Both the position numbers and the translations under genes were made by a program. A DNA stretch of 64,000 nucleotides from assembly GCA_030706685.1 (NCBI GenBank), contig JAUZOA010000009.1, forward strand, positions 44,643 to 108,642, given 5' to 3'. Origin of the DNA: Bacteroidota bacterium. GTDB taxonomy: Bacteria; Bacteroidota; Bacteroidia; Chitinophagales; Chitinophagaceae. The notes beneath the pieces are model-generated. The model was not told the DNA's origin. It saw only the letters and a program-made list of their open reading frames with translations, and ran no database searches. Shown piece after piece: positions 1-64,000 of the stretch. How positions within the stretch are numbered: position 1 is the stretch's first letter; the number at the start of each line of letters is the position of its first letter.

Positions 1-679
1 CAAAGATCACCGCCGATGGTTGCATACTACGGGTGATCGCGAATGTGCTATCCCATCCGTAATAATTTGTCCTGTCAATCTTTCTTAGTTCTCTTGCGCC
101 ACCATAGTAGCCATCGCCTCCATTGGCGCCATCATGCCATGAAATAAACAATGATCCGTAATTACTGTACAATTCTTTTAACTGCGCCCGGTAAATTGTG
201 ATATACCCTGGTATCCCATATTGCGGATTATTCCTGTCCCAGGGAGAACAATATACTCCTAATTGCATACCCAGTTTGTCGCAGGCTGCCCGGTATTCTT
301 TCATGATGTCCCCTTTACCGTTTTTCCAGGGACTCTTTGTGATATTATGTTCCGTAGTTTTTGTCGGCCAGAGACAAAGGCCATCATGATGCTTGGCCAC
401 CACTACCACGCCTTTGAAACCACCCGCTTTAGCGGCTCCGACGATTTGTTCAGCATTAAAATGAACAGGATTGAGAATGGCAGGATCTTCATCACCATAA
501 CCCCATTCTTTATCGGTATAGGTATCCACGCCGAAATGAATAAGGCAATACATTTCCATTTCATGCCATTTGAGTTGCGCCTTTGTTGGCAATGCTCCGT
601 AAGGTTTTGGCGGCGCCTGGCTGAATGCAAAGGAGTTTATAATAAAAGAGAAGGATATAGTTGCAACCAGTTTGTTCAT
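1..679 (-). CDS. GH29 alpha-L-fucosidase, N-terminal part (cut by window edge)
   Basis: I translated this minus-strand frame by hand because the ORF track omits it. It is open from an ATG at 679 to the window edge, giving about 226 residues. A signal peptide (MNKLVATISFSF..., cleavage near FAFSQA) is followed by the GH29 barrel start: LIHFGVDTYTDKEWG near residue 47 and the KHHDGLCLWP motif near 96, which in fucosidases contributes substrate-binding residues. WHDGA near 181 should contain the nucleophile Asp. Expected role: exo-removal of alpha-linked L-fucose from glycans in the periplasm. It is the last gene seen of the run GH35-GH20-TIM-barrel-GH29 and is separated from its upstream neighbour by an intergenic repeat. 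The C-terminal half, including any general acid and carbohydrate-binding domains, lies outside the window. Confidence 0.85.
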   Translation of the reverse strand, partial: MNKLVATISFSFIINSFAFSQAPPKPYGALPTKAQLKWHEMEMYCLIHFGVDTYTDKEWGYGDEDPAILNPVHFNAEQIVGAAKAGGFKGVVVVAKHHDGLCLWPTKTTEHNITKSPWKNGKGDIMKEYRAACDKLGMQLGVYCSPWDRNNPQYGIPGYITIYRAQLKELYSNYGSLFISWHDGANGGDGYYGGARELRKIDRTNYYGWDSTFAITRSMQPSAVIF

Positions 680-742
680 TTGTAAGTTTTAAAAATCGGG
701 TACTTCGGTACCCCATATTTAATTTCACTTTTAAATTTTCGT

Positions 743-836
743 GGACTAAAGCCCATATCCAGGAGAACTTTTTAAACCCCACCCTTAAGGCCGGGGTTAT
801 AAGATAAACCCTCTGCCCCGGGCTTTAGCCCGTTAG
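743..836. repeat. Intergenic inverted-repeat element, copy 1
   Basis: CTAAAGCCC (746-754) pairs with GGGCTTTAG (820-828). Inside is a weaker AACCCC/GGGGTT hairpin. The whole segment resembles the element at 3490-3581, so the same repeat flanks the hydrolase gene 853-3474 on both sides. Function unknown; it could affect mRNA processing or termination. Confidence 0.75.
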
Positions 837-852
837 TTGAGCAATAATATTT

Positions 853-3474
853 TCATTCCACCATTATTTCATCCATAAATATCCATGATTTTGTGCCTTT
901 AAATAAATATCCTTCCGGTATATCGCCAAAAGTTTCCGCGACCACCCGTATGTACCTCGCTTTTATCTCCTTATTGCCAATGATGAATGATCTCAGGCCG
1001 GGTTCTCCCATACGCGGCACTTCGTGATTCGTATAAGTATCTGCCCATTTAAAATCTTTTCCATTTTCCGATACAAAAACCGAAACCCTTGGCGGCAAAT
1101 AAATTCCGCTGTTAGGATCCAGTAAAAAATTAACCGTGACAGAATGAATGGTTTCGGCCTTTTGTAAATCGATTGTCGCGAGTACATCCTTTCCTGAAAA
1201 ACCCAGCCATTTATTGTCTTTAAAAGCTGTAGAGCCCATCATTCCATCAGTAAGCGATGAATTTCCCGATGCCGCGTATTGAGGGGCATATTGAGATTGC
1301 AGTGTGACAGGTTTACCCAAAGCCTTGCTGACAGGAATAAGGGAACTGGCCATCGCTACCTGCTTATCATGAACAAATAATCCTGCTTGTATGGTCGCAG
1401 CCTTATTAATTAAAAATGGTTGGGTATAGTTGATGAGGGTGCTATCGCCTATCCAATATTTTATTTCAGCATCCGCCACTGTAGAAGTTATGGAAACTTT
1501 CGCGACCCTGTCCTTACCGATGGAATAGCTTATCAATGGATCCGGTGTTACCTGTACCAAATCAAACCAGGCTGTTCCGGCGGTAAGCAGGTCAAAGTTT
1601 ATAATAGCGGCGGAAAAGGAAGAATCCGATTGGAATATAAAAGAATATTGCTGCCAGTCTTTTGTCAGCTTAAATATCTTCTCCTGTCCCGGGCCTTCCA
1701 CGCCAATACGGAATGAAGGCATTTTTTCCTGCTCCTTCGCTTTCGCCCAGATTGAAACTCTATAACTGTTCTTTGCTTTTATCACAATGGGTAATAGACG
1801 GATCTTGTCCCCGCTGCTATCAACCGGTGTTGTAAGCCGCAAGCTAAACATTCCATCAACGCTTTGTCTTGGATCAGCGAAGAAACTGGCTCCTGCGTCT
1901 TCCTTTCCCGGGAAACTTTTTTTGGTGTTGCTTCCAATCGGTAACCCGGGGCTTATTATTTTTTCAAAGCCGGGGTTTAGAGTCAGGTTACCCGGATAAA
2001 CTCCCGTTGATTCCTGTATTGTTTTTCCTTTAATAAGGTAAACTCTCGTTCCCAACGCGTCAATGATATCATTTAATTTACCATTCTTGAAGGTCAGTTC
2101 ACGATTCTCAAACCAGAGGGAAGCTGTCAATGATCCCTGCTGCTGATTTCCCTGGTTATTTATTTGAATACTGACCGGCTTAGGTTTGTTTTCCTTATTC
2201 ACTGCAATAACGAGGAGATCGCCATCATGAGAAAAGGACTTTGCTACAACCATAGAATCATTAGCGCTGATGGGCGTTGCTATTTCATCAGACAATAGAA
2301 AAGAAGCCATTTGATTCACTTCAACGGCTATATCGCTGCATACTGACCAGGCTGAAACGGCCTGGGGATTCAAGTTGCCGGCCGCATGTGTATAATATTG
2401 TATTGCTTTTACCCCGTTGATCAGGCCCAGGTAGGTCATCAGCCTTATTTCTTTTGCCGTTGGTTCCCTTGCCCACATTTCCTGCCCGCCAAAAGCTTGC
2501 GGCACCAGCCATATAGATTTTTCGTGACGGAAATCCAGGTTCATTTGGTTTACAAACTGCTCAACCATATTCAAAGGGCCCGGAACGGGGTAAGGATCGG
2601 TCATCGCGATGTCCATACAGTTACGGTACAAGGAGAATTTTGAAGGCAGCATAAAAACGATGGATACCGGGTGATAAGGATCTAATTCATGCACGATCCT
2701 GTAAGCCTTCTCCAATAAAGCAGGCGGCCGGCCTTGTCCATCCGGTTCATCGTTGATATACCATGAAAGTAAAGCCGGGTGGTCACGAAAAGCAATGATT
2801 TCTTTTTTCAATATCTCTTCTTTTTCTTCTTCACTCATAGCTAAACCCTTTGCTCCGTTATGGCCTGAGCCGATCAATGAATTGACACTGTATTGTACTC
2901 TCATCCCCAATCGTGCACAACGATCCATATATGCTTTGCGCTCTTCATAAGTTTCAGGAAGATTGGATTGATAAGGAGCGATCAAAGTAAAACCATGAGT
3001 GATCTCCTGTTCCGGCAGGCGCTCAACAGGCCTGCAATAGAAACCTACCGGGAAAAAAGGAAGTCCGTCAGCAATAAGCCCACCTGTCTGGAGATCAATT
3101 TTAACTTCGTTGGCTTTGGGCTGAAGACGGACAATATCAATCGCATTCTTTTGAATGATTACACCCTTATGGGAAATGCTATAAGTTAATTCTGTTTTAC
3201 CAGGGTCAAACTGGTTCAATGGCATTTTAATGTTTAGTAAATTATTTTTTATAACTCCTGATTCGGCAACCCGTTTATTGCCATTGAAAACAGATAAGAT
3301 ATATTCACTGGGAGACGGGAGGTGCGAAATTTCCGCGATAATGATCACCTCTTTTTCCGTTGTGTAATAATTGTATTTTGAAAACACTTTCGCTTCTTGT
3401 GCCTGTATACGGGTTTGATATAATGCAAACAGCAGCATCAACAAGAACTGCATTAGAAGATAAAATCTTTTCAT
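853..3474 (-). CDS. Secreted TIM-barrel glycoside hydrolase-like protein with C-terminal F5/8C (discoidin) domain
   Basis: An 873-residue protein with signal peptide (residues 1-25, ending IQAQ). Residues about 30-120 look like an Ig-like module. From about 125 a TIM-barrel begins (GLIADGLPFFPVGFYC), with WYINDEP at 238-244 where Glu243 fits a general acid of GH2/GH42-like clans. Residues about 660-705 resemble the chitobiase C-terminal beta domain (DAEIKYWIGD). The last about 150 residues are a discoidin-like carbohydrate-binding domain ending RYIRVVAETFG...IFMDEIMVE, as often found at the end of beta-hexosaminidases. It sits between GH20 and GH29 genes, so a role in trimming the same glycan is likely. 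I cannot assign a CAZy family; activity is inferred. The start has a plain ATG and a good signal peptide. Confidence 0.65.
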   Translation of the reverse strand: MKRFYLLMQFLLMLLFALYQTRIQAQEAKVFSKYNYYTTEKEVIIIAEISHLPSPSEYILSVFNGNKRVAESGVIKNNLLNIKMPLNQFDPGKTELTYSISHKGVIIQKNAIDIVRLQPKANEVKIDLQTGGLIADGLPFFPVGFYCRPVERLPEQEITHGFTLIAPYQSNLPETYEERKAYMDRCARLGMRVQYSVNSLIGSGHNGAKGLAMSEEEKEEILKKEIIAFRDHPALLSWYINDEPDGQGRPPALLEKAYRIVHELDPYHPVSIVFMLPSKFSLYRNCMDIAMTDPYPVPGPLNMVEQFVNQMNLDFRHEKSIWLVPQAFGGQEMWAREPTAKEIRLMTYLGLINGVKAIQYYTHAAGNLNPQAVSAWSVCSDIAVEVNQMASFLLSDEIATPISANDSMVVAKSFSHDGDLLVIAVNKENKPKPVSIQINNQGNQQQGSLTASLWFENRELTFKNGKLNDIIDALGTRVYLIKGKTIQESTGVYPGNLTLNPGFEKIISPGLPIGSNTKKSFPGKEDAGASFFADPRQSVDGMFSLRLTTPVDSSGDKIRLLPIVIKAKNSYRVSIWAKAKEQEKMPSFRIGVEGPGQEKIFKLTKDWQQYSFIFQSDSSFSAAIINFDLLTAGTAWFDLVQVTPDPLISYSIGKDRVAKVSITSTVADAEIKYWIGDSTLINYTQPFLINKAATIQAGLFVHDKQVAMASSLIPVSKALGKPVTLQSQYAPQYAASGNSSLTDGMMGSTAFKDNKWLGFSGKDVLATIDLQKAETIHSVTVNFLLDPNSGIYLPPRVSVFVSENGKDFKWADTYTNHEVPRMGEPGLRSFIIGNKEIKARYIRVVAETFGDIPEGYLFKGTKSWIFMDEIMVE

Positions 3475-3489
3475 ACTAAATTTTGTGTT

Positions 3490-3581
3490 GGGGGCTAAAG
3501 CCCATGTATGAAGAGGCTTTATAATCCCGGCCTTAAAGCCGGGATTATAAAATAAGGCCGCTACTACCGGGCTTTAGCCCC
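3490..3581. repeat. Intergenic inverted-repeat element, copy 2, overlapping the GH20 3' end
   Basis: Outer arms GGGGCTAAAGCCC (3491-3503) and GGGCTTTAGCCCC (3569-3581) are perfectly complementary. The inner hairpin ATAATCCCGGC (3521-3531)/GCCGGGATTAT (3538-3548) has a 6-nt loop. The right arm lies inside the GH20 reading frame and encodes its last residues (GAKAR-stop). Confidence 0.85.
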
Positions 3582-5924
3582 ATTAGCCGGGCAACAATAA
3601 TTTTTAAACCACTCAGCAGGAATTTCCTGCGGCTCCGATCCATTTTTGCTATACTGCAATTTCAATGTATAGCCTCCCCCGCCTTCTATAAAATCGAGCG
3701 CTATACTATGCAATCCTTTTTTTAGCGCCACCTGGCCATTCTTTTCCCTGGGCGCATGCATACCATCGTTATTGACAACTTCGCGGCCAGCTATCCGCAG
3801 CACGGCTCCATCATCGCTGGTAAGATAAAAACTATAGATCCCGTCTTCGGGCACATTTATATATCCCCTGTATTGCAAAGCGAAACTTGGCGCTTCGGCT
3901 TCTTTGGGAACGATTATACCCGGTACATTAGCAAACCCATCGGGTTTATCATTCGGGATAAGCGTTGTATTTTTAAAAAATTGTTTATACCAGTTGCAAA
4001 TCAGCCCGGCATTGGCAGCAGCAACCGGTTCTGCTTCAGCCAGGCTTTCTTTCCGGTAATGCAGGCTGTAAACATCTCCCCTTTCGCCATTTGCCCTGAA
4101 TGCCGCCAGCCTGATAGTTTGTGATTGACTGATCACCAAAGGTTCGGTTAACACGCTGGAACGTGTATCGGGCTGTGTATTATCCTGCGTGTACCTGATC
4201 GTCAGGTTGTGCAGTGGTTTTTCAATTGAAAGCGTATCCTTGTCTGTAAAAGCATAATTCTCCAGTAACGGCAGATCCGGCAAACGATAATTTACCTGCA
4301 ATAAATCAAGTCTTGTATAATGAACCATTAATCGTTGTAAATAAAATTTATAATCATTGCGATGGGTCCATAATCTTTCCGCAAGAGCGGTCATCCGTGG
4401 CATGATCATATAATCGGCGCGTTTTTCAGATGGGATTTGTTCCGACCATAGATTAGCCTGCGCGCCGGTAATATTCTTAGCTTCATCTTCGGTCAAGCCT
4501 GCGGGTACCGGGTCATAATGATACACGGCTGGTAAAGAGTTTTTATCAGGTTGTTCATTAAAGTATAAGGGATTCCCGGGTGTCATGATTACTTTATTCC
4601 CGTTTTTGGCCGCCATGACAGGCGCTTTCGGCACCCATGTTCTCCAATACATGATCACCGCGGTTTTGCTGATACCTCCTTCCAGTATTTCATCCCAGCC
4701 AATAAGGGTCCGGCCCTTTTCCCTGAAGAATTCTTCCATTTTGCGGATAAAATAACTTTGCAATTCCGCTGTGGTTTTCAATCCCTCTTTTGCCATCAAT
4801 GCTTTGCATTCATCAGACTTTGCCCAGAATGAGCGATCTACTTCATCACCGCCAATATGAATATACTGGCCGGGAAAAATATCCATGATCTCGGTAAATA
4901 CATCTTTGGCAAATTCAAAAGTCGTGGGAAGACATGGGCAGACCGGTATTGAAAACAATTCACCAAAAGCGCTTTTGCCATTACAACTTAAATAATTGTA
5001 GGCGTTGATGGCCGCCATCATGTGACCGGGCATATCAATTTCCGGTATGATATCAATATGCCTTGCCGCGGCATAAGCTACTACCTCTTTCATCTCCTGT
5101 TGCGTATAATAACCGCCATATAGAATTTTCCCGTTTTTATGAATGATATGACTGGCATCAATAATGAAATCAGGGTTATCTTTTGATCGTTCCATGCAGG
5201 CGGAATCCTGTTTATTGAAAGTTCTCCAGGCCCCTTCTTCCGTCAACCTGGGGTATTTTTTTATTTCGATCCTCCAGCCCTGGTCATCGGTAAGATGAAG
5301 ATGGAGTTTGTTGAACTTGTACAAGGCCATCAGGTCAATGAGCTTTTTAAGGTAGGCTACGGAAAAAAAATGTCTTGATACATCGAGGTGCATCCCCCGC
5401 CATGCATAGGCAGGCTCATCCTTTATCGTAACAGCGGGTAAGGAAAAACTCTTTTGCAGGGGTCCATTTTTTTTCTCAACAGAAGCCGGCAATAGTTGTC
5501 GTATTGTTTGTATTGCCATGAACATACCAGCCGGTGATTTCGCGCTCAGCGTTACCTGCCGGTTAGTGATGCTGAGATGATAACCTTCAGGCGCTGTTAC
5601 AGAAGTATCATATATCAACCGGATGGCGGAGCCCTTTGTGTTTGTACTTTGTTTTAATGGTCTGCCAAAACCGGGTGCAAAAAGTTCACTTAATATACCG
5701 GCTTCATTTTTAAAAAGATGATCAGCCGGTACAAGGATCACGGTCGCGGGAGTAACAATAAAATGACCCTGGCCCGATGCCAGGTTTGCCGGGTAAGGTA
5801 TGAGCGGGTATTGAATGACATCCTGCTGCGCATTGGCGGCGCCGTTGCAGGTAAACAGCAACCAACAGAAAACGCGGCCTATCCACCGGTTATATTTTTC
5901 CTTTATAATACTATTGCTCTGCAA
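3564..5924 (-). CDS. GH20 beta-N-acetylhexosaminidase with PA14 domain
   Basis: A 786-residue exported enzyme expected to release terminal beta-linked GlcNAc/GalNAc by substrate-assisted catalysis. After a signal peptide (about 1-33) comes the GH20b domain (about 35-165). The catalytic barrel (about 170-520) includes RGMHLDVSRHFF, HLHLTDDQGWR, EIDMPGH and the catalytic pair Asp360-Glu361 in HIGGDEVDRSFW. A chitobiase C-terminal fold follows at about 575-635, then a PA14 module at about 660-775 (DGIYSFYLTSDDGAVLRI), which may bind carbohydrate. Its 5' end overlaps the 3' end of the GH35 gene by 14 bp, so the two are co-transcribed. The extreme C-terminus (AKAR) is encoded by an intergenic repeat arm, suggesting the original stop codon was replaced. 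Confidence 0.93.
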   Translation of the reverse strand: MQSNSIIKEKYNRWIGRVFCWLLFTCNGAANAQQDVIQYPLIPYPANLASGQGHFIVTPATVILVPADHLFKNEAGILSELFAPGFGRPLKQSTNTKGSAIRLIYDTSVTAPEGYHLSITNRQVTLSAKSPAGMFMAIQTIRQLLPASVEKKNGPLQKSFSLPAVTIKDEPAYAWRGMHLDVSRHFFSVAYLKKLIDLMALYKFNKLHLHLTDDQGWRIEIKKYPRLTEEGAWRTFNKQDSACMERSKDNPDFIIDASHIIHKNGKILYGGYYTQQEMKEVVAYAAARHIDIIPEIDMPGHMMAAINAYNYLSCNGKSAFGELFSIPVCPCLPTTFEFAKDVFTEIMDIFPGQYIHIGGDEVDRSFWAKSDECKALMAKEGLKTTAELQSYFIRKMEEFFREKGRTLIGWDEILEGGISKTAVIMYWRTWVPKAPVMAAKNGNKVIMTPGNPLYFNEQPDKNSLPAVYHYDPVPAGLTEDEAKNITGAQANLWSEQIPSEKRADYMIMPRMTALAERLWTHRNDYKFYLQRLMVHYTRLDLLQVNYRLPDLPLLENYAFTDKDTLSIEKPLHNLTIRYTQDNTQPDTRSSVLTEPLVISQSQTIRLAAFRANGERGDVYSLHYRKESLAEAEPVAAANAGLICNWYKQFFKNTTLIPNDKPDGFANVPGIIVPKEAEAPSFALQYRGYINVPEDGIYSFYLTSDDGAVLRIAGREVVNNDGMHAPREKNGQVALKKGLHSIALDFIEGGGGYTLKLQYSKNGSEPQEIPAEWFKNYCCPANGAKAR

Positions 5925-7755
5925 CGGTCAATTGATTTAAAATAGGATCCTGCAATGCAGTTAATGAAGTATGCCCTTGTTTTAATTCATCAAAAACTAC
6001 TATTTCATTCACTCCTTTTTTCAACCATCCTGCCGGTACATACAGTGTTTGTTGCGGGCCTGTTTGCCAGTACTTGCCAATGTTCAGCCCGTTCAAAAAA
6101 ACAAAGCCCTTGCCAAAAGAGCGCATATCCAGGTATGTGTCACCTGTTTCAGTCAGCGTAAAATATCCCTTGTATAAGCCGGGTTGGGACCCGGGCGTTT
6201 TCACTTTGAATTTAATAGTATTCAAATCGCTGAACGGGAAGCTGTACATTTTCCAGTCAGCTATTTCAGTACCGTTTAAAGTAACTCTTTGCAGGATGCC
6301 TTTGCGATTATCTGTTAAATAGGGGCCATAATTAATACGACCGTTGTTTTCAACCCATATATCCAGCATCGCATTTTGCAGAATATCGTTCAGTAACAAT
6401 GAATCTTGTTTGAGTCTCCTGTCCAGTATACCCGCTTGCTTACCATTGATATAAATAATAGCATAATCTCTTAGCCCCCCGATTTTTAAATAGCCCGGTT
6501 TTGCCTGTTTAATAACGGAGCGATATAAAACAAAACCATAGGCCTGGTCAATGGCTTCGAAGCATAGTGGTGTTTTGGATAAAACAGGTTTGGGCAGATT
6601 GTCAAACACGCCGGCGAATTGTGTGAACAAGATATTTGTAATGGCAATTGTTTTTTTCTTCACCGGCACCGCAGGTAAGGTTGATCCGGGTGGTAAATGC
6701 TTCGCTATTATTTCCCGGAACTTAAAATACTTTTCTGTAGGGTTGCCCGCTTCATCCAGTGGCGCATCATAATCATAACTGGAAACCTGTGGCGCATAAG
6801 GCTGATCAATGTTCATATTGGCCCCGTTCATAAAATCGCGGGTAGTGCCGCCGTGAAAAACATACATATTGACGGATATGCCCGCGCTTAAAATTTTATC
6901 TAATTTCTCCGCTTCCTTATCTGCCACGCCTTTTGCATGTCGTTTACCCCATTGATCAAACCAGCCGGGATACCATTCTGCTACATAATAAGGGCCTTCC
7001 CCTTCATGGTATTTATTGATTACTGCTTTCACTTCAGCCGGATCTTCCAGTCCATTTACCGCAGGCAGGTAACCAGGTAAATATCCGTTGGCCATTTTAT
7101 CGGCGCCATCACAGGTAAATAAGACTCCGTCAAAACCGGCATTCCTGAATAATTGCCGGTTCATGTCAAGGTACGTTTTATCATTGCTGTAAGAGCCGTA
7201 TTCATTTTCGATCTGTACCATCAATATATTGCCGCCATGCGTTACTAAAAGCGGGACTAATTGTTTTGCTAATTGCAGGATGTATTGAGCATAGGCCCCG
7301 GTAAACCGCTTATCCCTGCTTCTCACCTTAACCGTGCTGTCTTTAAGCAGCCACCAGGGATAACCACCGAACTCCCATTCGGCACAAACATAAGGGCTTG
7401 GGCGCAATACAACCCACAAGCCCTCTTCCCTGGCAATTTGTATAAAGGCGGCTATATTATTGTTATCGCTAAAATCATATTTACCGGGGAAAGGCTCATG
7501 AGCATTCCAGAAAACATAGGTACCGATTGTGTTCAGGCCCATCGCTTTTGCCATCTTCATCCTGTCTCTCCAATATTCTTTAGGGATGCGGGTATAATGC
7601 ATTTCGCCCGATATCATTTGAAAAGGCTTGCCATCCAGCAGGAAAGCCGTGTCGCCCAGTGAAAAACTATGTTGTTGTGTTTGGGCCGAAGCGGGTCTGT
7701 AAGCTGATGGCCCCATCATCAGAATAAAAACCAGGCTGATCCGATATATCATCAT
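5911..7755 (-). CDS. GH35 beta-galactosidase
   Basis: A 614-residue exported enzyme that should remove terminal beta-galactose with retention. Signal peptide 1-24 (ASAQ). The barrel shows the family start (FLLDGKPFQMISGEMHYTRIP), WNAHEP, and the acid/base Glu185 in VQIENEYGSY. The probable nucleophile is Glu260 in YVAEWYPGWFDQWG. Jelly-roll domains fill the C-terminal third (GKGFVFLNGLNIGKYW, near 560). It is the first gene of the hydrolase group and follows a 275-bp gap carrying a perfect inverted repeat. It overlaps the GH20 gene, so Gal then GlcNAc removal would be produced together, as suits N-acetyllactosamine antennae. Confidence 0.93.
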   Translation of the reverse strand: MMIYRISLVFILMMGPSAYRPASAQTQQHSFSLGDTAFLLDGKPFQMISGEMHYTRIPKEYWRDRMKMAKAMGLNTIGTYVFWNAHEPFPGKYDFSDNNNIAAFIQIAREEGLWVVLRPSPYVCAEWEFGGYPWWLLKDSTVKVRSRDKRFTGAYAQYILQLAKQLVPLLVTHGGNILMVQIENEYGSYSNDKTYLDMNRQLFRNAGFDGVLFTCDGADKMANGYLPGYLPAVNGLEDPAEVKAVINKYHEGEGPYYVAEWYPGWFDQWGKRHAKGVADKEAEKLDKILSAGISVNMYVFHGGTTRDFMNGANMNIDQPYAPQVSSYDYDAPLDEAGNPTEKYFKFREIIAKHLPPGSTLPAVPVKKKTIAITNILFTQFAGVFDNLPKPVLSKTPLCFEAIDQAYGFVLYRSVIKQAKPGYLKIGGLRDYAIIYINGKQAGILDRRLKQDSLLLNDILQNAMLDIWVENNGRINYGPYLTDNRKGILQRVTLNGTEIADWKMYSFPFSDLNTIKFKVKTPGSQPGLYKGYFTLTETGDTYLDMRSFGKGFVFLNGLNIGKYWQTGPQQTLYVPAGWLKKGVNEIVVFDELKQGHTSLTALQDPILNQLTVAEQ

Positions 7756-7824
7756 GAGTAACTATTATTCAGGAAGTGCTAATTTACGAGGCATAACTAT
7801 TATTTACTATTGCCACTAAAAACA

Positions 7825-7857
7825 GTTAACTGGTATTGCAAAAGCAAACCAGTTAAC
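7825..7857. promoter_or_regulatory. Perfect inverted repeat upstream of the GH35 gene, candidate operator
   Basis: GTTAACTGGT (7825-7834) and ACCAGTTAAC (7848-7857) are complementary over 10 bp with a 13-nt spacer, ending 70 bp before the GH35 start. A 13-bp direct repeat, AAAAGCAAACCAG, overlaps its right arm (7840-7852) and recurs at 8008-8020. The location fits a second promoter for the hydrolase genes. The binding protein is unknown; an mRNA hairpin is the alternative. Confidence 0.4.
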
Positions 7858-8030
7858 CATGCTTATAAACGACTGCTTGCTTCCTGCCGATAATTGCCTG
7901 TGCTTAATGACTAATCACCAGGTAAAGACTTTGCTGAAATATATCCGGTTAAAATTGCTGCATCTTTCTTAACTATCCGGGCCTGAACCTGGTGAAAGTC
8001 ATGGCTAAAAAGCAAACCAGAGCCTCACTC

Positions 8031-9035
8031 TTATTGTACAGCATTTACTTCCCCAAAGCCTACCCTGCTGCCGCTCACCCATGCCGAAATATCAAACCTG
8101 AAATATTGAGCCGTTGGCGGAGCAAGGAAGTTCACTCCTTTCAGATCAGGGCTGGCAGCGGTTGATCCTGTTGCCGGGCCTGTCCCTTTCCATATTCCCT
8201 GTACCGTCCATGTCACATTATCATTGCTTGTAGAAATGGTCATCTGCGTTGCATTTTCCGATGCGGATACATAATTGGGAACAATTTGAAATCCCTTTAC
8301 CGTTTGCTGGCTTCCCAGATTGATGATCGCCCATTTCGCAGCTGTAGAACTATTACTGGATCTCCAGGATGTACTGTTATTCCCATCTATCATGGCGGGT
8401 CCAAGTGCTCCTGAAGTGGTATTACTTACTGTCACGCTCCAGGCTGTTCTGCTCATCAGGGTCCCGGTCAATGATGTCTGGACCGAGTCTACATTCGTAT
8501 ATATGTATGGAACATATAAATAAGCAGTAGCCTTGTTGGTACTGATGCCTACACCTTTATCTTCGCTCCCGATTTTTGTAACGGTAAGCGGCAGCACATA
8601 CCCATTCGTATCTGTAAGCGCGCGGACATTCGTGATTTCAATTTTAATCGGGTCTGATGCCAGCGTACCGGCATTTATTTTATGCTGGTAGCCGCTGACT
8701 GTATACGTATTTGCCGGCAGCAACAAACATTTTTTATTATTATCCTTGTTGAATTGACCGACAAACCGGTCATCCGGGTAGATATATACATCCACATCTG
8801 CAGGAACTTCGCGGGTGGAATATACAGGTATTTCAAAAGAAGTCTTGCCCCAGATAGATATGGGAGTTTGTGTTAAAGACGCAGCTATTGTATTATTGGC
8901 CGTACCAAAATCACCCTGGACAAATACCAGGAGTTCTTTTGATTCAAGCACATCTTTTTTACAGGAGCTTAAAAGTACCAGGGCAGTTAGTCCTAATAGC
9001 TGAATGCTTTTATTGAAAAGGTTTATCTTTCTCAT
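8031..9035 (-). CDS. DUF1735 (BT_3987-like N-terminal) lipoprotein with F5/8C domain
   Basis: The ORF-track start is GTG. I use the ATG at 9035, giving 334 residues with a lipoprotein signal peptide (MRKINLFNKS...VLLSSCKKD). The middle, about residues 30-165, has the DUF1735 pattern with two repeated beta-sandwich-like segments (ISIWGKTSFEIPVYSTRE; VTKIGSEDKGVGIS). About residues 190-334 form a discoidin-like domain (GPAMIDGNNSTSWRSSNS, then YFRFDISAW near the end). Expected role: a surface glycan-binding protein tethered to the outer membrane beside SusC/SusD. It is the last gene of the block that also contains GH18 and DUF1735-LamG. No catalytic residues are evident. Confidence 0.82.
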   Translation of the reverse strand: MRKINLFNKSIQLLGLTALVLLSSCKKDVLESKELLVFVQGDFGTANNTIAASLTQTPISIWGKTSFEIPVYSTREVPADVDVYIYPDDRFVGQFNKDNNKKCLLLPANTYTVSGYQHKINAGTLASDPIKIEITNVRALTDTNGYVLPLTVTKIGSEDKGVGISTNKATAYLYVPYIYTNVDSVQTSLTGTLMSRTAWSVTVSNTTSGALGPAMIDGNNSTSWRSSNSSTAAKWAIINLGSQQTVKGFQIVPNYVSASENATQMTISTSNDNVTWTVQGIWKGTGPATGSTAASPDLKGVNFLAPPTAQYFRFDISAWVSGSRVGFGEVNAVQ

Positions 9036-9091
9036 ACCTTCTTTTTTAATTTCATAAAAGTTTATTTGCACCTTCTACCATCCGCGCAGTT

Positions 9092-10267
9092 TTATTGAGC
9101 ACACTTATTAGCAGGATCTGAATTCCACACTACCGGCGCCTTTGTCCAGGTCATATTGCGTCCGTTGCCGGTGCGGTCAAAAAAAGTATTTCCTGAACCT
9201 TCATTAAGCTTCCAGTAGGCAATCAATCCACTGGCCGCCGCATCTACACCGCATAATCCTTCCTGAATTTCCGTTTTGGATAAGGGCCGGTTCCAGAAGC
9301 GTATTTCAGCGATACGACCAAGAAATCGTTGAGCTGTTTGATAGCCCGCATATGACATACCGAGCTCAAGCGCGCCGAATGTATATACCTGCCCGGAAGC
9401 ATCAAAACTATTATCCAATGTACCGTCTACATACAGTTTACAGGTACTGCCATCATAAACACAAGAGATGGTGTACCATCTTCCCAGGGCGAATAAGGTA
9501 TTAGAAAAAACGCTTCCCGAAGAATTGATCCATTGCAACTGGTTTTGCTGGCTGCCCGCTTCCCCGAAACGCAATAGATTAAACATGCTTTGATCCACCG
9601 GCCCCCAGTTGCATAAACGGCTGATGGGAGGGCTGCCTGTATGCCATGCATTGACGTAACACTTGACCTCGAAGGTAAAGGCTCTTACATTCGTATAAGG
9701 AGTAGGAAAAGTATCACTGTCATAAAAGTTGGGATTCTGGATATCTACAGCATTGAATTGGTTAACCCTGGCAACTTTTAGAAAAATGGTGCGGGAAGGC
9801 TCCAGTACCGCTAGCGGTCCTGTCACATTTTTAATAGTTACGGGTATGACATAAGATCTTCCGTCTACAAAATCGTTGATGGATGTAATGCGTACGGTAA
9901 CAGGATCGGATACATTCGTTCCGGTTTTAATCACGCCGCTCGTGGCGGATATATCATAGCTTCCCACCGGCGCGGGATAGTAATTGGCCGCTAGTTCCGC
10001 ATTGTATTTTGCGACCAGGCTCGTGTCAATTGCAAAATTTACGGTAATATCCTCAGCCACTATGCCGGTAGCCGTTGCCGTTACAGCATAAGTGGATGGA
10101 ACAGTTTCCACTGTGAATTTTACAATTTTAGTAGTTTCAGTGCCCGTTATAAGAATTACATCCGGATGTTCCGTATATTTTTTGCAGGTGGAAAAGAGAA
10201 CGGGGATGGCACAAAGCACCGCAATGGAAGAGATCCCGGAAGTATATTTTGATAAGTTCATATTCAT
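9092..10267 (-). CDS. DUF1735 lipoprotein with LamG/concanavalin-like domain
   Basis: A 391-residue lipoprotein (signal peptide ending in LFSTCKK). Residues about 35-170 are a DUF1735-like module. From about 175 a laminin-G/concanavalin-like jelly roll follows, recognised by FTFEVKCYVNAW, WYTISCVYDGSTCKLYVDG, ELGMSYAGYQ and the end motif GLIAYWKLNEGSG. The genes around it are GH18 (34 bp upstream) and a second DUF1735 lipoprotein (56 bp downstream), so it is probably a surface glycan-binding component of the same complex. The start reads ATG-AAT-ATG-AAC, and either ATG could be used. Ligand unknown. Confidence 0.85.
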   Translation of the reverse strand: MNMNLSKYTSGISSIAVLCAIPVLFSTCKKYTEHPDVILITGTETTKIVKFTVETVPSTYAVTATATGIVAEDITVNFAIDTSLVAKYNAELAANYYPAPVGSYDISATSGVIKTGTNVSDPVTVRITSINDFVDGRSYVIPVTIKNVTGPLAVLEPSRTIFLKVARVNQFNAVDIQNPNFYDSDTFPTPYTNVRAFTFEVKCYVNAWHTGSPPISRLCNWGPVDQSMFNLLRFGEAGSQQNQLQWINSSGSVFSNTLFALGRWYTISCVYDGSTCKLYVDGTLDNSFDASGQVYTFGALELGMSYAGYQTAQRFLGRIAEIRFWNRPLSKTEIQEGLCGVDAAASGLIAYWKLNEGSGNTFFDRTGNGRNMTWTKAPVVWNSDPANKCAQ

Positions 10268-10301
10268 TTGTTTTAAAAAATTTATACTAACACACGAATC
10301 T

Positions 10302-11345
10302 TTAACGTACTGCCGGGTTTACAATCTGGATAGTACGTCTTACATTGCGGTAAGGCGGGGAAGTGTTGTAATCCCTGTCGAAATAAAATCCTCCCCAGCC
10401 CGCTTTTTTCCCTTGTGTCGGATTCCAGCGGGCCATACCTTCCAGCGAGTACATCTGTGTTCCTTCCTTTGTTAATGTATTACCATTGGCCTCTGTAAAA
10501 GGAGAACCCCCTGTCGCCCACCAATCACCCAGGTTTTCGGTAACGATAAATTTTCTTGTAGGAAGCCAGCTCACAGAGTTATACCGGCCCTGAAGGAATG
10601 AGGCAGAAGTCGTAGTAGTGCCCTGTGTATAAGACTGGTTGACAAGATAATTGATATAGGGTTCGATAGCGGAAGGTATTGCATCTGTATAATAATCAAC
10701 AATCAGGTACTTGTCAGGATGGGCAGATTTAGGGCCTACGGAATCTCCCAGGATTTGAACAAACTTTGTTAAATTATTCCCGGAAAGCCAGTCAACAAAT
10801 TGCCCATTATTCGGCTCATAGTCAAGATCCAACCCGTCCAAATCATTATTACGGACCATACCGAGGAGGTAATTAGCATAATCCTTAAGCCCCTGATCCG
10901 ATAATTCAAACCGGCCATTGTATTTCTGTATCCTTATGATTTCGGGTATAACCATTTTAATACCTCTTACTTCCATAGCACGGCGCATTTCAGTGTAGGC
11001 AATTGGGTTGTATGTTGAAAGCGAGTCATCATGCCGCAATGATGGAATACCCGCCCAAAGACTACAGAAGTCAAGACTATCCGGGAGACCGGCGATATGC
11101 TCACCGAAGGAAGCCGATTGTTTGTAGTCGGCAATAACTCCTTCTTTATTGCCATAGGCGGCAAACCACCCATAGAAAACCTGGTGATCAGATTTTTTGT
11201 ATGCTCTAAGGTTGGCGTAATACTCATCGCTATACTTATTTGCATTCTGAAGCGATAAAGCGTCAGCAGTATTTTGCTTTTTGCAATTAATAAACACCAT
11301 TGTAATGATGAGAATCAAAAAAGGTGATGTTAATTTTCTTGTCAT
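10302..11345 (-). CDS. GH18 endo-beta-N-acetylglucosaminidase-like lipoprotein
   Basis: I start at ATG 11345 (347 residues) rather than 11381 because it restores a clean lipoprotein signal (MTRKLTSPFLILIITMVFINC). The barrel carries the GH18 signature DGLDLDYE, with the catalytic acid at about residue 177. QVFYGWFAAYG near 56 resembles the first strand in SusCD-linked GH18 proteins, and the C-terminus (KKAGWGGFYFDRDY) is also typical. Family knowledge: GH18 proteins encoded next to SusC/SusD and DUF1735 genes, such as BT_3987, cut between the two core GlcNAc residues of N-glycans. That is the best prediction here, and chitinase activity is less likely. Surface location would let it release glycans for import by SusC/SusD. 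Confidence 0.85.
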   Translation of the reverse strand: MTRKLTSPFLILIITMVFINCKKQNTADALSLQNANKYSDEYYANLRAYKKSDHQVFYGWFAAYGNKEGVIADYKQSASFGEHIAGLPDSLDFCSLWAGIPSLRHDDSLSTYNPIAYTEMRRAMEVRGIKMVIPEIIRIQKYNGRFELSDQGLKDYANYLLGMVRNNDLDGLDLDYEPNNGQFVDWLSGNNLTKFVQILGDSVGPKSAHPDKYLIVDYYTDAIPSAIEPYINYLVNQSYTQGTTTTSASFLQGRYNSVSWLPTRKFIVTENLGDWWATGGSPFTEANGNTLTKEGTQMYSLEGMARWNPTQGKKAGWGGFYFDRDYNTSPPYRNVRRTIQIVNPAVR

Positions 11346-11403
11346 GATACTATTTTTTAAAGCAATAAATATTGGTTGCATGATTGGTTTTTTCCATTAC
11401 TCA

Positions 11404-13032
11404 TTACGGTTTCTTATCCCACCAGAGTTTTGTTCCTCCATTATCAGCTCCCCCTAACACAGCAATGCCGGTCGCTACTCCCGATCCATTACTCTGATAC
11501 TCCGATTGCGGAAAGGGCAACCGTCTTATCTGCGTAGTCGTGTTGATCAATCCTGCACTATTGTTTACCACTACCGGGAATACTTTGGGATACCGCACAC
11601 GCCTGAATTCTGTCCACGCTTCCTGTCCATCGGGATACATGGCAATCCATTTTTGTGTAAGAATTTTTTCCAGTTTGGTTTCCAGCGCATCCGTGGACTC
11701 CTTCCACTTAATAATGATTGTACTCAAGCTGCTGCCTGCGTTGACATTATTGCTGGCAATAGAAGGATCAACATAGGTGGCAGGTTTACTCAAAGAGTCA
11801 GCAATGTAATTAGTGGAAGAGCCGGCGCCCCACTGATCAAAAGAGGTTTGAATCCCGGTTTGATAAAATGTCTGGGCCGTACCTCCCATGTTCCAGCCTC
11901 GTACAGCTCCTTCTGCTTTTAAAAAATACATTTCCGCAGCAGACATCCATCGTATCGGTGTTTCGGGGGCTACATTCAGTGTCGAAAAAGGTGTGGTGTA
12001 TAATGCTTTATTGGTAATATTAATGCCATTGCGTATGCCGTGATAATTGTTATCCGCGACCGCTTTATTAAACATTAAGGGAAGACGGGGGTCAGCATAT
12101 CCTTTCAGGAAGGATTCCATATTGGCTCCCATTCTTACATCGTCAAAGTTGAAGCAGATAATCTGCAAAGGGTTATGGATCTGGACCCCGTTGGCAGTTT
12201 TTAGTAAAGCATTATCATCATTGGTGGTAAAAACTCCATAGGAATTGTTGACGGCTGCTTCTGCATATTGCTGGGCCTTAACGGGATCAACATAGGCCAG
12301 TCGCATAGCCAGTCTTAACTTAAGTGAATTGGCAAATTTTATCCATTTCACATAATCACCTCCGTAAATAAGATCATAACCGGCAAGCGGTTTTAATCCA
12401 GGAAAATTCTGCACATACGTGCTCAGCGTATTAATGGCAGAATCCAGGTCAGTAAAGAAGGAATAATAGATTGCACTCTGGGCATCATAAGGGGTCGTCA
12501 AACTACCACTCCCAAATTGGAAATAAGGAAGCGGGCCGTACATATCTGTAGTGCGATGCATGGCTTCTACCTTGATGATTTGGGCCAGCGCATAGATATG
12601 CTGGGCCGAAGACTGGCCCTGCGTTTTCTTTTTGATGGCCAGCCAGGCCGGCATTACGCTCAGGAACGCACGGTTAAACGCCTGCCCGTACCAGCCCGGA
12701 GTAAGATTATACGTCGTATTGTTGGAACCTCCGAACCAGTTATTGCTGGCGCCCATATAACCCGAATACACATCACCCGCCAGGTTTTGTACAACCTGGT
12801 ACATCTCATCCCCAAACGCCGGTTGTTGCGCTACCGGGAATACATTCTGCTCCATCTGGGAGAAAAATACCCCTGTAGACAAATTATCATACTGCATCAT
12901 CTCCTCGGTCGCGTTGTTGGGATTGGTATTAAAATCCTTGAATTTCCTGGTGCAGCCGAAAGAAAAAATCAGCAACAATGCCGCAAGAGGCAGCAGGAAT
13001 TTTTTAGTTGTAATCTTTTTAATCGTATTCAT
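11404..13032 (-). CDS. SusD/RagB-family glycan-binding lipoprotein
   Basis: A 542-residue outer-membrane lipoprotein with Cys27 after LLIFSFG. The mature start TRKFKDFNTNPNNATEEMM matches the SusD-like subgroup whose genes pair with STN-type SusC. Helical TPR-like regions include ALAQIIKVEAMHRTTDMYGPLPYF near 150 and the conserved C-terminal tail with RRLPFPQSEYQSN. It should act as the lid over the SusC barrel that captures oligosaccharides. The gene follows SusC after 21 bp and precedes GH18 by 58 bp, consistent with one transcript. Confidence 0.93.
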   Translation of the reverse strand: MNTIKKITTKKFLLPLAALLLIFSFGCTRKFKDFNTNPNNATEEMMQYDNLSTGVFFSQMEQNVFPVAQQPAFGDEMYQVVQNLAGDVYSGYMGASNNWFGGSNNTTYNLTPGWYGQAFNRAFLSVMPAWLAIKKKTQGQSSAQHIYALAQIIKVEAMHRTTDMYGPLPYFQFGSGSLTTPYDAQSAIYYSFFTDLDSAINTLSTYVQNFPGLKPLAGYDLIYGGDYVKWIKFANSLKLRLAMRLAYVDPVKAQQYAEAAVNNSYGVFTTNDDNALLKTANGVQIHNPLQIICFNFDDVRMGANMESFLKGYADPRLPLMFNKAVADNNYHGIRNGINITNKALYTTPFSTLNVAPETPIRWMSAAEMYFLKAEGAVRGWNMGGTAQTFYQTGIQTSFDQWGAGSSTNYIADSLSKPATYVDPSIASNNVNAGSSLSTIIIKWKESTDALETKLEKILTQKWIAMYPDGQEAWTEFRRVRYPKVFPVVVNNSAGLINTTTQIRRLPFPQSEYQSNGSGVATGIAVLGGADNGGTKLWWDKKP

Positions 13033-13053
13033 ATGAATCCTTTAAAAAAGTTA

Positions 13054-16000
13054 TCAGAATTGAATTTTCGCACTGAATCCCACACTTCTCAAACTGGGTT
13101 GCATAAAATAATCTACGCCCTGGTAATAGGTGCCGGTATTGGCAGTTGTTTCCGGGTCAAAAGGCGCCTTGTTATAAAACATAAACAAGTTTCTGCCGAT
13201 AACCGAAAGGGTTATTCCCTGTATTTTATTATGGAAAAACTTAGCAGGGAAAGTATATCCAAAGGAAGCTTCTCCCAGGCGTACATTGGTAGCGCTGTAT
13301 ACATACATGGACCCTATGCCTGCCACTCCTCCGCCCACTACAGCATAATAGGGCGCGGCGGGTATTTTATACCCATTTACAATAGCACCACCCTGGTCTC
13401 TGGCTATTGCGGAGGCTTCTGATACACCAAACCGGTCCATGATGGCCTGCGTAACCGAAACACATACGCCGCCGATCCTGGCATTTATAAGAAAATTGAG
13501 ATTAAAGTTTTTATAAGTGATACTGTTCCTGAACCCAATATTATACCTTGGGCTTGCATTACCTGCTTTGATCAGGGTATTGTTCGGATCAGCAGATACC
13601 GTCTGGGAAGCCGAGTTTACGGCAATATAACCATGTTCATCTGTTGCAAGAGTGGTTACATAAATATCGCCAATGGAACCGCCTGTTATATTGTACATCG
13701 AATAACTGCCTGTGCCACCCATATACAGGCTATCCTGGCTTAGCATTTGGCCAGTGACCGGGTCTTTATAGTCTTTCAATAACTTGACAATCTTATTACG
13801 GTTAAGGCCAAAAGCCAGGGAAGATGACCAATCCAGTTTCCAAATTTTACTATTATATCCCAATACAGCTTCGATACCTTTATTTGTTACCTGGCCTCCA
13901 TTAATATAAAGACTGCTGTACCCTGTACTGGGAGCCACGCCCGGATGGAATAGCTGGTTATAGGTATCCGATTTATAGGCTGTTACATCGAGGTTGATTT
14001 TATTACGTAAAAGCCTCATGTTGATCCCCGCTTCATACGATTTCGTATGCTCGGGCTCTATATTTCCGGCTAAATAGGAAGTAGTGACCGGGTATCCGCC
14101 CTGCAAGGCAAAGCCCGGAATAGTAACAAACCGTTCAGGAGGATTACCTGCTTCGCCATAAGCGGCTCTCACCTTGATAAAAGACAGGTAGCTGCTATGG
14201 AATTTCAACAAGTCGCTCAGAATAGCGGACAAACCAACAGAGGGATAAAAAAATGAGCTATGAGCGGTGTTCGCAAGGGTCGATGGCCAGTCGTTCCTGG
14301 CGGTTGCATCAAGGAAAACCATATTCCTGTAACCCAACTGTGCGCTAGCGAATACAGATTGTGTCTGATCATGATAGCTGTTTGCCTGACTGGCGATTGT
14401 CTGTCCGCTGCTCATGTCTACATTGCCAAAATCAAAAAGGTTGGGCACGTGTAACAAAGGGCCCCCATAAATGCTTACAGCTTGCTGCTCATCCGATATG
14501 CTTGAGCCGGCATTCACATTCAGGCTATAGTCGCCAAACGATTTATTGGCCGTTGCTATCACATCGGCATAAGTTTGTCGTGTGCGGGTGTTGTTGTTAT
14601 AGTAAGCCCCGTCAGGAGAAGCAAACAGCCCGGATGTGGAAGCAAAATATTTTCTTTCATTTACCAATACATTGTTATCAATCTTTACGCGGCCGGTGAT
14701 GCTGATCCAGTTTTTCAGGTTATATTTCAATCCCACACTCATAATATACCTGTCTTTCTTAGTATTGAACTTATCGCGGTTTATTATCCAATAAGGATTT
14801 TGCATTTGGAATCCCATGTCACCAAAAGGCCAGAACTGTGTTTTAAAATTCCGGGCCGCATTATAGCGTTCATATACCTGGTACTTTTCTATATCATCGC
14901 CGCGGGGGAAAAGATAAATCGGGATCAGGGGATTAAAATACTGCCCTTGTGAAAGCATGTTCTGTTCCTCGGCCTTCACATACATTATTCCAAGGTCAAG
15001 ATTAAACTTGTCGTCCAGGAATGAAGAAGTGTTGCGAATAGAAAAATTATACCTCGTCAGTTTGTTGTTAGGTATGATCCCTTTTGCGTTGATCGATGTT
15101 CCCGAAAAATAGGTCTGGTTTTTATCTGTACCGGTAGAAAGGCTTATTGCGTTGGTAACATTAGTCCCGGTTTGAAAAAAATCTATAGGGTCATAGGTGG
15201 CTGTCGTTTTTAATTTAGTTCCCCAGCTAAAAAAATCCTGCGGATCTGACCCGTACTCATTTTGAAAACGGGGCAAAACAAAGGGGCTGTAAAAATTGGT
15301 ACTGTTGATAAAGCTGACATTCAATTTACCTGCAGTGCCCTTTTTTGTAGTAATCAATATGACACCATTAGCGGCCTGGCTGCCATAAAGCGCCGTAGCG
15401 GAAGGACCCGTCAATACAGACACAGAAGCAATATCTTCAGGATTCAGGTTGGAAGCACCATCACCGGTTGCATTTGCGCCCGAAAAAACATCAGCGGGCT
15501 GACCGCTTTGCAGACTTGGCAGCGGTATACCGTCTACAACATATAAAGCGTTATTATTGCCTTGTAAAGATTTCGCCCCCCGCATCACGACCCTTGCTGA
15601 TCCGCCGATACCTGAAGAAGCGCTGTTGATGGTAACACCTGCTACTTTACCGGTAAGGCTGTTGACAAAGTTGGCATCCTTTACCTTGTTCAGTTCATCA
15701 CCTTTCACTTCCTGCACATTATACGTAAGGGCCTTGGTCTTTTTGGGGATACCCAATGCCGTCACCACGACCTGTTCAATTTCGTTGACTACTTTCTGCA
15801 TCACAACATCAATATTGCTGCGCCCGTTGATCGGTTCTTCTATTGTCCTGAACCCGATAAAAGTTATTACCAGGGTCTGGCCAGGCTCGGCATTGATAGA
15901 AAAAAGACCCGCCGCATTCGTTGCTACAGAGTTCTTCGTGCCCTTGACAGTTATGGTGGCTCCTTCCAAAGGGCCTCCTTCAGCACTCTTAACAGTACCC

Positions 16001-16491
16001 GTGATCTCCTGCAGCGGGATTTCTTTCTGAACAGGTGATTGTAAGGAAGAAACGGTGGTGGAAGAGGTGGCGGCAAATTTCTTCTTTATAAAAATTGTTT
16101 TGTTGCTGATCTCGTAATCTACCGGCTGGTCGCGGAAAGTAGCGTTCAAAAAATCTTTCAGCGGCATATCTTTTACGGATAATGAAACAGGTTTAGCTCC
16201 TGTCAGCAGCCCTTTATTGGCAAAAATGCTATAGCCGGTTTGCTTTTCAATGGCATTGAATACTTTGGTAAGGGCTACATTTTTGCCGGAAAAAGTAATG
16301 GCTTGCGAAAAACCTTCTGCGCGGGCATTGAGTAAACCCAGGGCGAGAAACACAATAGTTAGCTTCATAATTAACAGCGTTTTGGTTGTGAACCGTAACA
16401 ACTGTGGCAGCTTTATCAAAGGTTGGCTGTAGAACACGACCATGAAGGGAACAACCACAGCATTCGGGTTACAAAGAGCAGTTTTTTTCAT
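13054..16491 (-). CDS. SusC/RagA TonB-dependent transporter with N-terminal STN signalling domain
   Basis: The track start (16599) adds 36 residues encoded across a hairpin. The ATG at 16491 (MKKTALCNPNAV) is typical of this group and gives 1145 residues. Order: signal region, STN domain (about 65-135, ALTKVFNAIEKQTGYSIFANKG), carboxypeptidase-regulatory-like domain (about 163-225, EGATITVKGTKNSVATNAAG), TonB plug (about 255-390, with VMRGAKSLQGNNNALYVVDGIPL) and a 22-strand-type barrel to the end (SVGFSAKIQF). It imports oligosaccharides together with the adjacent SusD. The STN domain normally contacts a FecR-type anti-sigma factor, and such a gene lies directly upstream, so substrate binding should trigger transcription of the locus. 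Confidence 0.93.
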   Translation of the reverse strand: MKKTALCNPNAVVVPFMVVFYSQPLIKLPQLLRFTTKTLLIMKLTIVFLALGLLNARAEGFSQAITFSGKNVALTKVFNAIEKQTGYSIFANKGLLTGAKPVSLSVKDMPLKDFLNATFRDQPVDYEISNKTIFIKKKFAATSSTTVSSLQSPVQKEIPLQEITGTVKSAEGGPLEGATITVKGTKNSVATNAAGLFSINAEPGQTLVITFIGFRTIEEPINGRSNIDVVMQKVVNEIEQVVVTALGIPKKTKALTYNVQEVKGDELNKVKDANFVNSLTGKVAGVTINSASSGIGGSARVVMRGAKSLQGNNNALYVVDGIPLPSLQSGQPADVFSGANATGDGASNLNPEDIASVSVLTGPSATALYGSQAANGVILITTKKGTAGKLNVSFINSTNFYSPFVLPRFQNEYGSDPQDFFSWGTKLKTTATYDPIDFFQTGTNVTNAISLSTGTDKNQTYFSGTSINAKGIIPNNKLTRYNFSIRNTSSFLDDKFNLDLGIMYVKAEEQNMLSQGQYFNPLIPIYLFPRGDDIEKYQVYERYNAARNFKTQFWPFGDMGFQMQNPYWIINRDKFNTKKDRYIMSVGLKYNLKNWISITGRVKIDNNVLVNERKYFASTSGLFASPDGAYYNNNTRTRQTYADVIATANKSFGDYSLNVNAGSSISDEQQAVSIYGGPLLHVPNLFDFGNVDMSSGQTIASQANSYHDQTQSVFASAQLGYRNMVFLDATARNDWPSTLANTAHSSFFYPSVGLSAILSDLLKFHSSYLSFIKVRAAYGEAGNPPERFVTIPGFALQGGYPVTTSYLAGNIEPEHTKSYEAGINMRLLRNKINLDVTAYKSDTYNQLFHPGVAPSTGYSSLYINGGQVTNKGIEAVLGYNSKIWKLDWSSSLAFGLNRNKIVKLLKDYKDPVTGQMLSQDSLYMGGTGSYSMYNITGGSIGDIYVTTLATDEHGYIAVNSASQTVSADPNNTLIKAGNASPRYNIGFRNSITYKNFNLNFLINARIGGVCVSVTQAIMDRFGVSEASAIARDQGGAIVNGYKIPAAPYYAVVGGGVAGIGSMYVYSATNVRLGEASFGYTFPAKFFHNKIQGITLSVIGRNLFMFYNKAPFDPETTANTGTYYQGVDYFMQPSLRSVGFSAKIQF

Positions 16492-16566
16492 AATTTCGCA
16501 CTGGTTTGGTTGTTTAAAAATGAAAGTTTTACCGAACTCGAAATTTTGGATTGAACTGAACCATAC

Positions 16567-16593
16567 GCCGCCAGGATGTCCGTCCGTGGCGGC
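16567..16593. other. Hairpin in the fecR-susC gap
   Basis: GCCGCCA (16567-16573) pairs with TGGCGGC (16587-16593) across a 13-nt loop, in the leader upstream of SusC. There is no U-run in the minus-strand transcript, so a simple intrinsic terminator is unlikely. It could stabilise mRNA or set different expression levels for FecR and SusC. Confidence 0.4.
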
Positions 16594-16671
16594 TTTCATT
16601 TCTTATCAATCCTACATGGTTATTTTTATGCAACCACGTACAGGTTTTTCATTTTTGTTTTACTCCATATC

Positions 16672-17874
16672 TCAGGGCATTACTATCAATTTCCTGCCTT
16701 CTTCAATCCTGAAATGCACTTCAGATAATTTCAGCCCGCTAAGAACATCGGATAAGCTAAGATCTCTTCCCATGGTACCCATGAATTCCAGGTCAGGTAC
16801 TCCTTTTTCATATACCACTTCGATATCGTACCAGCGTTCCAACTGGCGCATCACTTCTTTCAGTGTAGCATCCTGGAAATTGAATACACCATTTTTCCAG
16901 GCCATTACTTTGTCCACATCAACATCACTCAGTATCTTAATTCCGGGCTGAACCGGCAACTCAGCCACCTGCGCTTGTTGCCCCGGTTTTATCACAACTT
17001 TTTTTCCGCTATTGGTGATCTGTACCGATCCTTCCAGCAAAGTAGTATTGATGCTTGCTTCATTCGTATAGGAGTTAACATTAAAATGTGTTCCCAATAC
17101 TTCTATTTCCGTTTGATCATTCACTTTTACCCTGAATGGCATTTTTGCATTCTTCGTCACTTCAAAATAGGCTTCACCGGTTATCTCCACTTTTCTTTCA
17201 TTACCCGTAAATACTGTGGGATAGCGCACTGATGAAGCAGCGTTGAGCCAGACTTTTGTTCCATCCGGCAGCACCAGTTGGAATTGTCTTCCTTTTGGCG
17301 TGGTCATCGTATTATAAGCGACGGCAGCAACAGCGGATCTATCAGCGTTATAGGTGAGTTGTCCGTCATTCAGCAACACTTTGGTTCCGTTTTGAGTAGC
17401 TATCAAACCATTCCCGATACTGTCTAATACAACAGTACGGCCATCTGCGAGAGTGAGTATGGCTCCCTGCCTTCCGGGAGAGATATCAAGTTTTGATGAA
17501 ACAATTTTATCGCCTTGCGCTTGTTTTGATGGCCTGATCAATAGCCATAAATAAGCGCCCATACCTAACAGAAGGATAACAGCCGCGGCATACCGTAACC
17601 AGAGGGATTTCATATAATGAATAGGACGTAAAGGTTGTTCAGCCGGTTTTCCTAAAATAGCCGGCAATTTCGCTTCCAGCGCACTAAGAATATCCGGGGT
17701 TATTTGTTCCTGTACAACCGGTTGTCGCAATTGCGCCAGGATAAGCTCTGCGGCAACAGGGTCTAAATTTTCGCTGCCGAGCCATTTGATCAAAGCATCG
17801 GCATCCTGCGGGGACAATTCTCCTTCGAGTAGCCGGTTAAATAAGGATATATAATCTTGAGAAGTAGATGACAC
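16672..17874 (-). CDS. FecR-family anti-sigma factor
   Basis: The ORF-track start is a TTG inside the sigma-factor gene. The family N-terminus (TSQDYISLFNRLLEGELSPQDADALIKWL) begins after a GTG at 17874, giving about 400 residues. An N-terminal cytoplasmic helical region precedes one membrane segment (YAAAVILLLGMGAYLWLLI, about residues 85-103). The periplasmic FecR domain includes PKGRQFQLVLPDGTKVWLNA and GEAYFEVTKNAKMPFRV. A DUF4974-like end (LKEVMRQLERWYDIEVVYE) interacts in homologues with the STN domain. It should hold the ECF sigma factor inactive until SusC signals ligand. The start codon is not certain. Confidence 0.88.
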   Translation of the reverse strand: MSSTSQDYISLFNRLLEGELSPQDADALIKWLGSENLDPVAAELILAQLRQPVVQEQITPDILSALEAKLPAILGKPAEQPLRPIHYMKSLWLRYAAAVILLLGMGAYLWLLIRPSKQAQGDKIVSSKLDISPGRQGAILTLADGRTVVLDSIGNGLIATQNGTKVLLNDGQLTYNADRSAVAAVAYNTMTTPKGRQFQLVLPDGTKVWLNAASSVRYPTVFTGNERKVEITGEAYFEVTKNAKMPFRVKVNDQTEIEVLGTHFNVNSYTNEASINTTLLEGSVQITNSGKKVVIKPGQQAQVAELPVQPGIKILSDVDVDKVMAWKNGVFNFQDATLKEVMRQLERWYDIEVVYEKGVPDLEFMGTMGRDLSLSDVLSGLKLSEVHFRIEEGRKLIVMP

Positions 17875-18010
17875 TCTAAACGATTTATTATTGAAGACGT
17901 ACAAAGGGTACAACCGGGGGGGATCGGAGGAAAAAAAATCACGTTGGTTAAGTAAAAACCCGAACCGGGATACCCTATCCGGGATAATCGTAATGATCTT
18001 TTGGTAAAAA

Positions 18011-18613
18011 CTAAAACATGCTGCAGGTAGCAATGAATAACAGGAGAACTAATGCGGTATCCGTATGTCCTGAAATATAGCTGCGAATAGATTTATTGGC
18101 AGACACCAGGTATTCTTTGATTGTAAATGCAGAGATCCCCATGATCTCTGCAGCTTTTCTATAAGTACATCCTTCTATTTTTACCAGTTCATACACTTTT
18201 TTTTGCTGAGGGGAAAGTTGATCAATCGCATTTTTCAGGACGACTGATAATTGCTGGTGATCAAACGTTTCTTCTATATGTTCATAATATTCGCCGGTAA
18301 GGGCCCGGAACCGTTCCATCAGCAGGCGATCACGTTGTACTTTACGGAAAAAATCATGGACGAGGTTTTGAGCAGCCTTGTATACATAACCTGCAAAACT
18401 TTCAGTAATGCTGTTACTTTCTCTTTTTTGCCAGATCCTGGTAAAAAGTTCCTGTACCATTTCTTCCGCCAATGCAGGATCACGGATCATTTTAAGTATA
18501 TTAATATATAGTTGCGGGCTATAATGCCGGTACAGTGTTGTGAATGCGTCTTCACTACCGGCCTGCATCTCCTGCACCAGCCAGGGCTCATTATATAAGG
18601 GTTCGTTCGACAA
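18011..18613 (-). CDS. ECF-type RNA polymerase sigma factor
   Basis: A 200-residue sigma-70 family protein. Region 2 spans about 20-90 (DAFTTLYRHYSPQLY, EMVQELFTRIWQKRE) and region 4 about 130-185 (LSPQQKKVYELVKIEGCTYRKAAEIMGISAFTIKEYL, a helix-turn-helix). The annotated start is TTG; no better ATG exists before region 2, so I keep it with caution. It is followed by FecR and an STN-type SusC, the standard three-part trans-envelope control found in Bacteroidota glycan loci. The last 15 residues are strongly hydrophobic (TALVLLLFIATCSMF), an extension outside the sigma domains. Confidence 0.88.
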   Translation of the reverse strand: MSNEPLYNEPWLVQEMQAGSEDAFTTLYRHYSPQLYINILKMIRDPALAEEMVQELFTRIWQKRESNSITESFAGYVYKAAQNLVHDFFRKVQRDRLLMERFRALTGEYYEHIEETFDHQQLSVVLKNAIDQLSPQQKKVYELVKIEGCTYRKAAEIMGISAFTIKEYLVSANKSIRSYISGHTDTALVLLLFIATCSMF

Positions 18614-18768
18614 GCAGCTACAATCAGGTTATTAACACTTAAAAGTAGCAAAAAGGCAATGAATATCTTATAACTATAGTCAATAAGCCTCATAACTAAA
18701 GTCAACAAGTCGTTGTTTGATGAAAAGAAACGGAAGTATCAGAGGTTCAGCGGGGAATGGCCTTGTTT

Positions 18769-19671
18769 TTATAAGATAGTCCCCTGAAGGTTGATCTCAT
18801 TCTGAAGAAATTCGATAAAATGATTGAAATAATCAGGGCGTTTCTTGTTGGCCATTATCGCCACAAAATGTTTACGTTTCAAACCCGATTTCCCGATTTT
18901 CACAGCTTTTAGCGCATGGCTTTTCAGGTAAGGCTGTAAAGCCCATTTAGCCATCACGAGAATACCCATTTCAGCTTTTACCATTTCAATAGATGCCTCT
19001 GTCAATGGAAGCGGCGTTATTTTTTTCGGCGAAACTCCCGCCGGGGCTAAAACAAACTGGTGTACGGTAACCGTTTCAAGGGGCAAAGAATGAATCAGTA
19101 AATGCTCTGTGGCAAAGTCTTGAGCAACGACAAACTTCTTTTTGGCCCAGGCATGGTTTTCGGAAACCGCGGCAACCATTTCATCCTGGAACAGTTCAAT
19201 ATAACTGATTGAATCATTCTTAACAGGATCGCTGGTAATAGCAACATCCAGTGAGCCTGCCAGCAATTTTTGTAACGGGTAATGAGTAGCTTCCATTACA
19301 ATTTTTAAATCAACGTTGGGGTATAACAACTGGAATTGTTTCATGACGGAAGGCAACCAGTGATAACTGGAATAACATTCTGTGCTCAGCCTGATCTCGC
19401 CGAATTCCCCGTAAACCAATTTTTTAATTTGCTGTTCTGTATCCTGCAATTTTTCCAACACCTCCTTTGCCGTTTCATATAATCTCTCACCGGCTTTTGT
19501 AAGTACCATCTTTGTATTTACTCTCAAAAAAACCTTTGTACCCAACTGGTGCTCAGCTTCCTTTAACTGGTAGCTTAAAGCAGATTGGGTAAGGTGCAAT
19601 TTGCCGATTGCCTTCGTAAGACTGCCCTCTTCCGCAATGGCTTTTATAAGTCTCAGATGCCTTATTTCCAT
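18769..19671 (-). CDS. LysR-family transcriptional regulator
   Basis: A 300-residue regulator with a winged helix-turn-helix at residues 1-60 (MEIRHLRLIKAIAEEGSLTKAIGKLHLTQSALSYQLKEAE) and a two-lobe effector-binding domain at about 90-295. The N-terminal DNA-binding region and ATG start are typical of the family. MetR-like sequence around SALSYQLKEAE is suggestive, but I would not assign MetR on this alone. It is divergent from a rhodanese gene across 120 bp containing four alternating ATGAA/TTCAT half-sites, so it probably controls that gene and itself. Effector unknown; the rhodanese neighbour hints at sulfur metabolism. Confidence 0.9.
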   Translation of the reverse strand: MEIRHLRLIKAIAEEGSLTKAIGKLHLTQSALSYQLKEAEHQLGTKVFLRVNTKMVLTKAGERLYETAKEVLEKLQDTEQQIKKLVYGEFGEIRLSTECYSSYHWLPSVMKQFQLLYPNVDLKIVMEATHYPLQKLLAGSLDVAITSDPVKNDSISYIELFQDEMVAAVSENHAWAKKKFVVAQDFATEHLLIHSLPLETVTVHQFVLAPAGVSPKKITPLPLTEASIEMVKAEMGILVMAKWALQPYLKSHALKAVKIGKSGLKRKHFVAIMANKKRPDYFNHFIEFLQNEINLQGTIL

Positions 19672-19705
19672 TGCTTAAAAATACGATAGTTTACAGAAGG
19701 CATAT

Positions 19706-19746
19706 ATGAACAGGTTTCATGCAATGTATGAAGGATTTGATTTCAT
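19706..19746. promoter_or_regulatory. Four alternating ATGAA/TTCAT half-sites between lysR and rhodanese genes
   Basis: ATGAA 19706-19710, TTCAT 19716-19720, ATGAA 19728-19732 and TTCAT 19742-19746 form nested inverted repeats with spacers of 5, 7 and 9 nt. This is a plausible binding region for a LysR tetramer. It lies between divergent starts at 19671 and 19792. Confidence 0.5.
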
Positions 19747-19765
19747 AAAAAGGTGGTATCCCGGA

Positions 19766-19773
19766 TAATTTTG
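19766..19773 (+). promoter_or_regulatory. Bacteroidota-type -7 element for the rhodanese gene
   Basis: TAATTTTG matches the TAnnTTTG consensus, and the next ATG is 18 nt downstream. The -33 element is not clear, which would fit activation by the LysR protein bound just upstream. Confidence 0.4.
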
Positions 19774-19791
19774 TATGCAAAAAAGAGTACC

Positions 19792-20184
19792 ATGAACGCG
19801 CAAATTCAACATTACGAAAACAAGTTAGCCTTTGAGATAGATCCCTCTGATTTGTTTGCTGCCCTGAATACCGGGGAAAAAATCGTACCCCTTGATGCCC
19901 GCAAACAACATGGCTATGAAGACGAACATATACCAGGGGCTATCAATATCCCTCATGCCACCATGACGGAAGAAAGCACTCAGCATTTAGACAAAGATGT
20001 TTTGTACGTTACTTATTGTGATGGCATTGGTTGCAATGCTTCCACCAAAGGAGCTTTAAATATGGCGAGATTGGGTTTTAAAGTAAAGGAATTGACAGGT
20101 GGCATTGAGTGGTGGAAATTTGACGGTTATGCTACTGAAGGTAAAAAAGCCGTGAAAGGACTGTCCGTGCAATGTGCCTGTTAA
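19792..20184 (+). CDS. Rhodanese-like sulfurtransferase
   Basis: The track start lies upstream; ATG 19792 gives 130 residues (MNAQIQHYENKLAFEIDP). It is a single rhodanese domain: LDARKQHGYEDEHIPGAINIPH is the conserved Cdc25/rhodanese front half. The active-site loop reads YCDGIGCNAS, with two cysteines, the first in the usual catalytic position after the strand. GFKVKELTGGIEWWK closes the domain. Such proteins transfer sulfane sulfur in the cytoplasm; no signal peptide is present. It is divergent from LysR and likely under its control. The acceptor is unknown. Confidence 0.87.
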   Translation: MNAQIQHYENKLAFEIDPSDLFAALNTGEKIVPLDARKQHGYEDEHIPGAINIPHATMTEESTQHLDKDVLYVTYCDGIGCNASTKGALNMARLGFKVKELTGGIEWWKFDGYATEGKKAVKGLSVQCAC

Positions 20185-20326
20185 TTTATGCCTGAAATTC
20201 GGATGAGTGCGCCATTATTTTTATCATAAAGGCGGAGGCGGCAAGCCTGAAGTTATGTTCAGGGATGATTCGGGTAATTTCTTTGGCTTATGTCAATCAA
20301 CCCCTGTTCAGTAAAGTTTTACCACT

Positions 20327-20695
20327 ATGGGAAAATCAAAAACTACAAGAGAAGGGAAAGTCGCTTTTTATAACAAGCTGGTGGCTTCTCATCCCGATGC
20401 CGTTCGCAAAGGAGATACCGTACCTTATACCTCCCTTAACGGGCATATGTATAGTTATTTCTCAAAAGATGATTTTGTGGCGCTCCGGCTTCCTGAAGAG
20501 GAAAGGGCAAAATTCCTGGACAAGTATAAAACCAAATTGGTAGAGCAATACGGTATCATACAAAAAGAATATGTAACCGTACCCGACAGCCTTCTGGAAA
20601 AAACCAATGAGTTAAAAAAATATTTTGACATCAGCTATAAATATGTAAGCTCCCTGAAACCTAAGGCAACTTCTAAAAGCAAAAAAAAGAAGTAA
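20327..20695 (+). CDS. Small TfoX-like protein of unknown function
   Basis: A 122-residue cytoplasmic protein with ATG start and no signal peptide. SLNGHMYSYFSKDDFVALRLPEEERAKFL followed by VPDSLLEKTNELKKYFDISYKYV resembles the TfoX/Sxy N-terminal or YjbR-like fold, in which a small beta sheet is followed by a VP-led helix. The end is lysine-rich (SKSKKKK). It is 143 bp after the rhodanese gene on the same strand but probably has its own promoter. Function not known. Confidence 0.7.
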   Translation: MGKSKTTREGKVAFYNKLVASHPDAVRKGDTVPYTSLNGHMYSYFSKDDFVALRLPEEERAKFLDKYKTKLVEQYGIIQKEYVTVPDSLLEKTNELKKYFDISYKYVSSLKPKATSKSKKKK

Positions 20696-20767
20696 CGGTA
20701 AAAAATCATTCTTGTGAAATTCACGTGGTTTTCAGGCATTCGCCGAAAGAATATGAAAGGGAGGATT

Positions 20768-20816
20768 CTTCACTTTGTTCAGGATGACGTCCGTCATTGT
20801 GAGTGCAACAAAGCAA
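20768..20816. repeat. Dispersed 23-bp repeat unit followed by an inverted copy
   Basis: CTTCACTTTGTTCAGGATGACGT (20768-20790) matches the 23-bp unit of the array at 59640-59799 with a few changes. It is followed directly by CGTCATTGTGAGTGCAAC, an inverted degenerate copy. It abuts the end of the L,D-transpeptidase-like gene. Confidence 0.6.
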
Positions 20817-21497
20817 TTATTTATAGATCCATAATAGAATTGGTTTTTCCGACTTCTTAATAATCCCGGAAAGTTCTTCAAAAAAATTTACTGATACCAT
20901 TGGGCAGCCAAAACTGTTGCACAAGACACGGGGATAAATTTCTTCATCCGGGACGCAATCATGTCCATGGATGACAATACCTCTTTTGAAAGCATTTGAA
21001 TTCGAATTATCCAAGCCATACAGCCGGTAGGATTTACCCCATTCGCCCATATAGAATGCACCTACTTTGTATTTCCCCAAAGAGCTGCAGCCACAATCAG
21101 GCGTATTTGAAAACTTTGCCTGGGAAAGGAACTGTGTATTACAGCTTCCATGTGCTACTAACCCTGACAGGGCAATTGTATTCTTCTGAAGATCATAAAC
21201 GAAGAAACGATTCTTGCCGCTTTTTATTCCCAGGTCAACCAGGAAACAATATTCAGTTGAATACCCATTTTGCTGCACATACGTTATCGCCTGGTCTATA
21301 TGACCCTTTAAACCCACTGCCGGTTTCACTTTCGGGCTATTCTTATGGGTCAGTGATAAATTGGGTTTATTCTTTGGTGAAACAGGTTCCGTGCTGGCAG
21401 GAACAGGATCGCCGGGTATGTTTGTACCGGATACACCACAGGATGCAAATAACACGGAGCAGCTAATGGCCAGGAATAACAGGTGCGGAAGCTTCAT
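20817..21497 (-). CDS. L,D-transpeptidase-like (YkuD_2) lipoprotein
   Basis: I start at ATG 21497, which gives 226 residues with a lipoprotein signal (MKLPHLLFLAISCSVLFASCG). After a Pro/Lys-rich linker, the domain from about residue 75 includes FLVDLGIKSGKNRFFVYDLQ, GIVIHGHD and the probable catalytic Cys in CNSFGCPMVS. The HGH...SxGC arrangement is that of L,D-transpeptidase catalytic domains, which act on murein cross-links. Whether it cross-links, cleaves or anchors proteins cannot be told from the sequence. It faces the TfoX-like gene across a dispersed repeat and is probably monocistronic. Confidence 0.8.
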   Translation of the reverse strand: MKLPHLLFLAISCSVLFASCGVSGTNIPGDPVPASTEPVSPKNKPNLSLTHKNSPKVKPAVGLKGHIDQAITYVQQNGYSTEYCFLVDLGIKSGKNRFFVYDLQKNTIALSGLVAHGSCNTQFLSQAKFSNTPDCGCSSLGKYKVGAFYMGEWGKSYRLYGLDNSNSNAFKRGIVIHGHDCVPDEEIYPRVLCNSFGCPMVSVNFFEELSGIIKKSEKPILLWIYK

Positions 21498-21701
21498 GGA
21501 TATAACATTCCCGGACAAGATAATAAGAAGCCCATAAATGAAAAAACCACTGGCCTTGTTTTCAGAGAGGAATAAGAAAAAAAAGAGCACTCTCGTATAA
21601 TTACGAAAAATTTTCCGTTTTTCCCCGCTTCTTTATACTACCCTATTGCTTTTCCAGGTATTATATAATATCCTTGTATTTGAAAATCAATATCCTTACT
21701 C

Positions 21702-22547
21702 ATGAAGCGCTGTCTATTTATTTTCCTGTCTATACCCCTTGTATTTTCTTCTTTTGCACAGGACAATACTAAATCAGGAGAATCTTCCATTAGCCTGAAT
21801 TTTTCAGGGGTACCTGTTGTAAATATTACCGGGACCGACACCAGCTATCAAAATGCTTTGTCCATTTCGCCGGTCTTTGACTTAAGAAGCAAAAGCGGAT
21901 GGGGAATTACTTATTCTCCTTCCCTTGTCACGTCGGGCCAAAAAACAGGAATTTATGTGCATTCACTTTCTGCCGGGTATGAGCGTTATGGCAAAAAGAA
22001 TTTCGACATCGCCTTTAACTATACCCGTTACATTTTTACTGATAAAACCAGTGTTCCTTACTCGCCTATAAATAATGAAATCTATTTTTCCTTAGCCTTC
22101 ACTAAACCATGGTTAAAGCCTTTTTTCGCTACCAGTATTGGTTTCGGAAAAGATTCTGCCAATGTTGCTGAACACGATATCGGGCTGGCAGCAGGAATAA
22201 GCCACGGTTTCAGCTGGGAAGACAAGGGTATTTTCTCACTAATTGAACTAACTCCGTCGCTTTCATTGAACGGCGGCACCAATGATTTCTTTTCTCTTCT
22301 TACTGTTTCCAGGTACATATCACATAGCCATAATTTCGCGAAATATGTAAAAAGGGGAGGCAAAGGGAAAAGGGCAAATACTCCAGTTTCATTTGAGCTA
22401 TCGAACTTTGAATTGAATATGGAAACAAATTTTGAAATCGGTTCTTTCAGTATTCATCCTTCGGGCAGCGTCTTTTTGCCTGTGAGTTCGGGAACTGATA
22501 ATAGTGTATATGGGTATGCACAAATTTCCGTACAATACCATTTTTAA
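21702..22547 (+). CDS. Putative outer-membrane beta-barrel protein
   Basis: A 281-residue protein with a clear signal peptide (MKRCLFIFLSIPLVFSSFAQ). The remainder alternates hydrophobic and polar residues in short strands with Tyr/Phe girdles (FDIAFNYTRYIF, IYFSLAFTKPWLKPFFATSIGF) and ends in YAQISVQYHF, a C-terminal aromatic pattern of barrel insertion signals. No family recognised. It has its own ATG and stands 127 bp before another exported protein of unknown function; they may be co-expressed. Confidence 0.7.
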   Translation: MKRCLFIFLSIPLVFSSFAQDNTKSGESSISLNFSGVPVVNITGTDTSYQNALSISPVFDLRSKSGWGITYSPSLVTSGQKTGIYVHSLSAGYERYGKKNFDIAFNYTRYIFTDKTSVPYSPINNEIYFSLAFTKPWLKPFFATSIGFGKDSANVAEHDIGLAAGISHGFSWEDKGIFSLIELTPSLSLNGGTNDFFSLLTVSRYISHSHNFAKYVKRGGKGKRANTPVSFELSNFELNMETNFEIGSFSIHPSGSVFLPVSSGTDNSVYGYAQISVQYHF

Positions 22548-22674
22548 GTTTCATCTACTAACAGATTGATCTTAGTCTTTGCGCTCATTACGATAGCTGG
22601 TTAAATGATTCAGCCATCTGTTTTCTATTTTAAGGTTTAAAAAAAAGTTGTTATCTAGCAGCTAAATTGGTCAA

Positions 22675-23328
22675 ATGAAAATTTTGATATCATTCGTCTT
22701 ACTATACCACTGCTTAAATAGCAATGGGCAATCCAAACCTTTTGTACCTGTTGAATATGAGTATCCGGCAGCCATTCTAAAAACCCCCAAGACATATATT
22801 TATAGTAAGGCGGGAGACTCCTCGCTAAGTTTCAGGGATGTTATAATGACTAAAAAACCGGGTCAGATCATTATCAATTCGAAAGAATATGACCAGGAGT
22901 CTATTAGTGATTCCAGCGTAGAAATAAACGATAAGGATGTTGAACATTACTTATTCATGAACGGTAAAATGATCAAAGGAGTCAGTACAGAAGATTCCGT
23001 GCACAATAATGGATCCAGGCTTGGAGAGAAAGTACAATCGGAATTCTTTAAAATAGATCCTTCTTATGTCTGGTCTGCCACTTTTCGTTCCAGGTTTTTG
23101 AAGGACACTTCCATTACATGGGACAGGAGGCAAATCAATTGCCTGGTAATAGAAACAAATATTACCCAGGTCATCACCGATACCAATGACTCAACTTTCA
23201 AAAAACAAGGGGATGGGAAAGTCATTTATTATTTTGGGAAAGAAGTGGGCCTTATAAGATGTATTACCATAATAAATGGCACTGCTTCTGCCCGCGATCT
23301 CAAACAAATTAAAGAATTAAAAGAGTAA
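22675..23328 (+). CDS. Exported protein of unknown function
   Basis: A 217-residue protein with a signal peptide (MKILISFVLLYHCLNSNGQ). Mixed alpha/beta composition, no membrane segment after the signal and no motif I recognise. KDTSITWDRRQINCLVIETNI and DGKVIYYFGKEVGLIRCI suggest a beta-rich LolA- or GLPGLI-like periplasmic fold, but this is a guess. It follows a putative barrel gene on the same strand and converges with the starch-binding-fold gene. Confidence 0.65.
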   Translation: MKILISFVLLYHCLNSNGQSKPFVPVEYEYPAAILKTPKTYIYSKAGDSSLSFRDVIMTKKPGQIIINSKEYDQESISDSSVEINDKDVEHYLFMNGKMIKGVSTEDSVHNNGSRLGEKVQSEFFKIDPSYVWSATFRSRFLKDTSITWDRRQINCLVIETNITQVITDTNDSTFKKQGDGKVIYYFGKEVGLIRCITIINGTASARDLKQIKELKE

Positions 23329-23367
23329 TTCTGCTTATTGTCAGCAATACCCAGATCACAAAAAGCA

Positions 23368-24114
23368 TTACGGAGCTGGTTTTTTTTCTGCCATGCTATT
23401 GCCCATAGCAGCGAGAAATGCCTTCAAAAAATCACCCTTAGCCTCCGGCTGGTTAACGGCATCTAAAATCTTCTGTTTCTGTTCCAGTGAAAAAGAAGCA
23501 AAAATATCCCACATCAGTTTCGTTATTTTCTTGTAAGCATCGCCTATGTTACCTATGGCTTGCTTGTCTAAATGCCTGTGTACTTTTTGACTTGGTTTTT
23601 CCTGCAGCAGGTTCATGATATAGGATTGTAGAAGCTGCTTCATGCTGTTTAATTTGGGCTGCAGTTGCGCGAGCATCGAATCTTTCATAGCCGTCATTTT
23701 TTCTATCTGCAGGCTTACTTTCTTCTCTGCGATCTTTGGCTGCTTCCACTTTGTCACTGTATCTGCAATATCTTTACCGTTAGAGGAAAAGAAGAAGCGG
23801 TTTTGAATATCGCTGTCATTGGAGGCGACTTCTACCTTGTCCCAGTTTCCCAGCGTGTATTTATATTGGTATTGCCTGCCTTCAAACAAGGGAAGGGTAA
23901 TGGCGTAAACATCTTCGCTCACTCTGTTCATTTGGAACAAGGAGTCACCGGCATGCCAGTAATTAAATGACCCGGCCATATATACATTCTTATCATCATT
24001 GTTACCATGCGGAATTTGAACCGTAAAACGGACAGCAGCGACCTGGGCCGATACATTCGTCAAGGATATGAGAAAAATACCCACTAAAGCGATTCTGATT
24101 ATTTTATGTGTCAT
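23368..24114 (-). CDS. Exported protein with starch-binding (CBM20/CBM48-like) domain
   Basis: The track start is TTG; ATG 24114 gives 248 residues and a signal peptide (MTHKIIRIALVGIFLISLTNVSAQ). Residues about 25-120 match an E-set carbohydrate-binding domain: VYMAGSFNYWHAGDSLFQM, then GRQYQYKYTLGNWDKVE. These motifs are shared by CBM20, CBM48 and AMPK glycogen-binding modules. The C-terminal half is helical and Lys/Gln-rich (QIEKMTAMKDSMLAQLQPKL), with no enzymatic motif. It may bind alpha-glucans or serve as a protein-interaction module. No carbohydrate genes adjoin it. Confidence 0.75.
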   Translation of the reverse strand: MTHKIIRIALVGIFLISLTNVSAQVAAVRFTVQIPHGNNDDKNVYMAGSFNYWHAGDSLFQMNRVSEDVYAITLPLFEGRQYQYKYTLGNWDKVEVASNDSDIQNRFFFSSNGKDIADTVTKWKQPKIAEKKVSLQIEKMTAMKDSMLAQLQPKLNSMKQLLQSYIMNLLQEKPSQKVHRHLDKQAIGNIGDAYKKITKLMWDIFASFSLEQKQKILDAVNQPEAKGDFLKAFLAAMGNSMAEKKPAP

Positions 24115-24289
24115 GATCAGCAAATTTTGGCAAAATTCGTATGGCCTTTATTGCTAAAACATGATAGCGGTCAGGTAAATGAATATAAAGGAGATAAAAT
24201 GAATTCCATTTTGGTGGATTATATGATCACGACAGTCAGTAATGCCGGCTTGTAAAGTATGACCGGGTTTTATCTAATTGCCTGTGAAA

Positions 24290-24784
24290 TTAAAATAGCC
24301 GGTCGCGCAGAAACAGGATCATATAACCATGAATAAGCATTGGCAGTGATCCTAAAAGCGCGACACCAGTTATAGGGAAGATTTTCATCCTGCGACTTTT
24401 CAGGATATTTCCCATCATAAAAAAATAGTAGGGAAGATATAAGATCACCGCGGTAATCAGTCCCGGCATATATGCTTTATCAGTGATAGCCCCTGTAATA
24501 TGAAATAAAGCATTGGCAAGCATTAGAAAACTAAACCATAAGACGACGAGGAATGCTGAAAAAGGAGAAGGAGAAATGAATTCTATCACGACTACAGCTA
24601 TGGTTATTACCAATGCAAAAATATTGACGCTCCAGAACAGCCGGTAATTGATTCCGCTGTTTACATGATGATTGAACCATGAGACAAAACCCGGTGCTTC
24701 TTCTATAAAATGACAAATAAAAATAAGAGGAGCCAGTAAAATGATGTACCCGGAAATTTCCTTAGTAGTGCTTATTGCAGGCAT
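24290..24784 (-). CDS. HXXEE-domain membrane protein
   Basis: The track start is TTG; ATG 24784 gives 164 residues. The signature HFIEE appears near residue 25 after the first membrane segment (YIILLAPLIFICHFIEE). Four to five hydrophobic segments follow (FALVITIAVVVIEF, FLVVLWFSFLMLANALFHI, LITAVILYLPYYFFMM). Members of this family have no established function. Monocistronic appearance, converging with nothing obvious; its promoter faces the hemN upstream region. Confidence 0.75.
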   Translation of the reverse strand: MPAISTTKEISGYIILLAPLIFICHFIEEAPGFVSWFNHHVNSGINYRLFWSVNIFALVITIAVVVIEFISPSPFSAFLVVLWFSFLMLANALFHITGAITDKAYMPGLITAVILYLPYYFFMMGNILKSRRMKIFPITGVALLGSLPMLIHGYMILFLRDRLF

Positions 24785-25032
24785 AAATATTTCAAGGTTG
24801 CGCCACAAAGTTTAAAAAATAAAAAAAGAACAGGAAAACTTATTATTGGCCGCCCGGTTACTTTGCATACCCGATCCCCGCATTTCCGCCGGGGGCGGGC
24901 GGGCAGATCAGTTGGTACCCTGTAATGAGTTGTGCTCTATTCTGTTTATTATCACCCGTTTCCTGATTAAAATCATCCGCCGGAAAAAGAGTAATCATGA
25001 TGATTGCGGCCGGGGACCCTGATTTTTGTGGC

Positions 25033-26406
25033 ATGGGTATCACCATTGATAATAAATTAGTCGCAAAGTATAACCTCCCTGTGCCACGGTACACGAGCTA
25101 TCCGACAGTCCCTTTTTGGAAAGAAGGGCTCGACAAAAAACTATGGGAAGAAACATTTACACGGCAGTTTGCTATTCATAATAAGCAGGAAGGCATCAGT
25201 CTTTATCTTCACCTTCCTTTTTGTGAATCACTCTGCACCTACTGTGGCTGTAATAAAAAGATAACTACCAATCATAGCGTAGAAGAAGAATACCTCGCGG
25301 CCCTTACCCGTGAATGGCAGCTTTACAGGGATACCATGAAGGAACGGCCGCTGATAAGAGAGATTCACCTGGGTGGCGGTACCCCCACTTTTTTTTCTCC
25401 TCGCAACCTGGCGGGTTTGCTGGATGCCATTTACCGGGAATCGATTATTCACCCGCAGCACGAATTCAGCATAGAAGGACATCCCAACAATACAACAACA
25501 TCCCATCTTCAAACATTATTTGATCTTGGTTTCCGGAGGATCAGTTATGGCGTACAGGACAATGACCCCGACGTACAATACATCATTAACCGTATTCAGC
25601 CCTTGGAAAACGTAAGAAAAGCCACAGAGAGCGCGAGGAAGATAGGATTCCAGTCCGTCAATTTTGACCTGATCTACGGTTTGCCGAAACAGACTATGCA
25701 AACTATGGAAAGGACCATCCTCCAGACGCTGGAATTAAAACCCGACCGCATTGCTTTTTACAGTTATGCCCATGTACCCTGGACAAGCCGCGGGCAAAGA
25801 TTGTTTGATGAAAATGACCTTCCTTCAGCAGAAGTCAAAATGCAGCTATACCTCCTTGGCAAGCAGCTTTTTACCCAACACGGGTATGTAGATATCGGCA
25901 TGGACCACTTCGCTTTGCCTTCCGATGATCTCTATATAGCAAGAGAAGAGGGTCGCCTGCACAGGAATTTTATGGGTTATACCACACAACGAACTTCGAT
26001 GCTGCTTGGGCTGGGCGTATCCAGTATCAGCGATGCCGGGACCGCGTTTGCACAAAATCATAAAACAATCCAGCAGTATTATGAATCTGTAAATAATAAA
26101 GAATTTGCAGTCGCCAAAGGTTATTTCCTCAATGAAGAGGATGTTTCATTCAGGCAATATATTCTCAACATCAGTTGCAAAGGGTTTACCCCATTTAATC
26201 CCGCGGATACAGATACGTTGAAAAAATTCAGTTTTCCTGAATTAAAAAAACTGGAAGCAGACGGATTGCTTTCCTGGAACGAGCAACAATTAACTGTAAC
26301 GGAACGGGGTATGCATTTTATCCGGAATATATGCCGGGCTTTTGACCTGCATTTATTAAGGAATGAATCTTCTGATAAAAAGCCACAGTACAGTAAAGCT
26401 ATTTGA
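25033..26406 (+). CDS. hemN: Oxygen-independent coproporphyrinogen III oxidase (radical SAM)
   Basis: ATG 25033 gives 457 residues, the usual HemN length, with the family N-terminus LVAKYNLPVPRYTSYPT. It converts coproporphyrinogen III to protoporphyrinogen IX without oxygen. The radical-SAM cysteines are Cys64, Cys68 and Cys71 in FCESLCTYCGCNK; the extra Cys after the triad is characteristic of HemN rather than HemW. HLGGGTPTFFS and IEGHPNNTT are SAM-binding segments. It opens a region holding nearly all heme genes. The aerobic isoenzyme HemF is also encoded here, so the pathway can run with or without oxygen. Confidence 0.95.
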   Translation: MGITIDNKLVAKYNLPVPRYTSYPTVPFWKEGLDKKLWEETFTRQFAIHNKQEGISLYLHLPFCESLCTYCGCNKKITTNHSVEEEYLAALTREWQLYRDTMKERPLIREIHLGGGTPTFFSPRNLAGLLDAIYRESIIHPQHEFSIEGHPNNTTTSHLQTLFDLGFRRISYGVQDNDPDVQYIINRIQPLENVRKATESARKIGFQSVNFDLIYGLPKQTMQTMERTILQTLELKPDRIAFYSYAHVPWTSRGQRLFDENDLPSAEVKMQLYLLGKQLFTQHGYVDIGMDHFALPSDDLYIAREEGRLHRNFMGYTTQRTSMLLGLGVSSISDAGTAFAQNHKTIQQYYESVNNKEFAVAKGYFLNEEDVSFRQYILNISCKGFTPFNPADTDTLKKFSFPELKKLEADGLLSWNEQQLTVTERGMHFIRNICRAFDLHLLRNESSDKKPQYSKAI

Positions 26407-26525
26407 GCAGTTCTTCCAACGATTCCAAAAAATTTCTTCCTGCATTTGCAGGACTATTACGCAACGGGTTAAAAATTATTCTTTTTATTCTTTGCCCATT
26501 GCGGGATAATAAACCGAAATAACAG

Positions 26526-27077
26526 TTACTTAGAGGAATTACGAATCTTCTTATAGATATAAATAGCGGCCATCAGCAATACAATAAACACTACCAGCCC
26601 GGTCAATCCCCAGAGGAAGCTCATACTTTCTTTTACGGTTGCCAGCATGACAATGGCTACGAGGAAAATAGTGGCCACTTCGTTCCAAAGGCGCAACTGC
26701 TGGGAACTATACCGGAACAAGCCTTTGGATTGATCTTTAAAAATTTTATGCAGGGTAAAATGATAGATATAAAGCAATACTACAAAGATCAATTTTACCA
26801 GCAGCCATCGCCCGGCGGGTTCAAAGATCAGCCTGTCCCAGCCACTTTTCAGCATTACCGTTGTTCCAAAAAAAAGGGTGAGTATAGCCGAAGGCCATGT
26901 TATTCCATACCACAATCTTTTCATCATAATGCCAAACTGCTGCCGCAAGGTCTCTTTAGCTTCACCGGTTTTTTCGCCGGCTTCTGTATTATAAATAAAC
27001 AGCCTTGGCATATAAAACATGCCGGCAAACCAGGTGACAATAAAAATAATGTGAAGCGCCTTTAAATATAGATACAT
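26526..27077 (-). CDS. hemJ: Protoporphyrinogen oxidase HemJ-like membrane protein
   Basis: A 183-residue protein with four to five membrane segments. The N-terminus MYLYLKALHIIFIVTWFAGMFYMPRLF carries the conserved His9 of the HemJ family; KLIFVVLLYIYHFTLHKIF and the central RLWYGITWP are also family features. HemJ oxidises protoporphyrinogen IX to protoporphyrin IX, filling the step for which no hemG or hemY is seen in this cluster. It lies 7 bp after hemH on the same strand, so both last steps of the pathway form an operon divergent from hemA. Confidence 0.9.
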   Translation of the reverse strand: MYLYLKALHIIFIVTWFAGMFYMPRLFIYNTEAGEKTGEAKETLRQQFGIMMKRLWYGITWPSAILTLFFGTTVMLKSGWDRLIFEPAGRWLLVKLIFVVLLYIYHFTLHKIFKDQSKGLFRYSSQQLRLWNEVATIFLVAIVMLATVKESMSFLWGLTGLVVFIVLLMAAIYIYKKIRNSSK

Positions 27078-27084
27078 ACAAGTG

Positions 27085-28131
27085 TTACGTTAGAACCATA
27101 TGCTGATCGCCTTCTGCATATTCTTTGACCCACCCCGCCAATGTACTCACCCATAAAGGATGAACATTAAGGCAGGGGATCATCGTATATTCCTCGCCTC
27201 CCGCCTGCAGAAATGTTTCCTTTCCCCTGATAGCGATTTCTTCCAGTGTTTCCAAACAATCGCTGACAAAGGCCGGGCAGATAATTAATAATTTCCTGAT
27301 ACCTTCTTTGGGCATTTCTTCCAAACGTATATCCGTAAAGGGTTCCAGCCAACCCTTACCCAACCGGGATTGAAAAGAGATGCTGAATTTACCAGTTGGA
27401 ATATTCAAAGCTTTCGTGATCAGTTTTGTTGTCTCAAAACATTGATGGCGGTAACAATAAGCATGCGCTTTTGAATTGACTTCACAACAATCCGCCGTTG
27501 CCAGGCAATGAGAACCCGTAATATCGCTTTTTCTTATATGCCTCCCCGGTACGCCATGATAGCTGAATAGAATATGATCATATTCCTGTTGCAGAAAAGA
27601 AGCAATATTCTCCGCCATGGCATTTATATAATCCTTCTCGTTGTAAAAGGGCTTAATAAACGTGAGTTTAAATGGATACTTTTTTTTCCCATAACATTCT
27701 TTAGCATATTCCACAGCCGTTTCATAAGAAGACATGGCATAATGCGGATAAAGCGGAACAGCAATTACTTCTTCAATACCGGGTTCAAGCCTCATTAAAT
27801 TATCGAAAGCCATGTTCGGGGATGGATTACCATAACGCATGGCTATTTCTACAGGCCCGGTTACCTTTTGCTGTAATGCCGATTGTAACTGTTTGGTAAA
27901 AACAATTAAAGGAGAACCTTCTTTTGTCCAGATAGTCTTATAAGCTTCCGCCGATTTGGGAGCCCTGAACGGAACGATAATTCCGCTTACCAATAATTTC
28001 CGGAAAACATAGGGATAATCAATTACTTTACCATCCATCAGGAATTCATTGAGATAACGCCTTACATCTTTTACTTCCGTTGAATCCGGGGAGCCCAGGT
28101 TCATTAAGACAATTCCCTTTTTTACAGCCAT
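27085..28131 (-). CDS. hemH: Ferrochelatase
   Basis: A 348-residue enzyme that inserts Fe2+ into protoporphyrin IX. Motifs: GIVLMNLGSPDS at the start, YPHYAMSSYETAVEY, and FSYHGVPGRHI containing the catalytic His. An insertion (GSHCLATADCCEVNSKAHAYCYRHQC) holds five cysteines, followed by SFQSRLGKGWLEPFTD. It may coordinate metal, but the spacing alone does not prove a [2Fe-2S] cluster. It is followed at 7 bp by hemJ and is divergent from hemA over 234 bp. Confidence 0.95.
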   Translation of the reverse strand: MAVKKGIVLMNLGSPDSTEVKDVRRYLNEFLMDGKVIDYPYVFRKLLVSGIIVPFRAPKSAEAYKTIWTKEGSPLIVFTKQLQSALQQKVTGPVEIAMRYGNPSPNMAFDNLMRLEPGIEEVIAVPLYPHYAMSSYETAVEYAKECYGKKKYPFKLTFIKPFYNEKDYINAMAENIASFLQQEYDHILFSYHGVPGRHIRKSDITGSHCLATADCCEVNSKAHAYCYRHQCFETTKLITKALNIPTGKFSISFQSRLGKGWLEPFTDIRLEEMPKEGIRKLLIICPAFVSDCLETLEEIAIRGKETFLQAGGEEYTMIPCLNVHPLWVSTLAGWVKEYAEGDQHMVLT

Positions 28132-28148
28132 GTGTTAAGAATAGTTTG

Positions 28149-28156
28149 CAAATGTA
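28149..28156 (-). promoter_or_regulatory. -7 promoter element for hemH-hemJ
   Basis: On the minus strand this reads TACATTTG, matching TAnnTTTG, ending 17 nt before the hemH ATG. No convincing -33 motif. Confidence 0.4.
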
Positions 28157-28331
28157 ACCATTCATCATTTTGTTGCTTTGCTGAGTTAGTCACATTATTG
28201 TCAGAAAGCCCGCTACATCAATATTTATCAATACATTTATTGACTTTGCTCAAATGATTATGTGATGAGAATCAGGGGGTAGAAATGACACTTCAATGAC
28301 CGAGAAATTCGTTTACAAAAAATTGCGCGGC

Positions 28332-28339
28332 TAATTTTG
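28332..28339 (+). promoter_or_regulatory. -7 promoter element for the hemA operon
   Basis: TAATTTTG matches TAnnTTTG, with TTCG about 20 nt upstream as a weak -33. The hemA ATG starts 27 nt after the element, a normal leader length. Confidence 0.42.
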
Positions 28340-28365
28340 TTCCATCATTTTCTTATTTAGTAATA

Positions 28366-29604
28366 ATGCAAAACAGGCACAACGATATCTCTAAATTTTT
28401 TGTTGCAGGGATCAATTACAAAAAATCAGACGCCACTTCAAGGGGCTTATACGCTATCAACCCGGAGCAATATGCCGCCCTCCTGGCTACAGCCCCCGAT
28501 TATGGCTTAACAGAGTTATTTGTTCTGTCTACCTGTAACCGGACTGAAATCTATGGCTTTGCCGAAGAGGCTTCCTTTTTGTGCGAATTGCTTTGCACAC
28601 AAACAGCCGGTGAATTAGCCGCTTTTAAAGAAATGGCTTATGTCAAACAGGGCAACGAAGCCGTAGAGCATTTATTCCATGTGGCCGCCGGTTTAGATTC
28701 ACAGATCCTGGGCGATTATGAAATCGTGGGACAAATAAAACAAGCGGTTAAGTTTTCAAAAGAAAATAATTGCATTGGCGCCTATATGGATCGCCTGGTA
28801 AATGCTGTTCTGCAGTCTTCAAAAGAAATAAAAAACAATACCGGATTAAGCGGTGGTACAGTTTCTGTTTCTTTTGCCGCTGTTCAGTACATTAAAGAAA
28901 CGATTCACAATATCACTGATAAAAAAATATTATTACTCGGCACTGGTAAAATAGGCAAGAGCACCTGCAAGAACCTCGTGGACTATCTCGGTACAAAAAA
29001 TATTACGTTAATCAACCGTACGGAAGAAAAAGCAGCAGAACTGGCGAAGGAACTGGGTTTACAATTTGCTCCCGCCTCCGGGCTCGCCGGACAGATAGAT
29101 GCCGCAGATATTATTTTAGTAGCTACCAATTCAGTCGAACCTGTAATTCTGAAATCACACCTTGAGAACAGTAATCATAAACTAATCATCGATCTTTCTG
29201 TTCCCTACAATGTGGAAGATGAAGCACAGGTTTTATCCAATATCACGTTGATCAATGTTGATGAATTATCAAGAATAAAAGACGAGACTTTACATAAAAG
29301 GGAAGCGGAAGTGCCCAAAGCAAAAGCAATTATTGCCAGCCATATCGCGGGCTTTTTCGAGTGGTACAGTATGCGCCGTTATGTTCCCGTACTTCGTGCT
29401 ATAAAAACAAAACTGGAACAAATCCACACTTGTAATTTATATACCAGTTATTCTTCAAGACATACACTGTCTCCTGTTCAGGAAAATAAAGAGAAAGTTC
29501 AGAAAATCATCAATGGTATGGCAGTAAAAATGCGTGAACAGAATCAGCAGGGCTGCTATTATATTGAAGCCATTAATGAGTACCTTGCTACAGGAACAAA
29601 TTAA
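28366..29604 (+). CDS. hemA: Glutamyl-tRNA reductase
   Basis: A 412-residue enzyme catalysing the first committed step of C5-pathway tetrapyrrole synthesis, reducing Glu-tRNA to glutamate-1-semialdehyde. Catalytic Cys57 lies in VLSTCNRTEIYG. The NADPH-binding domain begins at KKILLLGTGKIGKSTCKNL (about 188-206), and a C-terminal dimerisation helix includes RRYVPVLRAIKTKLEQI. It is the first gene of a plus-strand run (hemA-C-D-E-F-B-L), separated from hemC by 5 bp. Presence of HemA and HemL shows the organism uses the Glu-tRNA route and not ALA synthase. Confidence 0.96.
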   Translation: MQNRHNDISKFFVAGINYKKSDATSRGLYAINPEQYAALLATAPDYGLTELFVLSTCNRTEIYGFAEEASFLCELLCTQTAGELAAFKEMAYVKQGNEAVEHLFHVAAGLDSQILGDYEIVGQIKQAVKFSKENNCIGAYMDRLVNAVLQSSKEIKNNTGLSGGTVSVSFAAVQYIKETIHNITDKKILLLGTGKIGKSTCKNLVDYLGTKNITLINRTEEKAAELAKELGLQFAPASGLAGQIDAADIILVATNSVEPVILKSHLENSNHKLIIDLSVPYNVEDEAQVLSNITLINVDELSRIKDETLHKREAEVPKAKAIIASHIAGFFEWYSMRRYVPVLRAIKTKLEQIHTCNLYTSYSSRHTLSPVQENKEKVQKIINGMAVKMREQNQQGCYYIEAINEYLATGTN

Positions 29605-29609
29605 TCCAA

Positions 29610-30530
29610 ATGGACAAAGTGATCAGGGTTGGGACAAGGGAAAGCCAACTGGCTGTATGGCAGGCTACGCGGATAAAGGAGCTGCTTGGCCAGCAGGGTA
29701 TCGCGGCTGAACTGGCTTATATAAAAAGTGAAGGGGATATTGATCTGCAAACTCCTTTATACGAAATGGGTGTGCAGGGTGTGTTTACAAGGAGCCTGGA
29801 TATGGCTCTTTTAAATAATAAAATTGATATAGCGGTTCACTCGATGAAGGATGTTCCTACGCAACTGGCGAATGGGATCGTGCAGGCAGCGGTTTTGACG
29901 AGAGCTTCGTACAAGGATATTTTTGTTTTCAAAAATGATATCTCTTTTTTGAATGATTTTACATCATCCGCCGTTATTGCTACAAGCAGCATACGCCGTA
30001 AGGCACAATGGCTGAATCGTTACCCGGGTCATACCATTGAAAACCTCCGGGGAAATGTCAATACCCGTTTACGTAAAGTAGATGAGAATAACTGGAACGG
30101 GGCCATCTTTGCCGCCGCAGGATTGGAAAGAATCAACCTTCGCCCGCCAAACAGTATTGAGCTGGACTGGATGTTGCCCGCGCCCGCGCAGGGAGCCATT
30201 ATGGTGGTATGTCGCAAAGACGATGATTTTTGCCTCGAAGCCTGTGCGATACTGAATGATGCAGGTACGGCGCTTTGCACAAAGACAGAAAGAGATTTTT
30301 TGAAAACTTTACTCGGCGGTTGTTCAACACCCATCAGTGCGCTGGCGGAAATAAAAAATGAAATACTTTATTTTAAAGGCAATATTTTATCTACTGATGG
30401 AAAAGAGAAAGCGGAAATCGAAATGACCTGTCCCGTTCATCAAACGGGTATGGGGAGCAGGGCCGCTAACGAATTATTAAATAAGGGCGGGAATCAAATA
30501 GCCGACAGTATTCGCCATGCAGCAAAATAA
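29610..30530 (+). CDS. hemC: Porphobilinogen deaminase (hydroxymethylbilane synthase)
   Basis: A 306-residue enzyme that polymerises four porphobilinogens to hydroxymethylbilane. IRVGTRESQLAVWQA opens the fold. HSMKDVPTQ carries the catalytic Asp81 and the IATSSIRRKAQWL segment binds substrate. Cys238 in LLGGCSTPISAL is the attachment site of the dipyrromethane cofactor. It starts 5 bp after hemA and overlaps hemD by 14 bp, so translation is probably coupled. Confidence 0.96.
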   Translation: MDKVIRVGTRESQLAVWQATRIKELLGQQGIAAELAYIKSEGDIDLQTPLYEMGVQGVFTRSLDMALLNNKIDIAVHSMKDVPTQLANGIVQAAVLTRASYKDIFVFKNDISFLNDFTSSAVIATSSIRRKAQWLNRYPGHTIENLRGNVNTRLRKVDENNWNGAIFAAAGLERINLRPPNSIELDWMLPAPAQGAIMVVCRKDDDFCLEACAILNDAGTALCTKTERDFLKTLLGGCSTPISALAEIKNEILYFKGNILSTDGKEKAEIEMTCPVHQTGMGSRAANELLNKGGNQIADSIRHAAK

Positions 30531-31221
30531 GACGAATATATTATCCACCAGGCCACTGGATGCTTCGCTGGTAAATACAGCAAAGCAACACGGTATTGAC
30601 ATAGATATACTTTCTTTTATTGAAACGGAAGCCATTCAAACTATAGAAATACAGCAGGAGATTGAAAATGCTTTATTACAGTCTGCCACTGTCGTATTCA
30701 CCAGCATGAACGCGGTGGAAGCAGTAGCTGATCAATTGCAGGAGCCGCCCGACTGGAGTATTTATTGTATTGGCACGGCAACCCATAAACTGGTAAAAAA
30801 ATATTTCGGCGAAGAAACAATTGCCGGCACTGCTCCCAACGCAGCCGAATTAGCTGAATTAATTGTTGAAGAAAGCGGCAGTGATGAGGTTATCTTTTTT
30901 TGCGGCGACCAGCGCAGGGACGAATTGCCCGGTATTTTACAAAAAAACAATATTGAAGTAAATGAAATTGTGGTATATCATACAGTAGCCGTACCGCATA
31001 AAATCAAAAAAGAGTACCAGGGTATCCTGTATTTCAGCCCGAGTACGGTTGAAAGTTTTTTCAGGGTCAATAAATTGACTGGCCCTACTTTATTGTTTGC
31101 CATTGGCAATACAACCGCCAGTGAAATAATAAAATACTCTACCAATAAAATTATTATTAGTGATGAACCGGGGAAGGAACATCTGGTAAAAAAAATGATA
31201 AACTACTTTAGTAAGCAGTGA
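30517..31221 (+). CDS. hemD: Uroporphyrinogen-III synthase
   Basis: A 234-residue protein, normal length for this poorly conserved family, which closes and isomerises hydroxymethylbilane to uroporphyrinogen III. Recognisable segments: VVFTSMNAVEAVADQL (about 65-80), YCIGTATHKLVKKYFGE, and the second-lobe IVVYHTV...YFSPSTVESFF. Assignment also rests on position: it overlaps hemC by 14 bp and precedes hemE. A perfect 14-bp hairpin follows its stop codon within 3 nt. Confidence 0.92.
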   Translation: MQQNKTNILSTRPLDASLVNTAKQHGIDIDILSFIETEAIQTIEIQQEIENALLQSATVVFTSMNAVEAVADQLQEPPDWSIYCIGTATHKLVKKYFGEETIAGTAPNAAELAELIVEESGSDEVIFFCGDQRRDELPGILQKNNIEVNEIVVYHTVAVPHKIKKEYQGILYFSPSTVESFFRVNKLTGPTLLFAIGNTTASEIIKYSTNKIIISDEPGKEHLVKKMINYFSKQ

Positions 31222-31223
31222 GC

Positions 31224-31258
31224 GGTCAGTGGTGAGTTTCATTCACTCACCACTGACC
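31224..31258. repeat. Perfect 14-bp hairpin repeat between hemD and hemE
   Basis: GGTCAGTGGTGAGT (31224-31237) pairs with ACTCACCACTGACC (31245-31258), 7-nt loop. Further degenerate CTGAC/CTCACC words continue to about 31290. The same vocabulary recurs between hemE and hemF. No U-run follows, so it is more likely an mRNA-stability or processing structure, or a dispersed repeat, than a terminator. Confidence 0.85.
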
Positions 31259-31303
31259 ATTCACAACTGACTACTGACTTCTCACCGCTGACAACATGAA
31301 ATT

Positions 31304-32356
31304 ATGACAACATTAAAAAATGACTTATTACTCAGGGCTCTTCGAAGGGAAAAAGTAGAACGTCCTCCCGTATGGATGATGCGCCAGGCCGGAAGATACC
31401 TGCCGGATTATTTAAAATTAAAAGAGAAATATGATTTCTTTACCCGTGTACAAACACCGGAACTGGCCTGCGCGATAACGCTGCAGCCCGTTGACCAGGT
31501 AGGGGTAGATGCAGCGATCATCTTTTCAGACATTTTAGTTATTCCACAGGCGATGGGAATGGAAGTATTGATGGAGGAAGGAAAAGGGCCGTCCTTACCG
31601 GAAGTAATACAAACACAAAAAGATATTGATGCATTGCGTACCGATGGCGCGGAAGAAAGTTTAAAATATGTATTCGATGCATTATCCCTTACAAAAAGAG
31701 AATTGAACGGGAAAGTTCCTTTAATCGGTTTCGCCGGCGCGCCATGGACCATTTTATGTTATATGATAGAAGGCAAAGGAAGCAAAACATGGGATAAAGC
31801 CAAACAGTTTGCTTATACAGAGCCCCGGTTGGCACATCGGCTGCTGCAAAAGATCACCGATATCACTGTCCACTATTTAAAAGCGCAGGTAAAAGCCGGC
31901 GCCGATACAGTACAGGTATTCGACAGTTGGGCAGGTTCTTTAAGCCCGGCTGATTTTAAAACATTTGCCCAGCCTTATTTATTCCAGATTGCCGATGCAT
32001 TAAAAGAAACAGCGCCGGTTATTCTATTTCCCAAGGGAAGCTGGTATGCATTAAAAGACCTGGCTGAAAGCAATGCGTCGGGTATTGGTATTGACTGGAC
32101 GATCAGCCCGAAAATGGCCCGTGAGTTTACCGGCAATAAAATAACTTTGCAGGGCAATTTTGATCCCGCGAAATTATTAGCCCCTGTTAGCGAAATAAAA
32201 AAAGCAGTAAAAAAAATGATTGATGACTTTGGTATGCAGAATTACATCGCCAACCTTGGGCATGGTATTACCCCCAATGTGCCGGTTGATCATGCCAAAG
32301 CATTTGTAGAAGCCGTAAAAGAATATGAACCTTCGGTGGTGAGTAGTCAGTGGTGA
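31304..32356 (+). CDS. hemE: Uroporphyrinogen decarboxylase
   Basis: A 350-residue enzyme converting uroporphyrinogen III to coproporphyrinogen III. Substrate-binding motif [17 protein letters not shown] is at about 19-36 and [16 protein letters not shown] (about 67-82) holds the catalytic Asp. [16 protein letters not shown] and [23 protein letters not shown] are conserved. The natural family end is close to VKEY; here the tail EPSVVSSQW is added, and the DNA encoding it belongs to the CTCACC/GGTGAG repeat. The extension is probably tolerated because it lies at the extreme C-terminus. Confidence 0.96.
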
Positions 32357-32410
32357 GTAGTGATCACTCACGACTAACAACTCATCACTCACCATTGATC
32401 ACTCACCACT
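32349..32410. repeat. Inverted repeat at the hemE 3' end and hemE-hemF gap
   Basis: AGTGGTGAGTAGTGATCA (32349-32366) pairs with TGATCACTCACCACT (32396-32410) apart from a 2-nt bulge. The word is shared with the hemD-hemE hairpin. The left arm covers the hemE stop codon. Confidence 0.8.
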
Positions 32411-32416
32411 CACAAC

Positions 32417-33364
32417 ATGACTGGCAAAGACCACTGGACAGAATATATACACGACCTTCAAAACCGCATCTGCTCTGCATTGGAGCAAATTGACGGTAAA
32501 GGAAGATTTGTGGAAGATGCCTGGCAGCGACCCGAAGGCGGCGGGGGTAAAACGAGAGTGATCACGAATGGCCATGTTTTTGAAAAAGGCGGCGTTAATA
32601 CTTCTGTTGTTTACGGCAATGTAACCGATGCGATGCGGTCGCAATTAAAAATTAATGGCGCTGGCTGGTTTGCTGGCGGTTTGAGTTTAGTCATTCATCC
32701 AGTCAACCCGTTCGTACCCACTGTTCATTGTAATTACCGGATGTTTGAATTGTATAACGAAAAAAATGAAATAATTGACCGGTGGTTTGGCGGCGGAACA
32801 GATCTGACGCCTTATTATTTGTTTGAAGAAGATGCCCGGCATTTTCATCAGACGTATAAAAATGCCTGTGATGAATTTGACAAGTCATTCTACCCTGCAT
32901 TCAAAAAAGAATGTGATAATTATTTTGTAAACTGGCATCGTAACGGGGAACGCAGGGGAATTGGCGGAATATTCTACGACTATCAACGACCCGGTGAAAA
33001 ACAGGATATAAATTTCTGGATGAACTTCGGTAAACGTTGTGGTGACGCATTCATTACAGCCTATATACCTATTGTTGAGAAAAGAAAGGATACCCCTTAC
33101 CTGGCTGAACATAAGCACTGGCAGGAAATAAGACGTGGACGTTATGTAGAATTTAACCTCGTTCATGACAGGGGAACCTTGTTTGGATTAAAAACAAACG
33201 GGAGAACAGAAAGCATTTTGATGAGTCTTCCGCCGACCGTAAGGTTTGAATATAATTATCAGCCTCAACCCGGAACTGAAGAAGATAAATTATTGCAGGC
33301 TTGCCTTCATCCGCGGAATTGGCTGGCTGAAACCAGGAAAGAAGAAGGAAAAGAGCGGGTATAA
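32417..33364 (+). CDS. hemF: Oxygen-dependent coproporphyrinogen III oxidase
   Basis: A 315-residue aerobic enzyme for the same step as HemN. Motifs: WQRPEGGGGKTRVITNGHVFEKGGVNTS, HPVNPFVPTVHCNYRMFE with the conserved His, WFGGGTDLTPYY, and EFNLVHDRGTLFGLKTNGRTESILMSLPP near the end. These are near-invariant in HemF. It follows hemE by 60 bp across a repeat and precedes hemB by 37 bp. The presence of both isoenzymes in one locus suggests life across oxygen regimes. Confidence 0.96.
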   Translation: MTGKDHWTEYIHDLQNRICSALEQIDGKGRFVEDAWQRPEGGGGKTRVITNGHVFEKGGVNTSVVYGNVTDAMRSQLKINGAGWFAGGLSLVIHPVNPFVPTVHCNYRMFELYNEKNEIIDRWFGGGTDLTPYYLFEEDARHFHQTYKNACDEFDKSFYPAFKKECDNYFVNWHRNGERRGIGGIFYDYQRPGEKQDINFWMNFGKRCGDAFITAYIPIVEKRKDTPYLAEHKHWQEIRRGRYVEFNLVHDRGTLFGLKTNGRTESILMSLPPTVRFEYNYQPQPGTEEDKLLQACLHPRNWLAETRKEEGKERV

Positions 33365-33401
33365 TGTTGGGTTATTTGTTAAAAATATTTATAACTATTG
33401 T

Positions 33402-34376
33402 ATGTACTTACAGAGACGAAACAGGATAATAAGACAATCACCGGCTATTCGTTCGCTGGTCGCTGAAACAATTCTTACTCCCGGCGATTTTATTGTTCCT
33501 CTTTTTATTATTGAGGGTAAAAATGACGAATCTGAAATCAGTTCCATGCCAGGTTATTACCGCCGCTCGTTAGACTTGACCGTAAAGGAAGTAAAAGAGT
33601 TATGGGCAACAGGATTGAAAAGTGTACTGCTTTTCATAAAATGTAAGGACGAATTAAAAGATAATAAAGGAACGGAGGCCCTCAATCCAAATGGACTGAT
33701 GCAGCGAAGCATTCGCGCCATAAAAGAAGCAGTGCCTGGAATGGTGGTAATGACCGATGTGGCGCTCGACCCGTTTTCTTCCTATGGTCATGATGGTATC
33801 GTGGAGAATAATGAAATTGTAAATGATGCTACGGTGGAAGTATTGGCGGCCATGAGTGTAAGCCATGCGCAGGCAGGCGCCGATTTTGTAGCGCCAAGCG
33901 ATATGATGGATGGCCGTATAGGAGCGATCCGGAAAGCGCTGGAAGAAAATAATTTCAATAAAACAGGCATTATGAGTTACAGCGCCAAGTATGCTTCCTG
34001 CTTTTATGGCCCGTTCAGGGATGCATTGGATAGCGCGCCCGGCTTCGGGGACAAGAAAACTTATCAAATGGATTATTCCAACCGGATTGAAGCGGTAAAG
34101 GAAACTCTAATGGATATTGAAGAAGGCGCAGACATTGTCATGATAAAACCTGCTCTTGCCTACCTTGATATTATCCGGGAAATAAAGAACGTTGTGAATG
34201 TACCCGTTAGTGCTTACAATATCAGCGGAGAGTATGCCATGGTTAAAGCAGCCGCCAAAATGGGGTGGTTGGACGAGGATAAAGCAATTTTGGAAACATT
34301 GACGGCTATTAAGAGAGCCGGGGCAGACCTGATAGCCACTTATTTCGCGAAAGATGCTATACGATTGATCCGATAG
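33402..34376 (+). CDS. hemB: Porphobilinogen synthase (delta-aminolevulinate dehydratase)
   Basis: The track start (33246) runs 52 codons into hemF; ATG 33402 gives the standard 324 residues (MYLQRRNRIIRQSPAIRSLV). It condenses two ALA molecules. Schiff-base lysines lie in GIMSYSAKYASCFYGPFRDA and in ADIVMIKPALAYLD. The metal-site loop reads DVALDPFSSYGHDG, with Asp in place of the Cys residues of zinc-type enzymes, so this should be the Mg2+-type. It sits between hemF and hemL, 25 bp before hemL. Confidence 0.96.
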   Translation: MYLQRRNRIIRQSPAIRSLVAETILTPGDFIVPLFIIEGKNDESEISSMPGYYRRSLDLTVKEVKELWATGLKSVLLFIKCKDELKDNKGTEALNPNGLMQRSIRAIKEAVPGMVVMTDVALDPFSSYGHDGIVENNEIVNDATVEVLAAMSVSHAQAGADFVAPSDMMDGRIGAIRKALEENNFNKTGIMSYSAKYASCFYGPFRDALDSAPGFGDKKTYQMDYSNRIEAVKETLMDIEEGADIVMIKPALAYLDIIREIKNVVNVPVSAYNISGEYAMVKAAAKMGWLDEDKAILETLTAIKRAGADLIATYFAKDAIRLIR

Positions 34377-34401
34377 AATTTCTAACTGATTATATATTAC
34401 T

Positions 34402-35697
34402 ATGACCAGAAATAAAAGTGAGCAATTATTTGAAAGGGCGCAAAGATCAATTCCCGGCGGGGTCAACTCCCCGGTACGGGCATTTAAAAGTGTGGGAGGA
34501 ACACCGGTATTTATGAAAAGCGCGAAAGGCGCTTATTTGTATGATGCCGATGGCAACAAATACATCGACTATATCGCATCCTGGGGCCCGATGATACTTG
34601 GTCATGCTTATGAACCCGTCGTAAAAGCGATACAGGAATATGCCGCTTATTCCACTTCGTTTGGCGCGCCAACGCGGTTAGAAATTGAAATGGCAGAGCT
34701 CATCATCAGCATGGCGCCCAATGTTGATTTAATCAGGATGGTGAGCAGCGGCACTGAAGCCTGCATGAGCGCTATTCGTTTGGCAAGGGGCTATACCGGC
34801 AGAAATAAGATCATCAAATTTGAAGGTCATTACCACGGCCATGCTGATTCTTTTTTAGTAAAAGCAGGAAGTGGCGTAGCGACTTTTAACATACAAACCG
34901 TTCCCGGTATCACGGCCGGTGTAGCCAATGATACACTAACAGCGGCATTTAATGATTTAGATGCGGTAAAAAAATTGGTTGCTCAGTATAAAGGTGAGAT
35001 AGCCGCTATCATTGTGGAACCGGTTGCGGGTAATATGGGTTGCGTTTTACCTCAACCCCATTTCCATGAAGGATTAAGAAAATTGTGTGATGAACATGGT
35101 ATCGTATTCATCTTTGATGAAGTGATGACAGGTTTTCGTTTAGCGCCCGGTGGCGCACAGGAAAAACTAACTATCAAGGCTGACCTGGTTACGTATGGGA
35201 AAGTGATCGGGGGCGGCTTGCCGGTTGGCGCATTTGGCGGAAAAAAAGAAATCATGCAGCATATTGCACCGCTTGGAAATGTATACCAGGCGGGTACCCT
35301 TAGCGGCAATCCTATCGCTATGATTGCAGGTTATACCCTGTTGAAGGAATTAATAAACAATCCCTCTATATACAAAGAACTGGATGAAAAAACCGAATAT
35401 CTCCACAAAGGCCTGGAAAAGGTTTTGCAGGCATGGGGCCAGCCCTTTGTTATTAATCGTTTTGGTTCTATGATAAGTGTTCACTTCAGTGACAAGCCGG
35501 TTATTGATTTTGCAACAGCATCATCGGCCAACAACGAAGTATTCAAAAAATATTTTCACGCCATGCTGAACAGGGGGGTCTACCTCCCTCCTTCTGCTTT
35601 TGAAAGCTGGTTCCTGAATAATGCTTTGACAAAAGAAGATCTTGATAAAACGATCAGCGCTACAAAGGAATCACTGGAAGATATCGCTAAACAGTAA
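34402..35697 (+). CDS. hemL: Glutamate-1-semialdehyde 2,1-aminomutase
   Basis: A 431-residue class-III PLP enzyme that turns glutamate-1-semialdehyde into 5-aminolevulinate. PLP lysine is Lys267 in [32 protein letters not shown] at the N-terminus and [17 protein letters not shown] are diagnostic of HemL as opposed to other aminotransferases. [11 protein letters not shown] holds the PLP-binding Asp. It closes the heme run; a signal-bearing protein of unknown function follows after 135 bp. Confidence 0.96.
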
Positions 35698-35832
35698 GTT
35701 TTTTTATCGTTCTATCGCTTTAAATTGATTTCTTGTTTTTAAAAATATCCCCGGGAAAGGGATCCGGGACTCCCATCAGCACTCTTTTATATATAAATTT
35801 GACCCGGCGCAAATCGAAAGCCTGCCTGCTTC

Positions 35833-36591
35833 ATGAAGAAAATCATTGCCATTTTTACTGCTGCACTATTGTTGACACAAACCAACTGTACTTTCAGGAA
35901 AGGAAATTTGGATAAATTGTGGTTTTACATGTATAGCAGCGGCATCCATGAAAGTGAAGACACAACGCTCACGCCCGCCAGTTTTATGGATTTGCAGCCG
36001 GATAAAACCTATACTTTCGACCTGGGTGGCTTTGACTATGGCCATTGGGAAAAGAAGGATAGCTTGCTGGTATTAAGAAGCACAAAAGGCTTTACTGTTT
36101 CATTTCCCATAAAACATTTTTTTGGCAATGAACTCAGCCTGCAGATCGGTACGGGAGCAATTTTGAATTTTGAGGGCAGGCCAGGCAGATTCTCTTCTCC
36201 TGCCGATAACCCTTTCTCCCTGGAAAATAACCAATGGCGGGTGCCGGCCACAAAGAAAGAGAGCGAAAAGGAATTGAAAACCCGCTTGAGGAATCATTGT
36301 AAATTTTATGAAATTTATTTCAGGTGGGCGCTTGAAACTGGCCTCAGCAGTATTGACGTCCGAAGCACACCCTCCCTCCTTAAGATGTATGGAAATGGCT
36401 TTGCCTTAAAAAAGTTTGAAGAATTACCTGCGTTATGGCGTTCTTATTTTTATGATGAAGAAGATTGCCGGAACGCAAGCGCTATTATCAAAAACATTTT
36501 TGACCATAAGGATATAGCCTGGGCAAATACTGATAACAGGTTCAAGATGTTTATCTCTGCCTTTCAGCAATTACAGCAATTCATAAAGTAA
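35833..36591 (+). CDS. Exported protein of unknown function, possible lipoprotein
   Basis: A 252-residue protein with a hydrophobic N-terminus ending LLLTQTNC, where Cys may be lipidated although TNC is an unusual lipobox. The first 120 residues look beta-rich (YTFDLGGFDYGHWEKKDSLLVLRS), and the rest is helical with WALETGLSSIDVRSTPSLLKMYGNG and an aromatic-rich end. I recognise no family. It follows hemL at 135 bp and may be transcribed with it or alone. Confidence 0.65.
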   Translation: MKKIIAIFTAALLLTQTNCTFRKGNLDKLWFYMYSSGIHESEDTTLTPASFMDLQPDKTYTFDLGGFDYGHWEKKDSLLVLRSTKGFTVSFPIKHFFGNELSLQIGTGAILNFEGRPGRFSSPADNPFSLENNQWRVPATKKESEKELKTRLRNHCKFYEIYFRWALETGLSSIDVRSTPSLLKMYGNGFALKKFEELPALWRSYFYDEEDCRNASAIIKNIFDHKDIAWANTDNRFKMFISAFQQLQQFIK

Positions 36592-36623
36592 ATTGACTGC
36601 CTTTACCGTCTTGTATTCGCCGG

Positions 36624-36881
36624 TTAGTTCGTTTTTACCCTGTTCTCTTTCGCGTCCGAAGCGGTAGCCCGGTTGCGTACCGCCATTAATTTCCGGTTCC
36701 CGAATGAATACCGGAAGGTCAAACGGATATTTACCGATTCTTCCAACTGGATGAAGTGTACATTAATCTCCTGGTATTGAAGCGAGGCATATGTATTCTG
36801 ACCATAAAATGTATCATTGAAATTAAGGTTGATACTTCCTTTCCTGCCCCCTAGGAATTTTTGTATGGCCTGGCGTGTGAA
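36624..36881 (-). pseudogene. C-terminal remnant of a TonB-dependent outer-membrane receptor
   Basis: Read on the minus strand this frame gives KFLGGRKGSINLNFND, then ASLQYQEINVHF, NIRLTFRYSFGNRK and a stop at 36624-36626. This is the pattern of the final strands of outer-membrane receptors with an extra periplasmic tail (RNRATASDAKENRVKTN). An in-frame stop lies at 36882-36884 and nothing receptor-like precedes it. About 80 codons survive of an expected 800 or so. The 5' side runs into the remnant of another gene. Confidence 0.6.
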
Positions 36882-37061
36882 TCATAACCAGGTCATTATT
36901 CTTTGTAAGCGGGTATGCTTTATCAAACTCGTTGTTATACCTGTACTTCATGTTTACGGTGTCAAGCTTCAGCCATTCGGGGTACAGAACAGATAAATCA
37001 GCATTTTTCAACCCGAGTTCGTTTACAATTGTTTTTACTCGTTTAAAATACTTTACGAAGC
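36862..37061 (-). pseudogene. Fragment resembling a metallo-beta-lactamase-fold hydrolase
   Basis: In the frame overlapping the receptor remnant the minus strand reads YFKRVKTIVNELGLKNADLS, LYPEWLKLDTVNM, then DLVMIHTPGHT, the last being a motif of MBL-fold enzymes just before the metal-binding region. It is cut at its 3' side, where sequence switches to the receptor remnant, and begins at the stop of the dehydratase gene with no start of its own. Only about 65 codons survive. The assignment depends mainly on TPGHT. Confidence 0.4.
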
Positions 37062-38036
37062 CTACGGCACTTTACCTTCCAGTATTTTAGTCAGCTTTAC
37101 CGCATCAATATTTCCGCCGGAGATCACACAAACAATTTTTCCTGTTCCCGCTTTGCCGGTAAGCGCTGCTGCTACAGAAGATCCTCCCGCTCCTTCCGCG
37201 ATCACCCGGCTGCGTTCCGCCAGCAGTTTAATCGCATCCGCTATATGCTGCAGGCTTATAACAATAGAATCATCTACCAACCCACTCACCAGTTCCCACA
37301 TCTCCGCAAGAATGCTTCCACTTCCCATTCCGTCTACAAATGAAGGGGCATATTCAATTTTTACAGGCTCTCCCTTCGCCAATGAAGGCGCTAAAGGAGC
37401 TGCTGTTTCCACTTCAGAAGCAAAAACTTTCGTACCCGGCTTCAGGGTTTTTACAGCCGACGCAATACCGCTGATCAGTCCCCCACCACCATACGGAACA
37501 ATTACCGCATCAACATCCGGCAAGTCTTCCAATATTTCCATTCCAATCGTAGCATTTCCTGCAATTACTTTCAGATCACTTACCGGGTGAACAAACAAAC
37601 CCTTCATGCCTTCAAACTTTCGGGTGACAAGTACCTGCCACCAATCACTAAAAGGTATCTTAATATACCGGGCGCCTAAGCGTGTGATAGCGTCCAGTTT
37701 TGTTTGCGGAGCATGATCCGGAACAATAACGGTACAGGGGATATTCATCGTTCTTGCAGTCCAGGCAACGCCTTGTGCCATATTTCCCGCGCTCGCGGTA
37801 TATACTCCATCGTTCAATAAATTTTTATCTGCGGCATTCAGGATATTGGAGGCGCCTCTCAGCTTAAAAGAGCCTATTGGTTGCAGGTTTTCCAGTTTCA
37901 GGTAAATTTCCCCGGGAAAACTATCAGGATAGAACCGTACAAGGGGAGTGCGGTTTATTTTTCCTTTTATGCGTTGTTGCGCTTCTTTGATTTCGTTTAG
38001 CGGGATAATCAAAGGCAATTTTGGAGTCAGGCTCAT
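37062..38036 (-). CDS. PLP-dependent threonine/serine dehydratase-family protein
   Basis: A 324-residue fold-type II PLP enzyme. The PLP lysine lies in GSFKLRGASN near 57, ASAGNMAQGVAW is the substrate loop, and the phosphate-binding glycine loop is VPYGGGGLISG near 180. It lacks the C-terminal regulatory domain of biosynthetic IlvA, so it is a short, catabolic or racemase-like form. Its start codon overlaps the stop of an ornithine-cyclodeaminase-family gene (ATGA), so they work together. The same pairing occurs in ectoine degradation (EutB/EutC), but other eut genes are not visible. Substrate unresolved. Confidence 0.88.
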   Translation of the reverse strand: MSLTPKLPLIIPLNEIKEAQQRIKGKINRTPLVRFYPDSFPGEIYLKLENLQPIGSFKLRGASNILNAADKNLLNDGVYTASAGNMAQGVAWTARTMNIPCTVIVPDHAPQTKLDAITRLGARYIKIPFSDWWQVLVTRKFEGMKGLFVHPVSDLKVIAGNATIGMEILEDLPDVDAVIVPYGGGGLISGIASAVKTLKPGTKVFASEVETAAPLAPSLAKGEPVKIEYAPSFVDGMGSGSILAEMWELVSGLVDDSIVISLQHIADAIKLLAERSRVIAEGAGGSSVAAALTGKAGTGKIVCVISGGNIDAVKLTKILEGKVP

Positions 38037-39001
38037 GGTTCCATTGTTTTTGTGATCTTCCGGTAAATATGATTGACTGAAAATATATCTTCTACGGCAA
38101 GCCCCAGCGATTTAAAAACAGTTATATCGTCATCGCTTGTGCGCCCGTTTTTTTCCCCCAGCAATATTTCCCCAATCTCTCCTTTTACATGGCTGTTATC
38201 GATAGCCCCTTCGTTTCTGGGGATAATAAAATCTCCTGCTTCATTAAAAATCGATTCGTAACAATCCGTGAATAATTTACTTTTAAGAATAATAGCTGTG
38301 TCGAGTTCACGGGCATGCGGCGTACAGGAGCCCACTGCATTAATATGGGTGCCTTTTGAAACCCATTCAGCTTTTATGACAGGTTGAACAGATGCTGTAA
38401 GCGTACAAATAATATCGACATTCCTTACTGCTTCTTCCGGACTTTTAACAACTGTAACTTCTGTTTTATTTTTGTCAGATACTTTCTCAGCCAGTTGTTT
38501 CGCATTCGCTTCATTCCTGCTCCAGACAATTATCTTTTTTATTTTCCTGACCAGCAACATGGCTTCAATATGGCCAGCAGCCTGTATTCCCGAGCCAAGT
38601 ATGGAAACTGTTTCCGCATCTTTTCTTGCCAGTAAGTTAGTCGCTACCGCGCTCGCCGCAGGTGTACGAATAGCGGTTATTTCATCCGCGTCTGCCATGC
38701 AAAGCGGTCTCCCGTTTTGTGTCTCAAATAATAAAACCATTCCCTGGTGAGAACTGTATCCAAAATTTTTATTGCCGGGAAATACACTGATCACTTTTAT
38801 ACCCATTACATCAATATCTCCGGCATAACCGGGCATCATGCCAAGTAAACCTCTTTTATCCGGCAGCCACATCAGGGGACGCAAAGGCTGAACGCATTTA
38901 CCGCTTGCCAGCGAACGAAATGCTTTTTCCATTACAGGAATACATTCTTGCATAGGTAATAAAGAAATGACTGTTTCTTTATTTATTATTATTGGTTCCA
39001 T
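38033..39001 (-). CDS. Ornithine cyclodeaminase / mu-crystallin family protein
   Basis: ATG 39001 gives 322 residues (MEPIIINKETVISLL), the usual family length; the track start adds 17 residues. The Rossmann motif SILGSGIQAAGHIEAMLLVRKIKKIIVWSR (about 115-145) binds NAD(P)H. KVISVFPGNK and ITAIRTPAASAVA are conserved near the active site, as is NAVGSCTPHARELD. Family members act as ornithine cyclodeaminase, alanine dehydrogenase or imine reductases, so the substrate cannot be named. It overlaps the dehydratase gene by 4 bp and is transcribed first. Confidence 0.88.
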   Translation of the reverse strand: MEPIIINKETVISLLPMQECIPVMEKAFRSLASGKCVQPLRPLMWLPDKRGLLGMMPGYAGDIDVMGIKVISVFPGNKNFGYSSHQGMVLLFETQNGRPLCMADADEITAIRTPAASAVATNLLARKDAETVSILGSGIQAAGHIEAMLLVRKIKKIIVWSRNEANAKQLAEKVSDKNKTEVTVVKSPEEAVRNVDIICTLTASVQPVIKAEWVSKGTHINAVGSCTPHARELDTAIILKSKLFTDCYESIFNEAGDFIIPRNEGAIDNSHVKGEIGEILLGEKNGRTSDDDITVFKSLGLAVEDIFSVNHIYRKITKTMEP

Positions 39002-39227
39002 TGATTTATGCTTACGCCGGGCATTCAATTTACATCTTTTTATGCTTGCCATTCACTTACTTACTCTATTACTCCATTTACGTTTTGTCTTGACGCAAAA
39101 AAAGGTAATCCCGATAGCTATCGGATCGCACCGCACAAGCTTTTATTAGAAACTACTGCAGGCTCAAACAGCCCTGCGTTGCCCGGCCCAGGCGGGACCA
39201 ATTTTCAAAATAGAACCCCGCCCTTCC

Positions 39228-40538
39228 CTACTCGCTGTCCGATTCATCATCAAAGACTATAATAGTGCGTTTTGTTTTTAGCAGGTTCATTATAGTGTCA
39301 GGGTTTATTCTCTCCAACTCAACTTTTATATTTTTTTGACCGGAGGTTCCACTTAAACACCAATTGATCTTATTTATATCCCTATAGCTAAAGTTGAGGG
39401 AAGCGGTATCATTTCCGCTGAAAGGATGTAAGGATAAAGTCCTTTTCAACGTGTCGCGTTCAATCGCATAGGTTTTATATAAACCGGGTTTCATAGTAGC
39501 GATCGTTACAAATCTTTTACCATCCGCAACTCTTTCACTCCAGAACCGCCAGCAAAGCGTATCATTTTCAATCAATTTCAATGTATCGCTATTGACAATG
39601 TAGTTTTTAACTAAAGAATATTCCCTTGACCTATTAATGTTTTCTGTTTTTGTATACCGGTTGTAAGCAAACAGGATATTTAATGTAAAAGAAGTACCGA
39701 TAAAAAGCAGGGCTAGTGTCTTAAGTAATATTGTTGCAACATTCTTGCCCGGAACATACTCATTTTGTTGCAGTACAGCCGGTTGCTGGATAAGGAAAAA
39801 TCTTACCAGTTGCTTAAGCCCGGGAGCCAATAAAAAAAACGCAATAAGAAGAATATAAGCCGACATAACCAGTACGCCTATCTGGTAAGTGTAATTCAGC
39901 ATAATCACATTGATCATTACCGCAATGATGAAGAGTAAACCTGCAACACGGGTACGGTTAAACAGTACCAGGATAGCTCCCAGCGCTTCAAAAAAACCGG
40001 TGAATATTTGATAGGGTCTTCCATATCCAAAAGTTGTCCATAACAAATTGAATGGGCTCAAATCCCCTACGGGTGTATACAAGCCCATCCGCGACGGAGG
40101 CGACATTTGTACAGGAAATACTTTTATGATTCCATAAGCAAATACGATACAGGACAGCGCAACCACCAGGAACCGTGAAAACCAGTAAAACAACTTATTG
40201 TAGTTTGCTCTTTTCCGGTCAACTATTGTCCATAGTCCACCAACCAAAAAGGCTAACAGCAAATAAACAGTATCCCGGATGGTATGTAATGACCCCGAGA
40301 AGGTTGTCCAGCTCTGAGGTATATATTTAAAATGAAAAATATGATCGTTGAGCCAAAGGCAGGGTCTTACAAATATTTTTTCACCCAGCCGCCATATAAA
40401 TAATGTGCCCCCAAATAAATTACCCAGAAAATTTTCTGTAAATATCTGCAGGGTAAGAAACAGGAAGAAAAATCTGAAGGCGATTTTTTGCCCCGTAGTC
40501 CATCGGTGATGGCTGCTTAGTTCCGGTTTAGTTTCCAT
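39228..40538 (-). CDS. Polytopic membrane protein, DoxX/HTTM-like, unknown function
   Basis: ATG 40538 gives 436 residues; the track start adds 42 residues lacking membrane character. About eight hydrophobic segments lie between residues 20 and 320 (KIAFRFFFLFLTLQIF, FLVVALSCIVFAYGIIKVF, GLLFIIAVMINVIMLN, VLVMSAYILLIAFFLLAPG). A soluble C-terminal domain of about 110 residues follows. The segment YQIFTGFFEALGAILVLFNRTRVAGLL resembles DoxX-like proteins. Acidic end FDDESDSE. It follows the promoter side of the cyclodeaminase pair but has a 226-bp gap, so an independent unit is likely. Confidence 0.7.
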   Translation of the reverse strand: METKPELSSHHRWTTGQKIAFRFFFLFLTLQIFTENFLGNLFGGTLFIWRLGEKIFVRPCLWLNDHIFHFKYIPQSWTTFSGSLHTIRDTVYLLLAFLVGGLWTIVDRKRANYNKLFYWFSRFLVVALSCIVFAYGIIKVFPVQMSPPSRMGLYTPVGDLSPFNLLWTTFGYGRPYQIFTGFFEALGAILVLFNRTRVAGLLFIIAVMINVIMLNYTYQIGVLVMSAYILLIAFFLLAPGLKQLVRFFLIQQPAVLQQNEYVPGKNVATILLKTLALLFIGTSFTLNILFAYNRYTKTENINRSREYSLVKNYIVNSDTLKLIENDTLCWRFWSERVADGKRFVTIATMKPGLYKTYAIERDTLKRTLSLHPFSGNDTASLNFSYRDINKINWCLSGTSGQKNIKVELERINPDTIMNLLKTKRTIIVFDDESDSE

Positions 40539-40790
40539 TTTTAAATGTAGAAGCAAAGTGGGTCGCCTTAAACAGAAGTGACCCATTGGCAGCAGGGAAA
40601 TGACCTGCGGCCTGTCTTGTCCTATTACCGGCATTTCACCCCCGGCGATTCTTAAAATGAGCAAAAGTTTTGGAGTTCACTTGTTTAATTTCGCCATTTG
40701 CTAATTGCATAGCCGGGTGCTGAGGGAAAATTGTTTCTTAGTCTAAAACAAACTCCTTGCATTAATTTCACAGAAATATTTCGCTTTAAA

Positions 40791-40850
40791 TTAATTTTCG
40801 CAAACTTCCTTCAGCCTGGCTAATGCTTTGGGCCAGCCTTCAGAAAACAT
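40791..40850 (-). pseudogene. Possible C-terminal remnant of an AHSA1/SRPBCC-family gene
   Basis: In the 460-bp gap 40539-40998 the minus strand reads MFSEGWPKALARLKEVCEN then TAA. GW followed by a short helix with LxxLK is how many SRPBCC-family proteins end. Upstream sequence has stops in all frames that I tried, and no other coding signal is visible in the gap. The fragment is only 19 codons, so the call is tentative. Confidence 0.3.
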
Positions 40851-40998
40851 TTTTTACTTTTTAGTGTGAAATAATGATAAGGCAAAGATGTGATGGTTAT
40901 TCTTTTCAGAGGGGGTGTGAAGGCGACACTTTTAGTGGCTGATTGCGCCAGTCCGGATAGGGTTATAAAAACAGCCTGAAATTCCTGGCAGCTTATTA

Positions 40999-41463
40999 TT
41001 ACTTAGTTCCCCATTCCCAAAGCCCGTATAAAGTTTTTTTCCCGGGGATATGACCATTTTCTTTTAAAATCAAAATAATTTGACCCCTATGATGCGCTTC
41101 ATGAGCAATCATATAACCCAGGAAAGCTTCGGGGTGAGGTTTAAAACCTTTTATTCTCCCGGTAGAGAAACCGGCTCTTAATAAACTAATAATCGCTTCA
41201 CTGCTTTTTCCCATTTCTTCCATCAAAACTTGTTTCGAAAGAGGGGTTTCTTTCTCAAATTTTTTCTGAGACGATAGTAATTCGGGGATAGCGACTTTCA
41301 GCCACATTAACCGGACATTATGGATATGTGCCAGTTGTTCACCGACGCTTCTGCCTTTTGCGACTGATCTGTCAGCAAACCATTCTTCTTTAGTATCCAG
41401 AACCAGCAAGCGGTTCATTTTCTGATTAATTATCCAGGTGTCAATTAAGTTTTCCATATGCAT
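40999..41463 (-). CDS. DinB-family protein
   Basis: A 154-residue four-helix-bundle protein. The three metal-binding histidines typical of DinB are visible: one in QLAHIHNVR near 46 and the pair in AHEAHHRGQIILILKENG near 122. Family members bind Ni/Zn/Fe and include thiol-dependent transferases; the substrate here is unknown. ATG codons at 41463 and 41457 are both possible. Isolated gene, divergent from the NHL-repeat gene. Confidence 0.82.
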   Translation of the reverse strand: MHMENLIDTWIINQKMNRLLVLDTKEEWFADRSVAKGRSVGEQLAHIHNVRLMWLKVAIPELLSSQKKFEKETPLSKQVLMEEMGKSSEAIISLLRAGFSTGRIKGFKPHPEAFLGYMIAHEAHHRGQIILILKENGHIPGKKTLYGLWEWGTK

Positions 41464-41673
41464 TTAATTGACCCAAAACTAATGGGCAGTTTTTATGAAT
41501 GGTAATTATACTTTATAAGAGGCGGGATTCAAGTTTCGCACCATAGAAAACTTTATGAGCGGTCATTATGGGAATGTCATTCCGTGCTATTATTAATTCT
41601 TTGGAAATAGTATTCATTAAAGCAACGCCGGGCTTTCGTTTGATGTCAGTGTTGTATAAAAATTGATACAAGA

Positions 41674-42747
41674 ATGATATATAGTAAAAACTACTTCATC
41701 CTGTTTACCGCAATTATTATGATCGCCGGTACTGGCTGTAAAAAAAATAACCAGGGAAACGGGTTGTCAACAGAAACGAAAGCAACAGTGACTACCATAG
41801 CGGGTGAAGGAACAGGTGCATACGCCAATGGCCCTGCCTTATCCGCCAAATTCGATTCGCCTGTTGATGTGGCTGTTGCCGATGACGGGACTATTTATGT
41901 GGCCGATTACAACAATCATCGCATCCGGAAAATTGCCGGGGACCAGGTATCCACGTTGGCAGGCAACGATACTTTTGACATTTTAAATGGCAATGGTGAA
42001 TTGGCCAGGTTTAAAAACCCTTACCGCATTGCCTTGGATGCGGGTGGCAATCTCTACGTTTTGGACCAGGTTGATCCCCGTGTTCGCAAAATATCTCCTG
42101 CCGGGTATGTATCTACCTATGCCGGTACTGACCAGCCAGGATTTTTGAATGGCGCTACATTAATGGCCCAATTCGAAGTAAATGCGGAAGGTATTGGCGC
42201 CGACGCGCAGGGAAACGTTTATATCGGAGATACCTTTAATGAGCGTATTCGCAGAATCAGTACAGCAGCCCAGGTTAGCACCTTCACCGGTAGCGGCTCT
42301 GAAGGCTTTACGGATGGTGAACCGGGAACGGCGCAATTCAGGTTTCCGGACGGAATTGCCTGCGATAGGCAAGGAAACTTATATGTTGCAGATGCGGGGA
42401 ATTTCTGTATACGCAAAATAAGCCCGGCCGGGGTTGTCACCAGGTTTGCTGGTAGTGGTGTAAGAGGAAATGCAGATGGCAACGCAGGAGTGGCACAATT
42501 CAATTTAATCGGCGATATAGTTGTGGACGGCGGGGGGAATTTATATGTAACAGATGACAATCGTATCCGTAAGGTTACGCCGCAGGGTGTCGTTTCTACA
42601 ATCGCGGGAAGCACGGCCGGTTATGTTGATGGCGACGGTACTACTGCAAAATTTAAAGATCCCGGAGGTTTGGGCATAGATGCACAGGGAAATATCTATG
42701 TAGCAGATATTAACAACAACCGCATCCGCAAAATTAGTTTTCAATAA
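41674..42747 (+). CDS. NHL-repeat lipoprotein
   Basis: A 357-residue lipoprotein (signal ending IAGTGCKKN). Five to six NHL repeats form a probable beta-propeller, each with a VA/YVAD...NHRIRKI pattern: NHRIRKIAG, DPRVRKISP, NERIRRIST, NFCIRKISP, DNRIRKVTP, NNRIRKISF. Gly-rich turns (DGTIYVAD, QGNIYVAD) recur. Such lipoproteins act in binding or scaffolding; no enzymatic residues are evident. Single gene, followed by a strong hairpin shared with the convergent redox operon. Confidence 0.87.
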   Translation: MIYSKNYFILFTAIIMIAGTGCKKNNQGNGLSTETKATVTTIAGEGTGAYANGPALSAKFDSPVDVAVADDGTIYVADYNNHRIRKIAGDQVSTLAGNDTFDILNGNGELARFKNPYRIALDAGGNLYVLDQVDPRVRKISPAGYVSTYAGTDQPGFLNGATLMAQFEVNAEGIGADAQGNVYIGDTFNERIRRISTAAQVSTFTGSGSEGFTDGEPGTAQFRFPDGIACDRQGNLYVADAGNFCIRKISPAGVVTRFAGSGVRGNADGNAGVAQFNLIGDIVVDGGGNLYVTDDNRIRKVTPQGVVSTIAGSTAGYVDGDGTTAKFKDPGGLGIDAQGNIYVADINNNRIRKISFQ

Positions 42748-42784
42748 AATAATCTGGCCAAATTATTCGCCAGAGCTCTTTAAA

Positions 42785-42809
42785 GCCAGCCCCGTTTCCG
42801 GGGGCTGGC
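42785..42809. terminator. Bidirectional terminator-like hairpin
   Basis: GCCAGCCCC (42785-42793) pairs perfectly with GGGGCTGGC (42801-42809), 7-nt loop. It lies between the convergent NHL-repeat and DUF5777 genes. On the minus strand it is followed by TTTAAAG, a weak U-run; on the plus strand none. Confidence 0.6.
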
Positions 42810-42849
42810 GTGGGATATCAATTAACCGGTTACTAAAGCAATAGGCTGT

Positions 42850-43767
42850 TTAAAAAGCCCAAAGTCTCGTAATATTAAAGCCAATCACAAACTGCCCTTT
42901 CGTATAATCATTTTGATTGAAAAAATTATTACTCTGGGGCACAATGCCATAATAATTACCCGCAAAAATCTGGAAGGCATGTGAATCAGTAGTCGTCTCA
43001 AACCCAAATGAAATATTGGGATGAGGATTATTAGTAGGGTGTTGCGTTAGCGGCTGGTCATAGTTTGCAATAATCGACGACTTGTCTGAAATTTTGTACC
43101 TGCCAAGAAAGGCAATAGCAAAATGGCCATTCTTCATCTTTCTTTCTATTTCACCCTTACTGTTCACAAAGGCCTCTACATTATTGAACCAGGAAAAACT
43201 GGGTGCTACCTGCGCGGAGAAGCTCTCAGTTATTTTTCTGGCTACCATTAATTGGTTAAAATAAGAAAACCGGTGCACGCCGTAGGTGAAATTGCTTTTA
43301 TTCCTCGTATCAATAACCATATTGGTAAAATACGAAACACTAACCGGCACTTTGTTATTTTCCGTCTGCCTGATAATGGCGTATTTGGCATTCAGGTCCA
43401 CCTGCATTCTTTCTTTGGTTAACCCCGCGCCAATATTCAGCCGGTTGATAATAACGTAGCTCATGCCAAGACGAATATTAGAAGGCGCAAAAAGTCCAAA
43501 CATATCTTTCGAGCCATTATTAACCGTACCAAATCTATGCTGGATACTCATCTCCAATGAACCTTTCTTGGGTACAATAACAGTCTGGTTATCCATTAAC
43601 CAAACACTTTCGAAAGTGTTTTTTGCCAGCCTGACCGTTTTTATTTCCGGTTCTTCAGCGACGGTAGAATCCTGCGCCAGGAGCTGGTTGGCGCAAATAA
43701 ACAACATTACTGTCGCCAAAGACCTCCCGGTGAAGAATGATAATATTATTTTGGTATATTTTTTCAT
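42850..43767 (-). CDS. DUF5777-type outer-membrane beta-barrel protein
   Basis: A 305-residue protein with signal peptide (to about 32, QLLAQ). It has the DUF5777 pattern: IVPKKGSLEMSIQHRFGTVNNG near 65, then successive amphipathic strands (NIRLGMSYVIINRLNIGAGL, FAIAFLGRYKIS), ending FVIGFNITRLWAF with a C-terminal Phe, suited to barrel insertion. No function is established for the family. It is the last gene of an operon that encodes heme lipoproteins and a quinol-linked membrane complex, 10 bp after a heme lipoprotein gene. In that setting I infer a barrel that brings redox partners to or through the outer membrane. Confidence 0.8.
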   Translation of the reverse strand: MKKYTKIILSFFTGRSLATVMLFICANQLLAQDSTVAEEPEIKTVRLAKNTFESVWLMDNQTVIVPKKGSLEMSIQHRFGTVNNGSKDMFGLFAPSNIRLGMSYVIINRLNIGAGLTKERMQVDLNAKYAIIRQTENNKVPVSVSYFTNMVIDTRNKSNFTYGVHRFSYFNQLMVARKITESFSAQVAPSFSWFNNVEAFVNSKGEIERKMKNGHFAIAFLGRYKISDKSSIIANYDQPLTQHPTNNPHPNISFGFETTTDSHAFQIFAGNYYGIVPQSNNFFNQNDYTKGQFVIGFNITRLWAF

Positions 43768-43777
43768 ACAATTTCTT

Positions 43778-44176
43778 TTAATTGTTATTTGCTCCTTGTT
43801 TTATCCAGGCAAGCACCAATGCGTTATAATCCCTATTCAAACCCCCCGGGGGCATTTGTGTACTTTTTTTACCGGTCAGCCACAGATAGATCACGCTGTT
43901 AACAGGATCAGCAGTATTAAAATAATTTCCGATTTTCAGTGAATTATAGGCATTGGCAGCGCTTAAGTCCGGTACATGGCCGCCGGTTACATGGCACCCG
44001 CTCAAACTGCAACTTTTCGTAAAAATGGGAATAATATCGTTGGAAAAAGTTACAGCTCTTGTTATCTCCGGACCCGTATCAAAGATGACTGTCTTGTCCC
44101 GATAACATCCCGGCAATAAAAATAAAACTGTACTGCTCACCAAAATAATCCCCACTATTGTTTTATTGCGTAACAT
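43778..44176 (-). CDS. Lipoprotein with CX4CH heme-type motif
   Basis: ATG 44176 gives 132 residues with lipobox LLPGC (Cys24); the track start adds 12 residues. The motif CSLSGCH (Cys56, Cys61, His62) has four residues between the cysteines, not two. It otherwise looks like a small cytochrome c: FSNDIIPIFTKSC before the motif and STQMPPGG near residue 106, where Met could be the second axial ligand. The same arrangement occurs in Bacteroidota and planctomycete surface cytochromes, but heme attachment is inferred. It precedes the DUF5777 gene by 10 bp. Confidence 0.75.
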   Translation of the reverse strand: MLRNKTIVGIILVSSTVLFLLPGCYRDKTVIFDTGPEITRAVTFSNDIIPIFTKSCSLSGCHVTGGHVPDLSAANAYNSLKIGNYFNTADPVNSVIYLWLTGKKSTQMPPGGLNRDYNALVLAWIKQGANNN

Positions 44177-44214
44177 GATTGTATAATTTTTAAGTTTGGC
44201 AATAACGGGCATTA

Positions 44215-45564
44215 CTATTGTTTGAATTTCAGCACCAGGTTTGGATTAATACCATGTTGATAGTTGGAACTATTCCAGATGGCTATTCCAAATTGCTGGT
44301 CCTGTAAACCTGTAAAGTCAATATCCTGGTTCAATACATCACCTGTTTTTATTTTACGCTTATATTCAACAACCCAACCACTGCCATTATACACAGCTGC
44401 ACTGGCAATATCTGCTCTTCCGCCAATTAAGGGGACACCGATAAAAGCCGCTATTGATTTTGGCGCTGTCGGGCCTGTTGCTGTAGCGCTTCTTTGATAA
44501 TCTGTACCTACAGTAGGATCTATGGTAGAAGCATCTCCTAAAGTCAAAACACCTGATGAGCTTACCTGGGTTACTTTTTTAGCTCTCCCGCTTACCGTAT
44601 CCGCTACTAATATAAAACCAGTATTTGAACCCGGTATTACCCAGATAGGAACAGCAACGGATGCACCGGTGCCATCTAATTTTAAATTCTGTGAATTACT
44701 AACCTCTCCCTGTGTTGGAGAAACTGTATAATTAGGTCTAAAAGGCCATGTTGCCGATTTAGTTCCGTCCGGAACAATGCCATCCACGTGACGTCCGTTA
44801 GCATTACCACCGGTTAAGTTAGTAATGGCCTGGCCGCCTGCCCAATCCTGGTAATTATCATCCATTTGATTAAGGGATGCATCTTTGCTGATAAAACCTA
44901 AACGACCCCACCACATATCAATTTTTTCGTTGGGCCCATTAGTGTAATGGTTGCCGCTGGCTGAATTGGAAACCATGACCGCCGGGTTTTGCGAATAATC
45001 TAAATAAGGAGTGAAAACATGGCAACTGGCATAACAAGTTTGGGTAAGAAACTTAGGTGTTGACTTATTAATGTTCCAAAGCATGGCAAATTTATCTTCA
45101 CCCCAGCCCTCTCTGGTTAAAACACCACTGCCATCAAATGTCCTGGATGAAGGTTCTTTTTGCCAGCCTGTTTTACCAGCGACATTCAACGCGGGATCAA
45201 AGTACCATGGAGTAACATTGGTGCTTTGAGTAGCATCAGGAATTTCCAGTAAAAAATAAATGTTTTGGTCATCATACATAGACCTTAATGTAGCAGGATA
45301 CTGTTGCCCGATATATCCTGTAAAAAGACCGTTCCCCGCGTCCGGAACAGTTGGGGTGATCTGTAACTTCTGGGCATTGGCCCACGCAGGATCAACCGCC
45401 CCGTCAATGACAGGAGCAGTGGCTGTGAACTGCGAGAACAATTCATTCCCGTTAAGTGCGACAGGCACATCCAATACCTGGTCGGACTTAGTACACTGTG
45501 CCAGGATGAATATGCTTACTATCAAAACTAAAATGACAGTAATACTTAGTTTATATTTTTTCAT
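44215..45564 (-). CDS. Ethylbenzene-dehydrogenase-like (DOMON-type) heme lipoprotein
   Basis: A 449-residue lipoprotein (lipobox ILAQC, Cys24). PVIDGAVDPAWANAQKLQI starts the beta-sandwich seen in heme-binding gamma subunits related to ethylbenzene and DMS dehydrogenases. DDQNIYFLLEIPD and the end QFGIAIWNSSNYQH belong to the same fold. It contains CYASCH (Cys177, Cys181, His182), a CX3CH motif that could hold covalent heme. Between them an insertion with GREGWGEDKFAMLW resembles family members. It should be an outer-membrane-tethered electron carrier of the redox operon. The start is an ATG preceded by an AT-rich leader. Confidence 0.78.
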   Translation of the reverse strand: MKKYKLSITVILVLIVSIFILAQCTKSDQVLDVPVALNGNELFSQFTATAPVIDGAVDPAWANAQKLQITPTVPDAGNGLFTGYIGQQYPATLRSMYDDQNIYFLLEIPDATQSTNVTPWYFDPALNVAGKTGWQKEPSSRTFDGSGVLTREGWGEDKFAMLWNINKSTPKFLTQTCYASCHVFTPYLDYSQNPAVMVSNSASGNHYTNGPNEKIDMWWGRLGFISKDASLNQMDDNYQDWAGGQAITNLTGGNANGRHVDGIVPDGTKSATWPFRPNYTVSPTQGEVSNSQNLKLDGTGASVAVPIWVIPGSNTGFILVADTVSGRAKKVTQVSSSGVLTLGDASTIDPTVGTDYQRSATATGPTAPKSIAAFIGVPLIGGRADIASAAVYNGSGWVVEYKRKIKTGDVLNQDIDFTGLQDQQFGIAIWNSSNYQHGINPNLVLKFKQ

Positions 45565-45650
45565 AAAACATATTTATTAATAAAATTTGTATAAAATATC
45601 AGTTATATACGGCTTCGGTCATAACCAAATCCGCAATACTGCTTTTGTTA

Positions 45651-46082
45651 TTATTTGTTCAATGTCCGTATATAATTTACAACAGACCACCTTTCAGCAT
45701 CTGTAAGCTTTTTATTGAAAGTTGGCATGGGTTTTCTTCCTTCTGTAATTTTCCAGTATAGTTCTCCGTCGGTAGATTTTGCAAATGCGGGCAAAGTAAA
45801 ATCTCCGCAGGCAATGTCTAAATTTCCCGCTTTGGTGCCGTCGCCTTTTCCGCTTTCCCCATGACAGGATTTGCAATTCTTAATGTATAGCTGTTTGCCG
45901 TCCTTTATAGATACCGGGTCAGACTTCACAGGGTTTTTCATATTTATCGCTGATGCAGGAGCCGGCCAGGGTGACCCTTTTGGTTTTGCCTGGGCAAATG
46001 ATACCTGGGATACAAAAAGCATAAAACATACTACTAAAGAAGCTTTCATTACTTGTTTAACTATTAGAGTAATCGCTTTCAT
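45651..46082 (-). CDS. Periplasmic class-I cytochrome c
   Basis: A 143-residue monoheme cytochrome: signal peptide to about residue 31 (QVSFAQ), heme motif CKSCH at Cys70-Cys73-His74, and Met near 118 in GRKPMPTFNKKL as the likely sixth ligand. SDAERWSVVNYIRTL-like ending (LTDAERWSVVNYIRTLNK) is usual in this group. It should shuttle electrons between the membrane complex encoded upstream and the lipoproteins encoded downstream. It is 69 bp from the next gene upstream; a second in-frame ATG at codon 12 would shorten the signal peptide. Confidence 0.9.
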   Translation of the reverse strand: MKAITLIVKQVMKASLVVCFMLFVSQVSFAQAKPKGSPWPAPASAINMKNPVKSDPVSIKDGKQLYIKNCKSCHGESGKGDGTKAGNLDIACGDFTLPAFAKSTDGELYWKITEGRKPMPTFNKKLTDAERWSVVNYIRTLNK

Positions 46083-46151
46083 TTTTTAAATTTTTATGAT
46101 TTATAAATTATTTGTTGACGTTGATTTGATTTTCATTTTAACTATTCATGC

Positions 46152-46721
46152 TTAACTTCTGCTGCCATGTAATTTTTTAAACAACCTGCCTGATTTATTA
46201 ATTCTCACCAGCTGGAAAATGACATAAAATATAGTACCCCAGATGATGACGATAATCGAGGTTGACGCGACGACCAAAAACATCGGGGCTTTTTCTCTTG
46301 AAGCAGAAAGGGAGCGATCACCCCAGTGAAAAGGCTCATTTTTAAGTGCGGCTCCCCATTTGACTTCTGATTGTGTTTCTGCATCTCCATAGGTTTCATC
46401 TTTTTCAATTTTGGCGATAATCACCAACATACCGTTTTTGTCCCCGGGCAAATCCATGGGGACGTCGATATTCGCTTCCCCGTTTTCATCAGTTTCAACA
46501 ACTTTTCCAACAGGCAATAAACTAAATGACCGCTTTACATACAGGTGAACTTCTGTGCCTTTCACCCGCCCGCTATCCGATAGTACTGTGGCTTTGCAGG
46601 TTTTTGTTGAATCGGTTTGTGAAAAGGATAATGTTATGGCGGCTGTCTTCTTTTCCTGCGCCAATAAATTGGACAGGGGCCATAGCGTGATAAAAAGAAG
46701 TATGAATGTTGCAACATTCAT
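46152..46721 (-). CDS. Exported single-pass membrane protein of the redox operon
   Basis: ATG 46721 gives 189 residues starting MNVATFILLFITLWPLS, a signal peptide; an alternative ATG at 46760 adds 13 residues. A beta-rich periplasmic domain (TCKATVLSDSGRVKGTEVHLYV, VVETDENGEANIDVPM) is followed by one membrane segment near the C-terminus (PMFLVVASTSIIVIIWGTIFYVIFQLV). No heme or metal motif is visible. It may be an accessory subunit that docks cytochrome c to the NrfD-type protein. Homology unknown to me. Confidence 0.75.
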   Translation of the reverse strand: MNVATFILLFITLWPLSNLLAQEKKTAAITLSFSQTDSTKTCKATVLSDSGRVKGTEVHLYVKRSFSLLPVGKVVETDENGEANIDVPMDLPGDKNGMLVIIAKIEKDETYGDAETQSEVKWGAALKNEPFHWGDRSLSASREKAPMFLVVASTSIIVIIWGTIFYVIFQLVRINKSGRLFKKLHGSRS

Positions 46722-46764
46722 TTTTAAAGAGAATACGTTATTTGTTCTTTTGCAAGCCATACAA

Positions 46765-48150
46765 TTAACTTTTGGGGTTGTCTAATTTCTCCAATTCAAT
46801 CCCTTCGTTTTCCAGCGTTTCCCAGATTGAAATGATGGGGAAAAATTTTGAAAATAGGGTAATAAGAAGCAGTACCCCTGCAAGTGATCCTGATACAATC
46901 GCTATTTCGATCCATGTAGGAAAGTAGATTGCCCAGTTAGCAGGCACATTCTGAATGGGTGTATAAGGATGCAACATGATGGGAGTAACAATCAGGTATC
47001 GTTTAAACCAGGCTGCTACTACTACCAGCAGGGCAATCGTGGCAAGCGGTACCGGCTTCCTGGCTCTTTTCCAGAGCAGCAATACAGCAGGCAGTGCCAT
47101 ACCAAATATTTGAACGGACCAGTAAAGCGGCGCATAGTGACCCGTAAATAAATCATTCAATAATTTTCCTTCCGCGCCTCTCATTTTATAAGCAGGAACC
47201 AAATATTCATTCAGGTTGAAATAGGCATAGATCAAACACAGAAATACTAGGAGTTTTCCCATGTAATTAAAATGCACGTCTGTTAAATACTTTTGGAGAT
47301 TATATGCTTTCCTGAAAACAAACATGGCTATGATAACACAGGCCGTGCCTGCCTGGAAAGCGCCGGCAACAAAGTAGGGCCCGAAGTTGGTGCTATCCCA
47401 TCCCGGGCGTAAAGTAGTAGCAAACAACCAGGCCGTGACGGTGTGAATGGAAATAGCCAATGGAATAATTAGTATGCAGATAATGGCTATACTTCTTTTC
47501 ATTATTTTCCACTGCTGACGATTTCCATTCCAGCCCAGCGCCAATACCCTGTACATCCATCGTTGCCATTTGGGTTTTTCTGTTAGCTTATCCCGGCATA
47601 AGGCTATACCCGGTAATAAAGGCGTATATAAAAACAAAACGCTTGTTACCAGGTAGGTTGATACTACAATAACATCCCATATAATCGGGGATTGAATACG
47701 GCCGTGAATAAACAAGTTCAAAACCCTGTCGGGCCGCCCCATATCAACTATAATGATTATACCGGCAAAAAGAATAGCCGCCACCGCAATGATTTCCGCG
47801 ATACGGGTGATGGGCCGATACCAGTCAAAATTTGTAAGCCGCAATACCGATGAAATCAGGGCCCCCACCAGGCTAATAGCAACAAAAAAAACGAAATTGG
47901 AAATGTACAGGCCCCAGGAAGCATAATCCCTCATCGCCGTAACTTTCAATCCGTTTCTAAGCTGGATGGAATAGGCATAGCAACCAACGAGAAGAACAAC
48001 AACCAGCAACCCTATCCAAAGTTTTCCCATTAGTCCTGTATGCCGCAAGGGCCGCAATATTGCTTCCCTGATTTCCAGGCGGTACTGCCTTTGTTCATCT
48101 TCCGTTAAAACAGGATGATATTCTGATCCTGCATGTGCATTTTGTAGCAT
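46765..48150 (-). CDS. NrfD/ActC-type polytopic quinol-interacting subunit
   Basis: The track start is TTG; ATG 48150 gives 461 residues. About ten membrane segments, longer than classic NrfD (about 320) and like ActC, TtrC or DsrP proteins. Landmark features include RDYASWGLYISNFVFFVAISLVGALISSVLRL, DMGRPDRVLNLFIHGR and IPLAISIHTVTAWLFATTLRPGWDS. The conserved Gly-Arg-Pro and His in the last two lie near the quinol site in homologues. It pairs with the ferredoxin subunit encoded 14 bp upstream and should exchange electrons between menaquinone and periplasmic carriers. Confidence 0.9.
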   Translation of the reverse strand: MLQNAHAGSEYHPVLTEDEQRQYRLEIREAILRPLRHTGLMGKLWIGLLVVVLLVGCYAYSIQLRNGLKVTAMRDYASWGLYISNFVFFVAISLVGALISSVLRLTNFDWYRPITRIAEIIAVAAILFAGIIIIVDMGRPDRVLNLFIHGRIQSPIIWDVIVVSTYLVTSVLFLYTPLLPGIALCRDKLTEKPKWQRWMYRVLALGWNGNRQQWKIMKRSIAIICILIIPLAISIHTVTAWLFATTLRPGWDSTNFGPYFVAGAFQAGTACVIIAMFVFRKAYNLQKYLTDVHFNYMGKLLVFLCLIYAYFNLNEYLVPAYKMRGAEGKLLNDLFTGHYAPLYWSVQIFGMALPAVLLLWKRARKPVPLATIALLVVVAAWFKRYLIVTPIMLHPYTPIQNVPANWAIYFPTWIEIAIVSGSLAGVLLLITLFSKFFPIISIWETLENEGIELEKLDNPKS

Positions 48151-48164
48151 ACGCGTCAATCGTT

Positions 48165-49148
48165 TTATTCAGTAGTATTATGAGCTACTTTATCGTCTTC
48201 AAATGGAAAGTTTCTTTGGACAGCAGGGAGGTAATACACCCTGGGTTCAGTTCCTAATTCTTCCAGGTAACGGTATCCCGCCCTATCCCTGATCAATTCG
48301 CTTAATCGGAAAGTTTCATCCCCATTTGTTACTGTATCTTCATTGGCGTCTCCGTAAAGCAGGGTTCCATTCGGGCAACTCGTCACACAATCAGGCAATT
48401 TTGATTGTCTTGCCATACTTACACAGAAATCACATTTTGATACGGTTCCCATTTTATCTTGCAGGCTTGTCTCAATTGAATCATTATTATAATTTGTCCT
48501 GGTGGAATCATTACTATCATTATTTCCGGGTGTCGGGCATGATACAACGGCAGCGTCACTTGTCCCCCAGTTCTTTCCCCAATTAAAAACCCTGGCATTA
48601 TAGGGACACGCAGCCATGCAAAACCGGCAACCAATGCAACGGTTATTATCAATTAATACCACCCCATCTTTTCTTTTGAACGTAGCATCCACCGGGCAAA
48701 CCTTAGTACAAGGGGGGTTATCACAATGAAAACAAGGTTGGGCCATCCAATAAGGAGCAGTATCATTGGCATCCTGCATCTTTTTTACTTTTATCCATTC
48801 AACAGGAGGCCGCTTGTGGTGCATTTTCTGGCAACCTTCAATACATTTTCTTGCATTAGCGCAACGGGCCAGGTCAATGACCATTACAAATTTTTTCCCT
48901 TCAATTCCTTCCCTGGATTGAATGTCTGAAATTGTGCTTTCAGCAATATGGTGCTTCATGTGGTTACTGTCCACCTCCACTAATTTCCCATCCGCCGTCA
49001 TCAGTTTTACTTTTTTCCCGGATTCCGGGATGGTATCAGCATGCAGTGTCTTCTGAATACCCAATCCAGCTAGTGTAGCGCCGCCGGCTAACAGACCGAA
49101 CTTCAAAAATTTTCTGCGCTGGGAACCTTCTGTATTTTCTTTCTCCAT
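48165..49148 (-). CDS. Tat-exported four-cluster ferredoxin subunit (DmsB/TtrB/NrfC-like)
   Basis: A 327-residue protein with a twin-arginine signal (SQRRKFLKFGLLAGGATLAG). Cysteine groups: CANARKCIEGC, CFHCDNPPCTKVCPVD, CIGCRFCMAACPYN and CDFC...CVTSCPNG, i.e. four [Fe-S] sites. The first has CX5CX3C spacing and one fewer cysteine than the usual CX2CX2CX3C, so that cluster may be altered or borrow a ligand. An Asn/Asp-rich insertion (NNDSNDSTRTNYNNDS) separates later groups. No molybdopterin catalytic gene adjoins it. It is the first gene of the operon and lies downstream of an FNR-like site. Confidence 0.9.
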   Translation of the reverse strand: MEKENTEGSQRRKFLKFGLLAGGATLAGLGIQKTLHADTIPESGKKVKLMTADGKLVEVDSNHMKHHIAESTISDIQSREGIEGKKFVMVIDLARCANARKCIEGCQKMHHKRPPVEWIKVKKMQDANDTAPYWMAQPCFHCDNPPCTKVCPVDATFKRKDGVVLIDNNRCIGCRFCMAACPYNARVFNWGKNWGTSDAAVVSCPTPGNNDSNDSTRTNYNNDSIETSLQDKMGTVSKCDFCVSMARQSKLPDCVTSCPNGTLLYGDANEDTVTNGDETFRLSELIRDRAGYRYLEELGTEPRVYYLPAVQRNFPFEDDKVAHNTTE

Positions 49149-49302
49149 AAATTTTTTGACTGGTAAGTGAGAATAAAAAATAAATTATCCGAATTACTTT
49201 ATTAAGAATGTGAATTAAAAAATGATCGCCGCTTGTATAAAAAAGACCCCATCAATACCTTCAATTACGCTGTTAAATTACCAGCTAACCGACGTTAGTC
49301 TC

Positions 49303-49316
49303 TTGATGCAAATCAT
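49303..49316. promoter_or_regulatory. FNR/CRP-like box upstream of the redox operon
   Basis: TTGATGCAAATCAT matches TTGAT-N4-ATCAA at nine of ten positions. It lies 155 bp upstream of the ferredoxin start, in the 454-bp gap 49149-49602 that also holds the fabF 3' side. Besides this site I see no gene or clear terminator in the gap. Placement is somewhat far from the start codon but possible with a long leader. Confidence 0.45.
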
Positions 49317-49602
49317 TACTCTACGTGACTCTTATCATGTAAGCATTAGACAGACCTCAAGCCTTTAAAAATCAGGAGAAAAATTTCACTTAGTAACAAT
49401 AAGATTAATGTGAGATAGTGGTCAATTTCTATTTCCCGCAAAGCTGGTAATTCCTGTAAAAGCACAGAAAGCTTTGTTGTTTATTATTGGCGGCCGATAA
49501 ATCTCTGCCGTCTTTATATAATATTATGTTCTGAAAATTCGGCCACTATTTATTGCAAAAGCAATGGGTGAGAGCAGATATTTACTGCTATGAAATACCA
49601 GC

Positions 49603-50841
49603 CTATATTTTTTTGAAGGCTACAATGCCGTTATGTCCGCCAAAGCCAAAAGTATTGCTCATCGCAACATTCACTTTCCTTTCGATGGGTTCTTTTACAA
49701 CAATCTTTAGTGAATGAGGTATTTCATCATCAATTTCATCGGTATTAATGGTAGGCGGGATCACTCCGTCGGTAATAGACTTAATGGATATGATAGCTTC
49801 TACAGCGCCGGCTGCGCCCAGCAAATGGCCGGTCATGGATTTAGTACCGCTGATGTAAAGATCCTTTTGTGTACCAAATAGCGCATGAATAGCTTTTGTT
49901 TCGCTAATATCTCCAACAGGCGTTGAAGTAGCGTGAGCATTGATATACTGTACATCTTCGGGATTTAGCCCGGCATCATTCAAAGTAAATTTCATTGCCT
50001 GTAAAGCACCCAGTCCTTCAGGATGTGTAGCCGTCATGTGATAGGCATCAGCTGTCATAGCAGCGCCGGCAATTTCCGCATAGATGGTAGCACCTCTTTG
50101 TTTGGCATGTTCATATTCTTCCAGCACCAAAGCGCCGGCACCTTCCCCCATCACAAAACCATCCCTCTTTTTATCAAAGGGTCTTGAAGCATTAAGTGGA
50201 TTATCATTTTTGGTCGACATGGCTTTCATGGCACAAAACCCGCCAACGGATGCTTCGGTTATTGGGGCCTCGGATCCGCCTGTAACAATAATTTTTGCTT
50301 TGCCCAATCGTATATAATTGAGGGCATCCATGATAGCTGTATTCGATGTAGCACAGGCAGAAACCGTAGTATAGTTAATACCCATATAACCATACTTGAT
50401 AGAGATCATTCCTGAAGCCATATTGGCAATCAACTTCGAAACAAAAAAGGGACTGAACCTGGGTTCGCCATTCGATAAAGTATATTCTTTTACCTGCTCT
50501 TCAAAAGTCTCCATACCTCCCTGTCCCGAGCCCCAGATCACACCGACATCAAATGGTGATAATAAATTGAGATCAAAACCTGAACCTTTAATGGCTTCAC
50601 CCGCGGCAATTAATGCATACTGGGTAAAGCGGTCAGTGCGTTTGATTTCGTTCCTGTCTAAATACTCTTCCGGCCTGTACCCGGGTATTTGACAGGCAAA
50701 TCTTGTTCTGAACTTTTGGGCATTAAACCGCGTAATAGCCGTGGCCCCGCTTCTTCCCGATAAAATGGATTGCCAAAAATCAGTTATGTTTTTGCCAAGG
50801 GGCGTAAATGCGCCCATGCCTGTTACAACGACCCTCTTCAT
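49603..50841 (-). CDS. fabF: 3-oxoacyl-[acyl-carrier-protein] synthase II
   Basis: A 412-residue condensing enzyme for fatty-acid chain elongation. Catalytic Cys163 is in TVSACATSNTAI, with the two active-site histidines in INAHATSTPVGD and SMTGHLLGAAGAVEA. RVVVTGMGAFTPLG and the end NTFGFGGHNG are typical. No acyl carrier protein gene adjoins it; most FabF genes lie next to acpP, so this may be a second copy. It is divergent from a TetR regulator over an 86-bp gap with a perfect operator, which suggests specialised control. Confidence 0.94.
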   Translation of the reverse strand: MKRVVVTGMGAFTPLGKNITDFWQSILSGRSGATAITRFNAQKFRTRFACQIPGYRPEEYLDRNEIKRTDRFTQYALIAAGEAIKGSGFDLNLLSPFDVGVIWGSGQGGMETFEEQVKEYTLSNGEPRFSPFFVSKLIANMASGMISIKYGYMGINYTTVSACATSNTAIMDALNYIRLGKAKIIVTGGSEAPITEASVGGFCAMKAMSTKNDNPLNASRPFDKKRDGFVMGEGAGALVLEEYEHAKQRGATIYAEIAGAAMTADAYHMTATHPEGLGALQAMKFTLNDAGLNPEDVQYINAHATSTPVGDISETKAIHALFGTQKDLYISGTKSMTGHLLGAAGAVEAIISIKSITDGVIPPTINTDEIDDEIPHSLKIVVKEPIERKVNVAMSNTFGFGGHNGIVAFKKI

Positions 50842-50880
50842 AAATTTTTCAGGATGATGAACAGTAAAGATAGTATTATT

Positions 50881-50912
50881 TGTAAAAATATACCGATTGG
50901 TATATTTTTACA
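50881..50912. promoter_or_regulatory. Perfect 14-bp inverted repeat, TetR operator candidate
   Basis: TGTAAAAATATACC (50881-50894) and GGTATATTTTTACA (50899-50912) are exactly complementary around GATT. The core ATACCGATTGGTAT is like many TetR/AcrR operators. It lies 15 nt before the regulator's ATG and 40 nt from the fabF ATG, and so can block both promoters. Confidence 0.8.
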
Positions 50913-50927
50913 CTGTAAAAACCGGGC

Positions 50928-51521
50928 ATGTCAAAAGCAGAAAATACAAAAGCCTATATTGTCGAGCGAACAGCGCCTGTCTTCAACAAGAAAGGATATG
51001 CGGGTACCTCCTTAGCAGATCTTACCGAAGCCACTGGTCTGACAAAAGGGGCCTTGTACGGTAATTTTAAAAATAAAGACGAGATTGCCCTGGCAGCATT
51101 CGATTATAATTTAGAACTGGTAAAAGAGATATTTTTTGCCAACAGTATTTCATTCAGCCATCCCGTCGATCAACTGCTTGCTATTCCTGCTTTAGTAAAA
51201 AAGAATTTCCCCAAAATAGCCGCTCACGGGGGTTGCCCTGTTTTAAATACATCGGTGGAAGCTGATGATAATCACCCTTCGCTTAAAAAGAAAGTAGCCC
51301 AAACTATTAAGTCATCGAAAAAGAATATTCAATCAATCATTGAAAAAGGGATAGCTTCCGGCGTCATAAGAAAACAAGCCGATCCATCAAAGTATGCGCT
51401 TATCTTCTTATCCGTCATAGAAGGCAGCCTGATGCTTACCAAGATTACCGGCGACTTAGCCTTCCTGGATGTGGCTATGGAGAAATTAAAAGAGATCATA
51501 TTGACCGAATTAAAAAAGTAA
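50928..51521 (+). CDS. TetR/AcrR-family repressor
   Basis: A 197-residue regulator. The N-terminal helix-turn-helix reads FNKKGYAGTSLADLTEATGLTKGALYGNFKNKDEI (about 17-51). The remaining helices form the ligand-binding domain, with GGCPVLNTSVEADD near 103, a motif common in TetR_C-type regulators of quinone or aldehyde response (YcdC/NemR-like). Divergent from fabF and next to a perfect operator, it likely represses itself and fabF. The inducer is unknown; a fatty acyl or reactive electrophile would fit. Confidence 0.9.
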   Translation: MSKAENTKAYIVERTAPVFNKKGYAGTSLADLTEATGLTKGALYGNFKNKDEIALAAFDYNLELVKEIFFANSISFSHPVDQLLAIPALVKKNFPKIAAHGGCPVLNTSVEADDNHPSLKKKVAQTIKSSKKNIQSIIEKGIASGVIRKQADPSKYALIFLSVIEGSLMLTKITGDLAFLDVAMEKLKEIILTELKK

Positions 51522-51850
51522 TGTTTTGATAAAAATCTACCGCCTGGTACATTATTTATCTTAGTACTATCCGCATTAAAATAATACAGTACTATCGCCG
51601 GGTGAGAGGAGGGTCAAATACGTTCATACCATAAACCTCCGGGGTTGGCACCCTGCCTGGTGGAACATGTCTTACTCCGGCAAGACCGTACCAGAAGGTG
51701 ACCACCATCGTAATTCAAGACATAACGGATATATAACTTTGTTTTTTCCGGAAAGCAATGATTCTTTAATTGATGGTTTATAATCATTTCCCGCTTGTAG
51801 CGACGAACTGATGTACATTTATACAGCAGTTGCCACAAACATCAATCATC
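51522..51850. other. Gap between tetR and the deacetylase gene
   Basis: I see no gene here. A 7-bp inverted repeat TAGTACT/AGTACTA occurs around 51562-51596 but is short enough to arise by chance. ORF-track entries in this stretch lack coding character. Confidence 0.5.
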
Positions 51851-52735
51851 ATGAAATACCCGGTAATAATAATTGCCTTTTTATTTTCTTCCCTTTCCTC
51901 CGTGCAAAAAGACAAGCCCGCTGACAAGATCCCCATTCTCATCCGTTGCGATGATATCGGTATGTGCCACTCAGTGAATCTCGCGGCCAAAGAGGTGCTG
52001 GAAACCGGCATCCCTGTCTCCATGTCTGTCATGGCTCCCTGTCCCTGGTTCGCTGAAGCGGTAGAACTACTGAAGAAATATCCGAACGTCTCTGTCGGCA
52101 TACACCTTACGCTTAATGCCGAATGGAAACAATACCGCTGGGGACCGGTGTCGGGATCACAAATTGTCCCAACCCTGGTCGATTCAGTTGGGTATTTCTT
52201 TCCTTCACGCGGCGCGCTTTTTGGCAATAACCCAAAACTCAGTGAGATTGAAACGGAACTCCGTGCCCAGATCGAAAAGGCCCTGCGGGCAGGATTAAAG
52301 ATCGATTATCTTGACTATCACATGGGCGCCGCTGTGCAAACTCCCGAAACAAGAGCGATTGTCGAAAAGCTCGCCGCGGAGTATAAAGTGGGCATCTCAC
52401 GCTACTATAATGAAACCGAAGTCGAAGGCTGGTACTTCGCTTCTCCCGCCAATAAACTGGATACGATGATGGTAAAGCTGAGAACAGTACAGCCGGGTGA
52501 GACCAAATTGTTTGTTATTCATGTCGGGCTTGATTCGCCGGAGATGAGCGCTATGGAAGATGCTAATCCCTGGGGACCAAAGGAGATGAGCAAACACCGC
52601 AACGCGGAATTGAACGGGCTTGTTTCGCCGCAATTCCAACATTTGCTTCATGATCCGAAATATCGTCTTGTCAATTATCGTATGCTGAATGAAGAAAAAG
52701 GGCTTAAGGCGATGAAAAGACCGGCAACGGATTAA
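51851..52735 (+). CDS. ChbG/HpnK (YdjC) family carbohydrate deacetylase, exported
   Basis: ATG 51851 gives 294 residues with a short signal-like N-terminus (MKYPVIIIAFLFSSLSS). The YdjC fold is clear: IRCDDIGMCHSVN carries the metal-binding Asp pair, VSVGIHLTLNAEW the His ligand, and YLDYHMG the second His. FVIHVGLDSPEM is conserved near the end. Family members remove acetyl groups from N-acetylated sugars such as chito-oligosaccharides. An exported version would act in the periplasm. It stands alone; the substrate is not evident. Confidence 0.85.
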   Translation: MKYPVIIIAFLFSSLSSVQKDKPADKIPILIRCDDIGMCHSVNLAAKEVLETGIPVSMSVMAPCPWFAEAVELLKKYPNVSVGIHLTLNAEWKQYRWGPVSGSQIVPTLVDSVGYFFPSRGALFGNNPKLSEIETELRAQIEKALRAGLKIDYLDYHMGAAVQTPETRAIVEKLAAEYKVGISRYYNETEVEGWYFASPANKLDTMMVKLRTVQPGETKLFVIHVGLDSPEMSAMEDANPWGPKEMSKHRNAELNGLVSPQFQHLLHDPKYRLVNYRMLNEEKGLKAMKRPATD

Positions 52736-53303
52736 CTTGGTCAACTGTAAAGACCAGCCTCAGAAAAACGGTGCCTGCCCTGATAAAAACCGGGTTTGAT
52801 TTTTTGTTCTGCTTTTTTACCAGGTGAATAGCAATTGAAAATTCCAGACCCCCCCGAAAGAAACTGTCCGGGAGTTGCATGTTCTCGCAGGTTATTTCTA
52901 AGGACTAAGGAAATGGTCAAGCGCCTCGGTCCGTCCTTAATAAGAAATTTTTCATCTTTAAGAAAAGCAAGACGGAGCGCAGCGCCTTCTTGAGTTTTGA
53001 ATAACACGAAGCGAAGACTGCGGTTCGAAGCACTTCGATTAGTTTGCTGCCTTGCCGATTCGCAATAGGAAAAGGTCAGCGATCGGAAATATTCCCCATC
53101 GAATCGGCCTGACTTTTTTGCTCCACTTTTTTGTGTCAAAGACAAAAAGTGGAACGGAAAACTACAAGGAGCAGGAGATTCAGCAAAAATGAGATATTCA
53201 TTATAATTCACTTTACTTAGAAACGAATTAATGAAAAGCCTTTAATTTGCGTTTCGGTGTTTGCCGGCCCTTCGGCACAACCTTAACTATCTAAACCACT
53301 TAT
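52736..53303. other. 568-bp gap with a stem-loop and repeat-like sequence
   Basis: No convincing gene. Near 53121-53152 CCACTTTTTTGT faces ACAAAAAGTGG, a stem with one bulge. Upstream sequence contains imperfect repeats such as GAAGCGAAGACT and GAAGCACTTCG. A minus-strand ORF of 156 codons (52741-53211) spans it but has no start or composition of a gene; it looks like read-through of a dispersed repeat. Confidence 0.5.
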
Positions 53304-55670
53304 ATGAACAGGTTTTTATTGACGTTCACTTCTTCTGTAATCATTTCTTTTGCATACGCGCAACAAGATAATTCTTTAACGGCCAAGGATTACCAGCATG
53401 CCGAAAGCCTGATGGGATACAATACCCAGCAATTCATCGACCGCGGCAGTGTCAATCCGAATTGGCTCGAGGGTGATAAATTCTGGTACCGCACATTAAC
53501 TCCGCAAGGCAGTGAATTTATTTTGGTGGATGCTGCAAAAGGAACCCGTGGCCCGGCCTTTGACCAGCAAAAACTGGCGACCGCGCTTTCATCAGCAACC
53601 GGGAGAAGTTATTCAGCACCGATGCTGCCATTCCAATCCTTCAGTTATTCCCCCGACGGCAATTCGATCATCTTTCGCGCAGATAATAAACAATGGAAAT
53701 ATGATTTGAAGAATAATACTGTAGCCAATGATACATCTCAAATGAGAAATAATATGGGGAGGCCGGGAGGTGGCAGATTCCGGGGGGGCGGCAATGAAGT
53801 GCTGTCACCCGACGGAAGTAAAGCTGCTTTCATTAAAGATTATAATTTATGGGTGCGTGATGTAAAGACCAATCAACAGACTCAACTGACCAAAGATGGC
53901 ATTAAGGATTTTGGATACGCGACCGACAATGCCGGATGGACCAGTAGTGACAGGCCGGTGCTTCGCTGGTCTCCAGATTCAAAGAAGATCGCAACATTCA
54001 AACAAGATCAGCGGAATGTCGGCGATATGTATTTGGTCACTACCAATGTAGGTCACCCCACACTGAAGTCATGGAAATACCCGCTGCCGGGTGATAAAGA
54101 GATCGCCACCATTCAGCGCGTCGTGATAAATGTGGATGACCCCAAAGTAATTGTCTTCAATATTCCTCCTGATCCGCACAGGGCATCACTCAGCGATGAT
54201 GTCTCCAGCAGCGGAACATTCGATGACGTGGATTGGAACCCTGATGATTCCGAGTTGGCATTTGTTTCCACTTCCCGGGACCATAAACAGGAAAAATTCC
54301 GCATTGCCAATACCACTACAGGAGAAGTGCGTGAAGTATTAGAAGAAACTGTTCCCACGCAATATGAATCGGGACAGGGAGCCATTAACTGGAGATATCT
54401 TCCCAAAACCAAAGAGATCATCTGGTATTCTGAAAGAGATAACTGGGGACATCTCTATTTATATGATGCCGCGACCGGGAAATTGAAGAATCAAATTACC
54501 AAAGGTGATTGGGTGGTGTTGCGCCTGGTCAAAATAGATGAGAAGAACCGGCAGATCTATTTTATAGCGAATGGACAACAACCGGAGAATCCTTATTTCA
54601 GCCAGTTCTGTAAGATAGGTTTTGATGGGAAAAACCTGGCGGTGCTTACGCCCGATGCAGGTACTCACCAGGTCAGTTTCTCTCCTTCAGAAAATTATTT
54701 TATTGATACCTATTCCAAACCAGACCTGCCATCTGTTTCTGTACTACGTGACAGGAATGGAAAAAAAATAGTTGAACTTGAAAAGACAGATGTATCAAGA
54801 TTGAAAGCAACAGGATGGAAGCCACCCATACCCATCTCCGTAAAAGCACATGACGGTAAAACAGATATTTATGGGCTGGTATTCACTCCCACCAATCTTG
54901 ACCCCAATAAAAAATATCCCATCATTGATTATATCTATCCCGGCCCGCAGGGAGGAAGTGTGGGAAGCTGGGCATTCAGCGCATCAAGAGGTGATCATCA
55001 ATCGCTGGCTGAACTGGGATTTATTGTTGTGGTGATCGAAGGAACCAGCAATCCTGATCGCTCTAAGAGCTTTCATGATATGTATTATCCAAATATGAGT
55101 GAGAATACATTGCCGGACCAGGTGGCTGGTATCCGGCAACTGGCGCAGAAATATCCTTATATGGATACAAGCCGTATTGGTATCTGGGGACATTCAGGCG
55201 GAGGCTTCGCGACCGCCGCGGCCATGTTTCGCTATCCCGATTTCTTCAAAGTAGGTATTTCTGAATCCGGCAACCATGATAACCGAAATTATGAAGATGA
55301 CTGGGGCGAACGTTATATCGGGTTATTGACAAAAGGTCCGGATGGTAAAGACAATTATGAAGCGCAAGCCAACCAGCTTTATGCGAAGAACCTGAAAGGA
55401 AAACTGATGCTGGCTCATGGCCTGATGGATAACAACGTACCCTCCTCTAATACCATGCTGGTAGTAGAAGCGCTGGAAAAAGCGAATAAGGATTATGACC
55501 TGGTTGTTTTTCCCAATGCCGCGCATGGTTATGGCGCCTATTCTCCTTATATGATGCGCCGCCGCTGGGATTATTTTGTAAAGAATCTATTGGGTAAAGA
55601 ACCGCCAAAAGAATATCAATTAGAATCAAAGACTGATCCGAGGAATGGTGGACAGCAATTGGGGTTTTAG
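53304..55670 (+). CDS. S9 family prolyl oligopeptidase (DPP-IV-like), exported
   Basis: A 788-residue protein with signal peptide (to about 19, SFAYAQ). Residues about 30-510 form a beta-propeller (DPPIV_N type) with YSPDGNSIIFRADN and ERDNWGHLYLYDAATG repeats. The hydrolase domain at about 555-770 holds the triad Ser631 in GHSGGGF, Asp709 in GLMDNNVP and His741 in AAHGYG. It should cut dipeptides or tripeptides from exported peptides. A Gly/Arg-rich insertion (GRPGGGRFRGGG) occurs near 152. A hairpin terminator follows 60 bp downstream. Confidence 0.93.
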   Translation: MNRFLLTFTSSVIISFAYAQQDNSLTAKDYQHAESLMGYNTQQFIDRGSVNPNWLEGDKFWYRTLTPQGSEFILVDAAKGTRGPAFDQQKLATALSSATGRSYSAPMLPFQSFSYSPDGNSIIFRADNKQWKYDLKNNTVANDTSQMRNNMGRPGGGRFRGGGNEVLSPDGSKAAFIKDYNLWVRDVKTNQQTQLTKDGIKDFGYATDNAGWTSSDRPVLRWSPDSKKIATFKQDQRNVGDMYLVTTNVGHPTLKSWKYPLPGDKEIATIQRVVINVDDPKVIVFNIPPDPHRASLSDDVSSSGTFDDVDWNPDDSELAFVSTSRDHKQEKFRIANTTTGEVREVLEETVPTQYESGQGAINWRYLPKTKEIIWYSERDNWGHLYLYDAATGKLKNQITKGDWVVLRLVKIDEKNRQIYFIANGQQPENPYFSQFCKIGFDGKNLAVLTPDAGTHQVSFSPSENYFIDTYSKPDLPSVSVLRDRNGKKIVELEKTDVSRLKATGWKPPIPISVKAHDGKTDIYGLVFTPTNLDPNKKYPIIDYIYPGPQGGSVGSWAFSASRGDHQSLAELGFIVVVIEGTSNPDRSKSFHDMYYPNMSENTLPDQVAGIRQLAQKYPYMDTSRIGIWGHSGGGFATAAAMFRYPDFFKVGISESGNHDNRNYEDDWGERYIGLLTKGPDGKDNYEAQANQLYAKNLKGKLMLAHGLMDNNVPSSNTMLVVEALEKANKDYDLVVFPNAAHGYGAYSPYMMRRRWDYFVKNLLGKEPPKEYQLESKTDPRNGGQQLGF

Positions 55671-55729
55671 GAAAAATTTTATGTGAGGAGTTATATTACT
55701 GCTTTCGTTGCCCGACGCGTCGCACATTT

Positions 55730-55749
55730 ACGCCCCGGTTCCGGGGCGT
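55730..55749. terminator. Terminator-like hairpin after the S9 peptidase gene
   Basis: ACGCCCC (55730-55736) pairs with GGGGCGT (55743-55749), GGTTCC loop, followed by AGAAAAATT rather than a clean U-run. Placed 60 bp after the peptidase stop. Confidence 0.55.
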
Positions 55750-55852
55750 AGAAAAATTACACCTGGCAGGAGCTTTACAAACTTAGTTTGAATTTGCCAC
55801 CGCACGCTGTAATTGTGGTGAAGTAAAGAGGGTTGTTTATCTTCACCCTATC

Positions 55853-56626
55853 ATGGTGACCGTTTTGCAGATTTTTTTTGTCCTGGGATTGATTGTTATA
55901 ATAATTCAGTTTGTATTTAGAATAAGAAGAGTAAACAAAACCATTCCCCTGCCGGAAAATTACAGGGAGTTGCTCAATGATTATGTAAAATTTTACAGGC
56001 AACTTGACGAGAAAGGAAAAGAAAAATTTGAAGAAAGAATTCAGCACTTTCTGTCTGCCGTGCAAATAACCGGGGTAAATGCTATTGCAGAAGATCTTGA
56101 CCGGCTTTTAATTGCAGCCGGGGCCATTATTCCCGTTTATGCTTTCCCGGACTGGCAGTATATCAACCTGCATGAAGTTTTATTATATCCCGGAACGTTC
56201 AATGAAGATTTTGACCAGGGAGGATCGGATCGCCCTGTCACAGGCATGGTGGGTACCGGGGCTATGCAACATGTAATGATCATTACCAAATGGGAACTGA
56301 GACAAGGGTTTATTAATAACCACGATGCCCGCAACACCGCTATTCATGAGTTTGTGCACCTGGTAGATAAAATGGATGGAACCATGGATGGTGTTCCTGA
56401 AATAATTTTAGAGCGGAAATATGTAAATAAATGGAAGAATCTGATGGATTCAACTATCCGGCAAATGAAAAGCTACGGATCAGATATTGATATGTACGGG
56501 GCCACTAACCACGCAGAGTTTTTTGCGGTTATTTCCGAATACTTTTTTGAGCGACCAGACTTATTAAAAGCCAATCATCCTGAGTTATATGAAATGCTTG
56601 GGATGATATATAAAATGGAGAGATGA
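55853..56626 (+). CDS. M90/MtfA-like zinc metallopeptidase
   Basis: A 257-residue protein anchored by one N-terminal membrane segment (VLQIFFVLGLIVIIIQFVFRI). The zinc motif HEFVH lies in AIHEFVHLVDKMDG near 165, followed by HAEFFAVISEYFFERP, where Glu is a third ligand. This is the M90 layout of MtfA, an aminopeptidase that responds to nutrient state in enterobacteria. The membrane anchor makes this form differ from cytoplasmic E. coli MtfA. Its biological role here is unknown. Confidence 0.88.
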   Translation: MVTVLQIFFVLGLIVIIIQFVFRIRRVNKTIPLPENYRELLNDYVKFYRQLDEKGKEKFEERIQHFLSAVQITGVNAIAEDLDRLLIAAGAIIPVYAFPDWQYINLHEVLLYPGTFNEDFDQGGSDRPVTGMVGTGAMQHVMIITKWELRQGFINNHDARNTAIHEFVHLVDKMDGTMDGVPEIILERKYVNKWKNLMDSTIRQMKSYGSDIDMYGATNHAEFFAVISEYFFERPDLLKANHPELYEMLGMIYKMER

Positions 56627-56702
56627 TGGATGGCTGGGTTCGCGTCTTCACGGATCTGATTTTATACCAAAGCTGTAAAGTCTTCCCATAGCAGGATACT
56701 TC

Positions 56703-56903
56703 CCCGACGATGTCCCGCCCCGCCTGAGGTAACTGGATAGGGAAAACATCATGGGCGGACTCGTCGCTGTGAGAGGCGCCGGATATATGCCGGGAAAATG
56801 AGCTGGCCATTTTATATGACTTTGTACGAAATGGTTTACTGCGACGAGTCCGCCCACAAAGTTCTTTCAAATTGATCTTACTGTTGGGCGAGACATCGTC
56901 GGG
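56703..56903. repeat. Nested inverted-repeat element
   Basis: Outer arms CCCGACGATGTC (56703-56714) and GACATCGTCGGG (56892-56903), extended by CGCCC/GGGCG after one mismatch. Inner arms TGGGCGGACTCGTCGC (56752-56767) and GCGACGAGTCCGCCCA (56841-56856), 16 bp perfect. It fills most of the 417-bp gap 56627-57043, and no other gene signal is seen there. It could be a small non-autonomous mobile element or a structured RNA. Confidence 0.85.
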
Positions 56904-57043
56904 CAAGAGTTTGATAGTTGGAGATTTTAGAAAAAAAAGATTGATGAAGGGGACTCGTGCGGGAAAAAGTGTCTGTAAGATTAAGTACCGGCTATTACAT
57001 CTAAAATATATTATACTTCACATCATTTCTCCCTATCCGCCCT

Positions 57044-58093
57044 TCACCGGGTCATCAAAACCGCCTTAATACAATTATCCATTTTTTTATCAAACACTTC
57101 GTACGCTTTTGCCCCATCCTCTAAGGAAAATTGATGGGTAATGATATCTTCTATCGCATAACGCTGCGGCACTTCGTCCTTCAATAATTTTTCAGCATAA
57201 TACCTGGCGGGGCAACGACCGCTTTTGTAAATAAGATTTTTATCATAGGCTTCGCCGGGAGAAAAGGAAAAATATTTGGCCGTATGCACACCCGCCGATG
57301 ATATTGTTCCGCCGGGACGGATCAGATCAATCGCCAGCTTCAATGTTTTATCACTGCCTGCTACTTCCATTACTGCGTCAGCGCCGCGGCCATGGGTGTG
57401 GTTAAGAATTTCTTCTTTCACATCGGTGAGCGATGGATTTAGTGGAATAGCGCCGAACTGTTTGGCGATGGCTAAGCGTTCGGGTATCACGTCAATAGCA
57501 AATAATGTTTCAGCGCCAAGATGCCTGGCAGCCAGTATGGTCATCAAGCCCACCGGCCCGCATCCTATCACTGCATAAACAGCCGAAGGTTTTATCCCGG
57601 CATTATCGGCACAGAAATAACCGGTAGAAAAAACATCGCCCAGCAGCAATCCTTTTTTTTCATCGAGGTCAGCGCTCAATGGCAGGAGCGTGCTGTCGGC
57701 CATCGGTACACGGATATACCCGGCCTGCGCTCCATGAAGACCATGACCCTTCTCCACCCATCCAAACAGGTTTCCTTTTTCACAGCGGCAGGTAAGACCG
57801 ATACGGCAATAAAAACATTCGCCGCAGGAAGTGGTAAAAGGACTGAGCACCCTCGCTCCTTTTTTGAATTTCTTTACATCTGCGCCCGCTTCTTCTACGA
57901 TGCCGGTGAACTCATGCCCCATCACGGTGCCGTGATCCAGCCCTGTTTCCCTACCATGATATATATGCAGATCGGAACCACAGATGCCCGCCATCGTTAT
58001 CTTCACAATGACATCAGATGGATGAAGCAACCCGGGATCTTTAACGGTGCTGTACTCAATGATTTCTTTTCCGCCGAATGTTAGCGCCTGCAT
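57044..58093 (-). CDS. Zinc-dependent alcohol dehydrogenase (MDR family)
   Basis: A 349-residue medium-chain dehydrogenase. Catalytic-zinc ligands: Cys in GICGSDLHIYHG and His-Glu in GTVMGHEFTGIVEE. The structural-zinc loop reads TSCGECFYCRIGLTCRCEKG with four or more Cys. NAD-binding motif is VIGCGPVGLMTILAARHLGA, near residue 170. Substrate could be an alcohol, polyol or aldehyde; the CGSDLHIYHG signature is shared by sorbitol, threonine and formaldehyde-type enzymes. Followed on the same strand by nothing closer than its own stop; DinB lies 10 bp upstream, so the two may be co-transcribed. Confidence 0.92.
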   Translation of the reverse strand: MQALTFGGKEIIEYSTVKDPGLLHPSDVIVKITMAGICGSDLHIYHGRETGLDHGTVMGHEFTGIVEEAGADVKKFKKGARVLSPFTTSCGECFYCRIGLTCRCEKGNLFGWVEKGHGLHGAQAGYIRVPMADSTLLPLSADLDEKKGLLLGDVFSTGYFCADNAGIKPSAVYAVIGCGPVGLMTILAARHLGAETLFAIDVIPERLAIAKQFGAIPLNPSLTDVKEEILNHTHGRGADAVMEVAGSDKTLKLAIDLIRPGGTISSAGVHTAKYFSFSPGEAYDKNLIYKSGRCPARYYAEKLLKDEVPQRYAIEDIITHQFSLEDGAKAYEVFDKKMDNCIKAVLMTR

Positions 58094-58103
58094 GCTATCA
58101 ATA

Positions 58104-58610
58104 TTAGATTTTAATATAATCGTCCACTCTTTTCTTCTGTCTCAAATGATGCCGGAGATGCATTTCGGCAAATTGCATCCATTCATTTGCATTAAAATAG
58201 CCCAACCCAAAATGTTTTGTTTTACCCTTATATTGACTTTTTGAGACCAGGGCCGCGGTCTTATTTATTTCATCTTTCAAATGATTTAGTCCCTCTGTTA
58301 GTTGTTCTTTGCTGACAGGTGGCGGCGTATCCGCGTTGGAAGGCGGTCCTTCGAGTATCGCATCCGGAAACGCATTATTAAGAAACATGGCTTTAGCATT
58401 AACAGATGTCTCTTCCTCTGCGTGATCATTAGTGGATGCGCAAATTTGCATTTGTTTGATAAAATAGCTGGTAGCGCCAATAAGATGCATATACACTTGT
58501 CCAATCGACCAGCTTGTGGGCGAGGGTTTCACAGATAATTGAGTAAAACTATATTTTTCCAACTCCTTTATCCAGGTATCCAGTGTTTGATTAAAATCTT
58601 CAATTAACAT
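58104..58610 (-). CDS. DinB-like (DinB_2) protein
   Basis: ATG 58610 gives 168 residues (MLIEDFNQTLDTWIKELE). SIGQVYMHLIGATSYFIKQM and NEWMQFAEMHLRHHLRQKKRVDDYI contribute the three metal-binding histidines of DinB-type four-helix bundles. It is a second DinB protein in the window and is not closely similar to the one at 41 kb. It precedes the alcohol dehydrogenase gene by 10 bp. Possibly a thiol transferase or stress protein; role not known. Confidence 0.83.
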   Translation of the reverse strand: MLIEDFNQTLDTWIKELEKYSFTQLSVKPSPTSWSIGQVYMHLIGATSYFIKQMQICASTNDHAEEETSVNAKAMFLNNAFPDAILEGPPSNADTPPPVSKEQLTEGLNHLKDEINKTAALVSKSQYKGKTKHFGLGYFNANEWMQFAEMHLRHHLRQKKRVDDYIKI

Positions 58611-58872
58611 AAATGTGATGATAAAAAACAAAAAGAATGTTTAAAGGTTCTGTAATCAATAAATTTCTTTTCCCCCGAATGTTAGTGAAGTTAATGATTG
58701 GAACACTAACACTCTCCGCCGCTTAAAGAGGGAGCTTAGTTCAGGTCAATCCCTTCGTATCAATAAAATTATTTAAAGTAGTTACCGGTAGCTACTTTCT
58801 GCTTTTATAAAATTTTCTACTGGTAAAAAATGTATTGGCCTAAGTTCCCCCCTTCGGCGGTCAGGGGGCGCT

Positions 58873-59637
58873 TCAAAGCATCCCTTTGATCCATCCACCA
58901 TCCACCGGCAATGAAACGCCTGTAATATAACCGGCGCGTTCGCTGGCTAAAAATGCGACGGCGGCTGCGAACTCTTCCGGTTTTCCAAAACGCCCCAAAG
59001 GAATTTCAGATTTTACCGAAGCGAAAGAAGGATTGTTGTCAATTAATTCTTTCAGTCTCTCCGTTTCTGTATAGCCCGGCATTACGTTATTAACGGTAAT
59101 AGTATAAGAGGCTAGTTCATTAGCCAGCGTTTTCATTAAGCCAACTACTGAGGCCCTGACCGAGTTGGATAACATCAAATTATTAATCGGTTGTTTTACC
59201 GTGATAGACGTAATGGAAATAATCCGTCCCCATCTTTGTTCCTTCATGCCGGGTAAAAAACCATTGACCAGCCCCACTACACTTGCCAGCAGGTTATTAT
59301 AGGCATGATCCCAGTCCTGCTGTTTTAATTCTTCGATCTTTCCGGTAGGGGGCCCGCCTGTATTCGTGACGAGAATATCTACCTTGCTGTAAACCTGCAG
59401 GGCGCTTTTAATAACGGAGTCCCGTTCGGCAGCAATGGATAAGTCGCCGGTAAGGGCCAGGACCCGGGTATTCGTTTGCTTTTCTATTTCCTCTTTTGTT
59501 CTTTCCAGGTCCTCTTTATTGCGTCCGCAAATAATTGTCTTCGCGCCTTCCTGTGCCAGTTCTAACGCAACGCTTTTGCCAAGTCCTTTGCTGGAGGCGG
59601 CTACAAAAGCTACTTTATTTTTTAGTCCGAGTTCCAT
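58873..59637 (-). CDS. SDR-family protein lacking the YxxxK active site
   Basis: ATG 59637 gives 254 residues starting MELGLKNKVAFVAASSKGLGKSVALELA, the Rossmann motif. The upstream extension in the track (including RHCEQSEAM) is encoded by a tandem repeat and is not protein. NTGGPP near 90 matches the NNAG loop. At the place of Tyr-x3-Lys this protein has LMLSNSVRASVVGL: the Tyr and Lys are absent, as in a recognised subgroup of 3-oxoacyl-ACP-reductase-like SDRs. The ending ITGVSLPVDGGWIKGML is normal. Function and substrate unknown; it follows a cupin gene. Confidence 0.85.
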   Translation of the reverse strand: MELGLKNKVAFVAASSKGLGKSVALELAQEGAKTIICGRNKEDLERTKEEIEKQTNTRVLALTGDLSIAAERDSVIKSALQVYSKVDILVTNTGGPPTGKIEELKQQDWDHAYNNLLASVVGLVNGFLPGMKEQRWGRIISITSITVKQPINNLMLSNSVRASVVGLMKTLANELASYTITVNNVMPGYTETERLKELIDNNPSFASVKSEIPLGRFGKPEEFAAAVAFLASERAGYITGVSLPVDGGWIKGML

Positions 59638-59639
59638 TG

Positions 59640-59799
59640 CTTCACTTTGTTCGCAATGACGTCTTCGCTTTGTTCGCAATGACGTCTTCACTTCGTTCGC
59701 AATGACGTCTTTGCTTGGTTCGTAATGATGTTTTGTTTCGTTCGCAATGATGTTTTCGCATTGCTCTCTATGACGTCTTTGCTTGGTTCGTAATGATGT
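59640..59799. repeat. Tandem array of seven 23-bp units
   Basis: Units such as CTTCGCTTTGTTCGCAATGACGT repeat seven times with 0-8 changes each (one unit is 22 bp). The array fills the gap between cupin and SDR genes and ends 2 bp before the SDR ATG. The minus-strand sense (GTCATTGCGAACAAAGCGAAG) is a dispersed repeat known to create RHCEQSEA-like peptide artefacts in annotations; another copy is at 20768. Copy number may vary between strains. Confidence 0.9.
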
Positions 59800-59809
59800 T
59801 TCTAATTTC

Positions 59810-60169
59810 CTATTTTCTTAAATAATCATCTGTTTTATCCAACCAATCCTGGCGGGGAGGCGCCCAGGTATCTATTTCCTCTACATCACCCACCATCAGC
59901 GCTTCATGTGGCAGGTTGGATGGAATGACTACCACATCTCCCGGGCAAAGGTCCATCGTTTGTTCCTTATTGGCCCCAAACCAAAAACGCATTTTCCCCG
60001 AAACCACCTGGGTCACCTGTTCATGTATATGCTGATGCAAGGGTACTACAAAACCATCCTTAAATTTCATCCTCGCAATCATCAGTTTTTCTCCCGTAAC
60101 AATCTTTCGGGACATAGAGGGGTTTACCTCTTCGGCCGGAACTTCCTCCCAGTTCAATTTTTTTATCAT
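59810..60169 (-). CDS. Single-domain cupin protein
   Basis: ATG 60169 gives 119 residues. The cupin motif 1 reads GFVVPLHQHIHEQVTQVVSGKMRFWFG and motif 2 PGDVVVIPSNLPHEALM, so His-x-His, Glu and a final His can bind one metal. Similar proteins bind small sugars or act as dioxygenases; nothing here decides. It is transcribed toward the SDR gene, with the tandem repeat between them, so the two could form a unit with a variable leader. Confidence 0.87.
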   Translation of the reverse strand: MIKKLNWEEVPAEEVNPSMSRKIVTGEKLMIARMKFKDGFVVPLHQHIHEQVTQVVSGKMRFWFGANKEQTMDLCPGDVVVIPSNLPHEALMVGDVEEIDTWAPPRQDWLDKTDDYLRK

Positions 60170-60256
60170 GACCAATGGTTTTGATTAGCGGGAAATTGCA
60201 GTGAACTAAGTTATTGCTTTGTCCTGAGATTACACTCAGGGAGTCATTTCAGTAAC

Positions 60257-60387
60257 GGGTCAGTTTGAAATATGTCCACTGAGAACCGCAGAGATAAAGA
60301 GCGCCACAGAGAGACTATCATGAATCCTCTGAGATTCTCTGTTTCTCCGCGGTCTTCTGTGGCCCACATAAGTATTGAAACTGACCC
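60257..60387. repeat. Long inverted-repeat element in the cupin-DoxX gap
   Basis: GGGTCAGTTT (60257-60266) pairs with AAACTGACCC (60378-60387). Inside, CCGCAGAGA and CTCCGCGG words with CCACAGAGAG and CTGTGGC also face each other, so most of the segment can fold into one long stem. It fills much of the 419-bp gap 60170-60588. Similar CTCTGCGG/CTGTGGC words recur in several bacterial groups as dispersed repeats. Confidence 0.75.
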
Positions 60388-60484
60388 ACTCATTTCCCGG
60401 AAAAGAATTAAATCGACCTTTAGTACTAAAGTTGCATCAGCAGGCGCCGGCTTTTTTCAGGACAAGACAAAGGGAATAAAAAAA

Positions 60485-60503
60485 CCCCGGCTCTTGCCGG
60501 GGG
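60485..60503 (-). terminator. Intrinsic terminator of the doxX gene
   Basis: On the minus strand CCCCGGC-AAGA-GCCGGGG is followed by TTTTTTTATT, a textbook hairpin with U-run, 86 bp after the DoxX stop. On the plus strand no U-run follows. Confidence 0.8.
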
Positions 60504-60588
60504 TTGGAATAATTTATGCCCTGGTCCACAGGCCGAAGGCATAAACTTAGTAAGCCAATAACCGTATTGATCAAACCATAAACCTTAC

Positions 60589-61119
60589 TTAAATCTTTAC
60601 CAATCGTTCTTGAATTACTGGCCTGGGTGACCCGATTAATTTTTTTACAGGCCTTTTCAGGAATGCATCGAGCGACCATCTACCGGCTCCTTCTATTAAA
60701 AGAAAAAGGCAAATCAATACCTGCGCATAATCGGAACGTGTTTCATGCAGCACAGCCCAGATACCTATTTTAGGCGGCGCGGGAGGAATAGGCAGCGGGC
60801 TTGTACCTAAATACAGGGATATTTTAGTGCTGAGTATGGCAACAATCATTTGAATAATAAACCAGAAGGCGGTAAATCGTGTAAAAATGCCAAACAAAAG
60901 AAACAAACCGCCAATGATTTCCGCTGTCGCTACAAAATGGGCGGTCAGTTCGGGCATAGGAAAGCCAAGTTTTGTAAACCTGCCTAAACCCTGGTTGACA
61001 TAAACAAATTTTAATATCCCTTCCCAGAAAAATACACCGCCCGCCATTAGCCGGAGTATTAATATGGATGATTGTCCATTAACAGGCGGGTTGTTAAACC
61101 AATTGATCACTTTTTTCAT
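60589..61119 (-). CDS. DoxX-family membrane protein
   Basis: A 176-residue protein with four membrane segments (ILILRLMAGGVFFWEGILKFVY, VATAEIIGGLFLLFGIFTRFTAFWFIIQMIVAIL, YAQVLICLFLLIEGAGRW). GRFTKLGFPMPELTAHFVATAEIIGG is the usual DoxX core. A Pro-rich loop (PLPIPPAPPKIG) lies between segments 3 and 4. DoxX proteins are linked to thiol redox or quinone processes, but function is uncertain. Single gene with its own terminator. Confidence 0.85.
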   Translation of the reverse strand: MKKVINWFNNPPVNGQSSILILRLMAGGVFFWEGILKFVYVNQGLGRFTKLGFPMPELTAHFVATAEIIGGLFLLFGIFTRFTAFWFIIQMIVAILSTKISLYLGTSPLPIPPAPPKIGIWAVLHETRSDYAQVLICLFLLIEGAGRWSLDAFLKRPVKKLIGSPRPVIQERLVKI

Positions 61120-61682
61120 TTAGTATTTATTAATTGCTGAATAATGATTTCAGCGCAAAAGACAGAAATTCTAAAGGATGACAAAAAGATTTACATAAGC
61201 CAGATGGATTTCTTGATTAAACAAGAGAATTTGCCTTAATACGTAGAGTGAGGGATTCATTTCTACCACTGGAAAAATGGCTTTGTGCTTACCTGCAGTT
61301 TTTCCCCGACATGAATTGCCCGGAATAGTAATATTGGCATAAACCGTTCAATGCGATGAGTAAAAGAGATAGGCATGATTTTTTATTTTAAGTACGCCGG
61401 CAGCGGCCAAAGCCCCAATATCGCTTCCATCATAGTAAAATAAACGCAGGGTAAGTATCCTTTATCTTTGAGAATAACCAATGATGATATAAACAGCGTG
61501 TTGCAGAATGTATATGTGCGGGAAGCGATCAATGATTATTTTAAACGTAAGCTGTAATATAGCATAACTATTCAAACCCGTCTTACCGGCAGAAATTCGT
61601 TTTAAGACAATTTCTACGCGGTTCCGGAATAATGGCTTAACGGTCAAGCTATACCAGCGTAAGAAGGGCTGCGAATGCATGA
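61120..61682. other. Upstream part of a 1.2-kb non-coding stretch
   Basis: No gene, tRNA or clear repeat seen. ORF-track entries here have poor composition. It leads directly into the 11-bp repeat arrays. Confidence 0.5.
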
Positions 61683-61946
61683 GTTATGCAGGGGTAATGC
61701 GGGCTGAATGCAGGAGGAGCGCTATCCACACGCTACCCATACGTTACCTAAACATTACCTAAACGCTAATTGAATACGGGCCAAACGCTATCCAAACCTT
61801 ACCTGAACGCGGGCCAAACACAAGGGTAACACGGGCTGAATACAGTCATCTGGCTTTCATCTGGCTTCCATCTGGCTATCATATAGCTACCATCATACAA
61901 GGGAAACACTATCTGAATACAGGGATAATGCTACCTCAAAGCTGCC
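61683..61946. repeat. Degenerate 11-bp tandem array, block A (24 units)
   Basis: Cut every 11 nt from 61683, the sequence gives GTTATGCAGGG, GTAATGCGGGC, TGAATGCAGGA, ... CACACGCTACC, CATACGTTACC, TAAACATTACC, ... ATCTGGCTTTC, ATCTGGCTTCC, ATCTGGCTATC, ... ATAATGCTACC. The phase holds over 264 bp without a slip. A rough consensus is nnAAcGCtaCC. Since 11 is not a multiple of three the array is unlikely to code for protein. Confidence 0.85.
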
Positions 61947-61986
61947 GTTCCCACACAGTTTACTTTACGCACCTCCTGGCTGACCA

Positions 61987-62206
61987 GTTATGCATGGGTT
62001 ATCCATGAGTTATCCATGCCGAATGCATGAGTCATGCATGGAACATCCGTGCTGAATATATGAGAGATCCATGCCGGATATATGAGACATCCATGCCAGA
62101 TCCATACGACTCGGCTGGGACTCATATGCGGCACTCAACCGAGATATATGAGACATCCGTGCCAGATCCAAGGGAGATCCGTGCCGGATATATGAGACAT
62201 CCATGC
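61987..62206. repeat. Degenerate 11-bp tandem array, block B (20 units)
   Basis: From 61987: GTTATGCATGG, GTTATCCATGA, GTTATCCATGC, CGAATGCATGA, ..., GACATCCATGC, CGGATATATGA, GACATCCATGC. Alternating units make a stronger 22-bp period (ATATATGAGACATCCATGCCGG). Rough consensus GanATccATGc, related to block A (TGAATGCAGGA versus CGAATGCATGA). A 40-bp non-repetitive stretch separates the blocks. ORFs reading through it show an 11-residue periodicity that only reflects the DNA. Confidence 0.88.
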
Positions 62207-62329
62207 CGGGCGATGCATCTCAGCCAGGAAATATTTCGAATTTGTAGACGGAAGATGGAATACGGATAGTCAATCTAAATAATCACCCCTGAGTTCGTTT
62301 ACACAAACCCGGACATAGAAATGGTATGG

Positions 62330-63625
62330 TTATTTTGCCCTTACCAGGTCAAAAGTAGTACCGGTATATTGATGATTGATTAAGTGTAATACGACCCCGT
62401 TTTTCACGGCTTCAAACCAGCAATCGTATACCACGGTTTTGTTGTCCTGGTCGGTGGTAGAAATTTGCCAGGGAGAGAGCACCGAAAACGTTCCTTTATA
62501 ATGTTGCTGGTAGGTTTTCATGTTGCCTACCATACCCGTGGCTCCTTTGAATTCTGCTTCAAAACCCGAGCCGCTGCTGAAAATAAATTTATCACTCATC
62601 ACCACGGCGCTGGCGCCTACTGCCTGGTTGGTGTAATAATCATAATAGGAAATGGAACTTCCGCTTCCGGCCGCCCAGGCGCCTGTCAAATCCTGCGCGG
62701 TTACGCCAAAACGGTTATGCCCAAGCAGGTTTTTCAAATTATCACGAAATTGCTTTTGATGTTCGGCCTGTGAAGGAGACACGGCTACGACCGTTCTGGC
62801 GGTACCATTCTGCGCCACTATATCCATGGCCACATAACATCTCGTTCCCGTGGCATTTTCCGTTGCCTCGCCTTCGATATAATAGTGCCAGTCATCACTC
62901 CTGGCCACCGTACGGGTAAGTGTATAATATTTTGCGAATTGGTGTTGAAAATAATAATCAACCGTATTCTTCCTGCTTTCATCATTAAACTTTTCATCAT
63001 AAAAAAGACAAACCTTGAAATTATCTTTTGTGAGGAGTATATAGTCGTCCTGGGGTGTTGCCGACCAGCCATCATCAAAATGGGTAGTAGCCGTGCTAAT
63101 GCCATTGTTGTTGGTGCCGGCGATAACAGGATCTGTTTGTACCTGCTTATTCTCATCCACGGTCTCTAAAAACTTTTGAATATCCGGTACATAATCCTGG
63201 CTATTGGTTAATGACAGTATGCTGACTGTTTTATTTTTTCCGCTCAATACCGTTAATATGCCCACGGCGTTGTTTCCCTGGTATTGAAAGGAAGCGGTAC
63301 CTGCCATTGCCTTCCATCCTTTTTCTTCCACGGCTGGTTTTATTTCGGGCTGCGCCGTAATGCTCATTTGTTTGACCGCTATTTCATTCCACTGGTTCGT
63401 AAAATCCGTTTGAACGTTGTTGCTGCTTGTTACAGATTTATATACGGCGATAATACAAAAGCTCTCTTTTTGTTCATCGAACCGGGAGTAGGAAACATTA
63501 TTGCCGTTAGTGCTTTTCTTCCAGTCTTTGGGTGGAGAAAAACTCAGCATATCGAAGCTCTCTTTTTGCGCAGAGACTGTATATGCCATTATCAGCAAAA
63601 GGAAACATAGTAAGGGTCTGTTCAT
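62330..63625 (-). CDS. Exported protein of unknown function
   Basis: ATG 63625 gives 431 residues with signal peptide (MNRPLLCFLLLIMAYTVSAQ). The first 150 residues have a PsbP/DUF-like start (SFDMLSFSPPKDWKKSTNGNNVSYSRF). A middle domain (GWSATPQDDYILLTKDNFKVCLFY) resembles a second copy of that fold. The C-terminal third (LTGAWAAGSGSSISYYDYYTNQAVGA, then WQISTTDQDNKTVVYDCWF) is beta-rich and lipocalin-like. No catalytic motif. It ends 124 bp from the 11-bp arrays and stands alone. Confidence 0.7.
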   Translation of the reverse strand: MNRPLLCFLLLIMAYTVSAQKESFDMLSFSPPKDWKKSTNGNNVSYSRFDEQKESFCIIAVYKSVTSSNNVQTDFTNQWNEIAVKQMSITAQPEIKPAVEEKGWKAMAGTASFQYQGNNAVGILTVLSGKNKTVSILSLTNSQDYVPDIQKFLETVDENKQVQTDPVIAGTNNNGISTATTHFDDGWSATPQDDYILLTKDNFKVCLFYDEKFNDESRKNTVDYYFQHQFAKYYTLTRTVARSDDWHYYIEGEATENATGTRCYVAMDIVAQNGTARTVVAVSPSQAEHQKQFRDNLKNLLGHNRFGVTAQDLTGAWAAGSGSSISYYDYYTNQAVGASAVVMSDKFIFSSGSGFEAEFKGATGMVGNMKTYQQHYKGTFSVLSPWQISTTDQDNKTVVYDCWFEAVKNGVVLHLINHQYTGTTFDLVRAK

Positions 63626-63755
63626 ATCATTCAGCATTAATCTTGTTCGTATTATTATTACAGGTTGATCTTTATACCATAACTGTTCGGAAGATTATAA
63701 CAGATATGAGCAAAGCAGTGGATTAGAATTTATTAGCGTTTATCTCAAAGACTTT

Positions 63756-63913
63756 TCATCCCCTCCTCCGGAGGGGCAGCAGCATTCTTCGCACATCTGA
63801 GTTTCCAAAAGGGGTGGGTCGTGGTTGCAGAATCTTACCTACTGCTCAGTAACCCACCCCGGTCATCTCAATTTCATATTTTCCTAAAATCGCCCCTCCA
63901 TAGGAGGGGATGA
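63756..63913. repeat. Compound inverted-repeat element near the window end
   Basis: TCATCCCCTCC-TCC-GGAGGGGC (63756-63777) mirrors GCCCCTCC-ATA-GGAGGGGATGA (63892-63913), each arm itself a hairpin. Inside, GGGGTGGGT (63811-63819) pairs with ACCCACCCC (63852-63860). The layout resembles small non-autonomous repeats of the REPIN or MITE type. No gene is seen from 63626 to 64000. Confidence 0.82.
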
Positions 63914-64000
63914 ACTCCGAATTGCCACCATTTTCATTCGGCTCTTCACCATGAAGGATAGCTCATCATAATCTTCCGAACATTTGTGATCTTTACACCA

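Follow-up and report, generated by a model that had tools for sequence, protein, structure and literature searches.

A seven-gene operon in the 64,000-nucleotide stretch of Chitinophagaceae DNA analyzed here (the window) probably delivers electrons from the quinone pool to heme proteins anchored in the outer membrane. We lean slightly towards the whole scheme, in which a compact, anaerobically controlled respiratory branch runs from quinol through outer-membrane heme lipoproteins to an acceptor. The operon comprises two modules (Table 1): a core, g1 to g4 (Fe-S protein, NrfD, membrane protein, and cytochrome c), and an outer module, g5 to g7 (heme lipoprotein, CX4CH lipoprotein, and DUF5777 barrel). 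The core seems to be a quinol:cytochrome c oxidoreductase in its own right, one whose acceptors are exchangeable. Relatives appear to reuse it to supply nitrate reductase or oxygen reductases with electrons, and it has the look of an undescribed plug-in respiratory branch.

Table 1. Genes and putative control elements of the operon, in window coordinates
Feature	Position	Strand	Family or basis
FNR/CRP-type operator box 1 (putative), TGATAAGAGTCA on the coding strand	49326..49337	-	pattern TGAY-N4-RTCA
FNR/CRP-type operator box 2 (putative), TGATTTGCATCA, 22 bp from box 1	49304..49315	-	pattern TGAY-N4-RTCA
g1, Tat-exported four-cluster Fe-S protein, 327 aa	48165..49148	-	PF13247
g2, NrfD-family quinone-site membrane protein, 461 aa from ATG 48150	46765..48150	-	PF03916, 1.9e-32
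g3, signal peptide, Ig-like periplasmic domain, and C-terminal transmembrane helix; predicted membrane anchor of the cytochrome	46152..46760	-	no family
g4, periplasmic monoheme cytochrome c	45651..46082	-	PF13442/PF00034, CxxCH
g5, EB_dh lipoprotein with CX3CH heme motif	44215..45564	-	PF09459, 3.4e-21
g6, small monoheme CX4CH lipoprotein	43778..44212	-	CX2-4CH and near-invariant Met-Pro; no Pfam family
g7, DUF5777 outer-membrane beta-barrel	42850..43767	-	PF19089, 2e-76
Terminator-like hairpin GCCAGCCCC...GGGGCTGGC, then CTTTAAA; operon end	42785..42809	-	read from sequence; GC-rich, after last stop

An earlier, sequence-only reading of this DNA had proposed a seven-gene operon, and the proposal held: all seven ORFs lie where it had placed them, on one strand from 49148 down to 42850, and their families were assigned by profile search. 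The intergenic gaps, taken in order from g1 to g7, are 5, 4, 69, 86, 2, and 10 bp, and fabF is 454 bp from the first gene. For g2 the start is probably the ATG at 48150 rather than the TTG at 48159 (which would give 464 aa), and for g6 the ATG at 44176 is the more likely one. The identical seven-gene order recurs elsewhere in the Bacteroidota, in a Bacteroidetes metagenome-assembled genome (MAG) whose NrfD is 85% identical (L061), and all four core genes are found together in most related loci; the gene order is thus not due to chance.

In the core, the Tat motif of g1 is kept in 97 of 98 homologs, the second Cys of motif I is absent from the window protein and its homologs alike, and PDB relatives include ActB, NrfC-type, and ArrB-type proteins. 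The best solved relative of g2 is ActC of alternative complex III (ACIII; 6f0k_C, 3e-81), whose Ser164 and Asp169 are kept as S154 and D159 and whose His139 is replaced by D136; the g2 group forms the sister clade to ActC in a phylogenetic tree. No relatives of g3 were found in Pfam, NCBIfam, or the PDB, and within the oxidase/NarGH clade it is fused to cytochrome c (for example, in L098, L107, and L140). The heme motif of g4 is present in all 83 homologs.

The likeness to ACIII (ActABCDEF) extends to an NrfD-type quinol site (g2 resembling ActC), an Fe-S protein (g1 resembling the C-terminal domain of ActB), a monoheme cytochrome c, the absence of a Mo cofactor from both, and the presence of oxidases next to some relatives. 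However, the core is far smaller than ACIII: g1 is the Fe-S part only, without the Mo-like domain, the pentaheme ActA, ActD, and ActF are missing, and g3 is new. The lost cluster Cys belongs to motif I of g1 but to motif III of ActB, and the operon places its acceptor module at the outer membrane. An ACIII is encoded by the host genome as well (C155). Our stand-alone reading of the core rests on its relatives, since homologous cores adjoin cbb3/caa3 oxidases at 11 loci and NarGH at three, and three draft MAGs (L086, L098, and L135) hold the core and a COX1 oxidase, with neither ACIII nor bc1 cytochrome b detected.

In the outer module, g5 scores 76.8 bits against EB_dh (curated cut-off 33.3). 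The earlier description of it as a "DOMON-type" heme lipoprotein is therefore right as to the heme lipoprotein, and the family is corrected to EB_dh specifically. Its best PDB match is the nitrite oxidoreductase subunit NxrC (6e-11), its fold matches those of NxrC and EbdC, and its added CX3CH suggests heme c. Profile matches of g6 are FoxE (1.5e-7) and hydrazine synthase alpha. The lipoboxes read AQC/TKSDQ in g5 and LPGC/YRDKT in g6, and g4, g5, and g6 each have a single CX2-4CH motif. That the lipoproteins might lack heme is countered by retention of the motif in 37 of 37 EB_dh-type and 67 of 68 g6-type homologs. The g7 protein (256.9 bits for DUF5777, cut-off 23.1) was modeled by AlphaFold with 12 strands (pLDDT 90.7); the closest Foldseek matches were NanC, COG4313, and KdgM, NanC and KdgM being small-molecule channels, and a barrel of this size is predicted to be too small to enclose a cytochrome. 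The earlier outline, in which heme lipoproteins and a barrel of the outer membrane come after a quinone-linked core that includes a cytochrome c, is thus supported.

The two modules travel together in many relatives. Of 93 related loci, 61 have the outer module next to the core, with the order lipoprotein, g6, DUF5777 recurring, and 16 have a core with none in reach. Among culturable species, Niastella vici and Pinibacter aurantiacus have the core together with an outer module, and Draconibacterium orientale and Marinifilum flexuosum have the form with an oxidase. Its first slot varies, being filled by EB_dh, YceI, diheme, or, once, hexaheme lipoproteins; the hexaheme protein precedes a DUF5777 at one homologous locus, L127. 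Among 199 Chitinophagales genomes, EB_dh occurs in 12 of 15 that bear the core versus 2 of the 184 others (P=7e-15), and in G048 and G131 the two are unlinked, yet both present. DUF5777 occurs in 174 of the 199, mostly without such a core, which means that the barrel does not belong to this core exclusively; being nearly universal in the order, DUF5777 was also rejected as a marker of the system. Another DUF5777 copy in the host genome (L041) adjoins peroxiredoxin-like and peptidase genes, with cytochromes absent. The observation that the operon has no molybdopterin subunit stood, and a hidden Mo subunit, sought in all homologous loci, was rejected outside the NarGH clade: NarG-like ORFs occur in 3 of 93 loci, which belong to a single derived clade and lack the DUF5777 module.

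Upstream of g1, the two operator boxes are the sole pair in the window with 22-bp spacing, and no such pair arose in 5000 shuffles of the gap. Upstream of homologous genes we saw 94 boxes against 3.1 expected; neighboring control intergenic regions are also rich in them (62 seen, 3.2 expected), so the boxes are not specific to the operon. FNR-like regulator genes with N-terminal cysteines are found near homologs and in the host genome, where the FNR-family regulator L146 has the cysteines as C-x4-C-x2-C-x2-C at its N terminus; the boxes themselves are TTGAT-N4-ATCAA-like. The same box lies 22 bp upstream of hemN (oxygen-independent coproporphyrinogen oxidase) in the window. As read from the sequence, the tandem FNR-type boxes suggest that the operon is used without oxygen.

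In the mechanism that we propose, menaquinol would be oxidized at the periplasmic side of g2 and electrons would travel by way of the four Fe-S clusters in g1 to the monoheme cytochrome g4, held at the inner membrane by g3; homology, together with the related loci that carry oxidases or NarGH, argues strongly for this route as far as g4. From conserved linkage and co-occurrence we infer that g4 would then reduce two heme c lipoproteins of the outer membrane, g6 and g5, the latter with its heme on an EB_dh fold. These may in turn reduce an acceptor at the outer membrane, with the DUF5777 barrel serving as their anchor and/or the entry channel for the acceptor, a proposal that includes the side on which the acceptor would lie. 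The surface-export signal is imperfect in the window's own g5 and g6, which counts against the scheme, as do the abundance of the boxes in control regions, the wide occurrence of DUF5777 apart from this core, and the draft state of the MAGs in which neither ACIII nor bc1 was detected.

Both the regulation and the related loci with oxidases or nitrate reductase favor outward flow from quinol. Electrons could instead run inward, with g5 and g6 oxidizing an external or periplasmic donor such as Fe(II) and g4 passing electrons to the quinone pool or to oxidases. Indeed, FoxE, the solved protein closest to g6, is an iron oxidoreductase, and NxrC and EbdC, whose fold g5 shares, are subunits of oxidizing enzymes, but direction is hard to judge from small c-type domains, and quinol oxidation is indicated by the FNR-type control, by the homologous cores linked to NarGH and cbb3, and by the likeness of the core to ACIII; we consider inward flow quite improbable. 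It is somewhat less so, but still unlikely, that the modules merely share a regulator, the core being a second quinol:cytochrome c reductase and nothing else, and the DUF5777 module serving lipids, metals, or signaling. This would suit the loci whose core has no outer module in reach, the near-universal DUF5777, and the L041 copy without cytochromes, but it sits poorly with the tight linkage in 61 of 93 loci, the co-occurrence of EB_dh and core even when unlinked, and the heme motifs in nearly every g5 and g6 protein.

A true trans-envelope conduit, in which a complex of g5, g6, and DUF5777 passes electrons across the outer membrane to an extracellular solid or humic acceptor, corresponds to the earlier proposal in its outward form and is a possibility that we regard as doubtful. 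In its favor, 72% of g5-type lipoproteins have K/R at +3 with D/E at +4/+5 (versus 24% of other lipoproteins from the same loci), close to the tested optimum of the surface-export signal, C-X-K-(D/E)2-X (PMC5080379). The hexaheme lipoprotein of L127 also fits, as do the many homologs from lake, peat, and groundwater MAGs, a raw tally with background uncounted. But g5 (CTKSDQ) and g6 (CYRDKT) of the window match the signal in part only, and hemes are unlikely to form a wire through the barrel because the modeled barrel has 12 strands, is NanC/KdgM-like, and could not house a cytochrome, and because the window operon has no multiheme protein. On the AlphaFold model, we rejected a role for DUF5777 as a wide conduit. 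For the same reasons, the earlier comparison with MtrCAB is not supported: such porin-cytochrome systems share quinol-linked input, a periplasmic cytochrome, and an outer-membrane barrel with heme proteins, but the MtrB barrel has 26 strands, the operon's lipoproteins are monoheme or few-heme, and the families are unrelated. Cyc2, a fused monoheme cytochrome-porin, likewise pairs one heme c domain with a modest barrel; the operon differs in using two proteins, with g6 a lipoprotein and an EB_dh/YceI partner added, and no relation between DUF5777 and Cyc2 was detected.

If our preferred scheme of outward flow from quinol to the outer-membrane lipoproteins is true, it would provide an anaerobic respiratory route for many Chitinophagales of stratified lakes, peat, and groundwater, and DUF5777, a domain with no assigned function, would gain a testable role as a heme lipoprotein partner. 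Few kinds of quinol:cytochrome c oxidoreductase exist (bc1/b6f and ACIII), and a compact NrfD-based one that plugs into a heme module of the outer membrane, into nitrate reductase, or into oxygen reductases would illustrate the reuse of such complexes. More speculatively, Bacteroidota may have their own outer-membrane electron exit for anoxic use, with single- or few-heme lipoproteins whose substrate domains are exchangeable (EB_dh, YceI, or diheme) seated on the small DUF5777 barrel, and with a compact ACIII-like quinol:cytochrome c oxidoreductase as the electron source. Such an exit would add a third design to the multiheme porin-cytochrome complexes and Cyc2; we hold this tentatively and think it rather unlikely as yet.

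Our literature search returned no papers on DUF5777 and no description of a Bacteroidota NrfD-based system of such make-up, and the arrangement is absent from the complex types listed by Calisto and Pereira in 2021 (PMC8076601). Psr, Ttr, Phs, and NarGH-type enzymes combine NrfD with a molybdopterin catalytic subunit, which the operon lacks. Nitrite oxidoreductase and ethylbenzene dehydrogenase (Mo type II family) share the NxrC/EbdC EB_dh fold with g5, but the operon has neither a Mo alpha nor a dedicated beta subunit, and g5, a lipoprotein of the outer-membrane type, has an extra CX3CH. An Fe-S plus NrfD membrane module is common to DsrMKJOP, Qrc, Psr, and other NrfD complexes, but DsrMKJ, the Qrc multiheme protein, and the Mo subunit are missing here. 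Identity with DsrOP was rejected on the NCBI models, g1 scoring 163.8 bits against DsrO (cut-off 200) and g2 scoring 137.7 against DsrP (cut-off 350).

The operon comprises seven ORFs exactly where the sequence-only reading had placed them, separated in order by 5, 4, 69, 86, 2, and 10 bp. Their families also agree with that reading: a Tat-signal four-cluster Fe-S protein (g1), NrfD (g2), an unassigned single-pass membrane protein (g3), a cytochrome c (g4), an EB_dh lipoprotein (g5), a small CX4CH lipoprotein (g6), and DUF5777 (g7). We call the gene order conserved because an uncultured Bacteroidetes MAG (L061) carries the identical seven-gene string, with an NrfD that is 85% identical. No published description of the system was found in the literature searched, most subscription journals being outside its reach.

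Coordinates of features in the window and at homologous loci (L-numbers)
Feature	Location	Strand	Context
Seven-gene operon	window, 49148-42850	minus	g1 to g7
Terminator-like hairpin	window, 42809-42785	minus	3' of last gene
Heme biosynthesis cluster, near-complete	window, 24997-35697		hemN, hemJ-like, hemH, then hemA, C, D, E, F, B, L
Small Tat-signal ORF	L042:6354-6605		immediately 5' of g1
Small Tat-signal ORF	L048:6846-7094		immediately 5' of g1
Small Tat-signal ORF	L051:10966-11235		immediately 5' of g1
Hexaheme lipoprotein	L127:14303-16338		directly before second DUF5777
DUF5777 group	L040:4414-9681		source genome, contig C178

We collected 93 non-redundant related loci, most of them found by searching bacterial genomes with an NrfD profile built from 19 sequences. 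The core, g1-g2-g3-g4, recurs in nearly all of these and is adjoined in 61 by an outer module consisting of a lipoprotein, g6, and DUF5777. The slot preceding g6 is exchangeable: upstream of 72 DUF5777 genes, g6 follows an EB_dh protein in 37 cases, a YceI lipoprotein in 15, and a lipoprotein with two CX4CH motifs in 4. At L127, a hexaheme lipoprotein with a collagen-like (GxxGPxGP) N-terminus stands directly before a second DUF5777 gene. The source genome holds a second related operon, a diheme version (contig C113, L039) whose NrfD is 37% identical. Elsewhere in that genome (L040), a DUF5777 gene is grouped with genes for YceI, tRNA_anti-like, and PSCyt1/CBB3 cytochrome proteins, and no NrfD core is present there. 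At four loci (L047, L049, L057, and L108), MMPL/RND-type exporter genes lie within or beside the operon.

Among 199 Chitinophagales genomes (the order name being that of L108, G010), EB_dh occurs in 12 of the 15 with the core versus 2 of the 184 without it (Fisher P=7e-15). This association exceeds linkage, since EB_dh and the core occupy separate genome sites in G048 and G131. DUF5777, present in 174 of the 199, is not diagnostic.

Against solved structures, the g2 profile matches only subunits of alternative complex III (ACIII) at E<1e-5, the best being ActC (6f0k_C, 3e-81). At the quinone-site residues named by Calisto and Pereira (PMC8076601), g2 in this alignment retains Ser164 and Asp169 of Rhodothermus ActC as S154 and D159, has D136 in place of His139 (the residue of other NrfD proteins there), and has Leu in place of Asp253. 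In g1, 15 cluster cysteines are kept; because it and its aligned homologs lack the second motif I cysteine, one cluster is probably [3Fe-4S], and would be a different one from that of ActB, whose missing cysteine is in motif III. The g3 protein combines an Ig-like domain with a transmembrane helix at the C-terminus, and its fusion to the cytochrome in one clade argues that it anchors g4. A quick tree without bootstrap, in which the very long row L075_7031 should be disregarded, separates all g2-type proteins from ActC (SH-aLRT 99); there, outer-module contexts are widespread, and oxidase or NarGH contexts are limited to one nested group. Short ORFs with a Tat signal (70-93 aa, motif MLTxDGKLVEVD), related by homology to the N-terminal part of g1, lie directly ahead of that gene at about 25 loci besides the three tabulated; the window has no separate ORF of this kind.

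The core adjoins cbb3 and/or caa3 oxidase genes in Draconibacterium, Marinifilum, Ancylomarina, Maribellus, and their relatives. At L102, L105, and L125, an FeS-NrfD-g3/cytochrome core leads into a diheme cytochrome c and then NarG; NarH is within reach at the latter two, and NarI was seen at none of the three. This arrangement may represent a Bacteroidota nitrate reductase that is fed by a cytochrome. Among 30 core-bearing genomes tested, ACIII was detected in 24 and was missing from the other six. COX1 oxidases were present in all eight genomes checked, including those six, of which three (L086, L098, and L135) also had no detected bc1-type cytochrome b. All are draft MAGs, and such absences are no more than suggestive. 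On the most economical reading, the core acts as a quinol:cytochrome c oxidoreductase whose cytochrome can be served by differing acceptors.

All 37 EB_dh-type proteins and 67 of 68 g6-type proteins carry CX2-4CH motifs, and g6 retains a Met-Pro characteristic of heme-c ligation. Among solved structures, g5 is related to nitrite oxidoreductase NxrC (6e-11; EbdC is also a fold match) and g6 to FoxE (1.5e-7). The high-confidence DUF5777 model is a 12-stranded barrel, nearest to NanC, COG4313, NalP, and KdgM, and is too narrow for a cytochrome inside, unlike MtrB. The proposed trans-envelope conduit is supported in part, and its likeness to MtrCAB is not supported as membership. Gene content, modularity, conservation, family relations, barrel size, and co-occurrence come from computation; electrons would pass from quinol through FeS to g4 and on to g6/g5, and the barrel may serve as anchor, as substrate channel, or as a segment of an electron path. 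At lipoprotein N-termini, K/R at +3 with D/E at +4/+5 marks g5 proteins in 72% of cases, g6 proteins in 46%, and YceI proteins in 47%, versus 24% for other lipoproteins. Surface exposure of the window lipoproteins is possible, as CTKSDQ and CYRDKT fit only partly the tested Capnocytophaga optimum, C-X-K-(D/E)2-X (PMC5080379).

The gap upstream of g1 contains two predicted TGAY-N4-RTCA boxes at a spacing of exactly 22 bp. The window has no other such pair, and 5000 shuffles of that gap yielded none. Operon intergenic DNA of homologous loci has 94 boxes where shuffles predict 3.1, and the spacing seen most often is 22 bp. Enrichment extends to nearby control intergenic DNA (62 versus 3.2 expected; operons are 2.6 times denser), and we therefore read the box as a regulon-type site. 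Several homologs have FNR-family regulators nearby whose N-terminal cysteines are clustered, and the source genome has a 42% identical one. The same box stands 22 bp before hemN (TIGR00538; oxygen-independent heme synthesis) in the window. Together, the boxes, the regulators, and the hemN site make use of the operon without oxygen likely. Tandem FNR-like regulator pairs, with three or four N-terminal cysteines, lie directly 5' of the core at L054, L056, and L137. The heme biosynthesis cluster shares the window with this heme-protein operon, and another FNR-type box lies between hemH and hemA.
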